From Candidatus Eiseniibacteriota bacterium (GTDB taxonomy: Bacteria > Eisenbacteria > RBG-16-71-46 > SZUA-252): a DNA stretch of 61,582 nt. The notes beneath the pieces are model-generated. The model saw nothing but the letters and a program-made list of their open reading frames with translations. It searched no databases and was not told the origin of the DNA. This document shows positions 1-61,582 of the stretch, piece by piece. The position numbers were made by a program, and so were the translations under genes. The number at the start of each line of letters is the position of its first letter. Positions within the stretch are counted from its first letter, which is position 1. The DNA lies in the NCBI GenBank assembly GCA_003235575.1, contig QJVW01000079.1:89525-151106 (forward strand). Direction: 5' to 3'.

Positions 1-3000
1 CGGGCCACGGGCGGCGACAAGGACCTGACGGGCACGGGTCTCATGATCGGAACGCCGGGCTACATGGCGCCCGAGCAGGCGCGCGGCGATGGGCAGGTGG
101 ACAAGGCCGCGGACATCTATTCTCTGGGCGTGATGGCGTTCGAGATCCTCGCGGGCCGCCCTCCGTACGAACATGAAAGCGGCTTCGAAGTGATCCTCGC
201 GCACATGAACAGCCCCATCCCGAAGGTGACCGAATGGCAGCCGAATCTGCCGGCCGCGGTCGACGCGGTATTGGCGCGCGCGCTCGCGAAGGAGAAGACC
301 GATCGGTACCCGGCCGCCACCGACTTCGTCGGCGACTTGACCCGCGCGCTCAAGATCAATCCCAGCAACGCGCCGGCCGCGCTCCAGTCGATGACGCAGA
401 CCATTTCCGTGGACCAGTTGGCCGCCATCCAAGCGCAGAAGGATTCACCCGACACGGGGAGCGCGTCGACCCCCTCGGATCAGCAGCGCCAGATGACCGC
501 GGTCTCCGTGGACGTGAAGGAGCTTGCCGAGATCCTGTACGAAACGGGCGCGGACGCCGAGCGCGTGCGCGCGACGATGGACGGGGTCTGGAGCGGGTTC
601 GCCAAGCACGCGGCGGAGTCGGGGGGCGTGATCCACAGCCGCAGCGACGAGGTGGGCCTCGTCCTATGGGGACGGGACCGTGCGCGCGAGGACGACTCGG
701 AAAACGCCATCCGCGCCGCGCTCCACATGCGCGATCAGGTGCTGACCGACACGCGGGCGGTGCTGGGCCAGGAGTGGGAGCCGACGGCGGAGAGCCCGCT
801 CCCCTTCGCGGCCGGAATCACCACGGGTCCGGTGCTTCTCGAGCGGGAATCCGATTCGGGCAGCTACACGGCGAGCGGCGCGCCGATCACCTTGGCCGGC
901 CGCCTCAAGGACGCGGCGCCCGCGGGCGGCATTCTCGTGGCGCACGAGACCTTCACCTTGGTCCGCGGCGTCTTCGTCTTCCAGCAGTCGACGCCGCTCC
1001 GTGTTCGGGGACGGAAGGAACCGCTGGACGTCTATGTCGTGACCCAGGTGAAGCCGCGCGCCTTCCGCATGAAGGCGAGGGGCATCGAGGGCGTCGAAAC
1101 GAAGATGATCGGGCGCGAGATCGAATTGCGCCTGCTGCAGGAGGCGCTGACCCTCACGCTCGAGGACGGGGAGACGCAGGTGGTGACGGTGGTCGGCGAA
1201 GCCGGCGTCGGAAAGTCCCGACTGCTCTTCGAATTTCGCACCTGGACCGACCTCCAGGAGCAGCGGGTGTGGTTCTTCCAGGCGCGTGCCACGCAGCCAT
1301 CCATGCTCCAGCCCTACTCCCTGACCCGCGATCTCTTTTCGTTCCGGTTCAGCATTCTCGATTCCGATCCGCTCTCGGTCGTGCACGAGAAATTCGTCAA
1401 GGGCATCGAAGGCTTCCTGGGACCGGGGTCGACGCGCAAGGCGTATTTCATCGGGCAACTCGTCGGGTTCGACTTCAGCGACAAGCCGGACGTCGAGGCA
1501 GCGCTGCAGGACGGGGACGCGTTCCGCCAGACGGCGCAACGGTATCTGGGGGAACTCTTCACGACGGCATCCAAGACGAATCCCCTGGTGGTTCACATCG
1601 AGGATATCCACTGGGCGGATGACCGATCCTTGGATCTCATCAACAACCTCGTTCGCGACAACACCGATCTTCCACTGTTCGTCCTGTGCATGGCGCGGCC
1701 GAGCCTCTACGAACGCCGCCCGCAGTGGGGAGAGGGCCAGCGGTTTCACGAGCGCATTCAGCTCGAGCCCTTGTCCCAGCTCTCCAGCCGAAGGCTCGTG
1801 CGCGAGTTGTTGAAGAACGTGCCGGAAATCCCGACCGCCCTCCGGGATCTCGTGGTCGATCGCGCCGACGGGAACCCGTTCTACATCGAGGAACTGATCA
1901 AGGCGCTCATCGACGACCGTGTGATCGTGAAGGGGGAGGATGCGTGGTCCGTCGATACGTCGCGTCTCTCCTCGGTGCGCGTGCCCGCCACGCTCACCGG
2001 CGTGCTCCAGTCGCGGCTCGACACCCTTCCGATGCCGCTTCATCAGCTGCTGCAGCGGGCGTCGGTGGCCGGCCGCATCTTCTGGGACGCCGCGGCGGTG
2101 CGGCTCAGTGAGGAGACCGCGGGGCTCTCCGCTTCCGATGTGTCGGCGATGCTGGAGGAGTTACGGGACCGGGAAATGATCCTCCAGCGGGAGGAATCGG
2201 GCTTCGCCGGGACCGTCGAATACGTCTTTCGCCACGCGATTCTCCGCGACGTCACCTACGAGACGGTGGTGCCGCGCCAGCGTCGGACGCTGCACAAGCT
2301 GGTGGGCGATTGGCTGATCGAAGTGGGTGGCGAGCGCGCCGGCGAACACACGCTCCTGGTGGCCGAGCACTACGGCCGCGCGGAGGAGCCGGCCATGGCG
2401 GCCGCGCAACTCCAGAAGGCCGGAGAGCGGGCGCTGCACATGGCCGCGTACGAGGAGTCGGCGACGCTGTTCCAGCGCGCCCGCGAGCTCCTCTCGAGCG
2501 CGGAGCACACCGAGCAGCGCCTGAGAATCGATCTGCTTCGCGCCGATCTGGAATCGAGGCGCAGTACGTCCGCTGTGGCGTTGGACATTCTCAAGCCGGC
2601 GTTGGAGGAGGCAAAGGCGATCGGCCACGAGGTCTTGCAGGCGGAAGTGTTGGGACACCTCGGCCGCCTCGCCCAGTGGCAGGGCGATCTCTCCGCCGCC
2701 GATCGGTATCTGGACGAAGCGCTCACGATCACGCGCAAGACCAACGACAAACCCGCGCTTCTCTTCACGCTGCGACAGGTCGGGAACGCCATCTACCGGC
2801 GCGATCCCGCGGCGGCACGAAAGAACCTCGAGGAAAGCATCCAAATCGCCAGAGAGATCGGCGATCGCCACAGCGAATCGTCCGGCCTCAACTCGCTCGG
2901 CAACCTCTGTAATTTCGAGGAGAACTATCCGGAGGCCATCGAGGCGTACGAGCAGGCGGTGCAGATCAGCCGGGAGATCGGCGACCGTCACTCCGAGGGA

Positions 3001-3495
3001 ATGGTGATCGGAAATTTGGCCGGCGTTCATCTCGAGTTGGGCGACTTCGAAAGCGCCGAGCGTGGCGCGAAGCAGGCCCTCGCGCTCCAAACCGAAATCG
3101 GGGCGGGGCAGTTCCGCGCGAACGACGAAGCCTCGCTGGCCGATATCTACATCCGGATGGGGCGAAACGCGGAAGCCTGGAAGTATGCCCGCATGGCGGC
3201 GAAGAGCGCGGCGGAGATGGGAATGCCCATGGAGTACCTGCCCATGATCTTCGGTTTGCTCATGATCCGGCGCGGCGACCGTCCGACCGGGCTGGCCTGG
3301 CTCGGCTACACACGGGCCCACGAAGAGAAGTTCGCGCGTGAGGTCGAAAAGGAACTGAAGCGGCATTGGGATGAAATTCGGGGCGACCTCTCGGACGAGG
3401 AGGTCGATGCCGCGATGCGCGCGGGGGAGAGCCTGAAGTTGGAGGAGATCCTCGCCCAGGCGAGTCGCGAAGCCGAGGCGGCGACGCCGCGATGA
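1..3495 (+). CDS. Ser/Thr kinase - cyclase-like - AAA ATPase - TPR protein (5' partial)
   Basis: Multi-domain signalling protein. The reading frame is open to base 1, and the first in-frame ATG (base 43) lies inside the kinase activation segment, so the true start is outside the window. Domains in visible-codon numbering: kinase C-lobe to about 115 (GTPGYMAPEQ, then DIYSLGV); a class III cyclase-like domain about 160-345; an AAA/NACHT-type ATPase from about 367, with Walker A GEAGVGKS and a Walker B-like DIHWADD; and TPR repeats about 780-1110. The two metal-type aspartates of the cyclase can be placed, but the usual Asn of GxxVNxAxRL reads Thr (GAPITLAGRL), so cyclase activity is doubtful. 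The architecture matches large bacterial kinase/ATPase regulators whose ligands are mostly unknown. The next gene is co-directional 31 bases downstream. Confidence 0.9.
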   Translation, partial: RATGGDKDLTGTGLMIGTPGYMAPEQARGDGQVDKAADIYSLGVMAFEILAGRPPYEHESGFEVILAHMNSPIPKVTEWQPNLPAAVDAVLARALAKEKTDRYPAATDFVGDLTRALKINPSNAPAALQSMTQTISVDQLAAIQAQKDSPDTGSASTPSDQQRQMTAVSVDVKELAEILYETGADAERVRATMDGVWSGFAKHAAESGGVIHSRSDEVGLVLWGRDRAREDDSENAIRAALHMRDQVLTDTRAVLGQEWEPTAESPLPFAAGITTGPVLLERESDSGSYTASGAPITLAGRLKDAAPAGGILVAHETFTLVRGVFVFQQSTPLRVRGRKEPLDVYVVTQVKPRAFRMKARGIEGVETKMIGREIELRLLQEALTLTLEDGETQVVTVVGEAGVGKSRLLFEFRTWTDLQEQRVWFFQARATQPSMLQPYSLTRDLFSFRFSILDSDPLSVVHEKFVKGIEGFLGPGSTRKAYFIGQLVGFDFSDKPDVEAALQDGDAFRQTAQRYLGELFTTASKTNPLVVHIEDIHWADDRSLDLINNLVRDNTDLPLFVLCMARPSLYERRPQWGEGQRFHERIQLEPLSQLSSRRLVRELLKNVPEIPTALRDLVVDRADGNPFYIEELIKALIDDRVIVKGEDAWSVDTSRLSSVRVPATLTGVLQSRLDTLPMPLHQLLQRASVAGRIFWDAAAVRLSEETAGLSASDVSAMLEELRDREMILQREESGFAGTVEYVFRHAILRDVTYETVVPRQRRTLHKLVGDWLIEVGGERAGEHTLLVAEHYGRAEEPAMAAAQLQKAGERALHMAAYEESATLFQRARELLSSAEHTEQRLRIDLLRADLESRRSTSAVALDILKPALEEAKAIGHEVLQAEVLGHLGRLAQWQGDLSAADRYLDEALTITRKTNDKPALLFTLRQVGNAIYRRDPAAARKNLEESIQIAREIGDRHSESSGLNSLGNLCNFEENYPEAIEAYEQAVQISREIGDRHSEGMVIGNLAGVHLELGDFESAERGAKQALALQTEIGAGQFRANDEASLADIYIRMGRNAEAWKYARMAAKSAAEMGMPMEYLPMIFGLLMIRRGDRPTGLAWLGYTRAHEEKFAREVEKELKRHWDEIRGDLSDEEVDAAMRAGESLKLEEILAQASREAEAATPR

Positions 3496-3526
3496 GCCCG
3501 ACCCATTCGAGACAGGAAGTCCGCCC

Positions 3527-4264
3527 ATGACCGACGCGAATCGTTCGTCCCGCCCGCGGCGCGACGGGACCCCCGCCCTCCGCCGCGTGATGCCGGCGCT
3601 CCTCCTTTTCGCCCTCGCACTCGCCGACCCCAGCCTCGTCCGCGCGGCGGACGAAACCCCCGAGGACAAGGACACGCGCCGCCTCGAAGCCGCCCGCGCC
3701 GTCTACCAGGAAGTGCGCGACATGCCCGACGCGGAGGTGCCCGCGCCGCTGCTCGAGGATTGCCGCTGCATCGCGGTCTTTCCTGGCGTCGTCAAGGGGG
3801 CGTTGGGCTTCGGGGGGAGGCGCGGCCACGGCGTGATGACGTGCCGCGACTCGGCCGGCGTCTGGGGCGCCCCCGCGTTCCTCACGCTCACCGGCGGCAG
3901 CTTCGGTTTCCAGATCGGGGTCGAGAAGGCGGACGTCGTCCTCTTCTTCATGACGGAACGAGGCGCCCGCTCGCTGGCCGAGAGCAAATTCACGCTCGGC
4001 GCGAAGGCGGGCTTGGCGGCGGGGCCCCTGGGCCGGAGCGCGGAAGCCGCCACCGATCTCAAACTCGACGCCGAGATCTACTCCTACGGCCGGAGCAAGG
4101 GCGCGTTCGCGGGGATCTCGCTCGAGGGCGCGAAGGTCGGTGCCGACAAGGATGCCAACGAGCGGGCGTACGGGCGGAAGATCGAGCCGAAGGAAATCCT
4201 CTTCGAGCGACCGACGCTGAAGCGGTCGAAGGCGATGGAGGCGTTCCTCTCGGCGCTCCCCTAG
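3527..4264 (+). CDS. SYLF/Ysc84 domain lipid-binding protein, secreted
   Basis: 245 aa. An N-terminal signal sequence ending near LVRAADE (about residue 41) suggests export. Residues about 70-235 match the SYLF (Ysc84/DUF500) fold: CRCIAVFPGVVKGA, then a glycine-rich stretch, then FTLGAKAGLAAGPLGR, and a closing EIYSYGRSKGAFAGISLEG. In other organisms SYLF domains bind phosphoinositides or other lipids; bacterial members are mostly uncharacterised periplasmic or envelope proteins. AGGAAG lies about 8 bases before the ATG. It follows the large kinase gene by 31 bases and may be co-transcribed. It converges on the next kinase gene with only 6 bases between stop codons. Confidence 0.88.
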   Translation: MTDANRSSRPRRDGTPALRRVMPALLLFALALADPSLVRAADETPEDKDTRRLEAARAVYQEVRDMPDAEVPAPLLEDCRCIAVFPGVVKGALGFGGRRGHGVMTCRDSAGVWGAPAFLTLTGGSFGFQIGVEKADVVLFFMTERGARSLAESKFTLGAKAGLAAGPLGRSAEAATDLKLDAEIYSYGRSKGAFAGISLEGAKVGADKDANERAYGRKIEPKEILFERPTLKRSKAMEAFLSALP

Positions 4265-4270
4265 GCGGCG

Positions 4271-6604
4271 CTAGGCGGGCGTTTCCCCCAGCAGCCCCCG
4301 CAGCAGGGGATCCGGAATCGTGACCGAGTATCCCTGCCCCGTGTTCTCCCAGAGAACCTTCCCGTCCTTGACGATCACGATGTAGGGCGTCCCGGTGGCC
4401 TGGAGCATTTTGACGGTCGCATCGTCCACCTTGAAGACCGGATAGGTCAGCTGTCGGCTCGCGATGACCTTCTCCACCTTCTCGTCCGTGGACGATTCGG
4501 TCACCCGCGTGAACGCGGCGAGTTCGAGGCCGCGCCCCCGAAACCGTTCGTAGAAGTCCTCGAACAGCGGGAGCGCCTGCTGGGAAAAGGGGCACCAGGT
4601 CTCCCAGTAGAGAAAGATCTGCACGCCGTTCGCCCGCCGCGGCAGCGTACCCTGGAACGTCTTCGTGACGCCGTACGATTCTCGGATCGTACGATTTCCG
4701 TAGAGCGCCGCGGCCTCGCTCAACCGGCCCTTCGTGATGTACGTGGCGGCCAATTCCCCCCGCGCGGAGCGTGTCGTCCGATCCGTTTCCCCAAACTTCT
4801 GGGTGCACGCCTGGAGCGCTTCCCGCGCGGTCGATTCCGCGCGGCCGTAGTCGCCGTTCATTCGCTCCGCCCAGGCCAGGTCGATGAGCGCGCGCAGCGT
4901 CTTGGGATCGTTCGGGCCGACAACACGCTTGAAACCGGCCAAGCACTTCTCCGCCATGCGCGCTGCTTCTTCGGTCCTACCGATGATCGCCAGCGCGTTC
5001 GCAAGCTCGGCGACAGCGTTGAGTGTCTGGATCGAATCGGGCCCAATCGTGCTCGTGTACGCCTCGACGATGGCCCGATTGACCCGCTCCCGCTCATCGT
5101 TGCGGCCGAGGAGGACATACACGACCGAGAGGTCCTTCAGCGCGGAGATGGTTTCGGGCGCGTGCTCCCCGCTCACGCTCTTCCGGATCGCCACGGCCTC
5201 CTCGAGCTGGTCTCCCGCTTCGCCGTACAGTCCGAGGTTGAGGTACCCCCGCGCGATGGTCTGACGCATCGCCGCTTCGGTCGCACGATCCTTGCCGAGC
5301 GCCGCTCCTACGTTCTTCGCCGATTGGTCCAGGAGGTCGGCGATCGTCGGCTCCTTGCGAAAATCGCGCGGGGCCGCGGATTCGAGCATCTGACCCAGGA
5401 ACGTCGTGGCCGCCTGCGCCCGATCGGCCTCCTCCACGGCGATCGCGCGGGAGCGCTCGGCCCGGAAGAAGAGGACGGTGCTCACGATGCTCGCCACGAA
5501 GAGCACGGCCACGACCGTGGTCCCCGCCGCCAGCGCCGCGCGATTGCGGCGCGCGAAGATGCGGAATTGGTAGGTGAGGCTCGGTGGGCGCGCGACGATC
5601 GCCTCGTTCCGGAGAAAGCGTCGCAGATCCTCCGCCAACCCGTGCGCCGATTGGTAGCGCTGGTCGCGATCCTTCTCCATCGCCTTCATGACGATCGTTT
5701 CGGCGTCGCCCGCGAGATCCGAGCGGACCACGCCGGGCCGCGGCGGGGTCGTCTCCCGGACCACCCGCGCCGCCTCGTAGATGCTCTTCCCGGCCAGATC
5801 GTAGGGAAGCCGGTCGGTGAGCAATTCGTAGAGCACGATCCCCAGCGCGTAGACGTCGCTCCGGGTGTCGATGTCGGTCGGATCGGCCTCGAATTGCTCG
5901 GGGCTCATGTACTGGAGCGAGCCGATGAGCTGGCCGACCTCCGTCTGGTAGGTCGTCACCGCCAGGTCGGAATCCGTGGCGCGGGCGACGCCGAAGTCGA
6001 TGATCCGCGGTTGGCCGCTGGAGTCGACGAGGATGTTTCCGGGCTTCAAATCCCGGTGGACGATGCCGCGCTGGTGTCCGTGGTGGATCGCGTCGCAGAC
6101 GCGCGCGAAGAGGTCGAGGCGATCGCGAATCGAGAGCCCGTGCTCCTGCGCGTACGCGGTGAGCGTCTTGGCGTTCGCGATGTACTCCATGGCGAAGTAC
6201 GGGATCGAGCCGGACCCCTCGTCGTGCGTGCCGGCCTCGTAGATCTGGGCGATGCCCGGATGGCGGAGACGGGCCAGGAGCTGGGCCTCGTACTCGAACC
6301 GCCGCAAAGCCTCCGGGGAAGCGATGCCGTGCTTCATCACCTTGATCGCCACCGGCCGGCGGGGGTTCTCCTGCATGGCCTGGTAGATCGTGCCCATGCC
6401 GCCCGACGCGATCACGCGGCGGATGGAGTACGGTCCGATCTTGGCCGGGGCGCCGGGTGGCCGCCTACCCCCGGACGTGCCCTCGTCGCTGGGAAGATTC
6501 GTCGTGGCGCCGGGATCGTCGTCGGGCGGAGGGGGTGGAGTGCGCTCGGTCACGAACACCTCGTCATGGTGGATTGGCATGGGGACGGGCGGATCCAGTC
6601 GCAT
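4271..6604 (-). CDS. Ser/Thr protein kinase with TPRs and a C-terminal thioredoxin-like domain
   Basis: 777 aa. The kinase domain (about 50-325) has the glycine loop ASGGMGTIY, catalytic HRDLKPGN and DFG (IIDFGVA), so it should be active. One transmembrane helix (about 355-377) follows, then TPR repeats of the kinesin-light-chain type (about 410-620). The last ~130 residues form a TlpA/AhpC-type thioredoxin fold: FLYWETWCPFSQQ near residue 669, a cis-Pro region GTPYIVIV, then DGKVLWENTGQG. The usual CxxC reads CPFS, so the resolving Cys is Ser. If the helix is inserted normally, the TPR and thioredoxin parts lie outside the cytoplasm while the kinase is inside. The redox domain could be a sensor or an oxidoreductase; this is inference. 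The gene is divergent from the phosphatase gene. Confidence 0.9.
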   Translation of the reverse strand: MRLDPPVPMPIHHDEVFVTERTPPPPPDDDPGATTNLPSDEGTSGGRRPPGAPAKIGPYSIRRVIASGGMGTIYQAMQENPRRPVAIKVMKHGIASPEALRRFEYEAQLLARLRHPGIAQIYEAGTHDEGSGSIPYFAMEYIANAKTLTAYAQEHGLSIRDRLDLFARVCDAIHHGHQRGIVHRDLKPGNILVDSSGQPRIIDFGVARATDSDLAVTTYQTEVGQLIGSLQYMSPEQFEADPTDIDTRSDVYALGIVLYELLTDRLPYDLAGKSIYEAARVVRETTPPRPGVVRSDLAGDAETIVMKAMEKDRDQRYQSAHGLAEDLRRFLRNEAIVARPPSLTYQFRIFARRNRAALAAGTTVVAVLFVASIVSTVLFFRAERSRAIAVEEADRAQAATTFLGQMLESAAPRDFRKEPTIADLLDQSAKNVGAALGKDRATEAAMRQTIARGYLNLGLYGEAGDQLEEAVAIRKSVSGEHAPETISALKDLSVVYVLLGRNDERERVNRAIVEAYTSTIGPDSIQTLNAVAELANALAIIGRTEEAARMAEKCLAGFKRVVGPNDPKTLRALIDLAWAERMNGDYGRAESTAREALQACTQKFGETDRTTRSARGELAATYITKGRLSEAAALYGNRTIRESYGVTKTFQGTLPRRANGVQIFLYWETWCPFSQQALPLFEDFYERFRGRGLELAAFTRVTESSTDEKVEKVIASRQLTYPVFKVDDATVKMLQATGTPYIVIVKDGKVLWENTGQGYSVTIPDPLLRGLLGETPA

Positions 6605-6686
6605 CGCGCCCCTTGGTTAGCCGCGTAGTGTAGCCGGAATCGGCGCCATTGGCGAGATCCGGCTGGCCTGATAGGGTAGGACCGCC

Positions 6687-7394
6687 ATGTGGATCAGGAG
6701 ACTCTTCGTCATTGCTTGCATCGTCGCCGCGGCAGGGAGCGGCGCTCGGGACGCCCGCGCCGCCGAACCCACCGCGAACGCCCGGGGAACCCGCTACGTC
6801 TATCTGATCCGGCACGGCGACTACGACCGAGTGGATTCGCTGGACGACCGGACCGCGAACGCGATGAACCCGCTGGGCCACGAACAGGCGCGGCTTCTGG
6901 GGGAGCGGCTCCGGACCCTGCCCGTCCGGCCCCGCGTCCTCGTGAGCAGCACCCTGACGCGGGCGCGCGAGACGGGGGACGACATCGGAGCGATTCTCGG
7001 CATTCCCTGCGCGCGCGATTCGACCCTGGAGGAGTGCTCCCCCCCGGCCCTGCGCGACAGCGCGGCCACGGCCGCGGATCGCGCCGACCAGGCGGCCTGC
7101 GCCGCCCAGCTGGAGGTCGCGTGGGGAACCTACATGCGTCCGTCGCCGGACGCCGACGTCCACGACGTCCTGGTCTGCCACGGAAACGTGATCCGGTGGT
7201 TCGTGGCCCGGGCCCTGGGGGCCGACAGCCGTCGCTGGCTCTCGATGACGATCGGCAACGCGTCGTTGACGATCCTCGCGATTCGTCCGGACGGTTCGAC
7301 GCGGCTGGCGATGTACAGCGACGTGGGGCACATCCCCGTCGAGAAGCAGACGTGGACCGGGCGCGGCCCGGGGTGGGGCGCGGCCGCCCGGTAA
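6687..7394 (+). CDS. Histidine phosphatase superfamily protein, exported
   Basis: 235 aa. A signal peptide (about 1-25, ending ARAAEP) is followed by a phosphoglycerate-mutase-like fold. The phosphohistidine motif is LIRHGDYD (about residue 42-44), and the second catalytic His is in VLVCHGNVIRW (about 165-167). SSTLTRARET is the usual arginine motif. The family dephosphorylates small molecules or phosphoproteins (PGAM5, SixA types). With kinase genes on both sides, a protein-phosphate substrate is possible but unproven. AGGA precedes the ATG by 5 bases. The 82 bases upstream separate it from the divergent kinase gene and should hold both promoters. Confidence 0.87.
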   Translation: MWIRRLFVIACIVAAAGSGARDARAAEPTANARGTRYVYLIRHGDYDRVDSLDDRTANAMNPLGHEQARLLGERLRTLPVRPRVLVSSTLTRARETGDDIGAILGIPCARDSTLEECSPPALRDSAATAADRADQAACAAQLEVAWGTYMRPSPDADVHDVLVCHGNVIRWFVARALGADSRRWLSMTIGNASLTILAIRPDGSTRLAMYSDVGHIPVEKQTWTGRGPGWGAAAR

Positions 7395-7401
7395 GGGCTC
7401 G

Positions 7402-8211
7402 CTAGCTCCTCGAGCGCCGTCGTCCCCGCTGCCGCTGGCGCTCCGCCGTGGCGGTGGCGGCCACGTGGTAGGTCCGGCTCCGCTCGTCCTTCCGCAGCGT
7501 GACGATTCCCGCCTCCTGGGCGTCCTCGAGCATCTCGCTGAAGCTGTCGTAGCCGAGCGCGGCCTCGCTGAACGCGGGGCGCTTTCGTTTCATGGTGTCC
7601 TTCACCAGCGAGGCTTGAATCACTTCGAAGTTTTCGCGCTGAAGCGCGCGCACGGTGTCCGCGAGCAATCGGAAGGCGTCGTCCTTGCCGCCCAGCGTCT
7701 TGGCCGCCGGTCCGGGTTCCGGTCCGCCGCGCTCCAGATCCTCGTAGTAGATGAACTCGTCGCAGCCGTTCGCAAGGAGCGGGGACGTCGAGTTCTTCAT
7801 GCCCATGCCGATGACGTGCTTGCCGTTCTCCTTGAGCTTCGACACCAGCGGCGAGAAGTCGCTGTCGCCCGACACGACGACGAACGTGTCGATGTGCTCC
7901 TTGCTCCAGCTCAGGTCCATGGCATCCACCACGAGGCGGATATCGGCCGAGTTCTTCCCGGTCGTGGATCGGGCCGGGATCTCGATCAGCTCGATGCCGT
8001 TCTCGTGGAGCGCGGTCGTGTACTCGCGGAATCGGTGCCAGTCGGCGTACGCGACCTTCACGATCACCTTCCCCTTCTCGAGAAGCCGATCGAGCAAGCG
8101 ACGGATATCGAACTTGTCCTTGGAGCCGCGCAACCCGAGCGCGATGTTCTCGAAATCGATGAACACGGCCAGTTGCAATTGCTGCGCCGCGGGGGATTGT
8201 GTCGGGGCCAT
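7402..8211 (-). CDS. NYN (PIN-like) domain RNase-like protein with LOTUS/OST-HTH tail
   Basis: 269 aa from the ATG at 8211, chosen because GGAGG sits 8 bases upstream; the longer ORF in the track runs into the opposite kinase gene. Residues about 13-150 form a NYN/LabA-type nuclease fold with the acidic residues of FIDFEN, DIRLVVDAMD and VSGDSDFSPL (about 114). Residues about 175-255 resemble an OST-HTH/LOTUS RNA-binding domain (DDAFRLLADTV..., FSEMLEDAQEAGIV). The C-terminus is a basic tail (RQRQRGRRRSRS) suited to nucleic-acid binding. NYN-LOTUS proteins are predicted RNA nucleases; the target is unknown. The gene ends 7 bases from the convergent phosphatase gene. Confidence 0.88.
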   Translation of the reverse strand: MAPTQSPAAQQLQLAVFIDFENIALGLRGSKDKFDIRRLLDRLLEKGKVIVKVAYADWHRFREYTTALHENGIELIEIPARSTTGKNSADIRLVVDAMDLSWSKEHIDTFVVVSGDSDFSPLVSKLKENGKHVIGMGMKNSTSPLLANGCDEFIYYEDLERGGPEPGPAAKTLGGKDDAFRLLADTVRALQRENFEVIQASLVKDTMKRKRPAFSEAALGYDSFSEMLEDAQEAGIVTLRKDERSRTYHVAATATAERQRQRGRRRSRS

Positions 8212-8301
8212 CCTTGTACCTCCGGGTAGGTTTGGACCCACAGCGTACTCCGTAACGGCTTCGCTGGCGAGCGCGCAATGCGCGTGGTACCCTTGCGCGC
8301 T

Positions 8302-10953
8302 ATGAGCCTTCAAGCAGGCAGCCGCCTCGGCGCCTACGAGATACAGGACCTTCTCGGCGCCGGAGGGATGGGCGAGGTCTACCGCGCGCGCGACACACGC
8401 CTCGATCGAATCGTCGCCATCAAGGTCCTTCAGGGACACCTCTCCCTGAGCGACGAGATCCGCCAGCGCTTCGAGCGCGAGGCGCGCGCGATCTCGAGCC
8501 TGAACCACCCCAACATCTGCACCCTTTTCGACGTCGGGCGGGAGGACGGCATCGACTACCTCGTCATGGAATACGTCGACGGGGAGTCGCTCTCCGACCG
8601 GCTCGCGCGCGGCCCCATCCCCGTCGCGGAACTCCTCCCCCTCGCGATCCAAATCGCCGACGCGCTCGATCGTGCGCATCGGCAGGGGTTGATTCACCGT
8701 GATCTGAAGCCCGGGAACATCATGGTCACCAAGTCGGGCGCCAAACTGCTCGACTTCGGCCTGGCGCGGGCCGCCGGCCTGGGCGCGGCGCCCAGCAGCG
8801 TTTCGTCACCGACCATGAGCCGGCCGATCACCGCGGAGGGGACCATCGTCGGCACGTTCCAGTACATGGCGCCGGAGGTGCTGGAAGGGGGCGAGGCCGA
8901 TGCGCGGTGCGACATCTTCGCGTTCGGCGCCGTCCTCTACGAAATGGCGACGGGCATGCGTGCGTTCGAAGGAAAGAGCCAGGCGAGCCTGATCGCCGCC
9001 ATCATCGAGCGGGAGCCGCCGCCGATATCCTCCGTGCAACCCCTCGTTTCTCCCGCGCTCGATCGACTGGTGCAAACGTGCATGGCGAAAGATCCCGAGA
9101 ACCGCCGCCAGACGATGCACGACGTGCTGCTCGAACTGAAGTGGGTCTCGGAGGGCGGGTCGCAGGCCGGGATTCCCGCACCCCTGGCCGCGCGCCGACG
9201 GGCGAACGCCCGCCTGGCGTGGGCCGTGGCGGCGGTCATGGGACTCGCCGCCGTGGGCTTCGGCATCGGTTACTTTGCCCGGGCCCCCCAGCCCTCGGAA
9301 CCGGTTCGCTTTACCGTTCCGCCGGAAGCGTCCCTTGTCTTCACCGATTCGCCGCGCGTTTCGCCGGATGGGCGCTACCTGGCGTTCAATGCCACGGACT
9401 CTTCCGGCACCACGCTGATCTGGGTGCGGCCCATGAGCGCGCTGGAGGCCCAGCCTCTGCCGGGAACCGAGCGCGCACGGCGTCCCTTCTGGTCCCCGGA
9501 CAGCCGCTATCTCGGGTTCATGGCCGACGGAAAGCTGAAGAAGGTCGCCGTTTCCGGCGGGCCGCCGCAAACGATTTGCGACGCGCCGAGCGGCGCGGAC
9601 GGGACGTGGGGAACGAAGGGCGTGATCATCTTCGACGGATCGCAGGGCGATAGCCTGTTGCAGGTCGATGCCGCGGGGGGTATCGCCACGGGCGTGCTGC
9701 CCGTGGAAGACGCCGAGAGGCAGGCGTACCAGTCCTGGCCGCACTTCCTTCCCGACGGAGAGCACTTCCTGTACCTTCTGAGCGGCGCCGGCGGGCAGGG
9801 CGGAGCGATCCGCCTGGGGAAACTCGGCACGACGACCTCGAGCGTGGTGGCGACCGTGAACACGCGCGTGGAATACTCGCCCCCCGGGTACATCGTCTAT
9901 CAACGCGATCGCTCGCTCGTGGCCCAGCCGTTCGACGCAGGGAAGGGCCGCACCACGGGAGAGCCGTTTCCGATCGTGGACGAAGTGAGCGGCAATGCGA
10001 TCGGGAACGTCGATTTCTCGGTGTCCCAGACCGGGGTGCTCACCTACCGGGGCGAAGCGGGATCGGGAACGACGCGACTCCTCTGGTTCGACCGAACGGG
10101 GAAGGAGGTCGGCGAAGTAGGCTCCGCCTCCACCTACACCGAGGCGGAGTTGTCGCCGGACGGCCGGCATTTGGCGCTCGTGATCGTCGATCCCCAGACG
10201 GGAGCCGACGACATCTGGATCCGCGACCTCGCACGCGGCGTGACGAGCCGGTTCACGTTCGATGCCGGGTCGGACATCTGGCCGGTCTGGTCGGCCGACG
10301 GGACGACCATTGCGTTCACCTCGAATCGAGGCGGCAACTTCGCCGTTTACGTGCGCGATGCGGCGGGTTCCGAGGAGCCGCGTCTTGTTCGCCAGGGGCG
10401 GTTGAACGCCGGACCGATGTCGTGGACCGCGGATGGAGCATCGCTCCTCTGCGGAACACTCGCCGCGGGCTCGCAGTGGGACATCGTCCGCATGGCGGTG
10501 GACGGCAAAGGGGAAGTCGACCCGGTCCTCTCCACCCGTTTCAGCGAATACCAGGCACGCCTTTCTCCGGACGGGAAGTGGCTCGCCTACCGGTCGAGCG
10601 AATCCGGGCGACAAGAGATATACATCCGGGCATTCCCCGGACCGGGGAGCCGTTGGCAAGTGTCGACCGCCGGCGGGACGGACCCGCGGTGGCGATCCGA
10701 CGGGCGGGAGCTCTTCTATCGCGCCCCGGACAACCGCATCATGTCGGTGGATCTCCGGGTAGCCCCGGAATTCGACGTCGGCGTGCCACGCGCCCTCTTC
10801 TCCGCGCCCTCGCAACCGGGGGGGTTCTACCTCTCGTCGTATACCGTCGCGCGCGGCGGCCAGCGCTTCCTCTTCTGCACCCCCGCGACGCAGTCCACCG
10901 TTCCGCCGACGACCGTGGTGATGAACTGGACCTCGGCCGTCGGGAGGCGGTAG
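8302..10953 (+). CDS. Ser/Thr protein kinase with TolB/PD40-like beta-propeller
   Basis: 883 aa from the ATG at 8302 (MSLQAGSRLGAYEI, the standard opening of this family); an earlier ATG at 8278 would add 8 residues. The kinase domain (about 9-280) has LLGAGGMGEVYRARD, HRDLKPGN (about 132-139) and DFG and should be active. One transmembrane helix (about 305-326) precedes a long extracytoplasmic region of PD40/WD40-like repeats (SPDGRYLAF, SPDSRYLGF, SPDGRHLAL, SADGTTIAFTSNRGG, SPDGKWLAYRSSESG). There is no clear Shine-Dalgarno. A -10-like TACCCT at 8288-8293 ends 8 bases before the ATG, so the mRNA may be leaderless. The propeller is probably a ligand- or protein-sensing domain. Confidence 0.92.
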   Translation: MSLQAGSRLGAYEIQDLLGAGGMGEVYRARDTRLDRIVAIKVLQGHLSLSDEIRQRFEREARAISSLNHPNICTLFDVGREDGIDYLVMEYVDGESLSDRLARGPIPVAELLPLAIQIADALDRAHRQGLIHRDLKPGNIMVTKSGAKLLDFGLARAAGLGAAPSSVSSPTMSRPITAEGTIVGTFQYMAPEVLEGGEADARCDIFAFGAVLYEMATGMRAFEGKSQASLIAAIIEREPPPISSVQPLVSPALDRLVQTCMAKDPENRRQTMHDVLLELKWVSEGGSQAGIPAPLAARRRANARLAWAVAAVMGLAAVGFGIGYFARAPQPSEPVRFTVPPEASLVFTDSPRVSPDGRYLAFNATDSSGTTLIWVRPMSALEAQPLPGTERARRPFWSPDSRYLGFMADGKLKKVAVSGGPPQTICDAPSGADGTWGTKGVIIFDGSQGDSLLQVDAAGGIATGVLPVEDAERQAYQSWPHFLPDGEHFLYLLSGAGGQGGAIRLGKLGTTTSSVVATVNTRVEYSPPGYIVYQRDRSLVAQPFDAGKGRTTGEPFPIVDEVSGNAIGNVDFSVSQTGVLTYRGEAGSGTTRLLWFDRTGKEVGEVGSASTYTEAELSPDGRHLALVIVDPQTGADDIWIRDLARGVTSRFTFDAGSDIWPVWSADGTTIAFTSNRGGNFAVYVRDAAGSEEPRLVRQGRLNAGPMSWTADGASLLCGTLAAGSQWDIVRMAVDGKGEVDPVLSTRFSEYQARLSPDGKWLAYRSSESGRQEIYIRAFPGPGSRWQVSTAGGTDPRWRSDGRELFYRAPDNRIMSVDLRVAPEFDVGVPRALFSAPSQPGGFYLSSYTVARGGQRFLFCTPATQSTVPPTTVVMNWTSAVGRR

Positions 10954-10986
10954 GGGGCCGCGCCCTACCCCTGGCCCGATTGGGCC
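10949..10986. terminator. Tandem hairpins after the kinase-propeller gene
   Basis: Two short perfect inverted repeats follow or overlap the stop codon: GGTAGGG/CCCTACC (7-base loop) and GGCCC/GGGCC (4-base loop). There is no U-tract, so intrinsic termination is uncertain. The position at the end of the transcription unit is the main argument. Confidence 0.4.
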
Positions 10987-11134
10987 AACGCACCCTACCG
11001 GCGCGGGTTATCTCCCACACCGTTGCGAGATTCAACCTGAAGATGCGCCGATGAAACGTTGCGGCAAAGCGAGTTAGCCCGCCCCGCCTCCGTGCCGTGC
11101 AGGCGGCACGCCCCATGCAGTTTGCAATGCCGCC

Positions 11135-11248
11135 ATGCGTGAACGGTACCCGAGTTCAGGCTTCGGATTCATCCTCGTGATTCTGGTCGTCATCGCGGCG
11201 ACAATCCTGGTCCTGAACAACATCATGACGAGATTCCCGCAGCTCTAG
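11135..11248 (+). CDS. Possible 37-aa single-helix membrane microprotein
   Basis: A short ORF absent from the track: a charged N-terminus (MRERYPSSG), a ~20-residue hydrophobic helix (FGFILVILVVIAATILVL) and a short tail (NNIMTRFPQL). No convincing ribosome binding site was seen. Its TAG shares the tetranucleotide CTAG with the TAG of the convergent GH15 gene. The strongly hydrophobic composition in a GC-rich region is unlike a random frame, but coding status is unproven. Confidence 0.35.
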   Translation: MRERYPSSGFGFILVILVVIAATILVLNNIMTRFPQL

Positions 11249-13101
11249 CGTTCGGCGGAGAGGCGCTGGTCCAGGTTGTAGGCCGCGCTGATCAACCCCA
11301 GATGCGTGAATGCCTGAGGGAAATTGCCGAGGTGCTCGCCGTGGGGCCCCAGCTCCTCCGAGTAGAGCCCCACGTGGTTCGCGTAGCCGAGCATCTTCTC
11401 GAAGATGAACCGCGCCCGCTGGACGTCTCCGGCGCGGGAGAGGCATTCCACGTACCAGAACGTGCACATGTTGAACGTCCCCTCGGTTCCGTGAAGCCCG
11501 TCCGAGGATCCCTCGGACGCGCAGTACCGGTAGACGAGCGAGTCGTCGACCAGCCGCTCCTCGATCGCCTTCATCGTCGATAGCCAGCGCGGGTCTCGCG
11601 GCCCCACGAACTTCACCAGCGGCATCATCAGGCTCGAGGCGTCCAGCGTCGGGACCCCCTTCGCCTGGATGAACGCCTTCAGCCGCGGATCCCAGAACGA
11701 GTGGAACACATCGTGGTAGATCTCGTCCCTCGCCGTTAGCCACCGGTCCCGGGGGCAGGGGAACGAGCGGCTTCGCGCCAGCCGGAGGCCCCGGTCGAGC
11801 GCCACCCAGCACATCAGGCGCGAATAGAGAAACTCCTGGTGTGCTCCGCGCACTTCCCAAATCCCCGCGTCCCGTTCGCGCCAGTGCTCCACCACCCAGT
11901 CGAGGAGGCGAACGAGGTTCGTCCAAAGATCGTAGGAGATCGGCTCGCCGAACTTGTTGTAGAGATAGACCGAATCGAGCAGCTCGCCGTAGATGTCGAG
12001 TTGAAGCTGGTCGTAAGCGCCGTTGCCGATGCGCACGGGGGCCGAGCCCCGGTATCCCTCCAGATGGGTGAGCGCCTCCTCACGCAGGTCGTGTCGCCCA
12101 TCCAGCCCGTACATGATCTGCAGTGACCCGTCCGGGTTCAGTTCGCCGCACCGGGCCTCCAGCCACTTCATGAACGCGCCCGCCTCCTCCGTGTAGCCCA
12201 GGCGCATCAGCCCGTAGAGCGTGAACGATGCGTCGCGGATCCACGCGTACCGATAGTCCCAGTTCCGCTCGCCCCCCAGCTCCTCGGGCAGTCCGAACGT
12301 AGCGGCGGCTGCAATGGATCCATGTGGCTTCGACGTCAGGAGCTTCAACGTGAGCGCGGAGCGGTTGACCATCTCGCGCCATCGGCCCCGGTACGTCGAT
12401 CGTCCGACCCAGGAACGCCAATAGTTCAGCGTGTCCTTGAAGGCATCGGCGATCGCCTCGTGCCGCGTCCACGGAGAGGGCTCGCCGGGATGCGCCTCGT
12501 GGAGGACGAACGCCGCCGACTCACCGGCCCGAAGCGTGAACTCCCCAACGACGGCTCCGTCGTGCTCGCGAAGGGGAACGTCCGCGTGGAGGCGAAGTGT
12601 CGGGAATCCCTCGCCCTCCGGATGGAACAGCGCCTCGTCCTTGCGAATCTCCACCCGGTGTCCACGCCGACCGTAGTCGAAGCGGGGCTCGCAGCGCACG
12701 CGGTAGCGGACCTCTCCCCGTACCGTCTTCACGCGTCGCACCAGCGGATGGGCGTGCTCGCCGCTTCCCCGAATCGCCATGAAGTCGGAGATCTCGGCCA
12801 CGCCGCCCTGCGTCAGCGCGCGCGTGATCAGGATGTTCGAGTCGGGAAGGTAGAACTGCCGGCGCCGGGCGCCCTCCAGGAGCGGCGTGAGGGCGAACCG
12901 GCCGCCGCGCCGCGCATCGAGCAGCGAGGCGAATACGGACGGGGAGTCGAGGTGCGGGAGGCAGAGGTAGTCGATGGTGCCGTCGATCGCGACGAGGGCG
13001 ACCGTGTGCAGGTCCCCGATGACGCCGTGGTGTTCGATCGGCTCCTGGCTGCTATCCGGTCCCGCGGCGGACACCGCCGCCACGGTCTTCGTTCGCGCCA
13101 T
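11245..13101 (-). CDS. Glycoside hydrolase family 15 protein (glucoamylase/trehalase-like)
   Basis: 618 aa from the ATG at 13101, with GGAGG 7 bases upstream; a GTG three bases earlier is possible. The N-terminal beta-domain begins IEHHGVIGDLHTVALV and contains IDYLCLPHLDSPSVFASLLD, the signature of bacterial GH15 proteins. The (alpha/alpha)6 barrel follows, with YRYAWIRDASFTLYGLM, the presumed general acid Glu in WEVRG, and the presumed base in GLYSEE near the C-terminus. The family hydrolyses alpha-1,4/1,6-glucans or trehalose; members of this cytosolic, roughly 600-aa group are often trehalases or glucoamylase-like. No signal peptide is seen, so it probably acts inside the cell. It is followed at some distance by the co-directional oxidoreductase upstream and has its own ribosome binding site. 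Confidence 0.9.
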   Translation of the reverse strand: MARTKTVAAVSAAGPDSSQEPIEHHGVIGDLHTVALVAIDGTIDYLCLPHLDSPSVFASLLDARRGGRFALTPLLEGARRRQFYLPDSNILITRALTQGGVAEISDFMAIRGSGEHAHPLVRRVKTVRGEVRYRVRCEPRFDYGRRGHRVEIRKDEALFHPEGEGFPTLRLHADVPLREHDGAVVGEFTLRAGESAAFVLHEAHPGEPSPWTRHEAIADAFKDTLNYWRSWVGRSTYRGRWREMVNRSALTLKLLTSKPHGSIAAAATFGLPEELGGERNWDYRYAWIRDASFTLYGLMRLGYTEEAGAFMKWLEARCGELNPDGSLQIMYGLDGRHDLREEALTHLEGYRGSAPVRIGNGAYDQLQLDIYGELLDSVYLYNKFGEPISYDLWTNLVRLLDWVVEHWRERDAGIWEVRGAHQEFLYSRLMCWVALDRGLRLARSRSFPCPRDRWLTARDEIYHDVFHSFWDPRLKAFIQAKGVPTLDASSLMMPLVKFVGPRDPRWLSTMKAIEERLVDDSLVYRYCASEGSSDGLHGTEGTFNMCTFWYVECLSRAGDVQRARFIFEKMLGYANHVGLYSEELGPHGEHLGNFPQAFTHLGLISAAYNLDQRLSAER

Positions 13102-13164
13102 CACGTCACCTCCCTCGACAGACGATACAGGAGATCGTGGCCAAGCGCGCGGCCGTCGTTGCGC

Positions 13165-14559
13165 TCATCGTTCGTCCGAGACCCCCGCGACGGCGCCCTG
13201 GAACGCCTCGGCAAGCGTCGGGTGGACGTGCACCGAATCCCGAATCACGCGCGCCGGGGCCCCGGCGTTCATGAGGGTCACGTAGAGGTGCACCAGTTCG
13301 GCCCCCTGGTCGGTGAACGCGGTGGCGCCGAGCACCAGCCCGCTCCGCTCCTCCACGATGACCTTGAGAAAGCCCTCCGAACGGCCCCGCTCCCGCGCCC
13401 GGCCGCTCCGCGCCATGTCGTACCGGTGAACGACGTGGGGTTTGCCCGAGGCGTTCGCCTGCGCCTCGTTCATCCCCACGCGCCCGATCTCGGGATCGGT
13501 GAAGATGGCGTACGGAACGATCCGCTCGGTCGTGCGCCCCCCGCCGTTCACCATCTGGTCGAGCAGGATGCGATGGTCGTCCCAACTGCTGTGCGTGAAC
13601 TGGGGGCCGCCGCGAATGTCGCCCGCGACCCAGATGCCGGGGACGTTCGTGGAGAGCCGCTGATCCGCCGTGACGATGCCGGCCGGGGATACCGCCACCC
13701 CGACCGTTTCGAGGCCCAGGTCGTCGGTGTTCGGCTGTCTTCCCGTCGCCACGAAGAGATGCGATCCCTCCAGCGAGTCCGAATTCCCGTCCCGTCGCAG
13801 AGTGAGCCGCACGCCGGAACCCGTCGCGGCCACGGCCTCCGTCGCGGAACGGAATCGGAACGCGATCCCTTCGTCCTGGAGCACCCGCTGGAGCGCGGCC
13901 GCGACGTCCTCGTCCTCGGTCTTCGCGATGCGGTCGGAGCGCTCGATCAACGTCACGCGGCTTCCCATGCGGCGATAGAACTGGCCCATCTCGAGCGCGA
14001 TCACCCCCGAGCCCAGGACCAGCACGTGGTCGGGTCGCTCGCGCAGCTCGAGCCAGTTGCCGGCGTGGAGATAGGGAACCGCGTCGAGCCCCGGGATCGG
14101 TGGGATCCGCGACCGGGTTCCGGTGTCGAGGACGATCTCCCTCGCCAGCACCTCGCGGTCATCCACCGTCACGACGAAGGCGTCCCCGCGCCGCCCCGCA
14201 AGGCGCGCGTGCCCTCGGAGCCACGCGGGGTTGCCCCCGGCGCCCTCGAACCAGCGCTCCAGTCCCGTGCGCGATTCGAGCGCGATGGCCCGGGCCCGGT
14301 CGATGACCGCGGCGAAATCGACCTCCACGCTCTGGATTCGGACGCCGAACTCCGTCGCGCGTCGGGCGTCCTGCGCCAGGCGCGCCGAGGCGACGGCGGC
14401 CTTGGTTGGCGTGCAGCCGAAATTGACGCACGAACCGCCGAGGAATTTCCGCTCCGCGAGCGCCACGCGGCGCCCTCTCCCAGCGAGGGCGTGCGCGAGG
14501 GGAGCGCCGGCCTGGCCGGCGCCAACGATGAGGACGTCGTAGTGATTGGTATCCGCCAT
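13165..14559 (-). CDS. FAD-dependent pyridine nucleotide-disulfide oxidoreductase
   Basis: 464 aa from the ATG at 14559 (AGGAGG 8 bases upstream; the longer ORF is spurious). Domains: N-terminal FAD-binding IVGAGQAGAPLA; redox disulfide GGSCVNFGCTPTK (Cys about 43 and 48); NAD(P)-binding VLGSGVIALEMGQFY; the second FAD contact WVAGDI; and a dimerisation domain with the C-terminal HVHPTLAEAF His/Glu pair. This is the class I fold shared by dihydrolipoamide dehydrogenase, glutathione reductase and MerA. The C-terminal Cys-Cys pair of true mercuric reductases is absent, and so is an N-terminal HMA domain, so mercury reduction is not supported. The physiological disulfide substrate is unknown. 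It is divergent from the Opu-type transporter. Confidence 0.88.
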   Translation of the reverse strand: MADTNHYDVLIVGAGQAGAPLAHALAGRGRRVALAERKFLGGSCVNFGCTPTKAAVASARLAQDARRATEFGVRIQSVEVDFAAVIDRARAIALESRTGLERWFEGAGGNPAWLRGHARLAGRRGDAFVVTVDDREVLAREIVLDTGTRSRIPPIPGLDAVPYLHAGNWLELRERPDHVLVLGSGVIALEMGQFYRRMGSRVTLIERSDRIAKTEDEDVAAALQRVLQDEGIAFRFRSATEAVAATGSGVRLTLRRDGNSDSLEGSHLFVATGRQPNTDDLGLETVGVAVSPAGIVTADQRLSTNVPGIWVAGDIRGGPQFTHSSWDDHRILLDQMVNGGGRTTERIVPYAIFTDPEIGRVGMNEAQANASGKPHVVHRYDMARSGRARERGRSEGFLKVIVEERSGLVLGATAFTDQGAELVHLYVTLMNAGAPARVIRDSVHVHPTLAEAFQGAVAGVSDER

Positions 14560-14728
14560 GGCGAGCCCTCCTGGGTGTACGGAGCACAATGCCGAGAGCG
14601 CCGATATGGTTCCCGCCGCGGTTCGGGGGCCATCGGGTTGCGCCGGCACGGACAGGAGCCTACTATGTCCGCTTCCTGTCGCGAACCACTCCCGTTTCAT
14701 GCCCGCCCGCGTTGGGCCGGAGGACACG

Positions 14729-15502
14729 ATGGAGACCGAACAAGCCGTCGGCATCGCGCTCCGCGGCGTTCGAAAGCGATTCGGGGACACCACGGCGCTG
14801 GAGGCGACCGACCTGGAGGTCCCCCCGCACCGCTGCCTCGCGCTGATCGGACCGAGCGGGTGCGGCAAATCGACGCTCCTTCGGCTCGTGATCGGGTTGA
14901 TCGGCCCCGATGAAGGGGAGATTCACGTGGGGCCGACCCGCATGGAGCCGGTCGCACGCCGGGCCCTTCGCCTCCGCATGGGATACGTGATCCAGGAAGG
15001 GGGACTCTTCCCGCACCTCACCGCCCGCGAGAACGTCTCGCTCGTGGCCAGGGATCTCCGATGGGATGAATCCCGAATCAGCACGCGGATCGGCGAACTC
15101 CTCGCGTTGACCGGGATCGAGCCCCCCCTCCTGGATCGATACCCGGCCCAGCTGTCCGGGGGCCAGCGCCAGCGCGTGGGCCTCATGCGCGCCCTGATGC
15201 TGGATCCCGGGGTGCTCTTGATGGACGAACCGCTCGGGGCGCTCGATCCCATCATTCGCTCCAGACTACAAGAGGACCTGCGCCGGCTCTTCGCCCGTCT
15301 ACGAAAGACCGTGCTGCTCGTGACCCATGACATGGGGGAGGCGTCGTACCTTGGCGACGAGATCGCCATGATGCGCGCGGGGCGAATCGTGCAGCGGGGA
15401 AGTCTCGCGGATCTCCTGGAGCGCCCCGCCGATCCGTTTGTCACCGAGTTCATCCGCGCCCAGCGGCCGCTGGACGAGCTCGGGGAGCGGGGAACTACGT
15501 GA
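14729..15502 (+). CDS. OpuC/EgtV-type ABC transporter ATP-binding protein
   Basis: 257 aa from the ATG at 14729, with GGAGG 5 bases upstream; upstream ATGs in frame overlap the divergent gene. Walker A GPSGCGKST (about 41-48), the Q-loop in VIQEGGLFPHLT, the signature LSGGQRQR (about 141), Walker B VLLMDEPLGALD and the H-loop LLVTHDM are all present. The C-terminus lacks the tandem CBS domains of osmosensing OpuCA/OpuA ATPases, which argues against simple ionic-strength gating. It overlaps the next gene by 4 bases (GTGA), so they form one operon. Closest families are quaternary-amine (glycine betaine, choline, carnitine) and ergothioneine importers. The nearby egtBD genes favour ergothioneine or a related betaine; that is inference. 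Confidence 0.9.
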   Translation: METEQAVGIALRGVRKRFGDTTALEATDLEVPPHRCLALIGPSGCGKSTLLRLVIGLIGPDEGEIHVGPTRMEPVARRALRLRMGYVIQEGGLFPHLTARENVSLVARDLRWDESRISTRIGELLALTGIEPPLLDRYPAQLSGGQRQRVGLMRALMLDPGVLLMDEPLGALDPIIRSRLQEDLRRLFARLRKTVLLVTHDMGEASYLGDEIAMMRAGRIVQRGSLADLLERPADPFVTEFIRAQRPLDELGERGTT

Positions 15503-17082
15503 CGCGCCGGTCCCCTCGCATCGCACGCGGCGGTTTCCGCCTCGTCCTCGGCGTGACGGCGTCGGCCTGCGCGGCGACGATGCTCGGACTCGTCGCCATC
15601 GCCACGTTCGCCACTCCGCTCCGTGCCGCAGCCGACGAGATGCCGCGCCTCGCGGTGGCGTCGAAATCGTTCCCCGAGTCCTGGGTGCTGGGGGATGCGC
15701 TGGCCGCGCTATGGCGCCGCGCGGGTTTCGACGTCGAGCACCGTCGCAATCTGGGCGGCACCGAAATCGTCTTCCAAGCGCTCCAATCGGGCGCCGTCGA
15801 CGCCTACCCGGAGTACACGGGTACGATCTCCGAGGTGATCCTCCAGGGCGCCAAGGGGGCCACGCTCCCGGTCATGCGCGAGGCGCTGGCGGCCCAGGGG
15901 ATCGGCGTGAGCGAGCCCCTGGGGTTCAACGACGGATACGCCCTGGCCGTTACCGAAGCGACACAGCAACGGTACGGCCTTCGACGGCTTTCCGATCTCG
16001 CCAAGCATCCCGAGCTGCGCCTGGGGCTCACGCACGAGTTCCTGGGACGACCCGACGGTTATCCGGGTCTCGCGCGCGCCTACGGACTGCGCCTGCGCCA
16101 CGTGCGCGGCATTCAGCACGAACTCGCCTATACGGCGATCGCGACGGGGAAGGTGGACGTGATCGACATCTACACGACGGACGCCCAGATCGAGCACCTC
16201 GGCCTGCGCGCCCTGGAGGACGATCGCGCGTTCTTTCCGCGCTACGACGCGGTGTGGCTCTACCGGCTCGATCTGCCGGAGCGCGCGCCCCGGGCCATGG
16301 AAGCCCTACAGCGCATGGCCGGAACGATCGACGAGGCGACGATGATTCGCGCCAACGCCAGGGTCGTGCTTGGCGAGCAGAGTTCGAAAGCGTCGGCCGA
16401 CACGCTGCTGCTCGAGGCGCTGGGCGACCGTGCTCCCGCGACCGCGCGCACGCGCAGCCCGGCGGCTCGCATGCTTTCGGCCACCGGGCAGCACGTCAAG
16501 CTCGTAGCGATCTCGCTGCTGGCGGCCATGCTCATCGGAATCCCGCTCGGCGTTCTCGCGACGCGAACGCGCTCCCTGGCGGCGGCGACGCTGGCCGGCG
16601 CCGGCGTCCTGCAGACGATCCCGTCGCTCGCGCTTCTCGCGTTCCTGATTCCGGTTCTCGGCATCGGCGTGGGGCCCGCGTTGGTCGCGCTCTTCCTGTA
16701 CAGTCTGCTGCCGATCGTCCGGAACACGTACGTCGGGATGACGACGATCCCGCCTGCGCTCAGCGAAGCGTCCGCCGCCCTGGGCCTCTCGGAGCGCGCG
16801 CAACTCTGGCGGATCCGACTGCCGATGGCGTCGCCGGCGATCATGGCCGGCATCAAGACGAGCGCCGTCATCAACGTGGGGACGGCCACGCTGGCAGCTC
16901 TGATCGGAGCCGGGGGACTGGGGGATCCGATCCTGGCCGGCATCCAGCTTCGGAGGACCGATCTGATTCTGCAGGGGGCCGTTCCCGCCGCTCTGTTGGC
17001 GCTCGTCGTTCAGTGGCTCTTCGACGCCGCGGACCGCGTGGTGATTCCGCGCGGGCTGCGCCTTCCGACGGAGCCGAAGTAG
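15499..17082 (+). CDS. Fused substrate-binding domain + permease of OpuC/EgtU-type ABC transporter
   Basis: 527 aa, GTG start overlapping the ATPase stop. A signal/anchor helix (about 20-45) is followed by an OpuC-like substrate-binding domain (about 50-305: VASKSFPESWVLGDAL, DAYPEYTGT, LGFNDGYALAV, DVIDIYTTDAQI). The permease of about six helices (about 325-515) carries the coupling region EASAALGLSERAQLWRIRLPMA. The order is binding domain first and permease second. Fused family members I know of (H. pylori ProWX/EgtU, streptococcal EgtU, OpuFB) have the permease first. Aromatic-rich OpuC pockets bind trimethylammonium compounds, which fits glycine betaine and ergothioneine equally. The gene ends 135 bases before egtB on the same strand. 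Confidence 0.88.
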   Translation: MTRRSPRIARGGFRLVLGVTASACAATMLGLVAIATFATPLRAAADEMPRLAVASKSFPESWVLGDALAALWRRAGFDVEHRRNLGGTEIVFQALQSGAVDAYPEYTGTISEVILQGAKGATLPVMREALAAQGIGVSEPLGFNDGYALAVTEATQQRYGLRRLSDLAKHPELRLGLTHEFLGRPDGYPGLARAYGLRLRHVRGIQHELAYTAIATGKVDVIDIYTTDAQIEHLGLRALEDDRAFFPRYDAVWLYRLDLPERAPRAMEALQRMAGTIDEATMIRANARVVLGEQSSKASADTLLLEALGDRAPATARTRSPAARMLSATGQHVKLVAISLLAAMLIGIPLGVLATRTRSLAAATLAGAGVLQTIPSLALLAFLIPVLGIGVGPALVALFLYSLLPIVRNTYVGMTTIPPALSEASAALGLSERAQLWRIRLPMASPAIMAGIKTSAVINVGTATLAALIGAGGLGDPILAGIQLRRTDLILQGAVPAALLALVVQWLFDAADRVVIPRGLRLPTEPK

Positions 17083-17217
17083 CCGCCACGTCGTCGCCGA
17101 CGTCTCGAAGCGCCCTCCATGTCACCGCCGATCTTGGGCGAAGAACTACTGGAATCTCGCGGCGATTCGGGGAATCATAGACGGTATCCCGCAGACCGAT
17201 CCCAAGGGGGCTTTGCC

Positions 17218-18534
17218 ATGCCAATCGAACGCCCGGTCCTCGAGGACCAACCGACGCTGATCGCCCGCCTGCAGGAGGCGCGCACGACGACCGACGATCT
17301 CTTCGGCCTCCTCCGGACCGAAGCCCTCTACGAGCGGCCGATTCCCGAGCGCCATCGCCTGATCTTCTACCTGGGACACGTCGAGGCGTTCGACGCGAAT
17401 CTCCTCTTTGGTCCGTTGGGCATCGCCTCGTTCCACCCGGAGTTCGACAAGCTCTTCGCCTTCGGCATCGACCCGATCGGGGGGGGACTGCCATCGGAAC
17501 CGCCGTCCGATTGGCCCACGGAGGCGGTCGTACGGGAGTACGGGGAGAAGGTGCGCGCCGCGCTGGACCGGGGGTTCTCCACTGCCGATTCCTCCCACCC
17601 GGATCTGGCCGACGGCGCCCGGATGAACGTGGCCATCGAGCACCGCCTCATGCACGCCGAAACGCTCGCGTACCTCTTCCATCAACTCGATCCTGCCCTG
17701 AAGCGCCCTCCAGCGGCGCCCGATCGGAAGCCGCCAGGGAACCCCGTCGCGCCGACGTCCGTGGATATTCCGGCGGGTCGCGCGACGCTGGGTCTTTCCC
17801 GCAACGGCGTCTTCGGGTGGGACAACGAGTTCGAGGAGCACGCCGTCGAGGTGCCCGCGTTCGACATCGACGCGATCAAGACCACCAACGGGCAGTTCCT
17901 GGAATTCGTGCGGGCCGGCGGGTACCGCGAGCGCGGGCTTTGGAGCGATGCCGACTGGGCGTGGCGGTCGGCGGCGAAGCTGGAACATCCGCCGTTCTGG
18001 ACGCCGGAGGGATCCGGCTACCGCTACCGGGGAATGTTCGGAACGGAACCGCTGCCGCTGGACTGGCCCGCGTACGTCAGTCACGCGGAGGCATCCGCCT
18101 ACGCGCGCTGGGTGAAGCGATCGCTTCCGAGCGAGTCGCAGTACCACCGTGCGGCCTACGGCACCCCCCGCGGAGCGGAACGGGCGTATCCCTGGGGCGA
18201 CGAGCCGCCGACCCCCGAGCGGGGCAATTTCGATTTCCAGCGCTGGGAGCCGGCGCCCGGCGGCGCCTATCCCGCGGGCCAAAGCGCGTTCGGCGTCCAT
18301 GATCTCCTCGGGAACGGCTGGGAGTGGACGCGAAGCCTCTTCGAGCCCTTCCGCGGTTTCGAACCACACCCGTTCTACAGGGGCTACTCCGCCAACTTCT
18401 ACGACGGTCACCACTACGTCATGAAGGGCGGGTCGCCTCGCACGGCCGCCTGCATGCTGCGGCGTTCCTTCCGGAACTGGTTCCAGCCGCACTACCCGTA
18501 CATGTACGCCGGATTTCGAACGGTGTCGGCGTGA
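17218..18534 (+). CDS. egtB: EgtB: ergothioneine-type sulfoxide synthase
   Basis: 438 aa from the ATG at 17218, with AAGGGGG 7 bases upstream; the track's earlier start is unsupported. This non-haem iron enzyme joins hercynine to a thiol with oxygen. The N-terminal DinB-like helical domain (about 15-165) contains the iron-binding HRLMHAE (HxxxHxE, His142/His146/Glu148). The C-terminal FGE/sulfatase-modifying-factor domain (about 180-438) contains DIDAIKTTNGQFLEFV, LPSESQYHRAAYG, YPWGDE and LGNGWEWTRS. It overlaps egtD by 4 bases (GTGA). Neither egtC nor egtA is adjacent, so the enzyme may use cysteine directly, as type II EgtBs do, rather than gamma-glutamylcysteine; substrate choice cannot be read from the sequence alone. 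A homologous role with selenium (SenA-like) is less likely next to egtD. Confidence 0.9.
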   Translation: MPIERPVLEDQPTLIARLQEARTTTDDLFGLLRTEALYERPIPERHRLIFYLGHVEAFDANLLFGPLGIASFHPEFDKLFAFGIDPIGGGLPSEPPSDWPTEAVVREYGEKVRAALDRGFSTADSSHPDLADGARMNVAIEHRLMHAETLAYLFHQLDPALKRPPAAPDRKPPGNPVAPTSVDIPAGRATLGLSRNGVFGWDNEFEEHAVEVPAFDIDAIKTTNGQFLEFVRAGGYRERGLWSDADWAWRSAAKLEHPPFWTPEGSGYRYRGMFGTEPLPLDWPAYVSHAEASAYARWVKRSLPSESQYHRAAYGTPRGAERAYPWGDEPPTPERGNFDFQRWEPAPGGAYPAGQSAFGVHDLLGNGWEWTRSLFEPFRGFEPHPFYRGYSANFYDGHHYVMKGGSPRTAACMLRRSFRNWFQPHYPYMYAGFRTVSA

Positions 18535-19517
18535 AGCAGCCCCTCGACACGTCTCCCGAGTTCGCGGTGCCGACGGCCAACGCGATCGACGTGTCCGAGG
18601 TCCGCGACGGCCTGGGGCGCACGGGACAGAAGACGCTACCCTCGAAGTATTTCTACGATGCCGTCGGGTCCACGCTCTTCGAAGCGATATCGCAGCTGCC
18701 GGAGTACGGGCTAACCCGGGCGGGAGAGCGAATTCTCTCGGAGCGCGCCACGGAGATCGTTCGTCGGATCCCGTTGCCCGTGCGGGTGGCGGAACTCGGC
18801 AGCGGGAGCGGCCGCAAGACGAAGTACGTGCTCGCCGCGATGGCGGAACGGCAGCCGGTGGTCTACCACCCGATCGACATCTCCAGCGCGGCGCTTCAGG
18901 ATTGTGAACGCGAAATGGGGCAGATCCCCACGGTGCGCGTCGCTTCGGTGCACGCCGAGTACCTGGATGGCATGGCCATCATCGCGAAGGAGCGGCGCAA
19001 CGGGGAGCGGCTCCTGGTGCTGTTCCTCGGGAGCACGATCGGCAATTTCGAACGCGATGCGGCGGACGCGTTCATGCGGGAACTTCGCGGAACCTTGCAG
19101 ACGGGGGACACGCTGCTCCTGGCGACGGATCTCGTAAAGCCGGTGGACCAGATGATCCGCGCGTACGACGATCCCGCCGGCGTGACGGCGGCCTTCAACA
19201 AGAACCTCCTGGTCCGCATCAATCGGGAGCTGGATGCGGATTTCGACCTGACGCGGTTCGCCCACGAAGCCCGGTGGAACGCGGACGATCGGTGCATCGA
19301 AATGCACCTTCGCTCGACCGTTCGCCAGCGCGTGGCCGTGCGCGGGGCGGACCTCATCGTCCCCTTCGAGGAGAATGAGACGATCTGGACGGAGAGCTCC
19401 CACAAGTACACGCCCGAGGAGCCCGCGGCCATCGGCCGCCGCGCGGGATTCGAAGAGGGCGGTCAGTGGTTGGACCGGGATTGGCCCTTCGCGCAGACCC
19501 TCCTCGTCGCCTCCTGA
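18531..19517 (+). CDS. egtD: EgtD: L-histidine N-alpha-methyltransferase
   Basis: 328 aa from a GTG translationally coupled to egtB (GTGA overlap); the in-frame ATG at 18324 lies inside egtB. It methylates histidine three times with S-adenosylmethionine to hercynine. The SAM-binding ELGSGSGRKT lies at about 87-96, preceded by the family signature LPSKYFYDAVGSTLFEAI and followed by PIDISSAAL, LFLGSTIGNF, the DLVKP loop and the late E-TIWTESSHKYT histidine-binding segment. Length matches characterised EgtD (about 320 aa). With egtB it makes the core ergothioneine pathway. It ends 5 bases from the convergent M16 peptidase gene. Confidence 0.94.
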   Translation: MKQPLDTSPEFAVPTANAIDVSEVRDGLGRTGQKTLPSKYFYDAVGSTLFEAISQLPEYGLTRAGERILSERATEIVRRIPLPVRVAELGSGSGRKTKYVLAAMAERQPVVYHPIDISSAALQDCEREMGQIPTVRVASVHAEYLDGMAIIAKERRNGERLLVLFLGSTIGNFERDAADAFMRELRGTLQTGDTLLLATDLVKPVDQMIRAYDDPAGVTAAFNKNLLVRINRELDADFDLTRFAHEARWNADDRCIEMHLRSTVRQRVAVRGADLIVPFEENETIWTESSHKYTPEEPAAIGRRAGFEEGGQWLDRDWPFAQTLLVAS

Positions 19518-19521
19518 TCGC

Positions 19522-22350
<2,829 letters not shown>

Positions 22351-22675
22351 GGAGGTCATCCTTCCATTTTCTGCCGCCGTGCGGGCGCCAGCCGACCGTG
22401 GAATGGCCGTGGGTTTCCGATCGGCGGAAGTGCCTCGTGGGATCACTGCATCACCCCGCCATTGTAGGGGATGAGGTCCCGGGCGTCATCGCCCGGGGTT
22501 TGGCGGTCGGGGCGCCGCAGCGCGGCGTGGTACACTTGGTGTCGTCCATCGATGCGCGGGGTCCCTTGGAGTTTTTCATTATGGACGGCTCGAAAGTATT
22601 TGTCGGAACGTCAGTTACAGCGTGCTTGGCGAGTGTTGCGCGTGCCCCGTGCGGGAAGCCAGCCGGGGAGCCGCG
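22351..22675. other. Intergenic region between M16 peptidase and kinase genes
   Basis: A divergent spacer of 325 bases. It should hold both promoters. A -10-like TACACT occurs in GTGGTACACTTGG (about 22530), and an AT-rich stretch (TTTTTCATTATGG, about 22571) precedes the kinase gene. No RNA gene or convincing ORF was seen. Confidence 0.4.
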
Positions 22676-25432
22676 GTGACCACGGACCGAGGTAGGCGCG
22701 CGCGGAACATCGTCCTCGGCGCCCGCTCGCTCCCGGAGCCGCTACGCGCTCCGTTCATCGACCGCGTGTGCCGCGGCGACGCGGCGCTTCGTGCGGAGGT
22801 GGATTCCCTCCTCTCCGGTCGCGCTCCGGAACCGGACTCCTTCGACGCTGTGATCGAGGCCGCCCTGCAGGAACAGCCGGCGCCGGCCCCGGCCCCGCCC
22901 GAACCCAACCTCGCCGCGCGTCCGGTCGGTCCGATGGGTCCTGCGGAGCCGCAGACCGACGCCGAGCCCGACCACATCGGGCCCTACCGAATTCTCGGCC
23001 GACTGGGCGAGGGGGCGCTGGGAGTCGTCTACCACGCCCGCCAGACCGAGCCGATCCGCCGCGACGTGGCGTTGAAGCGATTCCGCGCGGACCTCGACGC
23101 GGGCGTCGTGCTGTCGCGCTTCGACGTCGAGCGGGAAGCGCTGGCGCTGATGAACCACCCGCATATCGCCCGGATCCTCGACACGGGCTCGGACGCGGGG
23201 GGACGACCCTACGTCGTGATGGAGCACGTCGACGGCGCCTCCATCACCGCCTTCTGCGATCACCACCGTCTCACCATCCCCGAGCGCCTCCGACTCTTCC
23301 TCGTGGTGTGCGATGCCGTGCAGCATGCCCATCAGCGCGGCGTGCTCCACCGCAACCTGAAACCGTCCAACGTTCTCGTGACCGACGCGGGGGGAGCGCC
23401 GACGCCCATGGTGGCGGACTTCGGCGTGGCCGCGGCGATCGCCGATCCGCTGACGACCGACGGCATGGCGACGTTGGACACCATGCTGTCCCGGACGCCC
23501 GCCTACATGAGCCCGGAGCAGGCTGGATCGAGCGCGGCGAGCGTCGATACGCGTTCCGACGTGTACGCCCTCGGCGTCTTGCTCTTCGAACTCCTCACGG
23601 GCGGACTTCCGTTACGGCTGGAGGGGCGTTCCCTCGACGAGGCGCGCGAGGCGATCGCGACGCAGCCTCCGACGCTCCCAAGCGCGCACGGCGGCGGCGA
23701 AGCCGACGCCTACGCTCGCGGGACGACGCCGTCGGGACTGAGCCGGGCCTTGCGCGGCAGGTTGGATCGCGTGGTCGCGAAGGCGCTCCACAAGGATCCG
23801 GATCAGCGGTTCGCTTCGGTGGCGCACTTCGCCGAAGCCCTTCGCTCCCGCGCGGGGGGAACCGCGGATCGGACCAGCGAAGGATCGTGGCGTCACCGTG
23901 CGGGGTCGTTTCTGCGCGGGCACCTCCTGGCGGTTGGTCTCGTCGCGGCGGTCGCGCTTACGTTGATCGCGTTCGCCGCCAACCGTGCCGTCTCGACGGC
24001 GCGCTCCGAGCGGGATCGCGCCCGCGCGGCGGAAGCCGTGGCCCGAAACGAGGCGGCGGCGACGGACCAGGTGACGGCCTTCCTCGAACGCTTGTTCCGG
24101 GGCGCGGAGGATCCGCGTTCGCCCGGGGCATCGCTGCCGGCCCGCGCGCTGCTCGATCGCGGTGTGTTGCGCCTCCGCACCGAATTCCAGGCGGACTCGG
24201 TCTTGCGCGGCCGACTCCTGACCACGATGGGGGAGCTGTACCACGCGATCGGACTTCCTGACGAGGCGGATTCTCTGCTGCGCGAAGCCCTGGCCGTGCG
24301 GGAACGGTCGCTCGGGGCGGATCACCCGGACGTCGGGGCGACACTCGATCTGTTGGGAGCCGCGGCGCGCGATCGCGGCGCCGAGGACGCGGGGCTGTCG
24401 TACTTCGAACGCGCCCTCGCCATCCGAAGGGCGGCGCTGGGGGATTCCGCCGCTCCGGTCCTCGAGAGTTTTCGGCACGTCGCCGGCGCGAACCGGGCGC
24501 TGGGCCGCCTCGATACCGCGGAGCCCTTCCTTCGACGAGCGCTGGAACTGGCGCGGCGGTCGCGCGGCGGGGAGGATCTCGACGTCGCGACGGACGAAAC
24601 CGCGCTCGCATCGCTCCTGACCGAGCGGGGCGCGTACGACGAGGCGGACGTGTTGCTCCGCCACGCTCTGGCCACCCGGAGACGTCTCCTGGCGGCGGGG
24701 GATTCGAATCTCGCGACGACCCTGGACCAGCTGGGGGAGGTGGCGTGGCGCCGGGGTCGGTACGCGGAGGCCGAATCGCTGTGCCGCGAGGCCAGGGACC
24801 TCTATCGCGCGCTGCACGGCGAGGAGGACGCCGCGCTCGCGCGGGCCGACTACCGCCTGGCCCGCGCGCTTCGTGGGGAGGGGAACCTGGTCGACGCGGA
24901 GGCGTTCTACCGATCGGGGCTCGACATGGCGCGACGGACGCTTGGAAACCGCGGTCCCGAGTACGCAACCTACCTTCAGGGATTGGGCGATCTGCTGGTC
25001 TCGGGCGGACGCGTCGCGGAGGCGGAGCCGCTGCTCCGCCACGCGCTCGCCATGCGCCGGCGACTCTTCGGGGGCGACGATCCGAGGGTCGCGGGCAGTC
25101 TGGAGGCGATGGGGGAACTCGAGCTGGCGCGACGGCGCGCCTGGTCGGCGGAGCAGTACTTCACGCAGGCGCGAACCATCCGAGACTCCGCCCAGCCGGC
25201 GGCGAATCCCGAGCGCGCCACGCCGCTGCTGGGACTCGCGCGCGCCGCGCTGCTTCGCGGGGACGTCGCGGGGGCCACCCCGCTGGCGCGGTCCGCGGAC
25301 TCCCTTCGCGCCGCCGCGCTCGGAGACGCCCATCCCTTGACCGAGGAAGCGCGGGCGGTGTATGCAGAATGCCAGGGGGTGACACAGGGAGCCGCGACCG
25401 GTGCGCCCCGAGACGTACCGGTCGCGCCATGA
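22676..25432 (+). CDS. Predicted Ser/Thr pseudokinase with TPR repeats
   Basis: 918 aa from the GTG at 22676 (GGGGAG about 6 bases upstream); another GTG at 22622 would extend it by 18 residues. The N-terminal helical segment (FIDRVCRGDAALRAEVDSLL) is the usual pre-kinase module. The kinase fold spans about 100-400: glycine loop GEGALGVVY, ALKRF lysine, and ADFGVA. The catalytic HRD reads HRN (LHRNLKPSN, Asn227), which removes the catalytic base, so phosphotransfer is unlikely. One transmembrane helix (about 413-435) and a long TPR array (about 470-890) follow. It overlaps the Rieske oxygenase ORF at ATGA (25429-25432), so the two are probably co-transcribed. It may act as a scaffold or a nucleotide-binding regulator. 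Confidence 0.88.
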   Translation: MTTDRGRRARNIVLGARSLPEPLRAPFIDRVCRGDAALRAEVDSLLSGRAPEPDSFDAVIEAALQEQPAPAPAPPEPNLAARPVGPMGPAEPQTDAEPDHIGPYRILGRLGEGALGVVYHARQTEPIRRDVALKRFRADLDAGVVLSRFDVEREALALMNHPHIARILDTGSDAGGRPYVVMEHVDGASITAFCDHHRLTIPERLRLFLVVCDAVQHAHQRGVLHRNLKPSNVLVTDAGGAPTPMVADFGVAAAIADPLTTDGMATLDTMLSRTPAYMSPEQAGSSAASVDTRSDVYALGVLLFELLTGGLPLRLEGRSLDEAREAIATQPPTLPSAHGGGEADAYARGTTPSGLSRALRGRLDRVVAKALHKDPDQRFASVAHFAEALRSRAGGTADRTSEGSWRHRAGSFLRGHLLAVGLVAAVALTLIAFAANRAVSTARSERDRARAAEAVARNEAAATDQVTAFLERLFRGAEDPRSPGASLPARALLDRGVLRLRTEFQADSVLRGRLLTTMGELYHAIGLPDEADSLLREALAVRERSLGADHPDVGATLDLLGAAARDRGAEDAGLSYFERALAIRRAALGDSAAPVLESFRHVAGANRALGRLDTAEPFLRRALELARRSRGGEDLDVATDETALASLLTERGAYDEADVLLRHALATRRRLLAAGDSNLATTLDQLGEVAWRRGRYAEAESLCREARDLYRALHGEEDAALARADYRLARALRGEGNLVDAEAFYRSGLDMARRTLGNRGPEYATYLQGLGDLLVSGGRVAEAEPLLRHALAMRRRLFGGDDPRVAGSLEAMGELELARRRAWSAEQYFTQARTIRDSAQPAANPERATPLLGLARAALLRGDVAGATPLARSADSLRAAALGDAHPLTEEARAVYAECQGVTQGAATGAPRDVPVAP

Positions 25433-25446
25433 AGGATGGGGAGCGC

Positions 25447-26571
25447 ATGAGCGAATTCCACCGCACGACGACAACGTTCCAGCCCGGTGCGAAAACGCTG
25501 CCCCGGGCGTACTACACGTCGCCCGACATTCTGGAACAGGAGCGGGAGCGGATCTTCGCCCGTGGATGGAATCTTGTCGGGCGCGATTCGCGTCTCGCGG
25601 CGCCGGGCGACTACTTCGCCTGCACGGTCGCCGGCGAATCGATCCTCGTCGTGCGCGACCGCGAGGGGACGATCCGCGCGTTCTACAACCTATGCCGCCA
25701 CCGGGGGACCCGCCTGTGCGACGAGTCCTCGGGCCGGTTCCGCGATTCGATCCAGTGCGCGTACCATGCCTGGACCTACGCCCTGGATGGCCGCCTGGTG
25801 GGAGCGCCGCACATGCAAGACGCCCAGGATTTCGACAAGGCGGACCATCCGCTCCACCAGGCCGCGGTGGCGACGTGGGAGGGGTTCGTGTTCGTGAATC
25901 TGTCGGACCGACCGCCGTCCTTCGCCGAGAGTTGGGCGCCGGTGCGAGAACGATTCGCACGATTCGGCCTGTCGCGGCTCGAGGTAGGTCACCGCGTCGT
26001 CTACGACGTGGCGGCGAATTGGAAGCTGGTGTTCCAGAATTACTCGGAGTGCCTGCACTGTCCCACGATTCATCCCAAGCTCGCGTCGGTGCTGCCGTAT
26101 CAAAGCGGGGCGAACGACCTGGTGGAAGGCCCGTTCCTCGGGGGATACATGGAGATCAAGGCGCCGAACGTAAGCGCGACGATGAGCGGGAGCGCGTGCG
26201 GGAGGCTGGTGAGCGACGATTTGGGAGGCGACGATCGTGCGCGGGCGTTCTACTATTCCATCATGCCCAACATGCTGCTCAGCCTGCATGCCGACTACGT
26301 GAACTACTACGTCATCCGCCCCCTCGCCGTCGATCGGACCGAGGTCGAGTCGGAGTGGCTGTTCCATCCCGAGACGATCGCCGATCCGGCCTCCAACATG
26401 CGCGACGCGATCGAATTCTGGGATGTGACGAACCGGCAGGATTGGGACATCGTGCGCCAGAGCCAGCTCGGGATCGCCTCGCATCGCTACGCGCCGGGAC
26501 CCTATTCGCCCCGTGAGAGCATTCCCGCGGCCTGGGATCGCGAATACCTCCGTTGGATGACGGCGGCGTGA
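25447..26571 (+). CDS. Rieske non-haem iron oxygenase, alpha subunit
   Basis: 374 aa from the ATG at 25447 (AAGGA/GGGGAG upstream); an ATG at 25429 overlapping the kinase stop is the alternative. The Rieske [2Fe-2S] ligands are CRH (Cys83, His85) and CAYH (Cys104, His107). The mononuclear iron site is NYSECLHCPTIHP (His, His) with a late Asp in NRQDWD. The residue bridging the two centres is Glu (SECLHC) where naphthalene dioxygenase has Asp, as in carnitine monooxygenase and choline/betaine-type enzymes. No reductase or ferredoxin gene is adjacent, so partners must be elsewhere. The substrate is unknown; a quaternary amine is plausible from the subfamily features only. Confidence 0.9.
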   Translation: MSEFHRTTTTFQPGAKTLPRAYYTSPDILEQERERIFARGWNLVGRDSRLAAPGDYFACTVAGESILVVRDREGTIRAFYNLCRHRGTRLCDESSGRFRDSIQCAYHAWTYALDGRLVGAPHMQDAQDFDKADHPLHQAAVATWEGFVFVNLSDRPPSFAESWAPVRERFARFGLSRLEVGHRVVYDVAANWKLVFQNYSECLHCPTIHPKLASVLPYQSGANDLVEGPFLGGYMEIKAPNVSATMSGSACGRLVSDDLGGDDRARAFYYSIMPNMLLSLHADYVNYYVIRPLAVDRTEVESEWLFHPETIADPASNMRDAIEFWDVTNRQDWDIVRQSQLGIASHRYAPGPYSPRESIPAAWDREYLRWMTAA

Positions 26572-26728
26572 GCCGTCGCTCGGCGCCCCCGCGCGTCGCC
26601 CGACTCCGATCTCAACGTACGCTGGGTTATGCCGATAGGTCTCCCATGCCGCGATCGCGAAACCTCCGTCGTTCCTGCCCGGCCGATTCCGGCTCCTGGC
26701 GGGGGATCCACCGGTGGAGGCCCGCGCC

Positions 26729-28030
26729 ATGACGCGGTGGGGCAAGGGCCCGCTCGTGGCCGCGGTTCCGATCCTCGTGATCATCTGGTTTGCCCTGCAA
26801 GCGCTCGTACCCGGAACGGCGCCTACCGGCGCGTCGCCGCCCGACGCGCCCGAGCCGCGGCGGTCGATCGTCCGCGACACGCTCAAGAGCGGCATGGCGC
26901 TGTCCGAACTGATGGCTTCCAATGGGTTCGACGCGGCGCAGATTCATGAACTCACGGAACTCATTCGAGACTACAAGCGGCCTCGCACGCTTCGGCCGGG
27001 CGTGACCCTACGCTTCTCGGGCCCCGTCGGCGAGATCCCCGATCGCGTGAACGTCCAACTCAATCCGGACTCCACGCTCCGCCTCTACTACGCGGACTCC
27101 ATCTGGACCGCCGAGGTCCAGGCGGTGCCCTTCGTCGTCGACACGGTGCGGCTGTCCGGCGTCATCGAATCGAGCCTCTGGTCGGCGGCGCTGAGCGGCG
27201 AGGTGGATCGCTTGGCCGAGTCCGAATTCCAGGAGTTGGTCTACGACCTCGCGGACGTGTATGCCTGGAAGATCGATTTCACGCGGGACATCCGAAAGGG
27301 AGACGCCTTCCGGGTCGCCTTCGAGCGGAAGGTGCGGCCCGACGGATCGATCCGCAGCCGGCAGTTCCTCGCCATCGAATTGCGGAATCAGGGACGTGTC
27401 TTGCGCGCCATTCCGTTCGCCCGTTCCGACCGGCGCATCGCCTACTACGATGAAGAAGGCCGACCGCTGCGCGGGGCGTTCCTTCGCTATCCGGTTCCGT
27501 TCCGCATCACCAGCGGCTTCAGTCGGAGGCGCTTCCATCCGATCCTGAAGCGCGTTCGGCCGCATCGCGGCATCGACTACGGCGCGCCCTACGGCACACC
27601 GGTTCGCGCGACGGGCCGCGGCACCGTCACGCGGGCGGGACGATGGAGCGGCTATGGACTCGCCGTGGAGATCCGTCACGCGAACGACGTCCGTACCCGC
27701 TACGCCCATCTCAGCGCGATCGGACGGGGCATCCGTTCCGGCGTGCGCGTGGAGCAAGGACAGGTGATCGGAAAGGTGGGCGCCACCGGGCTGGCGACCG
27801 GCACCCATCTTCACTACGAATTTCTGCAGCACGGACAGCACCGGAACCCCCTTTCGGTGAGCGTGCCGGCGGAACCCCCGCTCGAGAAGAAGTACATGGA
27901 AGCGTTTCGCCTACACCGCGACCTGGCGCTCGCGCTGCTCGACGGCGCGGGCGGTCTTGGGGAGACGATGGTGGCGGCGGCCGACGCCACGCCGAGCGAC
28001 CCTGCGCCGAACGACGTCGCATCCCACTAG
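26729..28030 (+). CDS. M23 family murein endopeptidase, membrane-anchored
   Basis: 433 aa from the ATG at 26729 (GGTGGAGG about 8 bases upstream). An N-terminal transmembrane/signal helix (VAAVPILVIIWFALQAL) is followed by an OapA/LysM-like segment (SGMALSELMASNGFDAAQIHEL) and a Csd3-type linker (about 110-245). The LytM domain (about 265-385) carries zinc ligands in HRGIDYG (HxxxD, about 279-283) and HLHYEF (HxH, about 361-363). Both motifs are intact, so it should cut peptidoglycan cross-links rather than act as a degenerate EnvC/NlpD activator. The layout matches YebA/MepM-type endopeptidases of Gram-negative bacteria. Confidence 0.93.
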   Translation: MTRWGKGPLVAAVPILVIIWFALQALVPGTAPTGASPPDAPEPRRSIVRDTLKSGMALSELMASNGFDAAQIHELTELIRDYKRPRTLRPGVTLRFSGPVGEIPDRVNVQLNPDSTLRLYYADSIWTAEVQAVPFVVDTVRLSGVIESSLWSAALSGEVDRLAESEFQELVYDLADVYAWKIDFTRDIRKGDAFRVAFERKVRPDGSIRSRQFLAIELRNQGRVLRAIPFARSDRRIAYYDEEGRPLRGAFLRYPVPFRITSGFSRRRFHPILKRVRPHRGIDYGAPYGTPVRATGRGTVTRAGRWSGYGLAVEIRHANDVRTRYAHLSAIGRGIRSGVRVEQGQVIGKVGATGLATGTHLHYEFLQHGQHRNPLSVSVPAEPPLEKKYMEAFRLHRDLALALLDGAGGLGETMVAAADATPSDPAPNDVASH

Positions 28031-28090
28031 CGGGCCGGGCAAATCGAGGGCTGGCGCACAGTCGCCACCGCGGGTAGACTCCACGGAATC

Positions 28091-29626
28091 ATGACCGCGA
28101 TCGACGCCCTTCGGGCCCATTTGCTTCCGATCGAGGACCTCTACCGCGCGACGGCGGTGCTGTACTGGGACCAGGCGACGTATTTGCCCCCCGGCGGCGG
28201 AACCGCGCGTGGACGCCAGATCGCGACGCTCTCGCGGCTGGCGCACGAGCAGTTCACGGCCGCGGAGACCGGGCGACTCCTGGATGCCGCGGCGAAGGAG
28301 ACGGAGGCGCTCCCCTTCGAGTCGGACGAGGCGGCGCTCGTGCGCGTCACGAGGCGCTCGTGGGAGCGGGCCGTCCGCAAGCCCGCCAGTCTCGTCGCGG
28401 AATTCCAATCGCACGTTTCCGAGTGCTACCAGGCCTGGACGGTGGCGCGACCGGCCAACGATTTCGCCCGGATGGTTCCTTATCTGGAGAAGACGCTGGA
28501 GCTCTCCCGGCGCATCGCGGCGTGTTACCCGGGCTACGATCACATCGCCGAGCCGCTGATCGACTTCTCGGACTACGGCATGAAGGTCACCACCCTACGT
28601 AGCCTCTTCGGCGAGCTCCGGGAGCGCCTCGTCCCCATGACCCGCGCCATCGCGGCGCGCCCCGCGCCGGACGCCGCCTTTCTTCGCCGCGGCGCCCCCG
28701 CCGACCAGCAGTTGGCCTTCGGTCTCGAGGTGATTCGCGCGATGGGGTACGACTTCAACCGCGGACGCCAGGACCTGACGCACCATCCGTTCCAAACCAC
28801 CCTCTCGGCCGGAGACGTTCGTATCACGACGCGCGTTCGCGAAGACGATCTGGGCGACGCGCTATTCTCCACGCTTCACGAGTGCGGTCACGCGCTGTAC
28901 GAACAGGGGATCGACAGGCGGCACGAGGGAACACCACTCGCGCACGGCACCTCGGCGGGCGTGCACGAGAGTCAATCGCGGCTGTGGGAGAACATCGTCG
29001 GCAGGAGCCGCGGCTTCTGGGAGCACTTCTTCCCGCGCATGAGGGAACGGTTCCCGAGCCAACTGGGCGACGTCACGGTGGACGCGTTCTACCGTGCGGT
29101 GAATCGCGTCGAGCCCTCGCTCATTCGCGTGGACGCCGATGAAGTGACGTACAACCTGCATGTGATGATGCGCTTCGAGCTGGAGATCGAGCTGCTGGAG
29201 GGGACGATCGCCATCAAGGATCTACCTCGCGTCTGGAACGAGCGGATCGAGAACGACATCGGCCTTCCGGTGCCGGACGATCGGGACGGGGTGCTGCAGG
29301 ACGTCCACTGGTACAACGGACTGATCGGTGGCCAATTCCAGGGCTACACGCTCGGGAACGTTCTCTCGGCGCAGATCTACGACGCGGCCGTGCGGGCGCA
29401 CCCGGAGATTCCCGCGGGCATCCGGAAGGGCGAGTTCTCGAAACTCCACGGTTGGCTGGTCGAGAACATCTACCGCCATGGTTCCAAGTTCACGGCGGAG
29501 GAATTGATTCCGCGCGCCGCGGGAAGCGATCTCTCGATCGAGCCGTACCTCAACTACCTCTGGAACAAGTACCAGCCGCTTTACGGACTACGGGACGAAG
29601 AGCGCGAGCTCGCGGCGCGATCGTAG
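28091..29626 (+). CDS. M32 family metallocarboxypeptidase (carboxypeptidase Taq)
   Basis: 511 aa, the standard length for M32. The zinc site HECGH (HExxH, about 263-267) lies in STLHECGHALYEQG, with the third ligand Glu in HESQSRLWEN and the family signatures DVRITTR and NLHVMMRFELE. It removes C-terminal residues from peptides and is normally cytosolic; no signal peptide is present. It follows the M23 gene by 60 bases on the same strand and converges on the next kinase gene. Confidence 0.95.
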   Translation: MTAIDALRAHLLPIEDLYRATAVLYWDQATYLPPGGGTARGRQIATLSRLAHEQFTAAETGRLLDAAAKETEALPFESDEAALVRVTRRSWERAVRKPASLVAEFQSHVSECYQAWTVARPANDFARMVPYLEKTLELSRRIAACYPGYDHIAEPLIDFSDYGMKVTTLRSLFGELRERLVPMTRAIAARPAPDAAFLRRGAPADQQLAFGLEVIRAMGYDFNRGRQDLTHHPFQTTLSAGDVRITTRVREDDLGDALFSTLHECGHALYEQGIDRRHEGTPLAHGTSAGVHESQSRLWENIVGRSRGFWEHFFPRMRERFPSQLGDVTVDAFYRAVNRVEPSLIRVDADEVTYNLHVMMRFELEIELLEGTIAIKDLPRVWNERIENDIGLPVPDDRDGVLQDVHWYNGLIGGQFQGYTLGNVLSAQIYDAAVRAHPEIPAGIRKGEFSKLHGWLVENIYRHGSKFTAEELIPRAAGSDLSIEPYLNYLWNKYQPLYGLRDEERELAARS

Positions 29627-29653
29627 GCGACGTCCCCGTGGGCGCCGCGGCCC

Positions 29654-31894
29654 CTAGACCGCGTCGAGGCCGACCGTGCGCAGCAAGGTGACGTAGCGCG
29701 GATCGGATCGAATGGCGTCGAGGCGCGGGTGCACGCGGAGAAGCATCAGCCCCGTGGCGTGTTCCTTCACGGCGACATCCAGCCAACGAAACGCCTCGTC
29801 GACGTCGCCAAGGCTCGCGTGGAGCGCGGCGATGCCCCAGGCCGACACCACCTTGGTCGCGCGTCCGTCGAGCAACCGCTGCAGCATGCGGCGGGCCTCC
29901 TCCGTGTTGCCTTGGCTCGCCTCCAAGTGGGCCAGACCAAAGGAGGGGCCGGCGACGCCGCCGCTCAACCGCCGGCCCTCCTCGTACTCACGCCGCGCCT
30001 CGTCGAAACGCCCGACCGCCTCGAGCGACCGTGCAAGGTCCGTATGGGCGCCGTCGAAACGAGGATCGAGGTCCACCGCCTTCTGGTAATACACCAACGA
30101 TCGCTCGTACTCGCGGGCGTAGTAGTAGGCGTCCCCCACGCACGTGTGGATGATCATCGAGAGAGGGTCGATGCTGAGCGCCTTCAACATCGATTCCTTC
30201 GCTTCGCTGTGGCGCTCGACGCAGTAATAGAGCCGGCCGAGGTTCGTATGCGGGCCGGGCTGGGCGGGGTTCAGCGCGATGGCGCGCTCCAGCGATCGCA
30301 AGGCGGCCGGGACGTCTCGGTCCATGACCGCAAGCCAGCCCAGCGCCGCGTGCGCCTCCGCAATGGAGTTGTCCATCGCGAGGGCCTTGGTCGCGGCGGC
30401 GCGCGCCTCGGCGAGGGCCGCCGCGGGCGGCGCCATGCCGCGCGAGGCCCGCACGAGGTGACATCCGGCGACGCCCGCCCAGGCGGGCGCATACGTGGGA
30501 TCGAGCTCCAGGGCGCGATGGAAATGGCGGATGCTCAATTCGATCGCCTGCGGTGACGAGGCGACCGCCGTGTGCCGACCCTTCATGTACTCGACGTGCG
30601 CCTCGGGGTTCACGGCGTGGCGCTTCGCCAGCTGCGTCGCCTCCTGCGGCGTGACCTGCACCGCGATCTCCTTCGCCACCGTTTCCGCCACGCGGCTCTG
30701 CATGTCGAGCACGTCCTCGATATCCCCGTCGTACCGATCGGTCCAGCGCGTTTCGTCCGTCGTCGCGGACACGAGCCGGACCGTGACGCGGACGCGTTTG
30801 CCGACAAGCAACGCCGAGCCCTCCAGAATGGCGTCGACACTCAATTCCCGCGCGATCTCGGGCAGGGCGCGCTGGACGCCCTTGTACTTCATGGCGGAGG
30901 TTCGGGAGATCACACGAAGCGCCTTCACACGCGCCAATTCCGAGATCAACGCTTCCGTCATGCCGTCGGCGAAGTATTCCTGGGCGGGATCTCGGGACAC
31001 GTTGTCGAAGGGAAGCACCGCCAGCGACCGGATCACGTCCGGGGCCGGCTCCGGACGAAGACCGCTTCCGCTCGGCTCCCGTATCCGGCGCAGGATCTGG
31101 CTGATGGTCGCCGCGGAGGCGGGGCGCTGGGCAGGGTCCTTGCTCAAGCACGCGCCGATGAGACGATCCAGGTCGGGGGGCGTCTCCGCACGCAGGCTCC
31201 GGGCCGGCCGGGCCGCCTCGTGCAGGATCTCGAACATCAGCGCCTCGGGACGCTCCTTCTCGAACGGTCTGTGCCGCGTCAGCATTTCATAGAGCATCGC
31301 GCCAAACCCGTACAGATCCGTCCGCGCGTCGTCCGCGTCCCCGCGCAGCTGCTCCGGCGCCATGTAGGGGAGCGATCCGACGAACGTGCCCGGCTTCGTC
31401 AGATCGGTCATCGTCTGGCTCACGTGCAACAGGGTCGCCAGGCCGAAATCGAGGAGCTTGGGCGTGCCGGACGCCGTGAGCGCTACGTTCCCCGGCTTCA
31501 AGTCGCGATGCAGGATTCCCTGTTTGTGCGCGACGTCCAGCGCGTCGCCGATCTCCGCGCCAAGCCGCAGCACTTCGTCCAGGTCCATCGGACCCTGCCG
31601 GAGGCGCCCTAGGAGGGTTCCGCCCGCGACGTACTCCATGACGATGAAATCGACCTCGCCCTGCGTGTCGAAATCGAAGATGGTCGCCACGCCGGGATGG
31701 GCGAGGCGGGAGAGAACGTGGGCTTCGCGCCGGAAGCGTTCGCGCGCTGCGGGATCGTCCAAGGCCCCCCGATGCACGACCTTCACCGCGACGTCGCGAT
31801 CCAGGTGCTCGTCGTGCGCCCGGTAGACGGCGCCCATCCCGCCGGCGCCGAGCGGCTCGATGATTCTGTAATGGGAGAGGGTCGTTCCGATCAT
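29654..31894 (-). CDS. Ser/Thr protein kinase with TolB-N-like and TPR domains
   Basis: 746 aa from the ATG at 31894 (MIGTTLSHYRIIEPLG); a GTG 24 bases upstream is possible, and no good ribosome binding site was found. The kinase domain (about 8-275) has GAGGMGAVYRAHD, HRDLKPGN and DFG and should be active. No transmembrane helix was seen. Residues about 295-400 match the TolB N-terminal/adenylate-cyclase-associated module (SLAVLPFDNVS, YFADGMTEALISELARV, LRVISRTSAM, VDAILEGS). TPR repeats follow (about 425-746). This architecture is common in Acidobacteria-like and FCB genomes. Partners are unknown. Confidence 0.9.
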   Translation of the reverse strand: MIGTTLSHYRIIEPLGAGGMGAVYRAHDEHLDRDVAVKVVHRGALDDPAARERFRREAHVLSRLAHPGVATIFDFDTQGEVDFIVMEYVAGGTLLGRLRQGPMDLDEVLRLGAEIGDALDVAHKQGILHRDLKPGNVALTASGTPKLLDFGLATLLHVSQTMTDLTKPGTFVGSLPYMAPEQLRGDADDARTDLYGFGAMLYEMLTRHRPFEKERPEALMFEILHEAARPARSLRAETPPDLDRLIGACLSKDPAQRPASAATISQILRRIREPSGSGLRPEPAPDVIRSLAVLPFDNVSRDPAQEYFADGMTEALISELARVKALRVISRTSAMKYKGVQRALPEIARELSVDAILEGSALLVGKRVRVTVRLVSATTDETRWTDRYDGDIEDVLDMQSRVAETVAKEIAVQVTPQEATQLAKRHAVNPEAHVEYMKGRHTAVASSPQAIELSIRHFHRALELDPTYAPAWAGVAGCHLVRASRGMAPPAAALAEARAAATKALAMDNSIAEAHAALGWLAVMDRDVPAALRSLERAIALNPAQPGPHTNLGRLYYCVERHSEAKESMLKALSIDPLSMIIHTCVGDAYYYAREYERSLVYYQKAVDLDPRFDGAHTDLARSLEAVGRFDEARREYEEGRRLSGGVAGPSFGLAHLEASQGNTEEARRMLQRLLDGRATKVVSAWGIAALHASLGDVDEAFRWLDVAVKEHATGLMLLRVHPRLDAIRSDPRYVTLLRTVGLDAV

Positions 31895-31915
31895 GGGTGC
31901 GTTCCGCGCGCGGGA

Positions 31916-31945
31916 CACGGGCAGCCTAGCATGAGGCTGCCCGTG
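31916..31945. terminator. Perfect 12-bp inverted repeat between mscL and kinase genes
   Basis: CACGGGCAGCCT and AGGCTGCCCGTG flank a 6-base loop. It lies 29 bases past the mscL stop and 21 bases before the kinase start on the same strand. No U-tract follows, so it could be a terminator or a regulatory hairpin upstream of the kinase gene. Confidence 0.5.
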
Positions 31946-31974
31946 GCGCCACGATGCGCCTCAGCGGCGCGCCG

Positions 31975-32376
31975 TCAGACCGCGCTGCCGCACGCGCGGC
32001 ACTTGCGGGCTGCCTGGGGCAACGTCTCCAAACACTCCGGGCAGTCCTTGGTCGGGGGCGCCGGCGGGGCCGGGGCGGGTTTCATCGCCGCCTTCACGAT
32101 CAGGAACACCACCGTGGCGATGATGAGGAAATCGACGACGCTCCCGAGGAATTTGCCGTAGGTCACGGCGCTGGCGGGCGTACCGTCCGGATTCGTGCTC
32201 AGAACCCACTGCAATTCGCGCCACGTGCCGCCGGGGATGATCAGGCTGATGACCGGCATCAAGACGTCGGAGACGAGAGACCCGACAACCTTGCCGACGG
32301 CGCCTCCGATGATGACGCCGATGGCGAGCGCGAGTGCGTTGGACTTGGTCAAGAACGCCTTGAATTCCTCGAGCAT
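31975..32376 (-). CDS. mscL: MscL large-conductance mechanosensitive channel with C-terminal zinc ribbon
   Basis: 133 aa from the ATG at 32376 (GGAGGAGG upstream). The first helix (KSNALALAIGVIIGGAVGKVVGSL) and the second (FLGSVVDFLIIATVVFLIVKA) are typical MscL; it forms a pressure-release pore in the inner membrane during osmotic downshock. The usual cytoplasmic helical bundle is replaced by a Pro/Ala linker and a zinc-ribbon-like tail (CPEC...CRAC). The tail could bind metal or anchor the cytoplasmic end; this is inference. Expressed divergently from the 32809 gene. Confidence 0.95.
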   Translation of the reverse strand: MLEEFKAFLTKSNALALAIGVIIGGAVGKVVGSLVSDVLMPVISLIIPGGTWRELQWVLSTNPDGTPASAVTYGKFLGSVVDFLIIATVVFLIVKAAMKPAPAPPAPPTKDCPECLETLPQAARKCRACGSAV

Positions 32377-32808
32377 GTTCCGATTCCTCCTCCGAATGAC
32401 GCGTGGACGCGGACGATGGCGCCGCGCCGCCGGCCGCGGGCTTCCGCAGGCTACTCCTCCGGACGTAATCGACAGCCCGGAGGCTGAGTTCCGCGGACAG
32501 CGTACAGCACCGTAGCAGGGGTGGAACCTCTTTCCAAGCGCCGGCCGGGCGAGCGCATCGCCGCCACGGACCGCCCCTTCGAGCCCGGGCGTCGCCGGGA
32601 TGCCCCTTCGGCGCCCGCCATGGGCCATGAGTGGCATGCGCAATTCGGCCTCGTCCGGCGTACTACTTAGATAGGGCCGCCTGGAGCGCGGTACCGCCAG
32701 CGTTGAACCGCGGCCGACACCGCCGCGCCCCCCGCACCGCCCGCAGGGACCCCCGTCCCGCCAGACCGCATTGCAGCCGATCTAAGGCCGGTCGGAAGGA
32801 GAACCGCC
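32377..32808. other. Intergenic region between mscL and the coiled-coil membrane protein gene
   Basis: 432 bases of divergent spacer. Apart from ribosome binding sites at both ends (GGAGGAGG for mscL on the minus strand, AAGGAG for the plus-strand gene) I see no ORF with protein-like composition, no RNA gene and no clear promoter boxes. Confidence 0.4.
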
Positions 32809-33507
32809 ATGGTACGCACACGATATTCCGCCCAGGAAATGACCCTCGACGACCCCGTCGTCGAAATCCATGAGTCCCAGCTCGCGCGGCTTCGCGCCCG
32901 CGCCAATCTCGCCCTGCCGGGCGCCATCATCGCCATCCTCGCGCTGACGCTCGTCGGGGCAGGCATCGTTCGCGTCGAACGCACGGTGCGGGAGTTGAAC
33001 GACCTGGCGCAGGGGCGCAGCGGCGTCGTCGCCGCGCAGGTCGACGCGCTGAGCAAGGATTTGGCGGCGCGGACCGATCCCGAGTTCCTGGCCCGTATCG
33101 CGATGGAGGCGAACGCCGCGCCGATCGCGGGCGCGTCCTCGACCGCGATGCAAGCGCTCTCCGTCGCCCGCGGCGCGGCGAACGCCATCGAGCCCGTGAC
33201 CGAGCACCTCGCCCTCGTCGACGGGCAGTGGGTCGCGTTGCGCAGCGAGTTCACGAACCTCGCGGAACAGGGGAACGCCCAGGCCGCCTCGATCGCCGAA
33301 GTCTCGACGGGTCTGGAGTCGCTGCGGTCGTCGCAGGAGGCACGGCTGGGTGTGCTGAGCCGTCGTCTCGACGACCAGGTGAATCGTCTCGATTTCCAGG
33401 ACAACGAGATGCGGTCGTCGAAGACGTGGACACGCGCGGCCGCCGCCGGAGCGGCGGTCGGAATCGGCATCGCGGCCGTCCACGCGATCGGTCACGGCAG
33501 CCGTTAG
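32809..33507 (+). CDS. Hypothetical membrane protein with coiled-coil middle
   Basis: 232 aa, AAGGAG about 8 bases before the ATG. A charged N-terminus is followed by a transmembrane helix (about 34-56), a long Ala/Glu/Leu-rich helical region with heptad character (about 60-200), and a small Gly/Ala-rich hydrophobic segment near the C-terminus (about 208-226). No enzyme motif was found. The layout resembles envelope spacer or sensor-helix proteins, but no family was recognised. It lies 42 bases upstream of maeB on the same strand and may share its transcript. Confidence 0.75.
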   Translation: MVRTRYSAQEMTLDDPVVEIHESQLARLRARANLALPGAIIAILALTLVGAGIVRVERTVRELNDLAQGRSGVVAAQVDALSKDLAARTDPEFLARIAMEANAAPIAGASSTAMQALSVARGAANAIEPVTEHLALVDGQWVALRSEFTNLAEQGNAQAASIAEVSTGLESLRSSQEARLGVLSRRLDDQVNRLDFQDNEMRSSKTWTRAAAAGAAVGIGIAAVHAIGHGSR

Positions 33508-33549
33508 CCGGCCCCAACACGCGGTCGTCGCCACAGAGGGAAGGGCACC

Positions 33550-35853
33550 ATGCAGGACGCGCTATCGGCAGAGGCGCTGGAATACCATCGGGGGACGCGG
33601 CCCGGTAAGATCGAGGTCGTTTCCACCAAACCATGCGCCACGCAGAAGGACCTATCGCTCGCCTACACGCCGGGCGTGGCCGTGCCATGCCTCGCGATCG
33701 AGCGCGACCCGAATCTGGCCTACGAGTATACGGCCAAGGGAAACCTCGTCGCCGTCGTCTCGAACGGGACGGCCGTGCTGGGGCTCGGCGCGATCGGGCC
33801 CCTCGCGGGCAAGCCCGTCATGGAAGGGAAGGGAGTCCTCTTCAAGCGTTTTGCCGACGTGGACGTCTTCGACCTGGAAATCGACTCCCGGGATCCCGAA
33901 GCGATCATCCAGACCTGCCGCCTTCTGGAGCCCACCTTCGGAGGGATCAACCTGGAGGACATCAAGGCCCCCGAATGCTTCCTCATCGAGGAACGGCTTC
34001 AATCGCTGGTCTCGATTCCCGTCTTCCACGACGACCAGCACGGGACCGCGATCATCGCGAGCGCCGCGCTCCTGAACGCGCTCGAAATCACAGGGCGGAA
34101 GCTCGCGGACATTCGAATCGTGATCGTCGGCGCCGGCGCCTCGGGGATCGCCTCCGCCAGGCTGTTTACGCGGCTCGGCATTCGCCGGGAGCAGATCGTC
34201 TTCTGCGACCGAAAGGGCGTGATCCACCGGGGACGCGACGAGGACATGAATCCCTACAAGGCGGAATTCGCCTCCGACACGAAGGCGCGCACGCTGGCGG
34301 AGGCGGTGCGGGGCGCGGACGTGCTGCTGGGGCTCTCGACGGCCGGGCTGGTGTCGCCGGATATGGTCCGGTCGATGGCGGATCGTCCCATCCTCTTCGC
34401 CTGCGCCAATCCAGACCCGGAAATCAGTTATCCGGAGGCGAAGGCCGCCCGTCCGGACGTCATCATGGCCACCGGCCGATCCGACTACCCCAACCAGGTG
34501 AACAACGTTCTCGGCTTTCCCTTCCTCTTCCGCGGCGCGCTCGATGCGCGCGCGACCCGCTTCAACGACGACATGAAGCTCGGCGCGGTGCGCGCGCTGG
34601 CGGAACTGGCGAAGCAGGACGTTCCCGACGCGGTCGCCAGGGCCTACGGCCTCGAATCGCTCCGATTCGGTCCCGATTACCTGATCCCGAAGCCGTTCGA
34701 TCCACGCGTGCTCCTGTGGGTGTCGCCCGCCGTCGCCAAGGCGGCCATGGAAAGCGGCGTCGCGCGCGCGACGCTCGATCTGGATGCCTACCGGGAGCGA
34801 CTGGAGGCGCGGCTCGGAAAATCGCGCGAAATGGCTCGCGCCGTCATCCATCGGGCGCAGCGCCATCCCCGCCGCATCGTCTTTCCGGAAGGGGAGCACC
34901 CGCGCATCATCCGCGTGGCGTCCCACCTCGCCGCGGAGGGGGTCGCGCTCCCGCTCCTCCTGGGGAACGCGGAGCGCATTCGCGCCGTCGCGCGGCGTCT
35001 GGACGTGCCGCTCCGGGGCACCGAAGTGATCCATCCACGCCAGCATCCCCGGCGACAGGCGTATGTCGACGAACTCTACCGGCTACGCCAGCGAAAGGGG
35101 CTGACGCGCCGGGATGCGGACCGATTGATGCGCGATCCGAACTACCTGGGAACCGTCATGGTCCATTTGGACGACGCGGACGGCCTGGTATCGGGCGTGA
35201 CGCAGCACTACCCGGCGACCATCCGACCCGCGCTCGAGATCATCGGGCTGCGCCCCGGGATCACCCGCGTCTGCGGCGTCTATTGCATCATCGTGCGGGG
35301 GAAGTGCTACTTCTTCGCGGACACCACGGTCAACATCCAGCCGAATGCCGAGGAGTTGGCGGAGATCGCCATCCTGGCGGGCGGCGTCGCGCGGGAGTTC
35401 GGATTCGAGCCCCGCGTCGCCATGCTCTCGTTCTCCAGCTTCGGGACGGTGAAGCACCCGGTGGTGGACACCGTCCGGCGTGCCGCCGAGATCGTCCGGA
35501 GTCGGGAGCCGGATCTTTGCGTGGACGGGGAGATGCAACTCGAACCAGCGATCGATCCCGAGTCGGCGCGGGATCACTTCCCCTTCAGCCGCATTCAGGG
35601 AGACGCCAACGTTCTGATCTTCCCGGATCTCCATTCGGGGAACCTGGCGTACAAGCTGATGCAGCGACTGGCCGGGTCCGAGACGATTGGTCCGATCCTG
35701 ACCGGTCTGGCGAAGCCGGTGCACATCGTCTCGCCGACGTCGGACGACAACGAGATCATCCACATCGCCTCGATCGCCGTCGTGGAGGCGCAGGCGCGGA
35801 CCAAGCGCGTCGACGGCGCACCCGCCGAGACGCGGCTCGAGGAAGTGGTCTGA
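33550..35853 (+). CDS. maeB: MaeB-type malic enzyme fused to phosphotransacetylase-like domain
   Basis: 767 aa. The N-terminal malic-enzyme part (about 15-415) oxidatively decarboxylates malate to pyruvate, usually with [58 protein letters not shown], and the nucleotide site [10 protein letters not shown]. The C-terminal part (about 435-760) matches phosphotransacetylase ([16 protein letters not shown]) but in MaeB proteins it is normally regulatory (acetyl-CoA inhibition) rather than catalytic. Length matches MaeB (about 760 aa). It is followed after one base by ald. Confidence 0.95.
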
Positions 35854-35854
35854 G

Positions 35855-36988
35855 ATGGACCTGGGCATCCTGAAAGAGACGTACGCGGGCGAGACCCGCG
35901 TTCCCCTCATTCCCTTCGCCGTCGGCGAACTCGCGCGGCAGGGAAACCGGATCGTGATCGAGTCGGAAGCGGGGGCGGCATCGGGCTTCGAGGATCAGGA
36001 CTACCGCGATGTCGGCGCCACGATCGCCTACTCGGCGGAAGAGGTGGTCGGGCGCTCCCGGCTCGTCCTCAAGGTGATCCCACCATCCTGGGAGGAGTGC
36101 GCGAAGCTCGAGGAGGGGCAGATTCTGCTGTCGTTTCTTCAGCTCTCGAATGCGTCACGAAGCCTGGTCGAACTCCTGATCGCGCGGCGGATCACGGCCA
36201 TCGGCGTCGAGGCGATCGAGGAACGGCCAGGGGAGCGGCCCGTCCTGACCACGATGAGCGAGATCGCGGGCAAGCTCGCGACGCCCGTGGCGGCGCACTA
36301 TCTCCAGGCCCGCCAGGGCGGCCGCGGGGTGTTGCTGGACGGCATTCCCGGCGTGCCGCCCGCCACGGTCGTGATTCTGGGTGCGGGGGTCGTGGGAAGG
36401 ACCGCCGCCATTCGGGCGGCGGGAAGCGGCGCGCACGTCATCGTCCTGGATCGGGATGTCGAGCGCCTGCGGGCGCTCGAGCGCCTCACGGGCGCCCGCG
36501 TGGCGACGGCGATGGCGGTTCCGTACAACCTCGATCGATTCGTCGCGATCGCCGACGTCCTGATCGGCGCCGTCCTGATCGATCAGGAGGCGACGCCGCA
36601 CCTACTGGACGAGCGGCACATCCGCTCCATGCGTCCCCGGTCGGTCTTTCTCGACATCTCCATCGATCAGGGAGGCTGCTCGACCACCTCCCGGCCGACC
36701 ACGATCCTCGACCCGACCTACGTGAGCGAGGGCGTGACGCACTTCTGCGTCCCAAACATTCCGGCGCTCGTGCCGCGCACCGCCACGGTGGCGCTGTCCA
36801 ACATCCTCCTTCCGTACCTGGAGGAACTGACGCAGGTCGGGCCGGAGCGGATCGTTCGATCGAATGCCGCGCTGGCGAGGGGCGTCCATACCCACGACGG
36901 ATATTGCCTGAAGCAAAAGATCGCCTCGGCGCTGGACGTTCCGTACCGCGGCCTGGATCAATCGTGGAGTCTCGATGCCGCGCGATAG
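35855..36988 (+). CDS. ald: Alanine dehydrogenase family protein
   Basis: 377 aa. The N-terminal domain begins MDLGILKETYAGETRVPL and has the substrate Lys/Arg region; the NAD-binding Rossmann motif VILGAGVVGRTAAIRAAGSGA lies at about 171-190, followed by VLDRD. DISIDQGGCSTTSRPTT is the conserved catalytic-Asp region, and HFCVPNIPALVPRTAT is the closing signature. It interconverts pyruvate and L-alanine with NADH and ammonia, which links to MaeB pyruvate. The start lies 2 bases after the maeB stop and its end overlaps the next gene by 14 bases. Confidence 0.92.
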   Translation: MDLGILKETYAGETRVPLIPFAVGELARQGNRIVIESEAGAASGFEDQDYRDVGATIAYSAEEVVGRSRLVLKVIPPSWEECAKLEEGQILLSFLQLSNASRSLVELLIARRITAIGVEAIEERPGERPVLTTMSEIAGKLATPVAAHYLQARQGGRGVLLDGIPGVPPATVVILGAGVVGRTAAIRAAGSGAHVIVLDRDVERLRALERLTGARVATAMAVPYNLDRFVAIADVLIGAVLIDQEATPHLLDERHIRSMRPRSVFLDISIDQGGCSTTSRPTTILDPTYVSEGVTHFCVPNIPALVPRTATVALSNILLPYLEELTQVGPERIVRSNAALARGVHTHDGYCLKQKIASALDVPYRGLDQSWSLDAAR

Positions 36989-38354
36989 CGCCGACACGCT
37001 GCAGACCGCCGCGGCCGCGGAGGCCGCGGCTCCGGAACCCGCGCGCCGTTCGATGCCGACCGCGGTCGCCGGCGCCTTTCACTCGAAGCTGGTGTCGGCC
37101 TCGGAGGCGCTCGGCGCCGTGCGCTCGGGGGAGACGGTCTACGTCCACCCCGGGTGCGCCGCGCCGCTCCGACTCCTGGACGCGCTCGTCGCCAGGCATC
37201 GCGACCTGCGCGATGTCCGGATCGTCCATCTCATGTCTCTGGGTCGGGCCGAATACGCCGAGCCGGGCATGGAGCCCCACTTCCGGCATCTCTCGCTCTT
37301 CATCGGGAAGAACGTGCGCGACGCCGTGAACCAGGGGCGGGCCGATTACGTCCCCGTGTTCCTGTCGGAGATCCCGCGTCTCTTCTCGAGCCGGACGATT
37401 CCGATCGATGTCGCGCTCATTCACGTGTCGCCGCCCGACGAGCACGGGTTCTGCAGCTTCGGCGTCGGCGTGGAATGCACCAAGGCGGCGGCGACGACGG
37501 CCCACACGGTGATCGCCCAGGTGAACCGAAACATGCCGCGGGTCCTGGGTGACAACTTCATCCACGTGCGGAATGTCACCCACTTCGTCGAGGCCGACGA
37601 CCCGCTGACCGAGCTGCCGCGCGTCCGGATGTCGCCGGCCTTCGAGGAGATCGGCCGCAACGTGGCGGGCCTCATCGAGGATGGCGCCACCCTACAGCTG
37701 GGCATCGGCGGCATCCCCGACGCGGTGCTCCACCACTTGCGTGAACGGCGCCATCTCGGGGTCCACACGGAGATGTTCTCCGACGGCATGGTGGAGCTGG
37801 TGGAGGAGGGGATCGTCACGAACGAACGGAAGACCCTCCATCCGGGCAAGATCGTGGCATCGTTCGTTCTGGGATCGAAGCGGCTGTTCGATTTCATCCA
37901 CAACAATCCGATCGTGGAATTTCATCCGAGCGATTACGTGAACGACCCGTTCGTGATCGCCCAGAACGAGAGAATGGTGTCGGTCAATTCCGCCATCCAG
38001 GTGGACCTGACGGGCCAGGTCTGCGCCGATTCGATCGGCAACTCGGTCTATTCCGGCTTTGGCGGCCAGGTGGACTTCGTCCGCGGCGCTTCGCGGTCGA
38101 AGGGGGGCAGGGCGATCATCGCGCTGCTCTCCACGGCGCGTGGCGGCGAGGTCTCGCGCATCGTCCCGTTCCTGGACCGTGGGGCCGGGGTCGTGACCTC
38201 ACGGGCGGACGTCCATTTCGTCGCCACCGAATACGGTGTCGCCGATCTCCATGGCCGCTCCCTCCGGGAACGCGCCCGCGCCCTCATCGACGTGGCCCAC
38301 CCGACGTTTCGCGAGGAGTTGATGGAAGCGGCCCGGGAGCGAAAACTGCTCTGA
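36975..38354 (+). CDS. Acetyl-CoA hydrolase/CoA-transferase family protein
   Basis: 459 aa. Family I CoA transferase of the Cat1/Cat2/4-hydroxybutyrate type: GETVYVHPGCAAP, PIDVALIHVSPPDEHGFCSFG, the glycine-rich LQLGIGGIPDAV, the catalytic Glu in HTEMFSDG (about 265) and SGFGGQVDFVRGA. It moves CoA between acetyl- or acyl-CoA and a carboxylate. The exact acids are not clear: 4-hydroxybutyrate, succinate or acetate are possible. An extra ~30-residue Ala-rich leader precedes the domain; a start at the internal Met (about 34) is possible. It ends the malate-pyruvate-alanine operon. Confidence 0.9.
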   Translation: MPRDSADTLQTAAAAEAAAPEPARRSMPTAVAGAFHSKLVSASEALGAVRSGETVYVHPGCAAPLRLLDALVARHRDLRDVRIVHLMSLGRAEYAEPGMEPHFRHLSLFIGKNVRDAVNQGRADYVPVFLSEIPRLFSSRTIPIDVALIHVSPPDEHGFCSFGVGVECTKAAATTAHTVIAQVNRNMPRVLGDNFIHVRNVTHFVEADDPLTELPRVRMSPAFEEIGRNVAGLIEDGATLQLGIGGIPDAVLHHLRERRHLGVHTEMFSDGMVELVEEGIVTNERKTLHPGKIVASFVLGSKRLFDFIHNNPIVEFHPSDYVNDPFVIAQNERMVSVNSAIQVDLTGQVCADSIGNSVYSGFGGQVDFVRGASRSKGGRAIIALLSTARGGEVSRIVPFLDRGAGVVTSRADVHFVATEYGVADLHGRSLRERARALIDVAHPTFREELMEAARERKLL

Positions 38355-38413
38355 GGCGGATCCCGGCGTGGGGCGCCGCGCCGGGGGCCCGCGCCCTGTC
38401 CGGAAACGGCGGA

Positions 38414-38438
38414 GCCCCTGTGGCGATGCCACAGGGGC
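38414..38438. terminator. Bidirectional hairpin between convergent genes
   Basis: A perfect 11-bp inverted repeat GCCCCTGTGGC/GCCACAGGGGC with a 3-base loop, placed between the CoA-transferase stop and the convergent FlgD-sorted protein. No long U-tract, but position and stability support termination. Confidence 0.65.
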
Positions 38439-38490
38439 CCGTACACGCTTGCCGTCGCGGCCAGGGGGGGGCTGCGTATGGAAGCGTGGC

Positions 38491-39474
38491 CTACTTCGCG
38501 ATCGAGAGCTTCCCGCGCACGATCCCTTCCGAAGTCTCCACCCGGTAGAAGTACACCCCCGACGAGAGAGGCTCGCCGTGCTGCCCCCGGCCGTCGATCG
38601 AGACGGAATGGGAGCCGGACGGCAGGACCTGCCGCTCGAGAAGCGTCCGGACGAGACGGCCGTTCACGTCGAACATCCGCACGGCGACGGGTCCGGACCT
38701 CGAGGTTCGGAACGAGAGCATGCCGGCGGGATTGAGCGGGTTCGGTGCAACGGACGCTACGAGAGTGGGGCGTTGCGGTCCGCCGATCGTCTCGGCGGAA
38801 GTCAGCGCCGCGTCGGCGAAGAGGATATTGTCGTAGAACACCCCGGAAGGCTCGAAATTCGTCGCGGTGTTCGCGAAACCGATTTGCAGGATCTGACCGG
38901 CGAGGCCGGCGTCGATGACGATGGAGATCGAATATCGCTCCCACGTGGTGGAAATGGTGGTCATGTCGAGCGTCAGGAAGTTGGTCAGCGCGTACCCGGC
39001 GCCTGGATCGAGCGTCTTGATGAACGCAATGGCCGTCGTGGCCCCGGCCAGCAATCCGCGCTTGGCGTCGAACTCGAACGTCCATGTACTGCCGACATTG
39101 GCGGCGCCGACCGTCCACTCCCGGAATACGTTCGCCTCGACCAGGTTCCCGGCGGTGTGCTCCGCCACGTTGTTGTAGTCGCTGTAGACGCTCAACTGGT
39201 GCGCGCCCTGGGAAAGCCCACCCTGGGCGGAGTCGATCGCGCAGAATGCCGCGCCGTCGTTCGGGGCGGGGAACGGTCCATAGCCGTAGAGGTAGGTGCC
39301 TATCGGGGAGGAGACATTGCCAAAGACGAGCCACCCGGCAGCGGCCAAGGCGCCGGTGTCCGACTTCACCAGTCCCTCGAAGTTCTGAACGTAGCCCGAC
39401 AGGTCCGCTCGGCCCGGCGTGGGCGCCAGGTAGAGGATGGCGGCGGCGAGGACTGTGGCGACGCGACGTAGCAT
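38491..39474 (-). CDS. Secreted jelly-roll-like protein with FlgD-type sorting domain (paralog 1)
   Basis: 327 aa, GGAAGGAA directly before the ATG. A signal peptide ends at GRADLS (about 24). Residues about 25-230 form a beta-rich domain with FEGL, GWLVFGNV, YGYGPFPAPN, TWTFEFDAKRG, TAIAFIKTLDP and VFYDNILF, shared with the 39721 gene, and resemble a carbohydrate-binding jelly roll (a CBM4/9-like look). No catalytic motif was seen. The last ~85 residues are a FlgD-like Ig sorting domain (NGRLVRTLLE, then SSGVYFYRVET). Its promoter carries operator A. Probable role: binding beta-glucan at or outside the surface; the ligand is inferred from the regulon. Confidence 0.85.
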   Translation of the reverse strand: MLRRVATVLAAAILYLAPTPGRADLSGYVQNFEGLVKSDTGALAAAGWLVFGNVSSPIGTYLYGYGPFPAPNDGAAFCAIDSAQGGLSQGAHQLSVYSDYNNVAEHTAGNLVEANVFREWTVGAANVGSTWTFEFDAKRGLLAGATTAIAFIKTLDPGAGYALTNFLTLDMTTISTTWERYSISIVIDAGLAGQILQIGFANTATNFEPSGVFYDNILFADAALTSAETIGGPQRPTLVASVAPNPLNPAGMLSFRTSRSGPVAVRMFDVNGRLVRTLLERQVLPSGSHSVSIDGRGQHGEPLSSGVYFYRVETSEGIVRGKLSIAK

Positions 39475-39583
39475 TTCCTTCCCCCTTCGCTCGAAAGAGC
39501 CTTGCGATCCCTGGCAACCGGGGAGCCTGCCTCGGCAGGGCGCCGCGCTCTCGAGCGCCGCGGTTCCGGGGCTCCTTTCCCGT

Positions 39584-39615
39584 AGGATACACTATGTTCG
39601 ATAAAACAACAAAGG
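39584..39615 (-). promoter_or_regulatory. Operator A with promoter for the 38491 gene
   Basis: Minus-strand promoter: -35 TTGTTG (39607-39612), a 17-base spacer, -10 TATCCT (39584-39589). The inverted repeat CCTTTGTT-N9-AACATAGT (39591-39615 read on the minus strand) fills the spacer and overlaps the -35. It matches operators B, C and D. Confidence 0.75.
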
Positions 39616-39625
39616 CCAAAACGCG

Positions 39626-39668
39626 AAAAAAATGCGAGGCCCCGGAGCTTGCGCTTCCAGGGCCTCGC
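39626..39668 (-). terminator. Intrinsic terminator of the 39721 gene
   Basis: On the minus strand a 9-bp stem GCGAGGCCC/GGGCCTCGC, with an inner GGAAGC/GCTCC stem, is followed by ATTTTTTT. It lies about 50 bases past the stop codon. This is the clearest rho-independent terminator in the window and it also insulates operator A. Confidence 0.85.
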
Positions 39669-39720
39669 GCCTCGACGTGGACCTCCCGGCTCCGCGGGAG
39701 CGTCCCTGCAACAAACTACC

Positions 39721-40992
39721 CTACTTCAAGATAGAGAACTGTCCCTTCGCGACGCCCTCGGGCGTCTCGACTCGGTAGAAGTAGACGCCGGACGGGAGGC
39801 TCGCACCGCTCCGGTCACGACCATCGAACGAGACTTCATGCGTCCCCGCCGGGACCACCTGCTTCTCGAGCAGCGTCCGGACGAGGCGGCCGTTGAGATC
39901 GAACATCCGCACGGCGACCGGACCCGAGGTCGCGGTCCGGAAGGACAGGACTCCCGCCGGGTTGAGCGGATTCGGTGAAATCGACGCCGCCGGGCTGCCC
40001 ATCGGGGGATCGATGACGGTGATCGCATCGCTGCCGCTGAACGTCTCGCCCGACACCAGGGCGCCGGTGATCGTCAGGTTGTTGACCCCCGGCGTGAGCA
40101 GCGGGTCGAGGTCGCTGCGGCTGAACTTCACCATCAGATCCGGCACGTCGTTCAGATTGTGGTCTCCGATGACGGCGAACTTGCTGCTGGGGACGATCGA
40201 TCCGGCCAGGCGCAGGGACGTGGGATCGACGCTCCCGATATCGAAACCGTCCATCTCGAGGTAGACCGTGACGAGTGGGGCATGGCTGTCGAGGTTGATG
40301 ACGTTCGGATCGATGTTCACGGTCGGCGCCAGCGCACGGAAGTCGACGTTGTCGTAAAGCATTCCGGACGGCTGATACCCCGTGGTGGTGCTTGCGAAGC
40401 CGTACTGCACGATCTGTCCCACGAGGCCAGCGTCGATGTGGAGCGAGATCGCGTAGCGGTTCCACGTATCCGGGATGGACGTCATGTCGACCGGGAGGAA
40501 GTTGGTCGTTGCGTATCCAGCCGCCGGATTCAGGGTCTTGATGAACGCGATCGCGGTGGACGAGCCGGCCAGGTCTCCGTGCTTCGCGTCGAACTGGAAG
40601 AACCACGTGCTTCCGACGTCTCCCGCGCCGACGACACTCTCCCTGAAGACGTTCGCCTCGATGAAGAAGCCGATGCCGTGATCTGTATTGTTGTAGTCGT
40701 TGTAGACGACGATCTGCTGCGCGCCCTGATCCGGTCCGCCCTCGCCCGCGGCGACACTGCAGAATCCGGGCGTGCCGTTGGGCGCGGGGAACACGCCGTA
40801 GCCGTACGCGTAGCCCCACCCGGGATCAAAGACATTGCCGAAGACGAGCCAGCCGTCGCCCCCTAGGGCGCCGGAATCCGCCTGGTTCAGCCCCTCGAAA
40901 TCCTGGTTATAGGGCGATAGATCCGCTCGCCCTACCCCGGGCGTGAGCACTAGAAAGGCCGCGATAAGGACGATCGTTACTCGAGCTAGCAT
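39721..40992 (-). CDS. Secreted jelly-roll-like protein with FlgD-type sorting domain (paralog 2)
   Basis: 423 aa from the ATG at 40992 (AGGGGAG 7 bases upstream; the longer ORF crosses operator B). A signal peptide ends at GRADLS. The N-terminal domain (about 25-225) is clearly paralogous to the 38491 product (FEGL, GWLVFGNV, YGYGVFPAPNG, TWFFQFDAKHG, TAIAFIKTLNP, MLYDNVDF). It has an extra Ig-like domain (about 230-335) before the C-terminal FlgD sorting domain (NGRLVRTLLEKQV, SGVYFYRVET). No enzyme motif. Operator B controls it. The tandem paralogs suggest duplication within the locus. Confidence 0.86.
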   Translation of the reverse strand: MLARVTIVLIAAFLVLTPGVGRADLSPYNQDFEGLNQADSGALGGDGWLVFGNVFDPGWGYAYGYGVFPAPNGTPGFCSVAAGEGGPDQGAQQIVVYNDYNNTDHGIGFFIEANVFRESVVGAGDVGSTWFFQFDAKHGDLAGSSTAIAFIKTLNPAAGYATTNFLPVDMTSIPDTWNRYAISLHIDAGLVGQIVQYGFASTTTGYQPSGMLYDNVDFRALAPTVNIDPNVINLDSHAPLVTVYLEMDGFDIGSVDPTSLRLAGSIVPSSKFAVIGDHNLNDVPDLMVKFSRSDLDPLLTPGVNNLTITGALVSGETFSGSDAITVIDPPMGSPAASISPNPLNPAGVLSFRTATSGPVAVRMFDLNGRLVRTLLEKQVVPAGTHEVSFDGRDRSGASLPSGVYFYRVETPEGVAKGQFSILK

Positions 40993-41092
40993 CGCACTCC
41001 CCTTTCGCTGGTGGTACCGCGTGTGGCGGGGGACCGGGCGGTCGACGCCCGGGAAGCGTATCGCCCCGCTGGTGCATTCTTCGATCACGACT

Positions 41093-41124
41093 AGGGTACA
41101 CTATGTTCGCTAAGAAAACAAAGT
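41093..41124 (-). promoter_or_regulatory. Operator B with promoter for the 39721 gene
   Basis: Minus-strand promoter: -35 TTGTTT (41116-41121), a 17-base spacer, -10 TACCCT (41093-41098). The inverted repeat ACTTTGTT-N9-AACATAGT (41100-41124) covers the spacer and overlaps the -35. Predicted start of transcription is about 90 bases before the ATG. Confidence 0.77.
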
Positions 41125-41179
41125 CTGCCGACGCTATTCAATGGGTCCAGCGAGCCCGTCGGCGCGTTACGCCTTTCGG

Positions 41180-44100
41180 CTACCCCTCGGCATTCGTCAT
41201 CGTCCGTTCCGGCGTCGGTTCCATCCGCACGAGGACCCGATCGGGAACGACGACATCGATTCGGGCGATCGTTCCGGTTCGGCGAAATAGCGATCGGCTC
41301 GTTCCGACGTCCAGGCTGCAGCCGGGGTAATGAAGGGAGTTGCCGTCCGACGCCGTGACACGGATGGACGCCTCGCCCTCGCCCAGCGCGTAGACGACGG
41401 GCACCTGGCAAACGGTGAAGGCCAGGGATCCGGCGGGGAGCTCGATCGTCCGGGGCGCTCCGTTCCGCTCGTGGTACCGGAACACGGCGCTCTCGGCCAG
41501 GAATTCGCGCCGGCGCAACAGCGATGGCCGGAAGCTCAAGAGCCCACGCTCCACGGTGACGCCCAGTTCGCCGTGGCGGGCCAGAATCATTTCCTTCACC
41601 TGTCCCGTCATTCCGGGTTGCTTGGCTCCCGCGTGCGCCGGCGTGTGGGAGTAGGGATCGGTTGGAAACGCCCCATACTCCGACACGGTCTTCTCGAATC
41701 CGAATCCGGCGCGGATCCGGAAGTAGGCGGCGGCCAGCGCTTCCCGGATCGGCTTCGGCTGCGCTTCGCGTGCGGCCCTCAACGAGAGCTCCTGGACCGC
41801 GAGGAGGAGCTTCGCGACCATGTGCCAGTAGATCGAACCCAGGCCCTCGTACGCGTACATGGCGCCGGAACGGCCCGTGTACGCGTGGTGCCCGAACACC
41901 GACTCGAAGAGATCGAGCACTGCCTGCCGGTCCATGCGCACCGCCGCGCTCCAACGGTCCGACCGCGCCAGATGATCCAGAGCCGCGCCTAGATCGACAG
42001 CGTGTCGCAGGTCCCCGTGGAAGCGGTAGACGCCAAGCGCGTCCCTCTCGAGCACCGCCTTCTCTCCCGCGTCCAGCAGGGAACGGAGGAGCGGCACGGC
42101 CATGACTCGTTCCTCGGGAACCCGGTTTCGCTCCCGAAAGCCCGGCAGGGTCTTGACCGGGTAGAGCAGGAAACTCCTCTGGTCGGGACGGTACAGGCGG
42201 CTATCGAAGAGGCTCGAAAGGAGCCGAACCGCCTCGCCGGCGTCCACGGCGCCGGAACCCAGGGCCGCGACCTGGCCCTCGAGCATCTCTTCCAGGTGGC
42301 GCACGTGGGCGTCCTGGCCGTCTCGCGTGATCTGGAGAATGTTGTACGAGTGATAGAGCCCGTCTTCTCTGCGATTCGTGCGGATCGCGTGATCGATGTG
42401 CTCCCCGGCGGATCGACAGAACGCGATGCAATCCGCGACCGGCACGGCCGTGGTCGCGCCGGAGAACCCCCGGAGGTACAGGGCATCGCGGTACTCGGAG
42501 AAGGCGTTTCCCAGCGCATCGAGCATTCGCTTGCGATCGTCGTCGTTCCACGTCTCGGTATCGCGCGGTGGGCGGTGTTCGTGCAGGATGGCCTGGAGCC
42601 GCCGAAGCCAGGTCGCCACTTCCGCCGAGATCGGGGCCGGGGCGGCCGGACGTCCTTCGAGAAGGCGCTCCAGGAAGCGGAGGTAGCGTCGGAGATAGAA
42701 GAGCGTGACCATGGAAACGCCGTTTCCGGCCAGCGCGTTGTTGGCGTCGTTCCACTCGGGACGCTGCGTGTTCATCCAGATGCCGCCGCCCGGCACGAAG
42801 TTGGACATCTTGGAGAGGGCGGGGACGAACAGCTTCTCCAGCAGCGTGACGTGGTGGATCGCTGCGTCCGGGCCGCGGACGAGTCGCCCATCGGTTCCCG
42901 TCGTCGCGACGCGCTCCTCGATCTCCGCCGCCAGATCGGCGTCGTAGACGATGCTGGCCCTCGGATCGGCCACGATTTCCTCGTAGGACTTCAGGCGGTA
43001 GGGAACGTCGGCATAGCAGAACGCCGCCTTGTCGATGAGTCGTTCCAACGTCCCCGGCGAGAACCGCGCCTGCGCCTCCAGCAACCGGAGCAGGTAGACG
43101 ATCTGGTGATCGCCCCAATACCCGATGTGGCTCCAGGGCGCGTCCGGTTCGGGCACTTCCCAATCGATGCCGTCCCGCGTGATGCGATACGGGTTGAAGC
43201 CGTCCACGGTGGATGCGTTGACGAACTTGGCGATGACCCCGGGCAGGAACTCCGGGAAGCTGAAGCAGAGCGCCTCCCAGTTCTGAAAGATGTCGCGCCA
43301 ATTTCCCTCGTAGTGGATCTCGCGTTCACCGTCCGCGTTCTTGCCCCGTATCGCAAACCGGTTCCACGGGCGACTGGGGTCGCCATGGCGGCGGCCGAAT
43401 GTGAGCGGCAGATACTCGTAGCAGAGGCGAAGGATATTCGCGTCCTGCCATCCCTCCGCGGTCCGGAGGAGCTCGGGCGCCGCGATCTCGGCGGGCAGCG
43501 CCCGCAGGGCCGTTCGGTGCCGGGAGGCGGCGGCACGGTTTCGCGTTTCGACGAAGGCGATCAGGTCCGCGGTCGGCACATCGTAGTTCTTCGCGAAGAT
43601 GCCCCCGCGCATGTTGTTGAACAAGACGCTGGCAAAGTGATGCGCCGCCGCCTCGGGGTGGCCGGTCCGCTGCAGGCCGTCCGCGCTGCCGACGATTCGA
43701 ACCAGGTTCTCGCTTGCCGCGGCGAGGCTCGCCTCCAGGCGCCTCCCGAGATCTCCCTCTTCCAGCAGCCGGGCCTGGAGCGCCGCTACGTGTACGTGGC
43801 TTTGTCCGACGTCGGCGACGATCTGCCACGTGGCCTCCGCGCCCGGGCACAGTTCGAGCGAGGACGCTACGAGGTAGTTGCCCCGGCGGCCGGTGAGGAC
43901 GACGTCCGCGCACGGCGTATCGCCGGAGCGGAACGCGTTCACCGCGTCGAGGGAAAGCGAAATCGTGGCCGTCTCGAGTCCACGGCTCCACACGGTCGTC
44001 GCGCGGAGCTCCTCGGCGGCCTCCGCCCGATCGGTGATCTTCGCCGTGAGCGAGAAGATCCCCAGCCGCGTCGCCGGGTCGACCTCGGCGCGCTTGTAGG

Positions 44101-44749
44101 CGTCCACCAGACAGCTCGCCTGCTGTTGCAGAAGCAAGGGGGCGCCGTGAGGCAGGATGTTTCGCAAGCCGTCGAGCAGGGCGACCGTGGCGGCTCCCGC
44201 TCCAAGATTTTCGAGCGACGCGGTGCGGACGATTCCAAACTCATCGCATCCGGACCACCGGTATCGGAAGCGCAGTCCCAGATCGTGGCGGATCTCCTCG
44301 AAGAGGAGGCGACTCCCCACGATGTTCTTGTAGAGATTGCGCTCGACGAACGAGGCCTCCGCGGGATGCTCCGCGAAGGGCTCCCAGAGCAGAGACGGAC
44401 CGTCCGCGCGTCGGACCCGGAGCAAGGTGATCGGCCCGGTGTGGTGGTGTCCGTCGTGCAGCTTGTCAACGGTCTCGTAGGGGAAGAGCGCGCCGTCCGG
44501 GTCCCGCCGCCCCGCGGTCAACCCGCCACCCGATGTGACGAACATCCAGATATCGGTGTCGCTCGCGAGGCTCATCAGGAAGGGGTGGAGACGGTGGAAG
44601 GCGGAAATCCGGTAATACGCCTCTCCATCCAGTTCGACGAAGGCGCCGGCGGGGGACGCGGGGTCCGCGCCCGGCGACGCCTTCGGCGCCCGCGTGTCTC
44701 TGTCCGCGCCGGATGTTGGTGTGAGGGAGGGGTCCATCGTTCCGATCAC
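41180..44749 (-). CDS. Large GH94-clan glycoside phosphorylase (GH161/GH149-like candidate)
   Basis: 1189 aa, GTG start overlapping the GH17 stop by 4 bases; an ATG 12 bases later is the alternative. The N-terminal beta-sandwich begins YYRISAFHRLHPFLMSLASD and the (alpha/alpha)6 barrel carries NWRDIFQNWEAL and the presumed catalytic Asp in RPEWNDANNALAGNG (about 666), comparable to the GH94 DWND motif. The protein is far longer than cellobiose phosphorylase (about 800 aa). Length and its position beside GH16 and GH17 fit the beta-1,3-glucan phosphorylases of GH161 or GH149. It would release glucose-1-phosphate from oligosaccharides in the cytosol; no signal peptide was seen. Family assignment needs a profile search. 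Confidence 0.8.
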   Translation of the reverse strand: MIGTMDPSLTPTSGADRDTRAPKASPGADPASPAGAFVELDGEAYYRISAFHRLHPFLMSLASDTDIWMFVTSGGGLTAGRRDPDGALFPYETVDKLHDGHHHTGPITLLRVRRADGPSLLWEPFAEHPAEASFVERNLYKNIVGSRLLFEEIRHDLGLRFRYRWSGCDEFGIVRTASLENLGAGAATVALLDGLRNILPHGAPLLLQQQASCLVDAYKRAEVDPATRLGIFSLTAKITDRAEAAEELRATTVWSRGLETATISLSLDAVNAFRSGDTPCADVVLTGRRGNYLVASSLELCPGAEATWQIVADVGQSHVHVAALQARLLEEGDLGRRLEASLAAASENLVRIVGSADGLQRTGHPEAAAHHFASVLFNNMRGGIFAKNYDVPTADLIAFVETRNRAAASRHRTALRALPAEIAAPELLRTAEGWQDANILRLCYEYLPLTFGRRHGDPSRPWNRFAIRGKNADGEREIHYEGNWRDIFQNWEALCFSFPEFLPGVIAKFVNASTVDGFNPYRITRDGIDWEVPEPDAPWSHIGYWGDHQIVYLLRLLEAQARFSPGTLERLIDKAAFCYADVPYRLKSYEEIVADPRASIVYDADLAAEIEERVATTGTDGRLVRGPDAAIHHVTLLEKLFVPALSKMSNFVPGGGIWMNTQRPEWNDANNALAGNGVSMVTLFYLRRYLRFLERLLEGRPAAPAPISAEVATWLRRLQAILHEHRPPRDTETWNDDDRKRMLDALGNAFSEYRDALYLRGFSGATTAVPVADCIAFCRSAGEHIDHAIRTNRREDGLYHSYNILQITRDGQDAHVRHLEEMLEGQVAALGSGAVDAGEAVRLLSSLFDSRLYRPDQRSFLLYPVKTLPGFRERNRVPEERVMAVPLLRSLLDAGEKAVLERDALGVYRFHGDLRHAVDLGAALDHLARSDRWSAAVRMDRQAVLDLFESVFGHHAYTGRSGAMYAYEGLGSIYWHMVAKLLLAVQELSLRAAREAQPKPIREALAAAYFRIRAGFGFEKTVSEYGAFPTDPYSHTPAHAGAKQPGMTGQVKEMILARHGELGVTVERGLLSFRPSLLRRREFLAESAVFRYHERNGAPRTIELPAGSLAFTVCQVPVVYALGEGEASIRVTASDGNSLHYPGCSLDVGTSRSLFRRTGTIARIDVVVPDRVLVRMEPTPERTMTNAEG

Positions 44750-45825
44750 CCGTGGTTCCGGATCACGCGCTTGGGAGTTCGATCCGCGCGGAAGAAGCCC
44801 CAGTGCTTCTCCGCGTCGCCCGAATCGGAGCTTCCCTTCCAGTTTTCATCGAAGGCCTCGAAGAAGAACGTGACGACCCGCTCGCGCCGGGCCCACGCCG
44901 CGAAGGCGGTGCAGAACGCCTCCTGCGCTTCCTCGTCGGCCGGCGCCTTCATGAGTTCGCCCTGCTCGCCCGAGGAGAGTCGTTCGGTCGCCCAACCCGT
45001 CTCGCCGATCACGACCACCCGCCCGGGGTGCAGCGCCCGGACGTCGGCGTAGGTCTTCGCGGTCCAGTCGGGCGCATCCTGGACCGACACGCCATTCCAG
45101 AGCGGATGCATGTGGGTCATGATGAAATCGATCTCCCGCGCGAGCGCGCGGCTCGCCGGCTTGTTCCAGAAGTTGTAGTCGTCCGCCGTGGTTACCGGCA
45201 CGGAAGTGCGGGCGCGCAGTTCCCGAACGTACTGGATGAGAACGGGCGCCGCGACGCGATGCGAGGACCAGAAGATCTGCGTCTCGTTCCCGACACTCAG
45301 GCCGCTCACGATGTCCGGGTACGTGGCGGCCAGGCGGACGGCCGATTCGACTTCCGCTCGATTGGCGGCGGCCGCTTCGGGGCGGGGCGTGACGACGTTG
45401 CCGGCCGAATCCCGCACGGCCTCGGCGTCGATCCAGACGCCAAGCAGTACGCGGAGCGGCATCTGATTCGCGTGAATCACCTGCAGGATGCTGTCCGCCG
45501 GGCCGGTGGCTTGATAGATCCGGATCAGGCTCCAATGGCGCCGCATCAGCTCCAGATCCTCGCGGATTTCATGCTTGGTGGGGGACGGGCCGCCGGGGCG
45601 CTGGCCGTCCCGATGCGGTCCGTAGGCGATCGCCTCTCCAATCCAGGAACCGTCCCCTTGCGGCCGGAAGGGGCGCGTCACGAACGGATCCTCGCGCGTG
45701 TAGCCGCGTGCCGTCGTCCCGTCGCGCGGCGCGTCGATGTTCGCCGCGCCGTCGGCGTGGGCGCAGGCGGCGCCAAGAGCGAGGAGAAGGGGAAGGCCGC
45801 GGCGGCAAGCCGCACGGAGCGTCAT
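44746..45825 (-). CDS. GH17 family beta-1,3-glucanase-like protein, exported
   Basis: 359 aa from the ATG at 45825; an ATG at 45858 would add 11 residues. A signal peptide ends near LGAACAHADG. The (beta/alpha)8 barrel has the acid/base Glu in SVGNETQ (about 181) and the nucleophile in VIGETGWAT (about 275), the GH17 pattern, plus FFFEAFDENWKG near the end. Bacterial GH17 enzymes cut or transglycosylate beta-1,3-glucan. It overlaps the phosphorylase (GTGA) and starts 43 bases after GH16, in one minus-strand operon. Confidence 0.87.
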   Translation of the reverse strand: MTLRAACRRGLPLLLALGAACAHADGAANIDAPRDGTTARGYTREDPFVTRPFRPQGDGSWIGEAIAYGPHRDGQRPGGPSPTKHEIREDLELMRRHWSLIRIYQATGPADSILQVIHANQMPLRVLLGVWIDAEAVRDSAGNVVTPRPEAAAANRAEVESAVRLAATYPDIVSGLSVGNETQIFWSSHRVAAPVLIQYVRELRARTSVPVTTADDYNFWNKPASRALAREIDFIMTHMHPLWNGVSVQDAPDWTAKTYADVRALHPGRVVVIGETGWATERLSSGEQGELMKAPADEEAQEAFCTAFAAWARRERVVTFFFEAFDENWKGSSDSGDAEKHWGFFRADRTPKRVIRNHG

Positions 45826-45868
45826 GTCACACCACGTCCTTCGCGTGTCGGGGCGCATCGCATGCGGC

Positions 45869-47524
45869 CTACCGAACCAGCACCATGCGCCTCGTCTCGA
45901 CGGCGCCGTTCAAGCGAAAGCGGGAAAGATAGACCCCGGCGGCGACGCGCCGGCCCGAGTCGTCCCGGCCATCCCAAACGACTTCATGATTTCCGGCCGG
46001 GATCGCATCGTCGAGCAGCGAGCGCACGAGTCTTCCGGAAACATCGAAGACCATGATCTGCATGCGGCCGGCCCGCGGCGCGGCGTAGCGAATCGTCGTG
46101 CTTGCCTGGAAGGGGTTTGGCCGGGGCGCGCCCAGCAGCGGCCTCGGAGCGTCGAGCGGCGTGGCCGCGCTGACGACGCAGGGCGTCCCGGGGCAAGCCG
46201 GGACGAACGTGAAGGCGTCGAACACCACTTCCTGGCTCGTAGCGGGCGGTCCCGTGACCTGCCAGAAGTTGAGATGCACGCGAGGCCTGTCGGGCCGCGG
46301 CACGTGCGGTCCCGCGTAGGTCCACGCGTGAATCATGTTCGCCGCGGATTCGGCGCCGGGTCCGCCCCGCCAGCTGCGGTACTCCACGCGATCGGGTAGC
46401 CATCGGAACGCGTGCGTGGCGACCTCGTCGTCGGCGAAGGTCGCATCGAAGCGGTTGATGTTCCCGGGCCAGTCGAACGGCTGGGCGACGAATTGCGCCA
46501 CGGCGTTTCCCGGATCGCCCCAGCGGCTGAACTCCACGTCGATCTCATTGAACGGGTTCCACCACAGGAAGCCCGGATCCCAGCAGGCGCCGTATTCCCA
46601 GAGAAAGAGTCCGAGAACGGTATTCGGATCCAGGGTGTCCAGCCGCCCGCGCGTCGTGAAGCGGTAGTCGCCGTACCCGAGCGCTTCCTCCAGCGTCACC
46701 TCGGTGCTGTTCCAGGCGCCGCTGATTTGCCGGATGGTCAGGTGGAGCCGGCCGTCGAGGTCGACCCAGACGGAGTTCGTGGCATCGCTGAAGAAACTGG
46801 GGCCGGGGTCGTAGAAGCCCGGGCCCTTCACGCGCCACGTTCGGCCGCTGAAGTCGATGGTCCGTCCCCCGGGGAAGTCGAACCACTGACGATCGGCAAG
46901 TGTCGGAGGTCCGAGGTTTTCGAACGTGGCGTGGTCGTACAGCACGTCGGGCGTCGGGTCGGTGGGGCTCTGCAGGGCGCCAAGCAGAAACCGCGCCTTG
47001 ACCGTCCCGACCGGCGCGGCCTGGCTCTGAAAGGACATCGCCGTGAACTGGTCGGTCGGCGTGGCGGCGTCCGCCGCCACGTGGGATTCGTAGGAGATCA
47101 GGCCGCCGCCACCATCCCGCCACTCGATGTTCACGATCGCCTGAGACTGGCCCACCAGGGGCCTCGACGCGGGATGGGACACCCAGACCGCCGCGGACCA
47201 GCGTTCTCCGGGCGCCGAGTCGAATTCCTGCCAGTACCCGGAAACGTCCCAGGTTCCCGTATTTGGGCCGCTGACGCGCGCCGACCTGGCTCCGTGAATC
47301 GCCGTGGTCGAGGAGCCGACGGCGCCGAACTGATACCAGCCTCCGAAGACCGCGCCGGAAGACCCCGAAATCTCGAAGCTGGGGTTGGCGAGCAGGCACT
47401 GGGCGGCCGTATCCCGGGCGGGGGCGATGAGGGGTAGGGCGAGGGCGATGAGGACGCACCGTCCGAGGCGCCGCCCTGCCGCGCCGAAGACCCCCGCACG
47501 CACGTCGATAGAGGCTGCAGTCAT
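45869..47524 (-). CDS. GH16 family beta-glucanase with N-terminal binding domain and FlgD sorting tail
   Basis: 551 aa from the ATG at 47524; the track's start at 47587 lies on the promoter -10. A signal peptide ends about APARDTAAQ. Residues about 40-190 form a CBM4/9-like jelly roll (LLANPSFEISGSSG, WYQFG). The GH16-type domain (about 200-440) has the catalytic NEIDVEFSRWG (ExDxE, about 327-331). The C-terminus is a FlgD-like Ig sorting domain (SGRLVRSLLDDAIP, VAAGVYLSRFR). Such enzymes cleave beta-1,3/1,4-glucans outside the cell. It is the first gene of the GH16-GH17-phosphorylase operon, read from operator C. Confidence 0.88.
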   Translation of the reverse strand: MTAASIDVRAGVFGAAGRRLGRCVLIALALPLIAPARDTAAQCLLANPSFEISGSSGAVFGGWYQFGAVGSSTTAIHGARSARVSGPNTGTWDVSGYWQEFDSAPGERWSAAVWVSHPASRPLVGQSQAIVNIEWRDGGGGLISYESHVAADAATPTDQFTAMSFQSQAAPVGTVKARFLLGALQSPTDPTPDVLYDHATFENLGPPTLADRQWFDFPGGRTIDFSGRTWRVKGPGFYDPGPSFFSDATNSVWVDLDGRLHLTIRQISGAWNSTEVTLEEALGYGDYRFTTRGRLDTLDPNTVLGLFLWEYGACWDPGFLWWNPFNEIDVEFSRWGDPGNAVAQFVAQPFDWPGNINRFDATFADDEVATHAFRWLPDRVEYRSWRGGPGAESAANMIHAWTYAGPHVPRPDRPRVHLNFWQVTGPPATSQEVVFDAFTFVPACPGTPCVVSAATPLDAPRPLLGAPRPNPFQASTTIRYAAPRAGRMQIMVFDVSGRLVRSLLDDAIPAGNHEVVWDGRDDSGRRVAAGVYLSRFRLNGAVETRRMVLVR

Positions 47525-47569
47525 CGTCTTTCCCGTAAGGTAGGATCGCGCCCAAGACCATTCGACCAC

Positions 47570-47618
47570 TTGACAACGATACGGCAAGGATACACTATGT
47601 TCGGAAAGGAAACAAAGT
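47570..47618. promoter_or_regulatory. Operator C with divergent promoters
   Basis: Minus strand: -35 TTGTTT (47610-47615), 17 bases, -10 TATCCT (47587-47592), reading to the GH16 operon. Plus strand: -35 TTGACA (47570-47575), 17 bases, -10 CACTAT (47593-47598), reading to the ATPase-GH1-GH/barrel operon. The inverted repeat ACTATGTT-N9-AACAAAGT (47594-47618) fills the minus spacer and covers the plus -10, so one bound repressor could close both. Confidence 0.78.
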
Positions 47619-47640
47619 CTATTTCCCGGAAGGAGAACCG

Positions 47641-48651
47641 GTGCCGGAGACCGTAGACACCGTGCGCCCGCCCCTCATGGAGGTGCGGGGCATTCGCAAG
47701 ACGTTCGTATCGCGGGGGCTCTTCGGACCGGCCAAGCGGACGGTGGCGGCCGAGGACGTCTCGTTCCGAATCCGCCGCGGCGAATCGATCGCGCTGGTGG
47801 GGGAATCCGGAAGCGGCAAGAGCACCCTGGCGCGATTGGTGCTGCGCCTCGAGCGGCCGGACTCCGGTGCGATCCGTCTGGATGGCGAGGACATGTTGGT
47901 GCGCGAGCCGCGGCGCATCTCGCTCGCGTACCGGGGCCGCGTTCAGATGGTCTTCCAGGATCCCTTCAGTTCACTGAACTCCGTCCACACAGTCGAGCAT
48001 CACCTCGTGCGCCCCCTCCTGCGTCACCGCCGCGTCGCCCCCGGCGATGCGCATGCCCGGGCGGGGGAACTGCTTCGGACCGTCGGACTCGAACCGCCGG
48101 AGGAGTTCCTCCGGCGCCATCCGTACGAACTCTCCGGGGGGCAGCGCCAACGCGTCGCGATCGCCCGCGCCCTGGCCGTGGAGCCCGACCTTCTCGTCGC
48201 CGACGAGCCCACGTCGATGCTCGACGTCTCCATCCGGATGGGCGTGCTCAACCTCCTCGCCGCCTTGAAGCGGGAGCGCCGCCTCGCCATTCTCCTCATC
48301 ACGCACGACCTCGCCTCCGCCCGCTACCTGGCGGACCGGCTTCTCGTTCTCTACCGTGGTCGCGTCGTGGAGGACGGGCCGGCAGGCACCGTCGTCGAAT
48401 CCCCCGCGCACCCCTACACGCGCGCGCTGATCGATTCGATCGCCGGCGCCGGGCGATCCGAGCCGTTGGCGCGCCGCGCGCCGGACGCCGGGACGACCGC
48501 GGCGGATCGGGGATGCCCCTTCGCGTCGCGCTGTCCCGAGGTGCGCGATCGCTGCCTCGCGATCGATCCCGCGCCACGCCTCGTCGAGGGACGCAGGGTG
48601 CGCTGCCATCTCTACCCCGAAACCGCCGCGGAGCAGGAGCGGGAAGCCTGA
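47641..48651 (+). CDS. Oligopeptide/oligosaccharide ABC transporter ATPase (DppF/OppF type)
   Basis: 336 aa, GTG start with AAGGAG about 7 bases upstream. Walker A VGESGSGKST, signature LSGGQRQR, Walker B LLVADEPTSMLD and H-loop LLITHDLA. The C-terminal CPFASRCPEVRDRC cluster is typical of Opp/Dpp ATPases. It should pair with the second ATPase at 53250 and the two permeases at 54202-56123, although it lies in the divergent operon. Family-5 Dpp-type importers in Thermotoga and others take beta-gluco-oligosaccharides, which fits here. Confidence 0.92.
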   Translation: MPETVDTVRPPLMEVRGIRKTFVSRGLFGPAKRTVAAEDVSFRIRRGESIALVGESGSGKSTLARLVLRLERPDSGAIRLDGEDMLVREPRRISLAYRGRVQMVFQDPFSSLNSVHTVEHHLVRPLLRHRRVAPGDAHARAGELLRTVGLEPPEEFLRRHPYELSGGQRQRVAIARALAVEPDLLVADEPTSMLDVSIRMGVLNLLAALKRERRLAILLITHDLASARYLADRLLVLYRGRVVEDGPAGTVVESPAHPYTRALIDSIAGAGRSEPLARRAPDAGTTAADRGCPFASRCPEVRDRCLAIDPAPRLVEGRRVRCHLYPETAAEQEREA

Positions 48652-50042
48652 TGTCTCGCCACTCCCTGCCCGAAGGATTCCTCTGGGGCGTCGCGACATC
48701 CGCCTTCCAGATCGAGGGGGGCGCGCACGAGGACGGACGCGGCGAATCGATTTGGGATCGCTTCGCCGCGACGCCAGGTCGCATCGCGGACGGCTCGAAC
48801 GCCGTCGTGGCGTGCGATCACTACCATCGCTGGAGGGAGGACATCGAGCTGATGCGATGGCTCGGCGTGGGCGCCTATCGATTCTCGATCGCGTGGCCGA
48901 GGATCCTGCCACGCGGTCGAGGCCGCATCAATCCCGCCGGCCTGGACTGGTACGACGCGCTCGTGGATACGCTGCTGGAGGCCGGTATCCTTCCGTTCGT
49001 GACGCTGTATCACTGGGATCTGCCGCAGGAGCTCCAAGACGCCGGCGGGTGGGGCGTCCGCGAGACGGCGGACGCTTTCGTCGCGTATGCCGACGCGGTG
49101 AGCCGGCGGCTAGGCGATCGCGTTCGCCATTGGACGACCCACAACGAACCATGGTGTGTCGCGTTTCAGGGGCACGAAGTGGGGGCCCAAGCGCCCGGCC
49201 ACAGAGACCCGGCGGAGTCGCTGCGCGCGGCGCACCACGTCCTGCTGTCCCACGGCGGCGCCGTGGAGGTGCTGCGACGGAATAGCCCGGGAGCGGAGGT
49301 CGGCATCGTGTTGATCCTCGCGCCGGTCTCACCGGCCACGGAAAGCGCCGCGGATCGCGATGCGGCCCGCCAAGCGGACGGCTCCCTGAACCGCTGGTAC
49401 CTGGACCCCCTGTTTCGGGGCCGCTACCCGGAGGACGCGATCGAGGACCGGGTCCGCCTGGGACACGCGCAAGGACCGGCCCTACCCTTCGTTCGCGACG
49501 GAGACCTCCGCACGATCGCCACGCCGATCGATTTTCTCGGCGTCAATTACTACAGCCGCAACGTGGTCCGCGCCGCGCCCTCGGGCGCTCCGACGGTCGA
49601 CCCGCCGGCTCCGGAACGCGAACGCACCGACATGGGATGGGAGGTCTACCCGCGGGGGCTCTACGACACGCTCGTGCGCGTGACGCGCGACTACGCGCCC
49701 GCCAAGATCTACGTTACGGAAAACGGCGCCGCCTACACCGACGCCGCCGACGCCGAAGGCCGCATCGCCGACCAGCGCCGGATCGACTATCTGGATGCCC
49801 ACATCGCCCAGGCCGGCCGGGCGATCGCCGACGGCGTTCCCCTCGCGGGCTACTTTGCATGGTCCCTGCTCGACAACTTCGAATGGGCGCACGGGTACGC
49901 GAAGCGATTTGGACTCTTCGAGGTCGATTTTGAGACGCAACGACGCCGTCCGAGGGACAGCGCCCATTGGTACCGTCAGGTCGTCGCCCCGAATTCGGCG
50001 CGCGACGCCGAACCGCAACCCCTGCTGAGGAGGATGACGTGA
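48651..50042 (+). CDS. GH1 beta-glucosidase
   Basis: 463 aa from the ATG at 48651, which overlaps the ATPase stop by one base (TGATG). The N-terminal GH1 signature FLWGVATSAFQIEGG, acid/base Glu in TTHNEPW (about 167) and nucleophile in VTENGAAY (about 358) are intact. The C-terminus has AWSLLDNFEWAHGYAKRFGLFEVDF. Length is normal (about 450). It hydrolyses beta-glucosides from the non-reducing end. No signal peptide, so it acts in the cytosol on imported oligosaccharides. The GH/barrel gene overlaps it by 4 bases. Confidence 0.96.
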   Translation: MSRHSLPEGFLWGVATSAFQIEGGAHEDGRGESIWDRFAATPGRIADGSNAVVACDHYHRWREDIELMRWLGVGAYRFSIAWPRILPRGRGRINPAGLDWYDALVDTLLEAGILPFVTLYHWDLPQELQDAGGWGVRETADAFVAYADAVSRRLGDRVRHWTTHNEPWCVAFQGHEVGAQAPGHRDPAESLRAAHHVLLSHGGAVEVLRRNSPGAEVGIVLILAPVSPATESAADRDAARQADGSLNRWYLDPLFRGRYPEDAIEDRVRLGHAQGPALPFVRDGDLRTIATPIDFLGVNYYSRNVVRAAPSGAPTVDPPAPERERTDMGWEVYPRGLYDTLVRVTRDYAPAKIYVTENGAAYTDAADAEGRIADQRRIDYLDAHIAQAGRAIADGVPLAGYFAWSLLDNFEWAHGYAKRFGLFEVDFETQRRRPRDSAHWYRQVVAPNSARDAEPQPLLRRMT

Positions 50043-53000
50043 GTGTGACCCTGAGTGGCCTCGGCCGTCCGGGAATCGGAATTCTAGCCGCGACGACGGC
50101 CGTTCTCCTGGCCCTCGCGCCGGCCGGAGCCATGGCCGAGGACGCCGCGGCCGGCGCCGGACCCGCGATCCGCGTGGTCGCGGCCGAGTCGGGTACGTCG
50201 CTTCAGGTAGGCGGGCGGGATTTCATGGTCTATGGAATGAACTGGGACTACATCCCCATCGGTCAGAACTACAACTGGAGTCTCTGGTCACAGTCCGACG
50301 ATGTGATTCAGGAGGCGCTGGCCCGCGAGATGCCGCTCCTCAAGAGCATGGGCGTGAACGCCATCCGGCAATACGCGGGCGTCCCGCCCCGCTGGGTCCA
50401 GTACATCTACGAGCGATACGGCATCTACACCGTGATCAATCACACCGTCGGGCGCTACGGATTCACGCTGCAGGGGGTCTGGCACCCCACGGTCGACTAT
50501 TCCGATCCGGGCATGCGCGCGGCGCTCAAGGCCGAGGTTCTGTCGCTCGTGGACGAATTCCGCGGCGTGCCCGGCATCTTGATGTGGCTCCTGGGGAACG
50601 AGAACAACTACGGCCTCTCCTGGGCGTCCACCGAGATCGAGGCGCTGCCGCAGGGCGAGCGCGACGCCGCGCGCGCCCGGCATCTCTACTCGCTGTTCGG
50701 CGAGATCATCCACGAGGTGAAGGCGCGAGACACGGGCGTTCCCGTGGCGATGGCCAACGGCGACGTCCAGTACATCGATATCATCGCGCAGGAGTGCAAG
50801 GAACTCGACATCTTCGGCACGAACGTCTATCGCGGCATCTCGGCGCGCGATCTCTTCGAAGTGGTTCGGGACAAGATGGGCATCCCCGTCCTCCTCACCG
50901 AATTCGGCGCGGACGCCTTCAACGCCAGGCGCTTTCGCGAGGATCAGCCGACCCAGGCGCGCTACCTCCTCGGCCAATGGCGCGAGATCTACGAGCAGTC
51001 GAGCGGGAAGGGGAAGGTGGGGAACGCCATCGGAGGCTTCGTCTTCCAATGGAGCGACGGCTGGTGGAAATTCGGTCAGGAAAGCCGCCTCGACATTCAT
51101 GACACGAACGCCTCCTGGCCCAACGGCGGGTACGTCGAGGACTTCGTGCAGGGCCAGAACAACATGAACGAGGAGTGGTGGGGCATCTGCGCGAAGGGAT
51201 ACCCCGATGCGCGCGGACTGTTCGACGTCTATCCGCGCGCCGCCTACTACGCCTTGCGGGACGCCTTCGCGCTCCCCGCGTACGCGCCGGAGACGACGCT
51301 CGCGGCGATCCGCGCGCACTTCGCGCGCATCGACCCGGCGGTCGCCGCGCTCGAGGCGCGTGGCGGCGAGGCGAGTCTCGTATCGCAGACCATGCGGCGC
51401 GTGCGCCTCACCGGACTCCGGGCGAAGTTCGAGACCTACAGCACGGGCGGCAATTTCATCACCACGCCGGAATCGTCGGCGCCGCAGGAGGCGCTGCCTC
51501 GGTTCCGGGGCTTCGACCGCCTGGAATCGTTCTACATGGATGCCCAGGTCAACCCGGCGGAAAACGTGACCGGCACCCTCTCGCTCAACGTGCTCGGCAA
51601 CGTCCCGAAGAATCCCATCGACGAGATCTTCTACGAGGCCCGGGACCGCACCCCGCTCGTCCCGATCGCGGGGCAACCTCCCGTTAGCGACGTCGATCGG
51701 GTGAAGGTCTACCGGGCCAGCGTGTCCTGGGACGATCCGTGGTTCCTCCTGGACGGCTTCTACCGAACGGGCCATTTCCATTGGGGGTACGAAGGCGATT
51801 TCTTCGGTCTCTACCGGGAGGCGAACTACGGGCCGAACATCGACACCTACAACGCGGATGCTCCGCTCGGCTTCGAGGTGAGCGCCAAGCGTGCGCTGAG
51901 CGGCCTCAAGGTGGCGTTCGGACCGCAGCTCTGGTGGGGCGCCAACCCCTCCGTGATGGTGAAGTACCGCCGGCGGATCGGTCCCTTCGACGCCACGGCC
52001 GTGTACCAGGACGACCTCACCGAACAGTCCTCGGTCATCTCCACGATCGCCGTGCCGCAGCCCCCGACTCGCAAAGCGTCCGTCGCGGTCGCGTTCTCAC
52101 GCGGACCGGCGCTATTCGAGGTCGGCGGCATCTGGGCCGGCGGGACCAAGGTGGACGACGTCTTCCAGGTGGCCGAGAAGTCAGGAAGCGGCTACGACAT
52201 TCTCCAGGATCGCGTCCGGCGTTCCGACACGTTCGGTGCGAAGGCCAAGGTCACGGTGGAGCGTGGGCGCCTGCGCTGGTACGCGCAGGGAGCGGCGATG
52301 GGCCTGGTCGCCGACGCCGGCCCGACCGCGACGGTCACGTTCACGGGATGGAATCTCAAGGACACGGGCTCCGGAAATCAGACGAACTTCCTTACGGGCC
52401 TCACCTACAACGTCGGGGACTTCCAAATCGGTCCGAACTTCCTATGGCAAAAGCCGATCGTCGATCCGATGCCCCGCGGTCTACCGTCGGCGGGACCCGG
52501 TCGGCCCCGCAACATCCTGGAGGACCCGTTCGCGGTGCGCGCGAACCGGGAGACCATCGGCGCCGAAGTGCTCGTGACCTATGATCCGACCCCCGCGACG
52601 TGGTTCTGGGCGTGGGACAACGATGTGCGCGAGGACGCCCGCCTGGCGGGGAGTATCGGATTCGTGATGCGGGATCTTCCCACGACGCAGGATGCCAGCA
52701 TCGGCATTCTCGGAGACGGCGTCACGCAATTCGCGTTCCCGGCGGCGCCGCCGGCGCGTCCGTGGTCGCTGCGCCGCGGCTTGTGGGAAGTGAACACGCG
52801 ACTCGTCTCGCGGCTCCGTCCCGACGTTCGGATCGTCGCCCATCTCTTCGCCGGCAACAACGAACCGAACGGAGACGACCCCGCGACGTCGTTCGGGGCG
52901 CGGCTGGTGCGTCGGTACGGCGGTGACGCGCGGGTGGCGTGGGGACGGACGGCGCTGGCGGCGTATGCCAAGGCGAACGACTGGGGCCCGTACGACTACC

Positions 53001-53230
53001 ACCGCGACTTCAACCTGACCTTCCCGCTCCAAGTGATGGGGGATCTGTCCTACACGCTGGGTGCGCCGGGGTGGCTCGATCAGGAGCAGACGCGGCTGGG
53101 CGTGCGCGCCACGTGGCGGAACCTCGACCACAACTCTCCGCGGTTCGTGCCGAGCCCGCCGCTCAGCCCGAACGACAGTCCGTACGGTCGCGAATGGGAG
53201 ATCCGGACCTATCTGATCGTGACGCTCTAG
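50039..53230 (+). CDS. Glycoside hydrolase (TIM-barrel, GH2/GH5-like) fused to a predicted outer-membrane beta-barrel
   Basis: 1063 aa from a GTG overlapping the GH1 stop (GTGA), with AGGAGG 6 bases upstream. A signal peptide ends near GAMAEDA (about 35). The N-terminal (beta/alpha)8 domain (about 55-420) has DFMVYGMNWDYIPIG, acid/base LLGNENN (Glu about 189) and nucleophile LLTEFGADAF (about 288), the clan GH-A pattern; the family (GH2, GH5 or a new one) is not clear. The remaining ~600 residues (about 460-1063) lack enzyme motifs and show alternating hydrophobic/polar strands rich in aromatic residues (for example KVAFGPQLWWG, WFLLDGFYRTGHF), ending in EIRTYLIVTL. This resembles a porin-like barrel, so the catalytic domain would be tethered in the outer membrane. 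The barrel assignment is inference. Confidence 0.8.
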   Translation: MSVTLSGLGRPGIGILAATTAVLLALAPAGAMAEDAAAGAGPAIRVVAAESGTSLQVGGRDFMVYGMNWDYIPIGQNYNWSLWSQSDDVIQEALAREMPLLKSMGVNAIRQYAGVPPRWVQYIYERYGIYTVINHTVGRYGFTLQGVWHPTVDYSDPGMRAALKAEVLSLVDEFRGVPGILMWLLGNENNYGLSWASTEIEALPQGERDAARARHLYSLFGEIIHEVKARDTGVPVAMANGDVQYIDIIAQECKELDIFGTNVYRGISARDLFEVVRDKMGIPVLLTEFGADAFNARRFREDQPTQARYLLGQWREIYEQSSGKGKVGNAIGGFVFQWSDGWWKFGQESRLDIHDTNASWPNGGYVEDFVQGQNNMNEEWWGICAKGYPDARGLFDVYPRAAYYALRDAFALPAYAPETTLAAIRAHFARIDPAVAALEARGGEASLVSQTMRRVRLTGLRAKFETYSTGGNFITTPESSAPQEALPRFRGFDRLESFYMDAQVNPAENVTGTLSLNVLGNVPKNPIDEIFYEARDRTPLVPIAGQPPVSDVDRVKVYRASVSWDDPWFLLDGFYRTGHFHWGYEGDFFGLYREANYGPNIDTYNADAPLGFEVSAKRALSGLKVAFGPQLWWGANPSVMVKYRRRIGPFDATAVYQDDLTEQSSVISTIAVPQPPTRKASVAVAFSRGPALFEVGGIWAGGTKVDDVFQVAEKSGSGYDILQDRVRRSDTFGAKAKVTVERGRLRWYAQGAAMGLVADAGPTATVTFTGWNLKDTGSGNQTNFLTGLTYNVGDFQIGPNFLWQKPIVDPMPRGLPSAGPGRPRNILEDPFAVRANRETIGAEVLVTYDPTPATWFWAWDNDVREDARLAGSIGFVMRDLPTTQDASIGILGDGVTQFAFPAAPPARPWSLRRGLWEVNTRLVSRLRPDVRIVAHLFAGNNEPNGDDPATSFGARLVRRYGGDARVAWGRTALAAYAKANDWGPYDYHRDFNLTFPLQVMGDLSYTLGAPGWLDQEQTRLGVRATWRNLDHNSPRFVPSPPLSPNDSPYGREWEIRTYLIVTL

Positions 53231-53249
53231 GGGAGGACGGGGCGGCGCG

Positions 53250-54209
53250 CTACTCCGCGAGATGGCAGGCCGCGGCGTGGCTCGGGGCGAGCGTCCGCCA
53301 TGCCGGGTTCTGCGTGCGGCAACGGTCCACCACGCGGCCGCAGCGCGGGTGGAAGCGGCAGCCCGCGGGGGGCGTCTCGAGGCTGGGCGGCGCGCCGGGG
53401 ATGCTTTGGAGCTCCGTCCCGCCACCGTGGACCGAGGGGAACGACCGCAGGAGCCCCTGCGTGTAGGGATGCCGCGCCGCGCGACGCAAGGCGTCGGCGG
53501 GCGCCAGCTCCACGAGCCGCGCGGCGTAGAAGATCGCCACCCGATCCGAGAACTGGAGCATCCGGGCGAGATCGTGCGTGATGAACATCACGGCGAACCC
53601 AAGCCGCCGCTGCAGCGCCCGGATCTGCTCGAGAATCTCCCGCTCGACGATGACGTCGAGCGCCGTCGTCGGCTCATCGAGGATGAGCAACGAAGGATGG
53701 AGCGCCAGCGCCATGGCGATGCAAACACGCTGTCTCATCCCGCCCGAGAGTTGATGCGCGTACGCGTCGATCGACGCCGACGGGATCCCCACCATTTCCA
53801 ACAATTCCAGCGCGCGGGCACGGGCGGCGTCGGCGGAGACGGCGCCGTGCGCGTGGAGCGTCTCCTCGATCTGCTCCCCCACGGTCGTCACGGGATTCAG
53901 GGCGTCCATCGCGCTCTGGAAAACCATCGCGATCCGTTTCCACCGGACCTCACGCAAGTCGTCCTCGGGCAGCGCGAGCAGGTCGCGCCCCTCGAACAGG
54001 ACCTGGCCGCCGGAAATCACCGCGGGAGGCGGCAGGATGCGCATCAGCGCCTGGGCGAGGGTCGATTTCCCGCTTCCCGATTCGCCGGCGATGCCCAGAA
54101 TCTCGGCCGGCTCCACGTCGAGGGTCACGCCGTCGACGGCGCGAACCAGTCCGCGCTCCGTCACGTAGTCGACCGAGAAGTCGCGTATGGAGAGGATCGG
54201 CTCAGCCAC
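53250..54209 (-). CDS. Oligopeptide/oligosaccharide ABC transporter ATPase (DppD/OppD type)
   Basis: 319 aa. Walker A GESGSGKST, Q-loop VFQSAMDALNP, signature LSGGMRQR, Walker B LLILDEPTTALD and the C-terminal CRFHPRCGRVVDRC cluster. It is the last gene of the right-hand minus-strand operon and overlaps the DppC-type permease by 8 bases. Its partner ATPase is in the divergent operon at 47641. Confidence 0.94.
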   Translation of the reverse strand: MAEPILSIRDFSVDYVTERGLVRAVDGVTLDVEPAEILGIAGESGSGKSTLAQALMRILPPPAVISGGQVLFEGRDLLALPEDDLREVRWKRIAMVFQSAMDALNPVTTVGEQIEETLHAHGAVSADAARARALELLEMVGIPSASIDAYAHQLSGGMRQRVCIAMALALHPSLLILDEPTTALDVIVEREILEQIRALQRRLGFAVMFITHDLARMLQFSDRVAIFYAARLVELAPADALRRAARHPYTQGLLRSFPSVHGGGTELQSIPGAPPSLETPPAGCRFHPRCGRVVDRCRTQNPAWRTLAPSHAAACHLAE

Positions 54210-55143
54210 GATCCATCACCACCGGGGTCGAGCGGGTCGCTCCGCGGCCGCGCCGTATCAGGTGCGCCCGCCAGGCGCGCTCCAGCACCAACCGTGGGTT
54301 CGTGATCTCGTCGAATCCCGAATTGAGCATCGTGAGCCCGAAACCGACGAGCGCCACGCAGAGCCCGGTCGGCGCGAACGTCCACCAGGCGCCGGTCAGC
54401 AGCGCGGAGTCGTTCTGCGCCCAGTAGAGGTTCGTGCCCCAGGTCACGCCCGAGACGTCGCCCAGGCCGAGGAACTCCAGCCCGACCTGCGCGCCGATCG
54501 CGTAGACGGTGCTGCCGATCATCTGCGCGACCATGAGGGACGTCATCGTGGGCAGGATCTCGCGCACGATGATGCGCGGGCTCGATTCGCCCGAGACGAT
54601 CGCCGCGGCCACGAAGTCGCGACGGCGCTGGGAGAGCGTCTGCGAGCGGAGGACGCGCGCGTTCCAGGCCCAGCCCGTGACGGTCAGGACCAGCCCCAGC
54701 GTGAGCGGCCCGGAGGGAAGGTAGGCGGCGATCACGATGGCGAGCGGGAGTCCGGGAAGTACGAGGAAGACGTTGAAGAGAAGGGAGAGGAATCCGTCGA
54801 TGCGGCCCCCGAAGTAGCCCGCGGTGACGCCCACGAGCGCGCCGATGAGGACGACGGCGAACCCGACGGCGAACCCGATCGCCAGGGAGACGCGCGTTCC
54901 CACCACGAGCTGCGCCAAGACGTCCTGCCCCTGGCCCGTCGTCCCGAGCCAATGATCCGCCGACGGCGGCTGGAGCGGGATCCCGACCGGAGCGGTGGGG
55001 TCGCCGACGAACCAGGGTCCGGCGATCGCGATCACGAGGAAGATCGCGAGGATCACGCTTCCGGCCAGCGCCTTTCGATCGCGGCGAATGGCGCCCCACC
55101 AGACGGCGATGCCGGAGGACGTCGCCACGCCGGAAGCGCTCAT
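54202..55143 (-). CDS. DppC-type ABC transporter permease
   Basis: 313 aa from the ATG at 55143 (ATGA overlap with the upstream permease; longer ORFs are spurious). About six transmembrane helices, an N-terminal OppC-like segment (KALAGSVILAIFLVIAIAGPWF), the periplasmic motif HWLGTTGQGQDVLAQLV and the EAA-like coupling loop AAAIVSGESSPRIIVREILP. It forms the inner-membrane channel with the 55140 product. Confidence 0.93.
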   Translation of the reverse strand: MSASGVATSSGIAVWWGAIRRDRKALAGSVILAIFLVIAIAGPWFVGDPTAPVGIPLQPPSADHWLGTTGQGQDVLAQLVVGTRVSLAIGFAVGFAVVLIGALVGVTAGYFGGRIDGFLSLLFNVFLVLPGLPLAIVIAAYLPSGPLTLGLVLTVTGWAWNARVLRSQTLSQRRRDFVAAAIVSGESSPRIIVREILPTMTSLMVAQMIGSTVYAIGAQVGLEFLGLGDVSGVTWGTNLYWAQNDSALLTGAWWTFAPTGLCVALVGFGLTMLNSGFDEITNPRLVLERAWRAHLIRRGRGATRSTPVVMDRG

Positions 55144-56123
55144 GTCGCGGACTCCCGAATCCGAGGGTCGAGCCACAGGTAGGCGAGGTCGACGAGGAAG
55201 TTCGCCGCCAACACCGCGAGCGTGATCACGAGAAAGATCCCCTGCATGAGCGGGTAGTCCTGATTGCGGACCGCCTGAACCAGGAGATAACCCTGCCCCG
55301 GGTAGGAAAAGACGATCTCGGTCAGAAGCGATCCGCCGAGGACGAACCCGAGCGCCATGCCCAGCCCGGTGACGCTGGGGAGGAGCGCGTTGCGCGCGGC
55401 GTAGCGGAGCGCGACGCGGGCCGGTGAAAGCCCCTTCGCGCGTGCCAGGTTCACGTAGTCGGAGCCGAGCACCGCGATCGTCGTGTTGCGCATGGAGAGA
55501 AGCCATCCGCCCAGCGTCGCGAGGACCATCGTCGCGACCGGAAGGGCGGCGTGACGGACGACGTCGGTCACGAAGGCCGTCGAGAACGCCGGCACGACGT
55601 CGTCTGCGTAGGCGTGCCCGAGCGGAAACCAACCGAGGGTGAAGCCAAAGACGAACAGGGCTACCATGGCGAGCCAGAAGTAGGGAAACGACCCGAGGAA
55701 CACGAGCGCCGAGGGGAGCCACGTGTCGACCCAGCCACGGCGCCACCAGGCGGCGACGAGCCCGAGCAGGGTTCCGATGGTGAAACTGATCGCGACGGCC
55801 GAGCCGGCGAGGAGAACGGTCCAGACGAGCCCGGTGCCGATCACGGTCGAGACCGGGGAGGGGAAGTAAGCGACCGAGATACCGAGATCGCCCGTCAGCA
55901 CGTGGCGCAGCGAGGTCAGGTACTGCGTCAGAAGCGGCGCTTGGGTCAGGCCGAAGGTTTCCCGCAGCGCCTGCATCGCCTCCGGCGCCAACTGTCCCCG
56001 GAACCGCGCGAAGAGCGCCGTGGCCGGGTCTCCCGGCATGAGTCGCGGCAGCAGGAAGTTGATCGTGAGCGCTACCCACGCCGAGAGGAGGTAGAAGCCG
56101 AGGCGCCGGAGTATGTAGGTCAT
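55140..56123 (-). CDS. DppB-type ABC transporter permease
   Basis: 327 aa. Begins MTYILRRLGFYLLSAWVALTINFLLPRLMPGDP, the usual DppB N-terminus, with about six transmembrane helices and the coupling loop VNLARAKGLSPARVALRYAARNALLP. It pairs with the DppC-type permease, which it overlaps by 4 bases. The binding-protein gene is 9 bases upstream. Confidence 0.94.
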   Translation of the reverse strand: MTYILRRLGFYLLSAWVALTINFLLPRLMPGDPATALFARFRGQLAPEAMQALRETFGLTQAPLLTQYLTSLRHVLTGDLGISVAYFPSPVSTVIGTGLVWTVLLAGSAVAISFTIGTLLGLVAAWWRRGWVDTWLPSALVFLGSFPYFWLAMVALFVFGFTLGWFPLGHAYADDVVPAFSTAFVTDVVRHAALPVATMVLATLGGWLLSMRNTTIAVLGSDYVNLARAKGLSPARVALRYAARNALLPSVTGLGMALGFVLGGSLLTEIVFSYPGQGYLLVQAVRNQDYPLMQGIFLVITLAVLAANFLVDLAYLWLDPRIRESAT

Positions 56124-56132
56124 GGCCGCATC

Positions 56133-57806
56133 CTAGCGCGGGGTCAATGCCGTGAGAACCAGGAGGCAGTCGCCCCGATCCAGCTTGTTCGGGGACGGAT
56201 CGGCGTACGGGTTCTCCTGGGAGGGGAACCCGCTGAAGCGCGCGACACTGTACTCCGCCCAGGAGGGATTGGGATAAAGCGGGATCGCCGGCGCCTCCTT
56301 GACGAACGTCCGCTGCAATTCGTCGGCAAGGCGCTTTTGCCGCGCTGGATCGGCTTCGAGCTCGAAGGCGTGCAGCGCCTGATCCGCCGCGGGGCTGCCA
56401 TATCGATGCCAGTTTCCCATGGACGCCTCGCCGAGTGGTTTGACCGTCGAGGAGGCCATCAGCCAACGATAGAAGGTGTACGGGGTCGGGCCCTCGAACG
56501 ACCACCCGAGGCTGAGATCGAAGTCGCCGGCCTGCACCCGCTGAAACCAGGCGCTGAAATCATAGGTGCGAACGGAAGCGCGCACACCGACGGCCTCGAG
56601 GCCGCGCGCGATCACCTGCGCGGCGCGCACCCAGTCGGACCAGCCGGCCACGCACAGGATCTCGTAGCGCAACGGCGTCCCGTCCGCCCGGCGGCGCCTG
56701 CCGTCCTCGCCGCGCCGCAGTCCCGCCTCGTCCAGGAGGGCGTTCGCCCGGGCGACGTCAAAGCGAACCCAGTCGCCGGATGCGGCGATGCTGGAGTCGT
56801 GCCACGCGACGTAGGCGTCGCTGAGTCCCGTCGCGTCCGCGGGGCGCGAATACCGATACAGGGCGACATCCACGAGGAGGTCTCGGTCGATCGACATGCT
56901 CACGGCTTGGCGGACGCGAACATCATCGAAGGGGGCGCGCGTGGTGTTGGCGTAGAGAAAGATGCTGCTTCCGGTGAGGGGGAACCAGTAGCGGTGGTTC
57001 TCCGGCTGGCGGCGTACGTAGACGCGCTCGATGGCCGGAACGAAATTGCCGGCCCAGTCCACTTCGTCGTAGACGAGCGCCAGGGTCGCGCGATCATTGC
57101 TGGGATAGGCGGGGAAACGCAGCGCCTCCACCCGCGGCAGTCCCCGCTGCCAGTAGCGCGGGTTCCGTCCCAGCTCATAGACCTGATTCCGGAACACGCG
57201 GACCTCGGTGAACGGGCCCGTCGCGACCGGATTCTCATTGGGGTAGGAGACCGGATCCTCGACGTCCTTCCAGTGATGCTCCGGGACGATCTGCTGCGCG
57301 GCGATTTCGTCGAAGCCGGGGATGAATACCCGCTGGAAGCGAAAGTCGACCGTTCGGTCGTCGACCGTCCGCACGTCGGAGAGGAAACCCCAGACGCCCC
57401 GACGGTCGAGCGCCGGGAAGCGCTGCAGCAGGTTGAAGGTGAAGGCGACGTCCCGCGCCGTGAACGGCCGGCCGTCCGACCAGAGGACGCTGTCGCGCGT
57501 CGTCATCCGGAGCACGCGGTTCGCCTCGCGCCACTCGTGCGCCGTCGCGAGCCATGGCACGTACTCCGCGCGAACGCTGTTGAAGACGAGGAGCGGCTCG
57601 TAGATGCCCGCGAGCGTGGGCCAGCGGGCGGCGGTGGCCGTCGTCAGCGGATTGAAATTTCGAATCCACGAGGCCTGCTGCTCCTGCGAGACGACCAGGA
57701 CGCCCCGCGGCGGGGGAGGTTTCTCTCTCGTGCAGCCGGCTGCGACGGAGGCGAGGAGCAGGATGACGGCGCACGCCGCCGGATGCGAGCGTGCGCGTCG
57801 GCTCAC
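56133..57806 (-). CDS. Family-5 ABC transporter substrate-binding lipoprotein
   Basis: 557 aa from a GTG at 57806 overlapping the GH16 stop by 4 bases; the longer ORF crosses that gene. A lipoprotein signal (VILLLASVAAGC) is followed by a family-5 extracellular solute-binding fold: LAGIYEPLLVFN, LRDSVLWSDGRPFTARDVAFTFN, GTGPF-like VATGPFTEVRV, and VRVRQAVSMSIDRD. Members bind peptides or oligosaccharides. The setting favours beta-gluco-oligosaccharides, as for Thermotoga BglE; that is inference. Confidence 0.92.
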   Translation of the reverse strand: MSRRARSHPAACAVILLLASVAAGCTREKPPPPRGVLVVSQEQQASWIRNFNPLTTATAARWPTLAGIYEPLLVFNSVRAEYVPWLATAHEWREANRVLRMTTRDSVLWSDGRPFTARDVAFTFNLLQRFPALDRRGVWGFLSDVRTVDDRTVDFRFQRVFIPGFDEIAAQQIVPEHHWKDVEDPVSYPNENPVATGPFTEVRVFRNQVYELGRNPRYWQRGLPRVEALRFPAYPSNDRATLALVYDEVDWAGNFVPAIERVYVRRQPENHRYWFPLTGSSIFLYANTTRAPFDDVRVRQAVSMSIDRDLLVDVALYRYSRPADATGLSDAYVAWHDSSIAASGDWVRFDVARANALLDEAGLRRGEDGRRRRADGTPLRYEILCVAGWSDWVRAAQVIARGLEAVGVRASVRTYDFSAWFQRVQAGDFDLSLGWSFEGPTPYTFYRWLMASSTVKPLGEASMGNWHRYGSPAADQALHAFELEADPARQKRLADELQRTFVKEAPAIPLYPNPSWAEYSVARFSGFPSQENPYADPSPNKLDRGDCLLVLTALTPR

Positions 57807-58645
57807 GGAACGGCCGCGTAGGCTCGAACGTAGTCGATCGTCATCGTCTGGGGGAACGACGTGCTGGTCGACGGCCCGCCGACGTAGTTTCCGCCCACCG
57901 CGACGTTGAGAATGACGAAGAAGGGATGATCGAAGACCCACGGCGCCCCCGTGGGGAGGTCGCCACGCTCCACGGTGCGGTAGGCGATCCCGTCCACCGA
58001 CCACGTGATGCTGGAGGAATCCCAGTCGACGGCGAAGACGTGGAACGCTTCGTCGAACGATCCCCGCGCCAGTAGGAACGGGGCGGTGAGCGCGCTCCCC
58101 CCCGAGTAGCCGGGCCCATGAAGGCTACCGTGAACGACACGCGGCTCCTGGCCGCGGTATTCCATGATGTCGATCTCACCGCACGCCGGCCATCCGACCG
58201 AGGCGAAGTTGGAGCCGAGCAGCCAGAACGCGGGCCACAGCCCCTGGCCGGACGGCAGTTTCAACCGCGCCTCGAACCGGCCCCGCGCCTGCTCGAACTT
58301 TCCGCGCGTGTTGATGCGCGCGGACGTATAGGCGCTGCCGAGGTAGTCCTCGCGGCGCGCCACGATCGTGAGATGACCCGCTCCGTCGAGCGATACGTTC
58401 TCGGGACGATCCGTGTCGTATTCCAGTTGGGCGTTTCCCCAATCGGTGCCGATGTCATAGACCCAGTTCATCGAATCGGGCGGCTGGCCGGCCGGTCCGT
58501 CGAATTCATCCTGCCACGTCAGTTGCAGGGGGGGCAGGACGGGCCCCGCGGGTCCTCGGCGGCCGGCGCAGCCGATCGTGGCCAGCAGGATGGCGACGGC
58601 AAGGGCGGCGGCGATGCGCTCCGATCGCGGCGACGCGGGGTTCAT
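57803..58645 (-). CDS. GH16 laminarinase-like lipoprotein
   Basis: 280 aa from the ATG at 58645, overlapping the ROK stop (ATGA). A lipoprotein-like signal (LLATIGCAGRRG) suggests membrane anchoring. The GH16 jelly roll begins LTWQDEFDG and carries the catalytic GEIDIMEYRG (Glu about 156 and 160), with WPAFWLLGSN and HVFAVDWD as supporting motifs. The extra Met in EIDIMEY marks the laminarinase/1,3-1,4-glucanase branch, so beta-1,3-glucan is the best substrate guess. Confidence 0.95.
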   Translation of the reverse strand: MNPASPRSERIAAALAVAILLATIGCAGRRGPAGPVLPPLQLTWQDEFDGPAGQPPDSMNWVYDIGTDWGNAQLEYDTDRPENVSLDGAGHLTIVARREDYLGSAYTSARINTRGKFEQARGRFEARLKLPSGQGLWPAFWLLGSNFASVGWPACGEIDIMEYRGQEPRVVHGSLHGPGYSGGSALTAPFLLARGSFDEAFHVFAVDWDSSSITWSVDGIAYRTVERGDLPTGAPWVFDHPFFVILNVAVGGNYVGGPSTSTSFPQTMTIDYVRAYAAVP

Positions 58646-59919
58646 CGCTTCACTCGTTTTCGGGTCGTCGCCGGGAACAGGCTGGAGTCGGCCAGGGCGG
58701 CCTCCAGGACCATCGTGGCGGCGCCCACGGCCGAGGCTTGCTCGCCCAGCTGGCTCGTCTTGATCTCGCACGCCACGAGGGAACTGATGAGCGTGCGGCG
58801 GCGCACGGTTTCACGCAGGGGCTCCAGCAGGACGTCGCCGAGGCGGGCCAGCCCGCCGCCGAGGATGACCATGGCCGGGTTCATGAGATTGAGGAAGCCC
58901 GCCACGGCGATGCCGAGGTGCTCGGCGGCCTCGCTCACGACGGCCATGGCCAGTGGATCGCCCGCCAAGGCGGCGTCCTCGATCGAGACCAGTGTGAGAT
59001 TCGTGCCGGCCAGGATGCTGGAAGGGTATTCCGCGAGCAGCGTCCGCGCCCGCTCCACCAACTCGGGCGCGCCGACGAGCGTGGCGAGGCAGCCGTTGAG
59101 TCCGCAGATGCAGGGGCGGCCGTGGGGGTCGATCGCCATGTGCCCGATCTCACCCGCGACGCCCGTGGCCCCCCGGTAGATGCGGCCATTGATGACGTGG
59201 CCGAGACCGAGGCCGGTCGCCACCTTGATGTAGGCGAAGTCGTCCACCGCGCGACCGGCGCCCCACCATCGCTCCCCGAGCGCGGCGAGATTCGCGTCGT
59301 TGTCGACCATGACGGGCACGCCGAAGCGCTCCGTCAACGCCCCGAGTCCCAGGGCGCCCTGCCAGTCGGGGAGCACGACCTCGGAAAGTTTGTCGGGCTG
59401 GCGGGGATCGACCGGGCTCGGAACGGCGACGCCGATGCCGACCAGGCGTCGCGGACCCGCGGGCCAGGACGATAGGCATTCGTCGCATAGTTCGGTGATG
59501 AGCGCCCGCGTGCCCACGGGATCGGTTCGAACGGGGTGGCTTCGCTCCTTGGAGGTAAGCACGTGGCCGCGCAGGTCGGTCAGGGCGACCGCGACATGCG
59601 ATGCGCCCATGTCGACGCCGAGAATGGCGAACGCGTCGTCTTGGAATTCAAGGACCACCGGCGGTCTGCCGCCGTTCGACGGCCCCACGCCGACCTCGGC
59701 GATGAGTCCGGTGGGGAAGAGGGCGTCCACGGTTTCCGATACGGTCGAACGGGAAAGACCCGTGCGTCGCGAGATCTCAGCGCGCGATATCCGCTGCTCA
59801 CGCCAGATCAGGCGGAGGTTCGAGTCCACCAGCGGACTGCGGCGAGCCGGAACGCCGCGTCGCGGCACGCGCTTGGCCGTACGCCGCTTCTTGGCTCCCA
59901 TCGCTGACTTCCTAGCCAC
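58642..59919 (-). CDS. ROK family transcriptional regulator
   Basis: 425 aa from a GTG at 59919 (GGAGGG 5 bases upstream); an ATG at 59901 with AGGAAG upstream is equally plausible. An N-terminal basic stretch precedes a winged HTH (about 30-85: ISRAEISRRTGLSRSTVSETVDAL). The ROK sugar-binding domain (about 97-400) has the DMGASHVAVAL phosphate-loop relic, VDNDANLAALGE, and the zinc motif CICGLNGC (about 267-275). ROK repressors such as XylR, NagC and Thermotoga BglR release DNA on binding a sugar. It most likely binds the operators A-D described here. Confidence 0.93.
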   Translation of the reverse strand: MARKSAMGAKKRRTAKRVPRRGVPARRSPLVDSNLRLIWREQRISRAEISRRTGLSRSTVSETVDALFPTGLIAEVGVGPSNGGRPPVVLEFQDDAFAILGVDMGASHVAVALTDLRGHVLTSKERSHPVRTDPVGTRALITELCDECLSSWPAGPRRLVGIGVAVPSPVDPRQPDKLSEVVLPDWQGALGLGALTERFGVPVMVDNDANLAALGERWWGAGRAVDDFAYIKVATGLGLGHVINGRIYRGATGVAGEIGHMAIDPHGRPCICGLNGCLATLVGAPELVERARTLLAEYPSSILAGTNLTLVSIEDAALAGDPLAMAVVSEAAEHLGIAVAGFLNLMNPAMVILGGGLARLGDVLLEPLRETVRRRTLISSLVACEIKTSQLGEQASAVGAATMVLEAALADSSLFPATTRKRVKR

Positions 59920-59939
59920 GCCTACCCTCCACGGTCCGT

Positions 59940-61325
59940 CTAGTTATGAAAGTAGACATTGTCCACGTAAACCGTACTTGCGTCGCCCGAAATGATGAGT
60001 TGCGTCAGGTGCGATCGGGACGCGAGTCCGACCGTGGGGTCCATGAACTCCGACAGCGGAATCTCGAGCCCGACCCAGGAGCCGCTCACGAACGGGGGGG
60101 TGGAGCCGGCGTTGAACGTGAGTTCGCGCTGCGTATCGCGATTCTCGCCCGTGCCCAGATAGGCGCCATCCGCCCCGAAGTCGACGAGTTTGATCTTGAA
60201 TTGCGTCCCGGCGGGCGCATAGACGTCCATGTGGAAGTGCGTCATCGTCGTGGCGTCGACCGGGTTCGCGATGAACTCGATTCCCGCGTACACGAGACCC
60301 GTGTAGATCTTCAGATCGTCGCCGAAGATGCTGAGGTCCGCGACGTTGGCGACGTCCCAATCGGCGGACCACTTGTCCACCGGCACGTCCGCATAGGCAT
60401 TGGAGAAGAGGGAAATGACGTTGCCGGCCGGCACGTTCGGCACGGGCGCCAGCCCCGGCGTGAACGGGCCGGCATTGATGTTCACCGCGCCGGTTACCGG
60501 TGTCGCGGCGAGCATGGCGCTGACGACGGCGTTGCCCGCTCCGACGACACGAATGACGGTGCCGTCCACGACCGCCACGGCTTCATTCGAGGAGGCGTAC
60601 GTGAAGTAATTCGGTGAGTGGTCGACCACGACCGTTCCAATCCCCGCCACGTCGAAGGTGACCTTCGTCCCGGCCACGCTGGCCGTAGAGCCGACGAACG
60701 CGTTCAGAGACTGACCGACCATGGCGGGTCGGGGATTGGAGATGGTGTCGAGCTTCTCGAATCTCACGTCGTCGAACCAGAGGTCGTAGCCGCTACCGCC
60801 CTGAGCCGCCGCGGCGAAGAAGAAGAGTCCGCGTTCGGCGGTGAGTTTGCCGGGGTCCGGGATCGGGATTACTTGTTTCGTCCAGGTTGTCGTCACCGGA
60901 AGCGACGTGCGCCGCGCCTCGAACCGCGAGGTGCCGGTATTGTCGTTGCCCAGGCCCACGACGTCGAGGGTCACCGTCTTGCTCGCTTTCGCATAGAAGG
61001 TGAGGGCGTTGTAGCCGGTTAGGTCGCGAGCGCGGAGGGTCGTGAACGCGCCCCCCGCGTAGCCCCCGCCGGGGTTCGGCACCGTCACGCGGAGGCAGCC
61101 CGTGCCCTCGAATTGCTCGGAGGCGTCGGTGCCCAGGGCGTCGAGTTTCGAGTTCCCGAAGGCTTCGAACGATACGGCGCCGGTGAAGGCATCCTGGAAA
61201 ACCACCGCGTCGGTGGGAAGGGGCCAGGGGCTCAGGGGACCCGTGTCCCGACTGCAGCCAGCGGCTGCGACGACGATGGCGAGGGAAATCAGCCCAAGAC
61301 GTTGGTGCAAGGATCGTAGCTTCAT
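59940..61325 (-). CDS. Glycan-binding surface lipoprotein with Ig-like domain
   Basis: 461 aa from the ATG at 61325 (GGAGGGG 5 bases upstream; the longer ORF crosses operator D). A lipoprotein signal (VVAAAGCSRD) precedes a CBM-like jelly roll (about 38-195: FQDAF, TLRARDLTGYNALTFYAKAS, DLWFDDVRFEKL), a bacterial Ig-like domain (about 200-295: YASSNEAVAVVDG) and a second jelly roll (about 305-461: VISLFSNAYADVPVDKWSADWD, IPLSEFMDP, VYVDNVYFHN). The last pattern is common in laminarin-associated proteins of FCB bacteria. No catalytic motif. It is the first gene of the transporter/ROK operon. Confidence 0.85.
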   Translation of the reverse strand: MKLRSLHQRLGLISLAIVVAAAGCSRDTGPLSPWPLPTDAVVFQDAFTGAVSFEAFGNSKLDALGTDASEQFEGTGCLRVTVPNPGGGYAGGAFTTLRARDLTGYNALTFYAKASKTVTLDVVGLGNDNTGTSRFEARRTSLPVTTTWTKQVIPIPDPGKLTAERGLFFFAAAAQGGSGYDLWFDDVRFEKLDTISNPRPAMVGQSLNAFVGSTASVAGTKVTFDVAGIGTVVVDHSPNYFTYASSNEAVAVVDGTVIRVVGAGNAVVSAMLAATPVTGAVNINAGPFTPGLAPVPNVPAGNVISLFSNAYADVPVDKWSADWDVANVADLSIFGDDLKIYTGLVYAGIEFIANPVDATTMTHFHMDVYAPAGTQFKIKLVDFGADGAYLGTGENRDTQRELTFNAGSTPPFVSGSWVGLEIPLSEFMDPTVGLASRSHLTQLIISGDASTVYVDNVYFHN

Positions 61326-61398
61326 TCCACCCCTCCGGTCCGGACAGGCCGCTGGATCCGGCAAGGAGCGCGGCGCCGGGCGCGCGGACAAGAGACAG

Positions 61399-61459
61399 AC
61401 TTTGTTTTGTACCCGAACAATCTAGGGTAGTCGCCGTCCCAAGTCAAGCGGACTTTGTT
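61399..61459 (-). promoter_or_regulatory. Operator D, half-site E and promoter of the lipoprotein-ROK-transporter operon
   Basis: Minus-strand promoter: -35 TTGACT (61442-61447), 17 bases, -10 TAGATT (61419-61424). Inverted repeat D, ACTTTGTT-N9-AACAATCT (61399-61423), overlaps the -10 and the predicted start site. A lone half-site ACTTTGTT (61452-61459) lies just upstream of the -35. The ROK gene is in this operon, so autoregulation is likely. Confidence 0.75.
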
Positions 61460-61487
61460 CGGCCCCGGGGCGGGCGCCATCGGGACC

Positions 61488-61582
61488 CTATCCCTCGATC
61501 TTGTAGATCTCCCGCCGGCCACGCTCGATCAGGTCGTGGTAGCCCTTCATGATCGCCTCGAATTCCTTCATGGCTTCGGGGT
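61488..61582 (-). CDS. C-terminal fragment of an unidentified protein (partial)
   Basis: An open minus-strand frame runs from the right edge to a TAG, giving about 30 residues rich in charged amino acids (EAMKEFEAIMKGYHDLIERG...IYKIEG). It stops 29 bases upstream of half-site E. The helical, charged composition looks like real coding sequence, but the protein cannot be identified from this tail. Confidence 0.5.
   Translation of the reverse strand, partial: PEAMKEFEAIMKGYHDLIERGRREIYKIEG

Follow-up and report, generated by a model that had tools for sequence, protein, structure and literature searches.

A predicted beta-sandwich module on two tandem secreted proteins of a probable laminarin-type locus in Candidatus Eiseniibacteriota: a candidate carbohydrate-binding family

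The stretch of DNA analysed here (the window; 61,582 nucleotides of contig QJVW01000079.1, from a Candidatus Eiseniibacteriota genome, G000, of 2.89 Mb and 95% completeness whose closest named counterparts are Krumholzibacteriia MAGs) carries a set of genes for beta-glucan-degrading enzyme families and, adjoining them, two genes for secreted proteins that share an N-terminal domain. The question raised by this arrangement is what the shared domain does at such a locus. An earlier note, made from the DNA letters alone, had proposed that the two proteins define a new carbohydrate-binding module (CBM) with a link to beta-glucans.

Two paralogs and their shared domain

The two genes and their parts are arranged as follows.

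38491..39474, minus strand: paralog 1, a secreted protein of 327 residues (signal peptide, module, FlgD-Ig/T9SS tail; from reading frame and alignment)
38491..38754, minus strand: FlgD-Ig/T9SS type A sorting tail of paralog 1 (PF13860 30.4 bits, cut-off 27; TIGR04183 30.4 bits, cut-off 23)
38815..39405, minus strand: module copy 1, residues 24-220 (family HMM 312.9 bits; the copy is itself in the alignment)
39721..40992, minus strand: paralog 2, a secreted protein of 423 residues (signal peptide, module, Ig-like-looking middle, tail)
39721..39987, minus strand: FlgD-Ig/T9SS type A sorting tail of paralog 2 (PF13860 31.5 bits, TIGR04183 29.4 bits)
39988..40329, minus strand: middle segment, paralog 2 only (alignment of the paralogs; likeness by eye to the translation of L025:656-2248)
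40336..40923, minus strand: module copy 2, residues 24-219 (family HMM 315.5 bits; the copy is itself in the alignment)

The proteins are 62% identical over residues 1-219 (BLASTP, E = 2e-92) and 60% identical in their tails (BLASTP), each beginning with a Sec-type signal peptide as judged by eye, and the shared N-terminal domain, hereafter the module, spans about 196 residues. With both reading frames found and both tails above the PF13860 and TIGR04183 cut-offs, the description of the pair in the earlier note as FlgD-sorted proteins with a common N-terminal domain is borne out, and the motifs quoted there (GWLVFGNV, YGYG-FPAPN, F-FDAK-G, TAIAFIKTL-P) were all found. The start of paralog 2 was placed at the ATG from which its 423 residues are counted, because a good ribosome-binding site precedes this codon, which also aligns with paralog 1; the mechanical list of reading frames begins at an upstream GTG (41088). 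Between module and tail, paralog 2 carries an additional Ig-like-looking segment of about 110 residues which has no counterpart in paralog 1, and a segment like it is present in one relative (L025). In a tree of the domain the two paralogs are not resolved as sister copies, because paralog 1, the shorter of them, has 64% identity with a protein from a different MAG.

Neither singly nor as a profile of 5, 15 or 34 sequences did the module match Pfam, NCBIfam or PDB sequences, a comparison which for the first two libraries covers the families with models there, CAZy families being included as far as Pfam models them. The search for enzyme families in the same three libraries was equally negative, and none of the 34 module copies matched a SusD or surface glycan-binding protein (SGBP) family, or PF02018 (CBM_4_9), in Pfam. 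PF02018 had no match in the genome itself at E 1e-8, and a profile-profile comparison (hhalign) of the module with local CBM_4_9 sequences gave a probability of 1.8-3%, that is, no relation. Weak Pfam matches to DUF6941 and Tf2-1_C in two of the 34 members (E no better than 9e-4) were judged to be due to chance. The alignment of the 34 copies contains no obvious invariant catalytic acid pair, in agreement with the earlier remark that a catalytic signature is lacking. In the literature searched there was no description of the domain, of a Krumholzibacteriota laminarin locus or of a matching new CBM family.

The surrounding locus and its operator

The other features of the locus that bear on the module are given below.

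39592..39614, no strand assigned: operator upstream of paralog 1 (CTATGTTCG-N5-half site)
41101..41123, no strand assigned: operator upstream of paralog 2
41180..44749, minus strand: GH149-type beta-1,3-oligoglucan phosphorylase, adjoining paralog 2 (PDB 6hq6, 1054 bits)
44746..45825, minus strand: GH17 protein, beta-1,3-glucanase family (PF00332 34 bits, cut-off 28.2)
47595..47617, no strand assigned: third operator, in the divergent region between the gene of the secreted 45869-47569 protein and that of an ABC ATPase (47677-48651)
48651..50042, plus strand: GH1 beta-glucosidase family (PF00232 546 bits)
57803..58645, minus strand: GH16 protein, laminarinase family (PF00722 86 bits)
58642..59901, minus strand: ROK-family regulator, the likely reader of the operator (PF00480 198 bits, and a winged helix)
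61400..61422, no strand assigned: probable fourth operator, weaker, upstream of 59940-61391 (3 mismatches)

Further genes encode a GH2-type TIM barrel protein and an Opp-type ABC importer with its binding protein. Judged by this gene content, which includes a member of the GH149 beta-1,3-oligoglucan phosphorylase family (described in PMC6771811), the locus is a beta-glucan utilisation locus, most likely of laminarin type. The secreted protein encoded at 45869-47569 (566 residues) has a FlgD-Ig tail, the third operator upstream and no further Pfam match; relatives 53-61% identical to it are present in many module loci, and it may be a GH16-type enzyme that has diverged, or else a further binding protein. 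The 1061-residue product of 50045-53230 has a GH2-type TIM barrel match near its N-terminus and a long C-terminal part resembling, by eye, an outer-membrane beta-barrel, and homologs of it occur in eight module loci. The product of 59940-61391, without a Pfam match, has relatives of 44-50% identity near a ROK gene in L025, L062, L091 and L092, and a weak operator upstream in the window. Profile-profile comparison revealed no homology of the module to the secreted locus proteins 45869-47569 and 59940-61391.

The claim that each paralog has its own copy of the locus operator holds, with sites at 39592-39614 and 41101-41123. The operator is a 23-bp site, CTWTGTTCG-N5-(CG)AACAAAG, also given as CTTTGTTCG-N5-CGAACAAAG, of which only three sites with at most two mismatches occur in the 2.89-Mb genome, all at this locus, the chance expectation within the window being 0.05. 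All 17 Krumholzibacteriota-type relatives (loci L003-L005, L020-L029, L060, L062, L091 and L092) have a site at most two mismatches from the consensus, no further than about 300 bp upstream from the module gene and often with its two halves in perfect inverted repeat. At 39592-39614, 41101-41123 and 47595-47617 the operator has a degenerate right half (no CG before AACAAAG), whereas the inverted repeat is near-perfect in the relatives, which suggests a possible shift in recognition by the local regulator. Since a ROK gene lies in the locus and ROK homologs are found in six related segments (tblastn), ROK control is the natural reading, and the regulator encoded at 58642-59901 likely acts via this operator.

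Distribution, architectures and neighbourhoods of the module

Profile searches recovered the module, patchily, in about five phylum-level groups. It was found in 9 of 47 genomes of the own phylum and then in four more distant genomes, in 9 of 291 genomes of the G199 phylum, in 3 of 20 of the G256 phylum and in one of the 399 genomes of the G329 phylum sample, a second genome being found within the family of G329; by gene content the G329 group looks gammaproteobacteria-like. Sequence searches did not recover the domain from plasmids or viral contigs. One protein of G002 contains two module copies. In G019 the module gene is split over two frames (L029 1874-2892; profile positions 2-41 and 44-195) and, to judge from these frames, is either frameshifted or the result of an assembly error.

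The architectures differ between the groups. In two related genomes, and only there, the module is fused to GH16: two tandem modules end a protein of about 1100 residues (G329, L063:8547-11885; G1056, L082:7403-10780), which begins with the GH16 domain and has a galactose-binding-like Exop_C domain in the middle. The catalytic domain of the G329 protein is closest to laminarinases (PDB 3azx, E = 5e-48). The module occurs, as tandem copies on GH16 in L063 and L082, as a discrete, apparently non-catalytic domain appended to a carbohydrate-active enzyme, one of the features that, together with a CBM-type fold and carbohydrate binding, mark a CBM in the CAZy sense. The fusion gene is adjoined by a TonB receptor gene in L063 (Pfam match) and by a gene resembling one in L082, where GH3, an MFS transporter and GH149 (6hq6, 1134 bits) are also near. 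The module proteins of the G199 group are free-standing and end in a PEP-CTERM or dockerin-like tail; their genes mostly follow immediately downstream of GH1, within a locus of the LacI-ABC-GH1 type. Two kinds of tail, FlgD-Ig/T9SS and a short one with the ending WGxIKxLYR, are found on those of the Krumholzibacteriota and G256 groups.

Both paralogs carry C-terminal TIGR04183 matches above the cut-off of 23, as expected of T9SS type A cargo. The T9SS translocon protein SprA scored above cut-off in each of the 11 genomes of this kind that were tested, G000 among them (TIGR04189 387 bits for the best piece, cut-off 200), and in none of 14 control genomes, and it is therefore plausible that the FlgD-Ig/TIGR04183 tail serves this secretion system. 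As regards the short tail, the extreme C-terminus of many proteins that look secreted reads [ST][ST]WG-x-[IV]-K-x-x-[YF]-R. Module proteins with such an ending are those of L004, L020, L021, L027, L062, L091 and L092 (L004 and L020 being variants), and the genomes tied to it are G256, G1441, G1454, G027, G011, G002, G006, G031 and G071. The corresponding DNA pattern followed by a stop codon gave 39 matches in G256 and 52 in G1441, none in G199 or G329, and none with a reversed control. The sites inspected are in-frame C-termini, most of them of proteins with a signal-peptide-like start, and no NCBIfam model matches the tail, which is a candidate for an undescribed sorting or anchoring tag.

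In order to characterise the neighbourhood of the module, 13 proteins of the locus and five unrelated genes of the window were searched by tblastn against 28 module-bearing segments, window proteins being used for the counts since gene calls on the high-GC contigs came from a crude script. At least one of GH1, GH16, GH17 and GH149 was detected in 25 of these segments and each of the five control genes in none of the 28, which are not fully independent, some coming from the same genome (L021/L022, L025/L026) and others being near-identical (L083/L084). By tblastn the remaining three segments (L023, L027 and L061) have none of the beta-glucan genes of the window. In the GH1-linked loci L083-L090 the linkage of the glucan is not fixed by GH1 alone.

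Predicted fold, ligand and biological meaning

Two AlphaFold2 models of the module, each from a five-sequence alignment, were obtained at low-to-moderate confidence (mean pLDDT 64.8 and 66.9, pTM 0.69), and both are beta-sandwiches. For the better one, model 2 (pLDDT 66.9), Foldseek returned CBM16 (E 3e-6, TM up to 0.62 by target), CBM22 (TM 0.64), CBM11 and CBM30 (about 0.5) and CBM4 (1gui, 0.46), the best matches also including CBM28, CBM27 and MAM domains. Model 1 (pLDDT 64.8) belongs to the same fold class with weaker scores, and for both of these models most TM-scores lie at 0.4-0.6. This supports a beta-sandwich of the CBM kind but does not prove membership of a family. No clear match to a known non-carbohydrate fold, the finding that the earlier note named as refuting, emerged from the structure comparison, though the fold class includes domains that do not bind sugars, such as MAM domains and cyclases. 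In the numbering of the 196-residue module, F9, W25, G43, N49, D76, Y77, W154, Q173, G175, F176, D191 and N192 are invariant in the 34-copy alignment, W25, Y77 and W154 offering themselves as candidate aromatic platforms; E10 and D191 are at positions at which related folds have a structural metal site.

The structural neighbours CBM16, CBM22, CBM30 and CBM11 bind ligands ranging from cello- and manno-oligosaccharides to xylan and mixed-linkage glucan, and one phylum-level group ties the module to GH1 and ABC genes, with GH16, GH17 and GH149 homologs not detected there and GH44 near the module in one of its members. Both observations would fit a module that binds a glycan other than beta-1,3-glucan (a cellulose-type or mixed-linkage glucan, or a cell-wall glycan) in a neighbourhood reflecting a broader beta-glucan diet; such a ligand is nevertheless rather improbable in view of the fusion to a laminarinase-type GH16 and of the recurrent GH149 neighbours, a family specific for beta-1,3-oligoglucans. 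An undescribed enzyme, for example a small beta-jelly-roll glycan hydrolase or lyase, might be suspected from the length of about 200 residues, greater than that of most beta-sandwich CBMs, and from the near-invariant polar residues E10, D76, N79, H82, E89 and E95. It is, however, very unlikely, as only D76 and D191 are strictly invariant acids, E10 (conserved in 33 of 34 copies), E89 and E95 being replaced in some copies, as the tandem copies are accessory on a protein already having a GH16 catalytic domain, and as no enzyme family matches by sequence. Least probable of all is a structural or protein-binding MAM-like surface domain that scaffolds or tethers glucanases without contacting sugar, which the meprin and Limulus astacin MAM domains among the structural neighbours and the anchoring-type tails of free-standing copies might suggest, but against which stand the invariant aromatics, the co-regulation with catabolic genes and the repeated association with beta-glucan genes in phyla whose anchors and transporters differ.

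The GH16 fusion, the co-located GH genes, the operator, the predicted fold and the lack of any Pfam, NCBIfam or PDB family all support the original proposal of a new CBM with a beta-glucan link. The best explanation, to which a probability of about 0.78 is assigned, is that the module represents a previously unmodelled beta-sandwich CBM family which would grip beta-1,3-glucan (laminarin-type) or mixed-linkage beta-glucan, and which here appears as free-standing proteins, probably T9SS-sorted and ROK-controlled; specificity for beta-1,3-glucan is likely. The signal peptides would carry the two free-standing module proteins across the inner membrane, after which the FlgD-Ig/TIGR04183 tail would probably serve for their export, and for anchoring or release, through the type IX secretion system. 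At the surface they may hold the polymer near the secreted GH16 and GH17 glucanases of the locus, the resulting oligosaccharides entering through the Opp-type ABC importer to be cleaved by two enzymes, the GH149 phosphorylase and the GH1 beta-glucosidase, while the ROK-family repressor would control the module genes through the CTTTGTTCG-N5-CGAACAAAG operator.

New CBM families are described regularly, and the module shares with CBM families 4, 11, 16, 22 and 30 a predicted jelly-roll fold (the best Foldseek matches), an accessory role to beta-glucan enzymes and invariant tryptophans. Unlike these, it has no sequence relation detectable in Pfam and PDB profiles, and its about 196 residues include a long conserved N-terminal half (YGYG-FPAPN, DYNN-DH). 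The C-terminal Uk-C region of Vibrio vulnificus GH17 is likewise a predicted beta-sandwich on a beta-1,3-glucanase, binds laminarin and barley glucan and belonged to no CAZy family when described (PMC9026390). It differs from the module, as compared by description, in that its sandwich has about 153 residues and its tryptophans (472, 499 and 542) are spaced differently (PMC9026390), and identity of the two was set aside on these reported features; close relatives of Uk-C are, moreover, widespread in Vibrio, whereas the module is found in one of 399 genomes of the G329 phylum sample. The proposed role, non-catalytic surface capture inside a glycan-utilisation locus, resembles that of the SusD/SusE-type surface glycan-binding proteins of Bacteroidota, but the module has no SusD or SGBP match, the proteins carry a FlgD-Ig/T9SS tail instead of a lipoprotein signal, and transport is of the Opp-type ABC kind.

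Laminarin and related beta-1,3-glucans constitute a large carbon flow in nature. Tentatively, and at somewhat less than even odds, the long conserved N-terminal half of this new CBM family may form a binding site unlike those of known families, the module being a portable glucan-capture head for which at least five means of anchoring or fusion exist (T9SS tail, PEP-CTERM, dockerin-like, WGxIKxLYR and GH16 fusion) and which in Krumholzibacteriota would take the part of a surface receptor of the SusD kind, paired with T9SS and ABC import in place of a SusC-type channel. The family is of note in that it extends over little-studied phyla, comes with anchors that are exchangeable and would be used as a surface protein in free-standing form. 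Being absent from Pfam and NCBIfam and present in several such phyla, it may help to recognise beta-glucan loci that lack SusC/SusD markers, and a new affinity reagent for this class of glucans might be derived from it. The free-standing form with its anchoring tail points to a strategy of surface capture in bacteria other than Bacteroidota.
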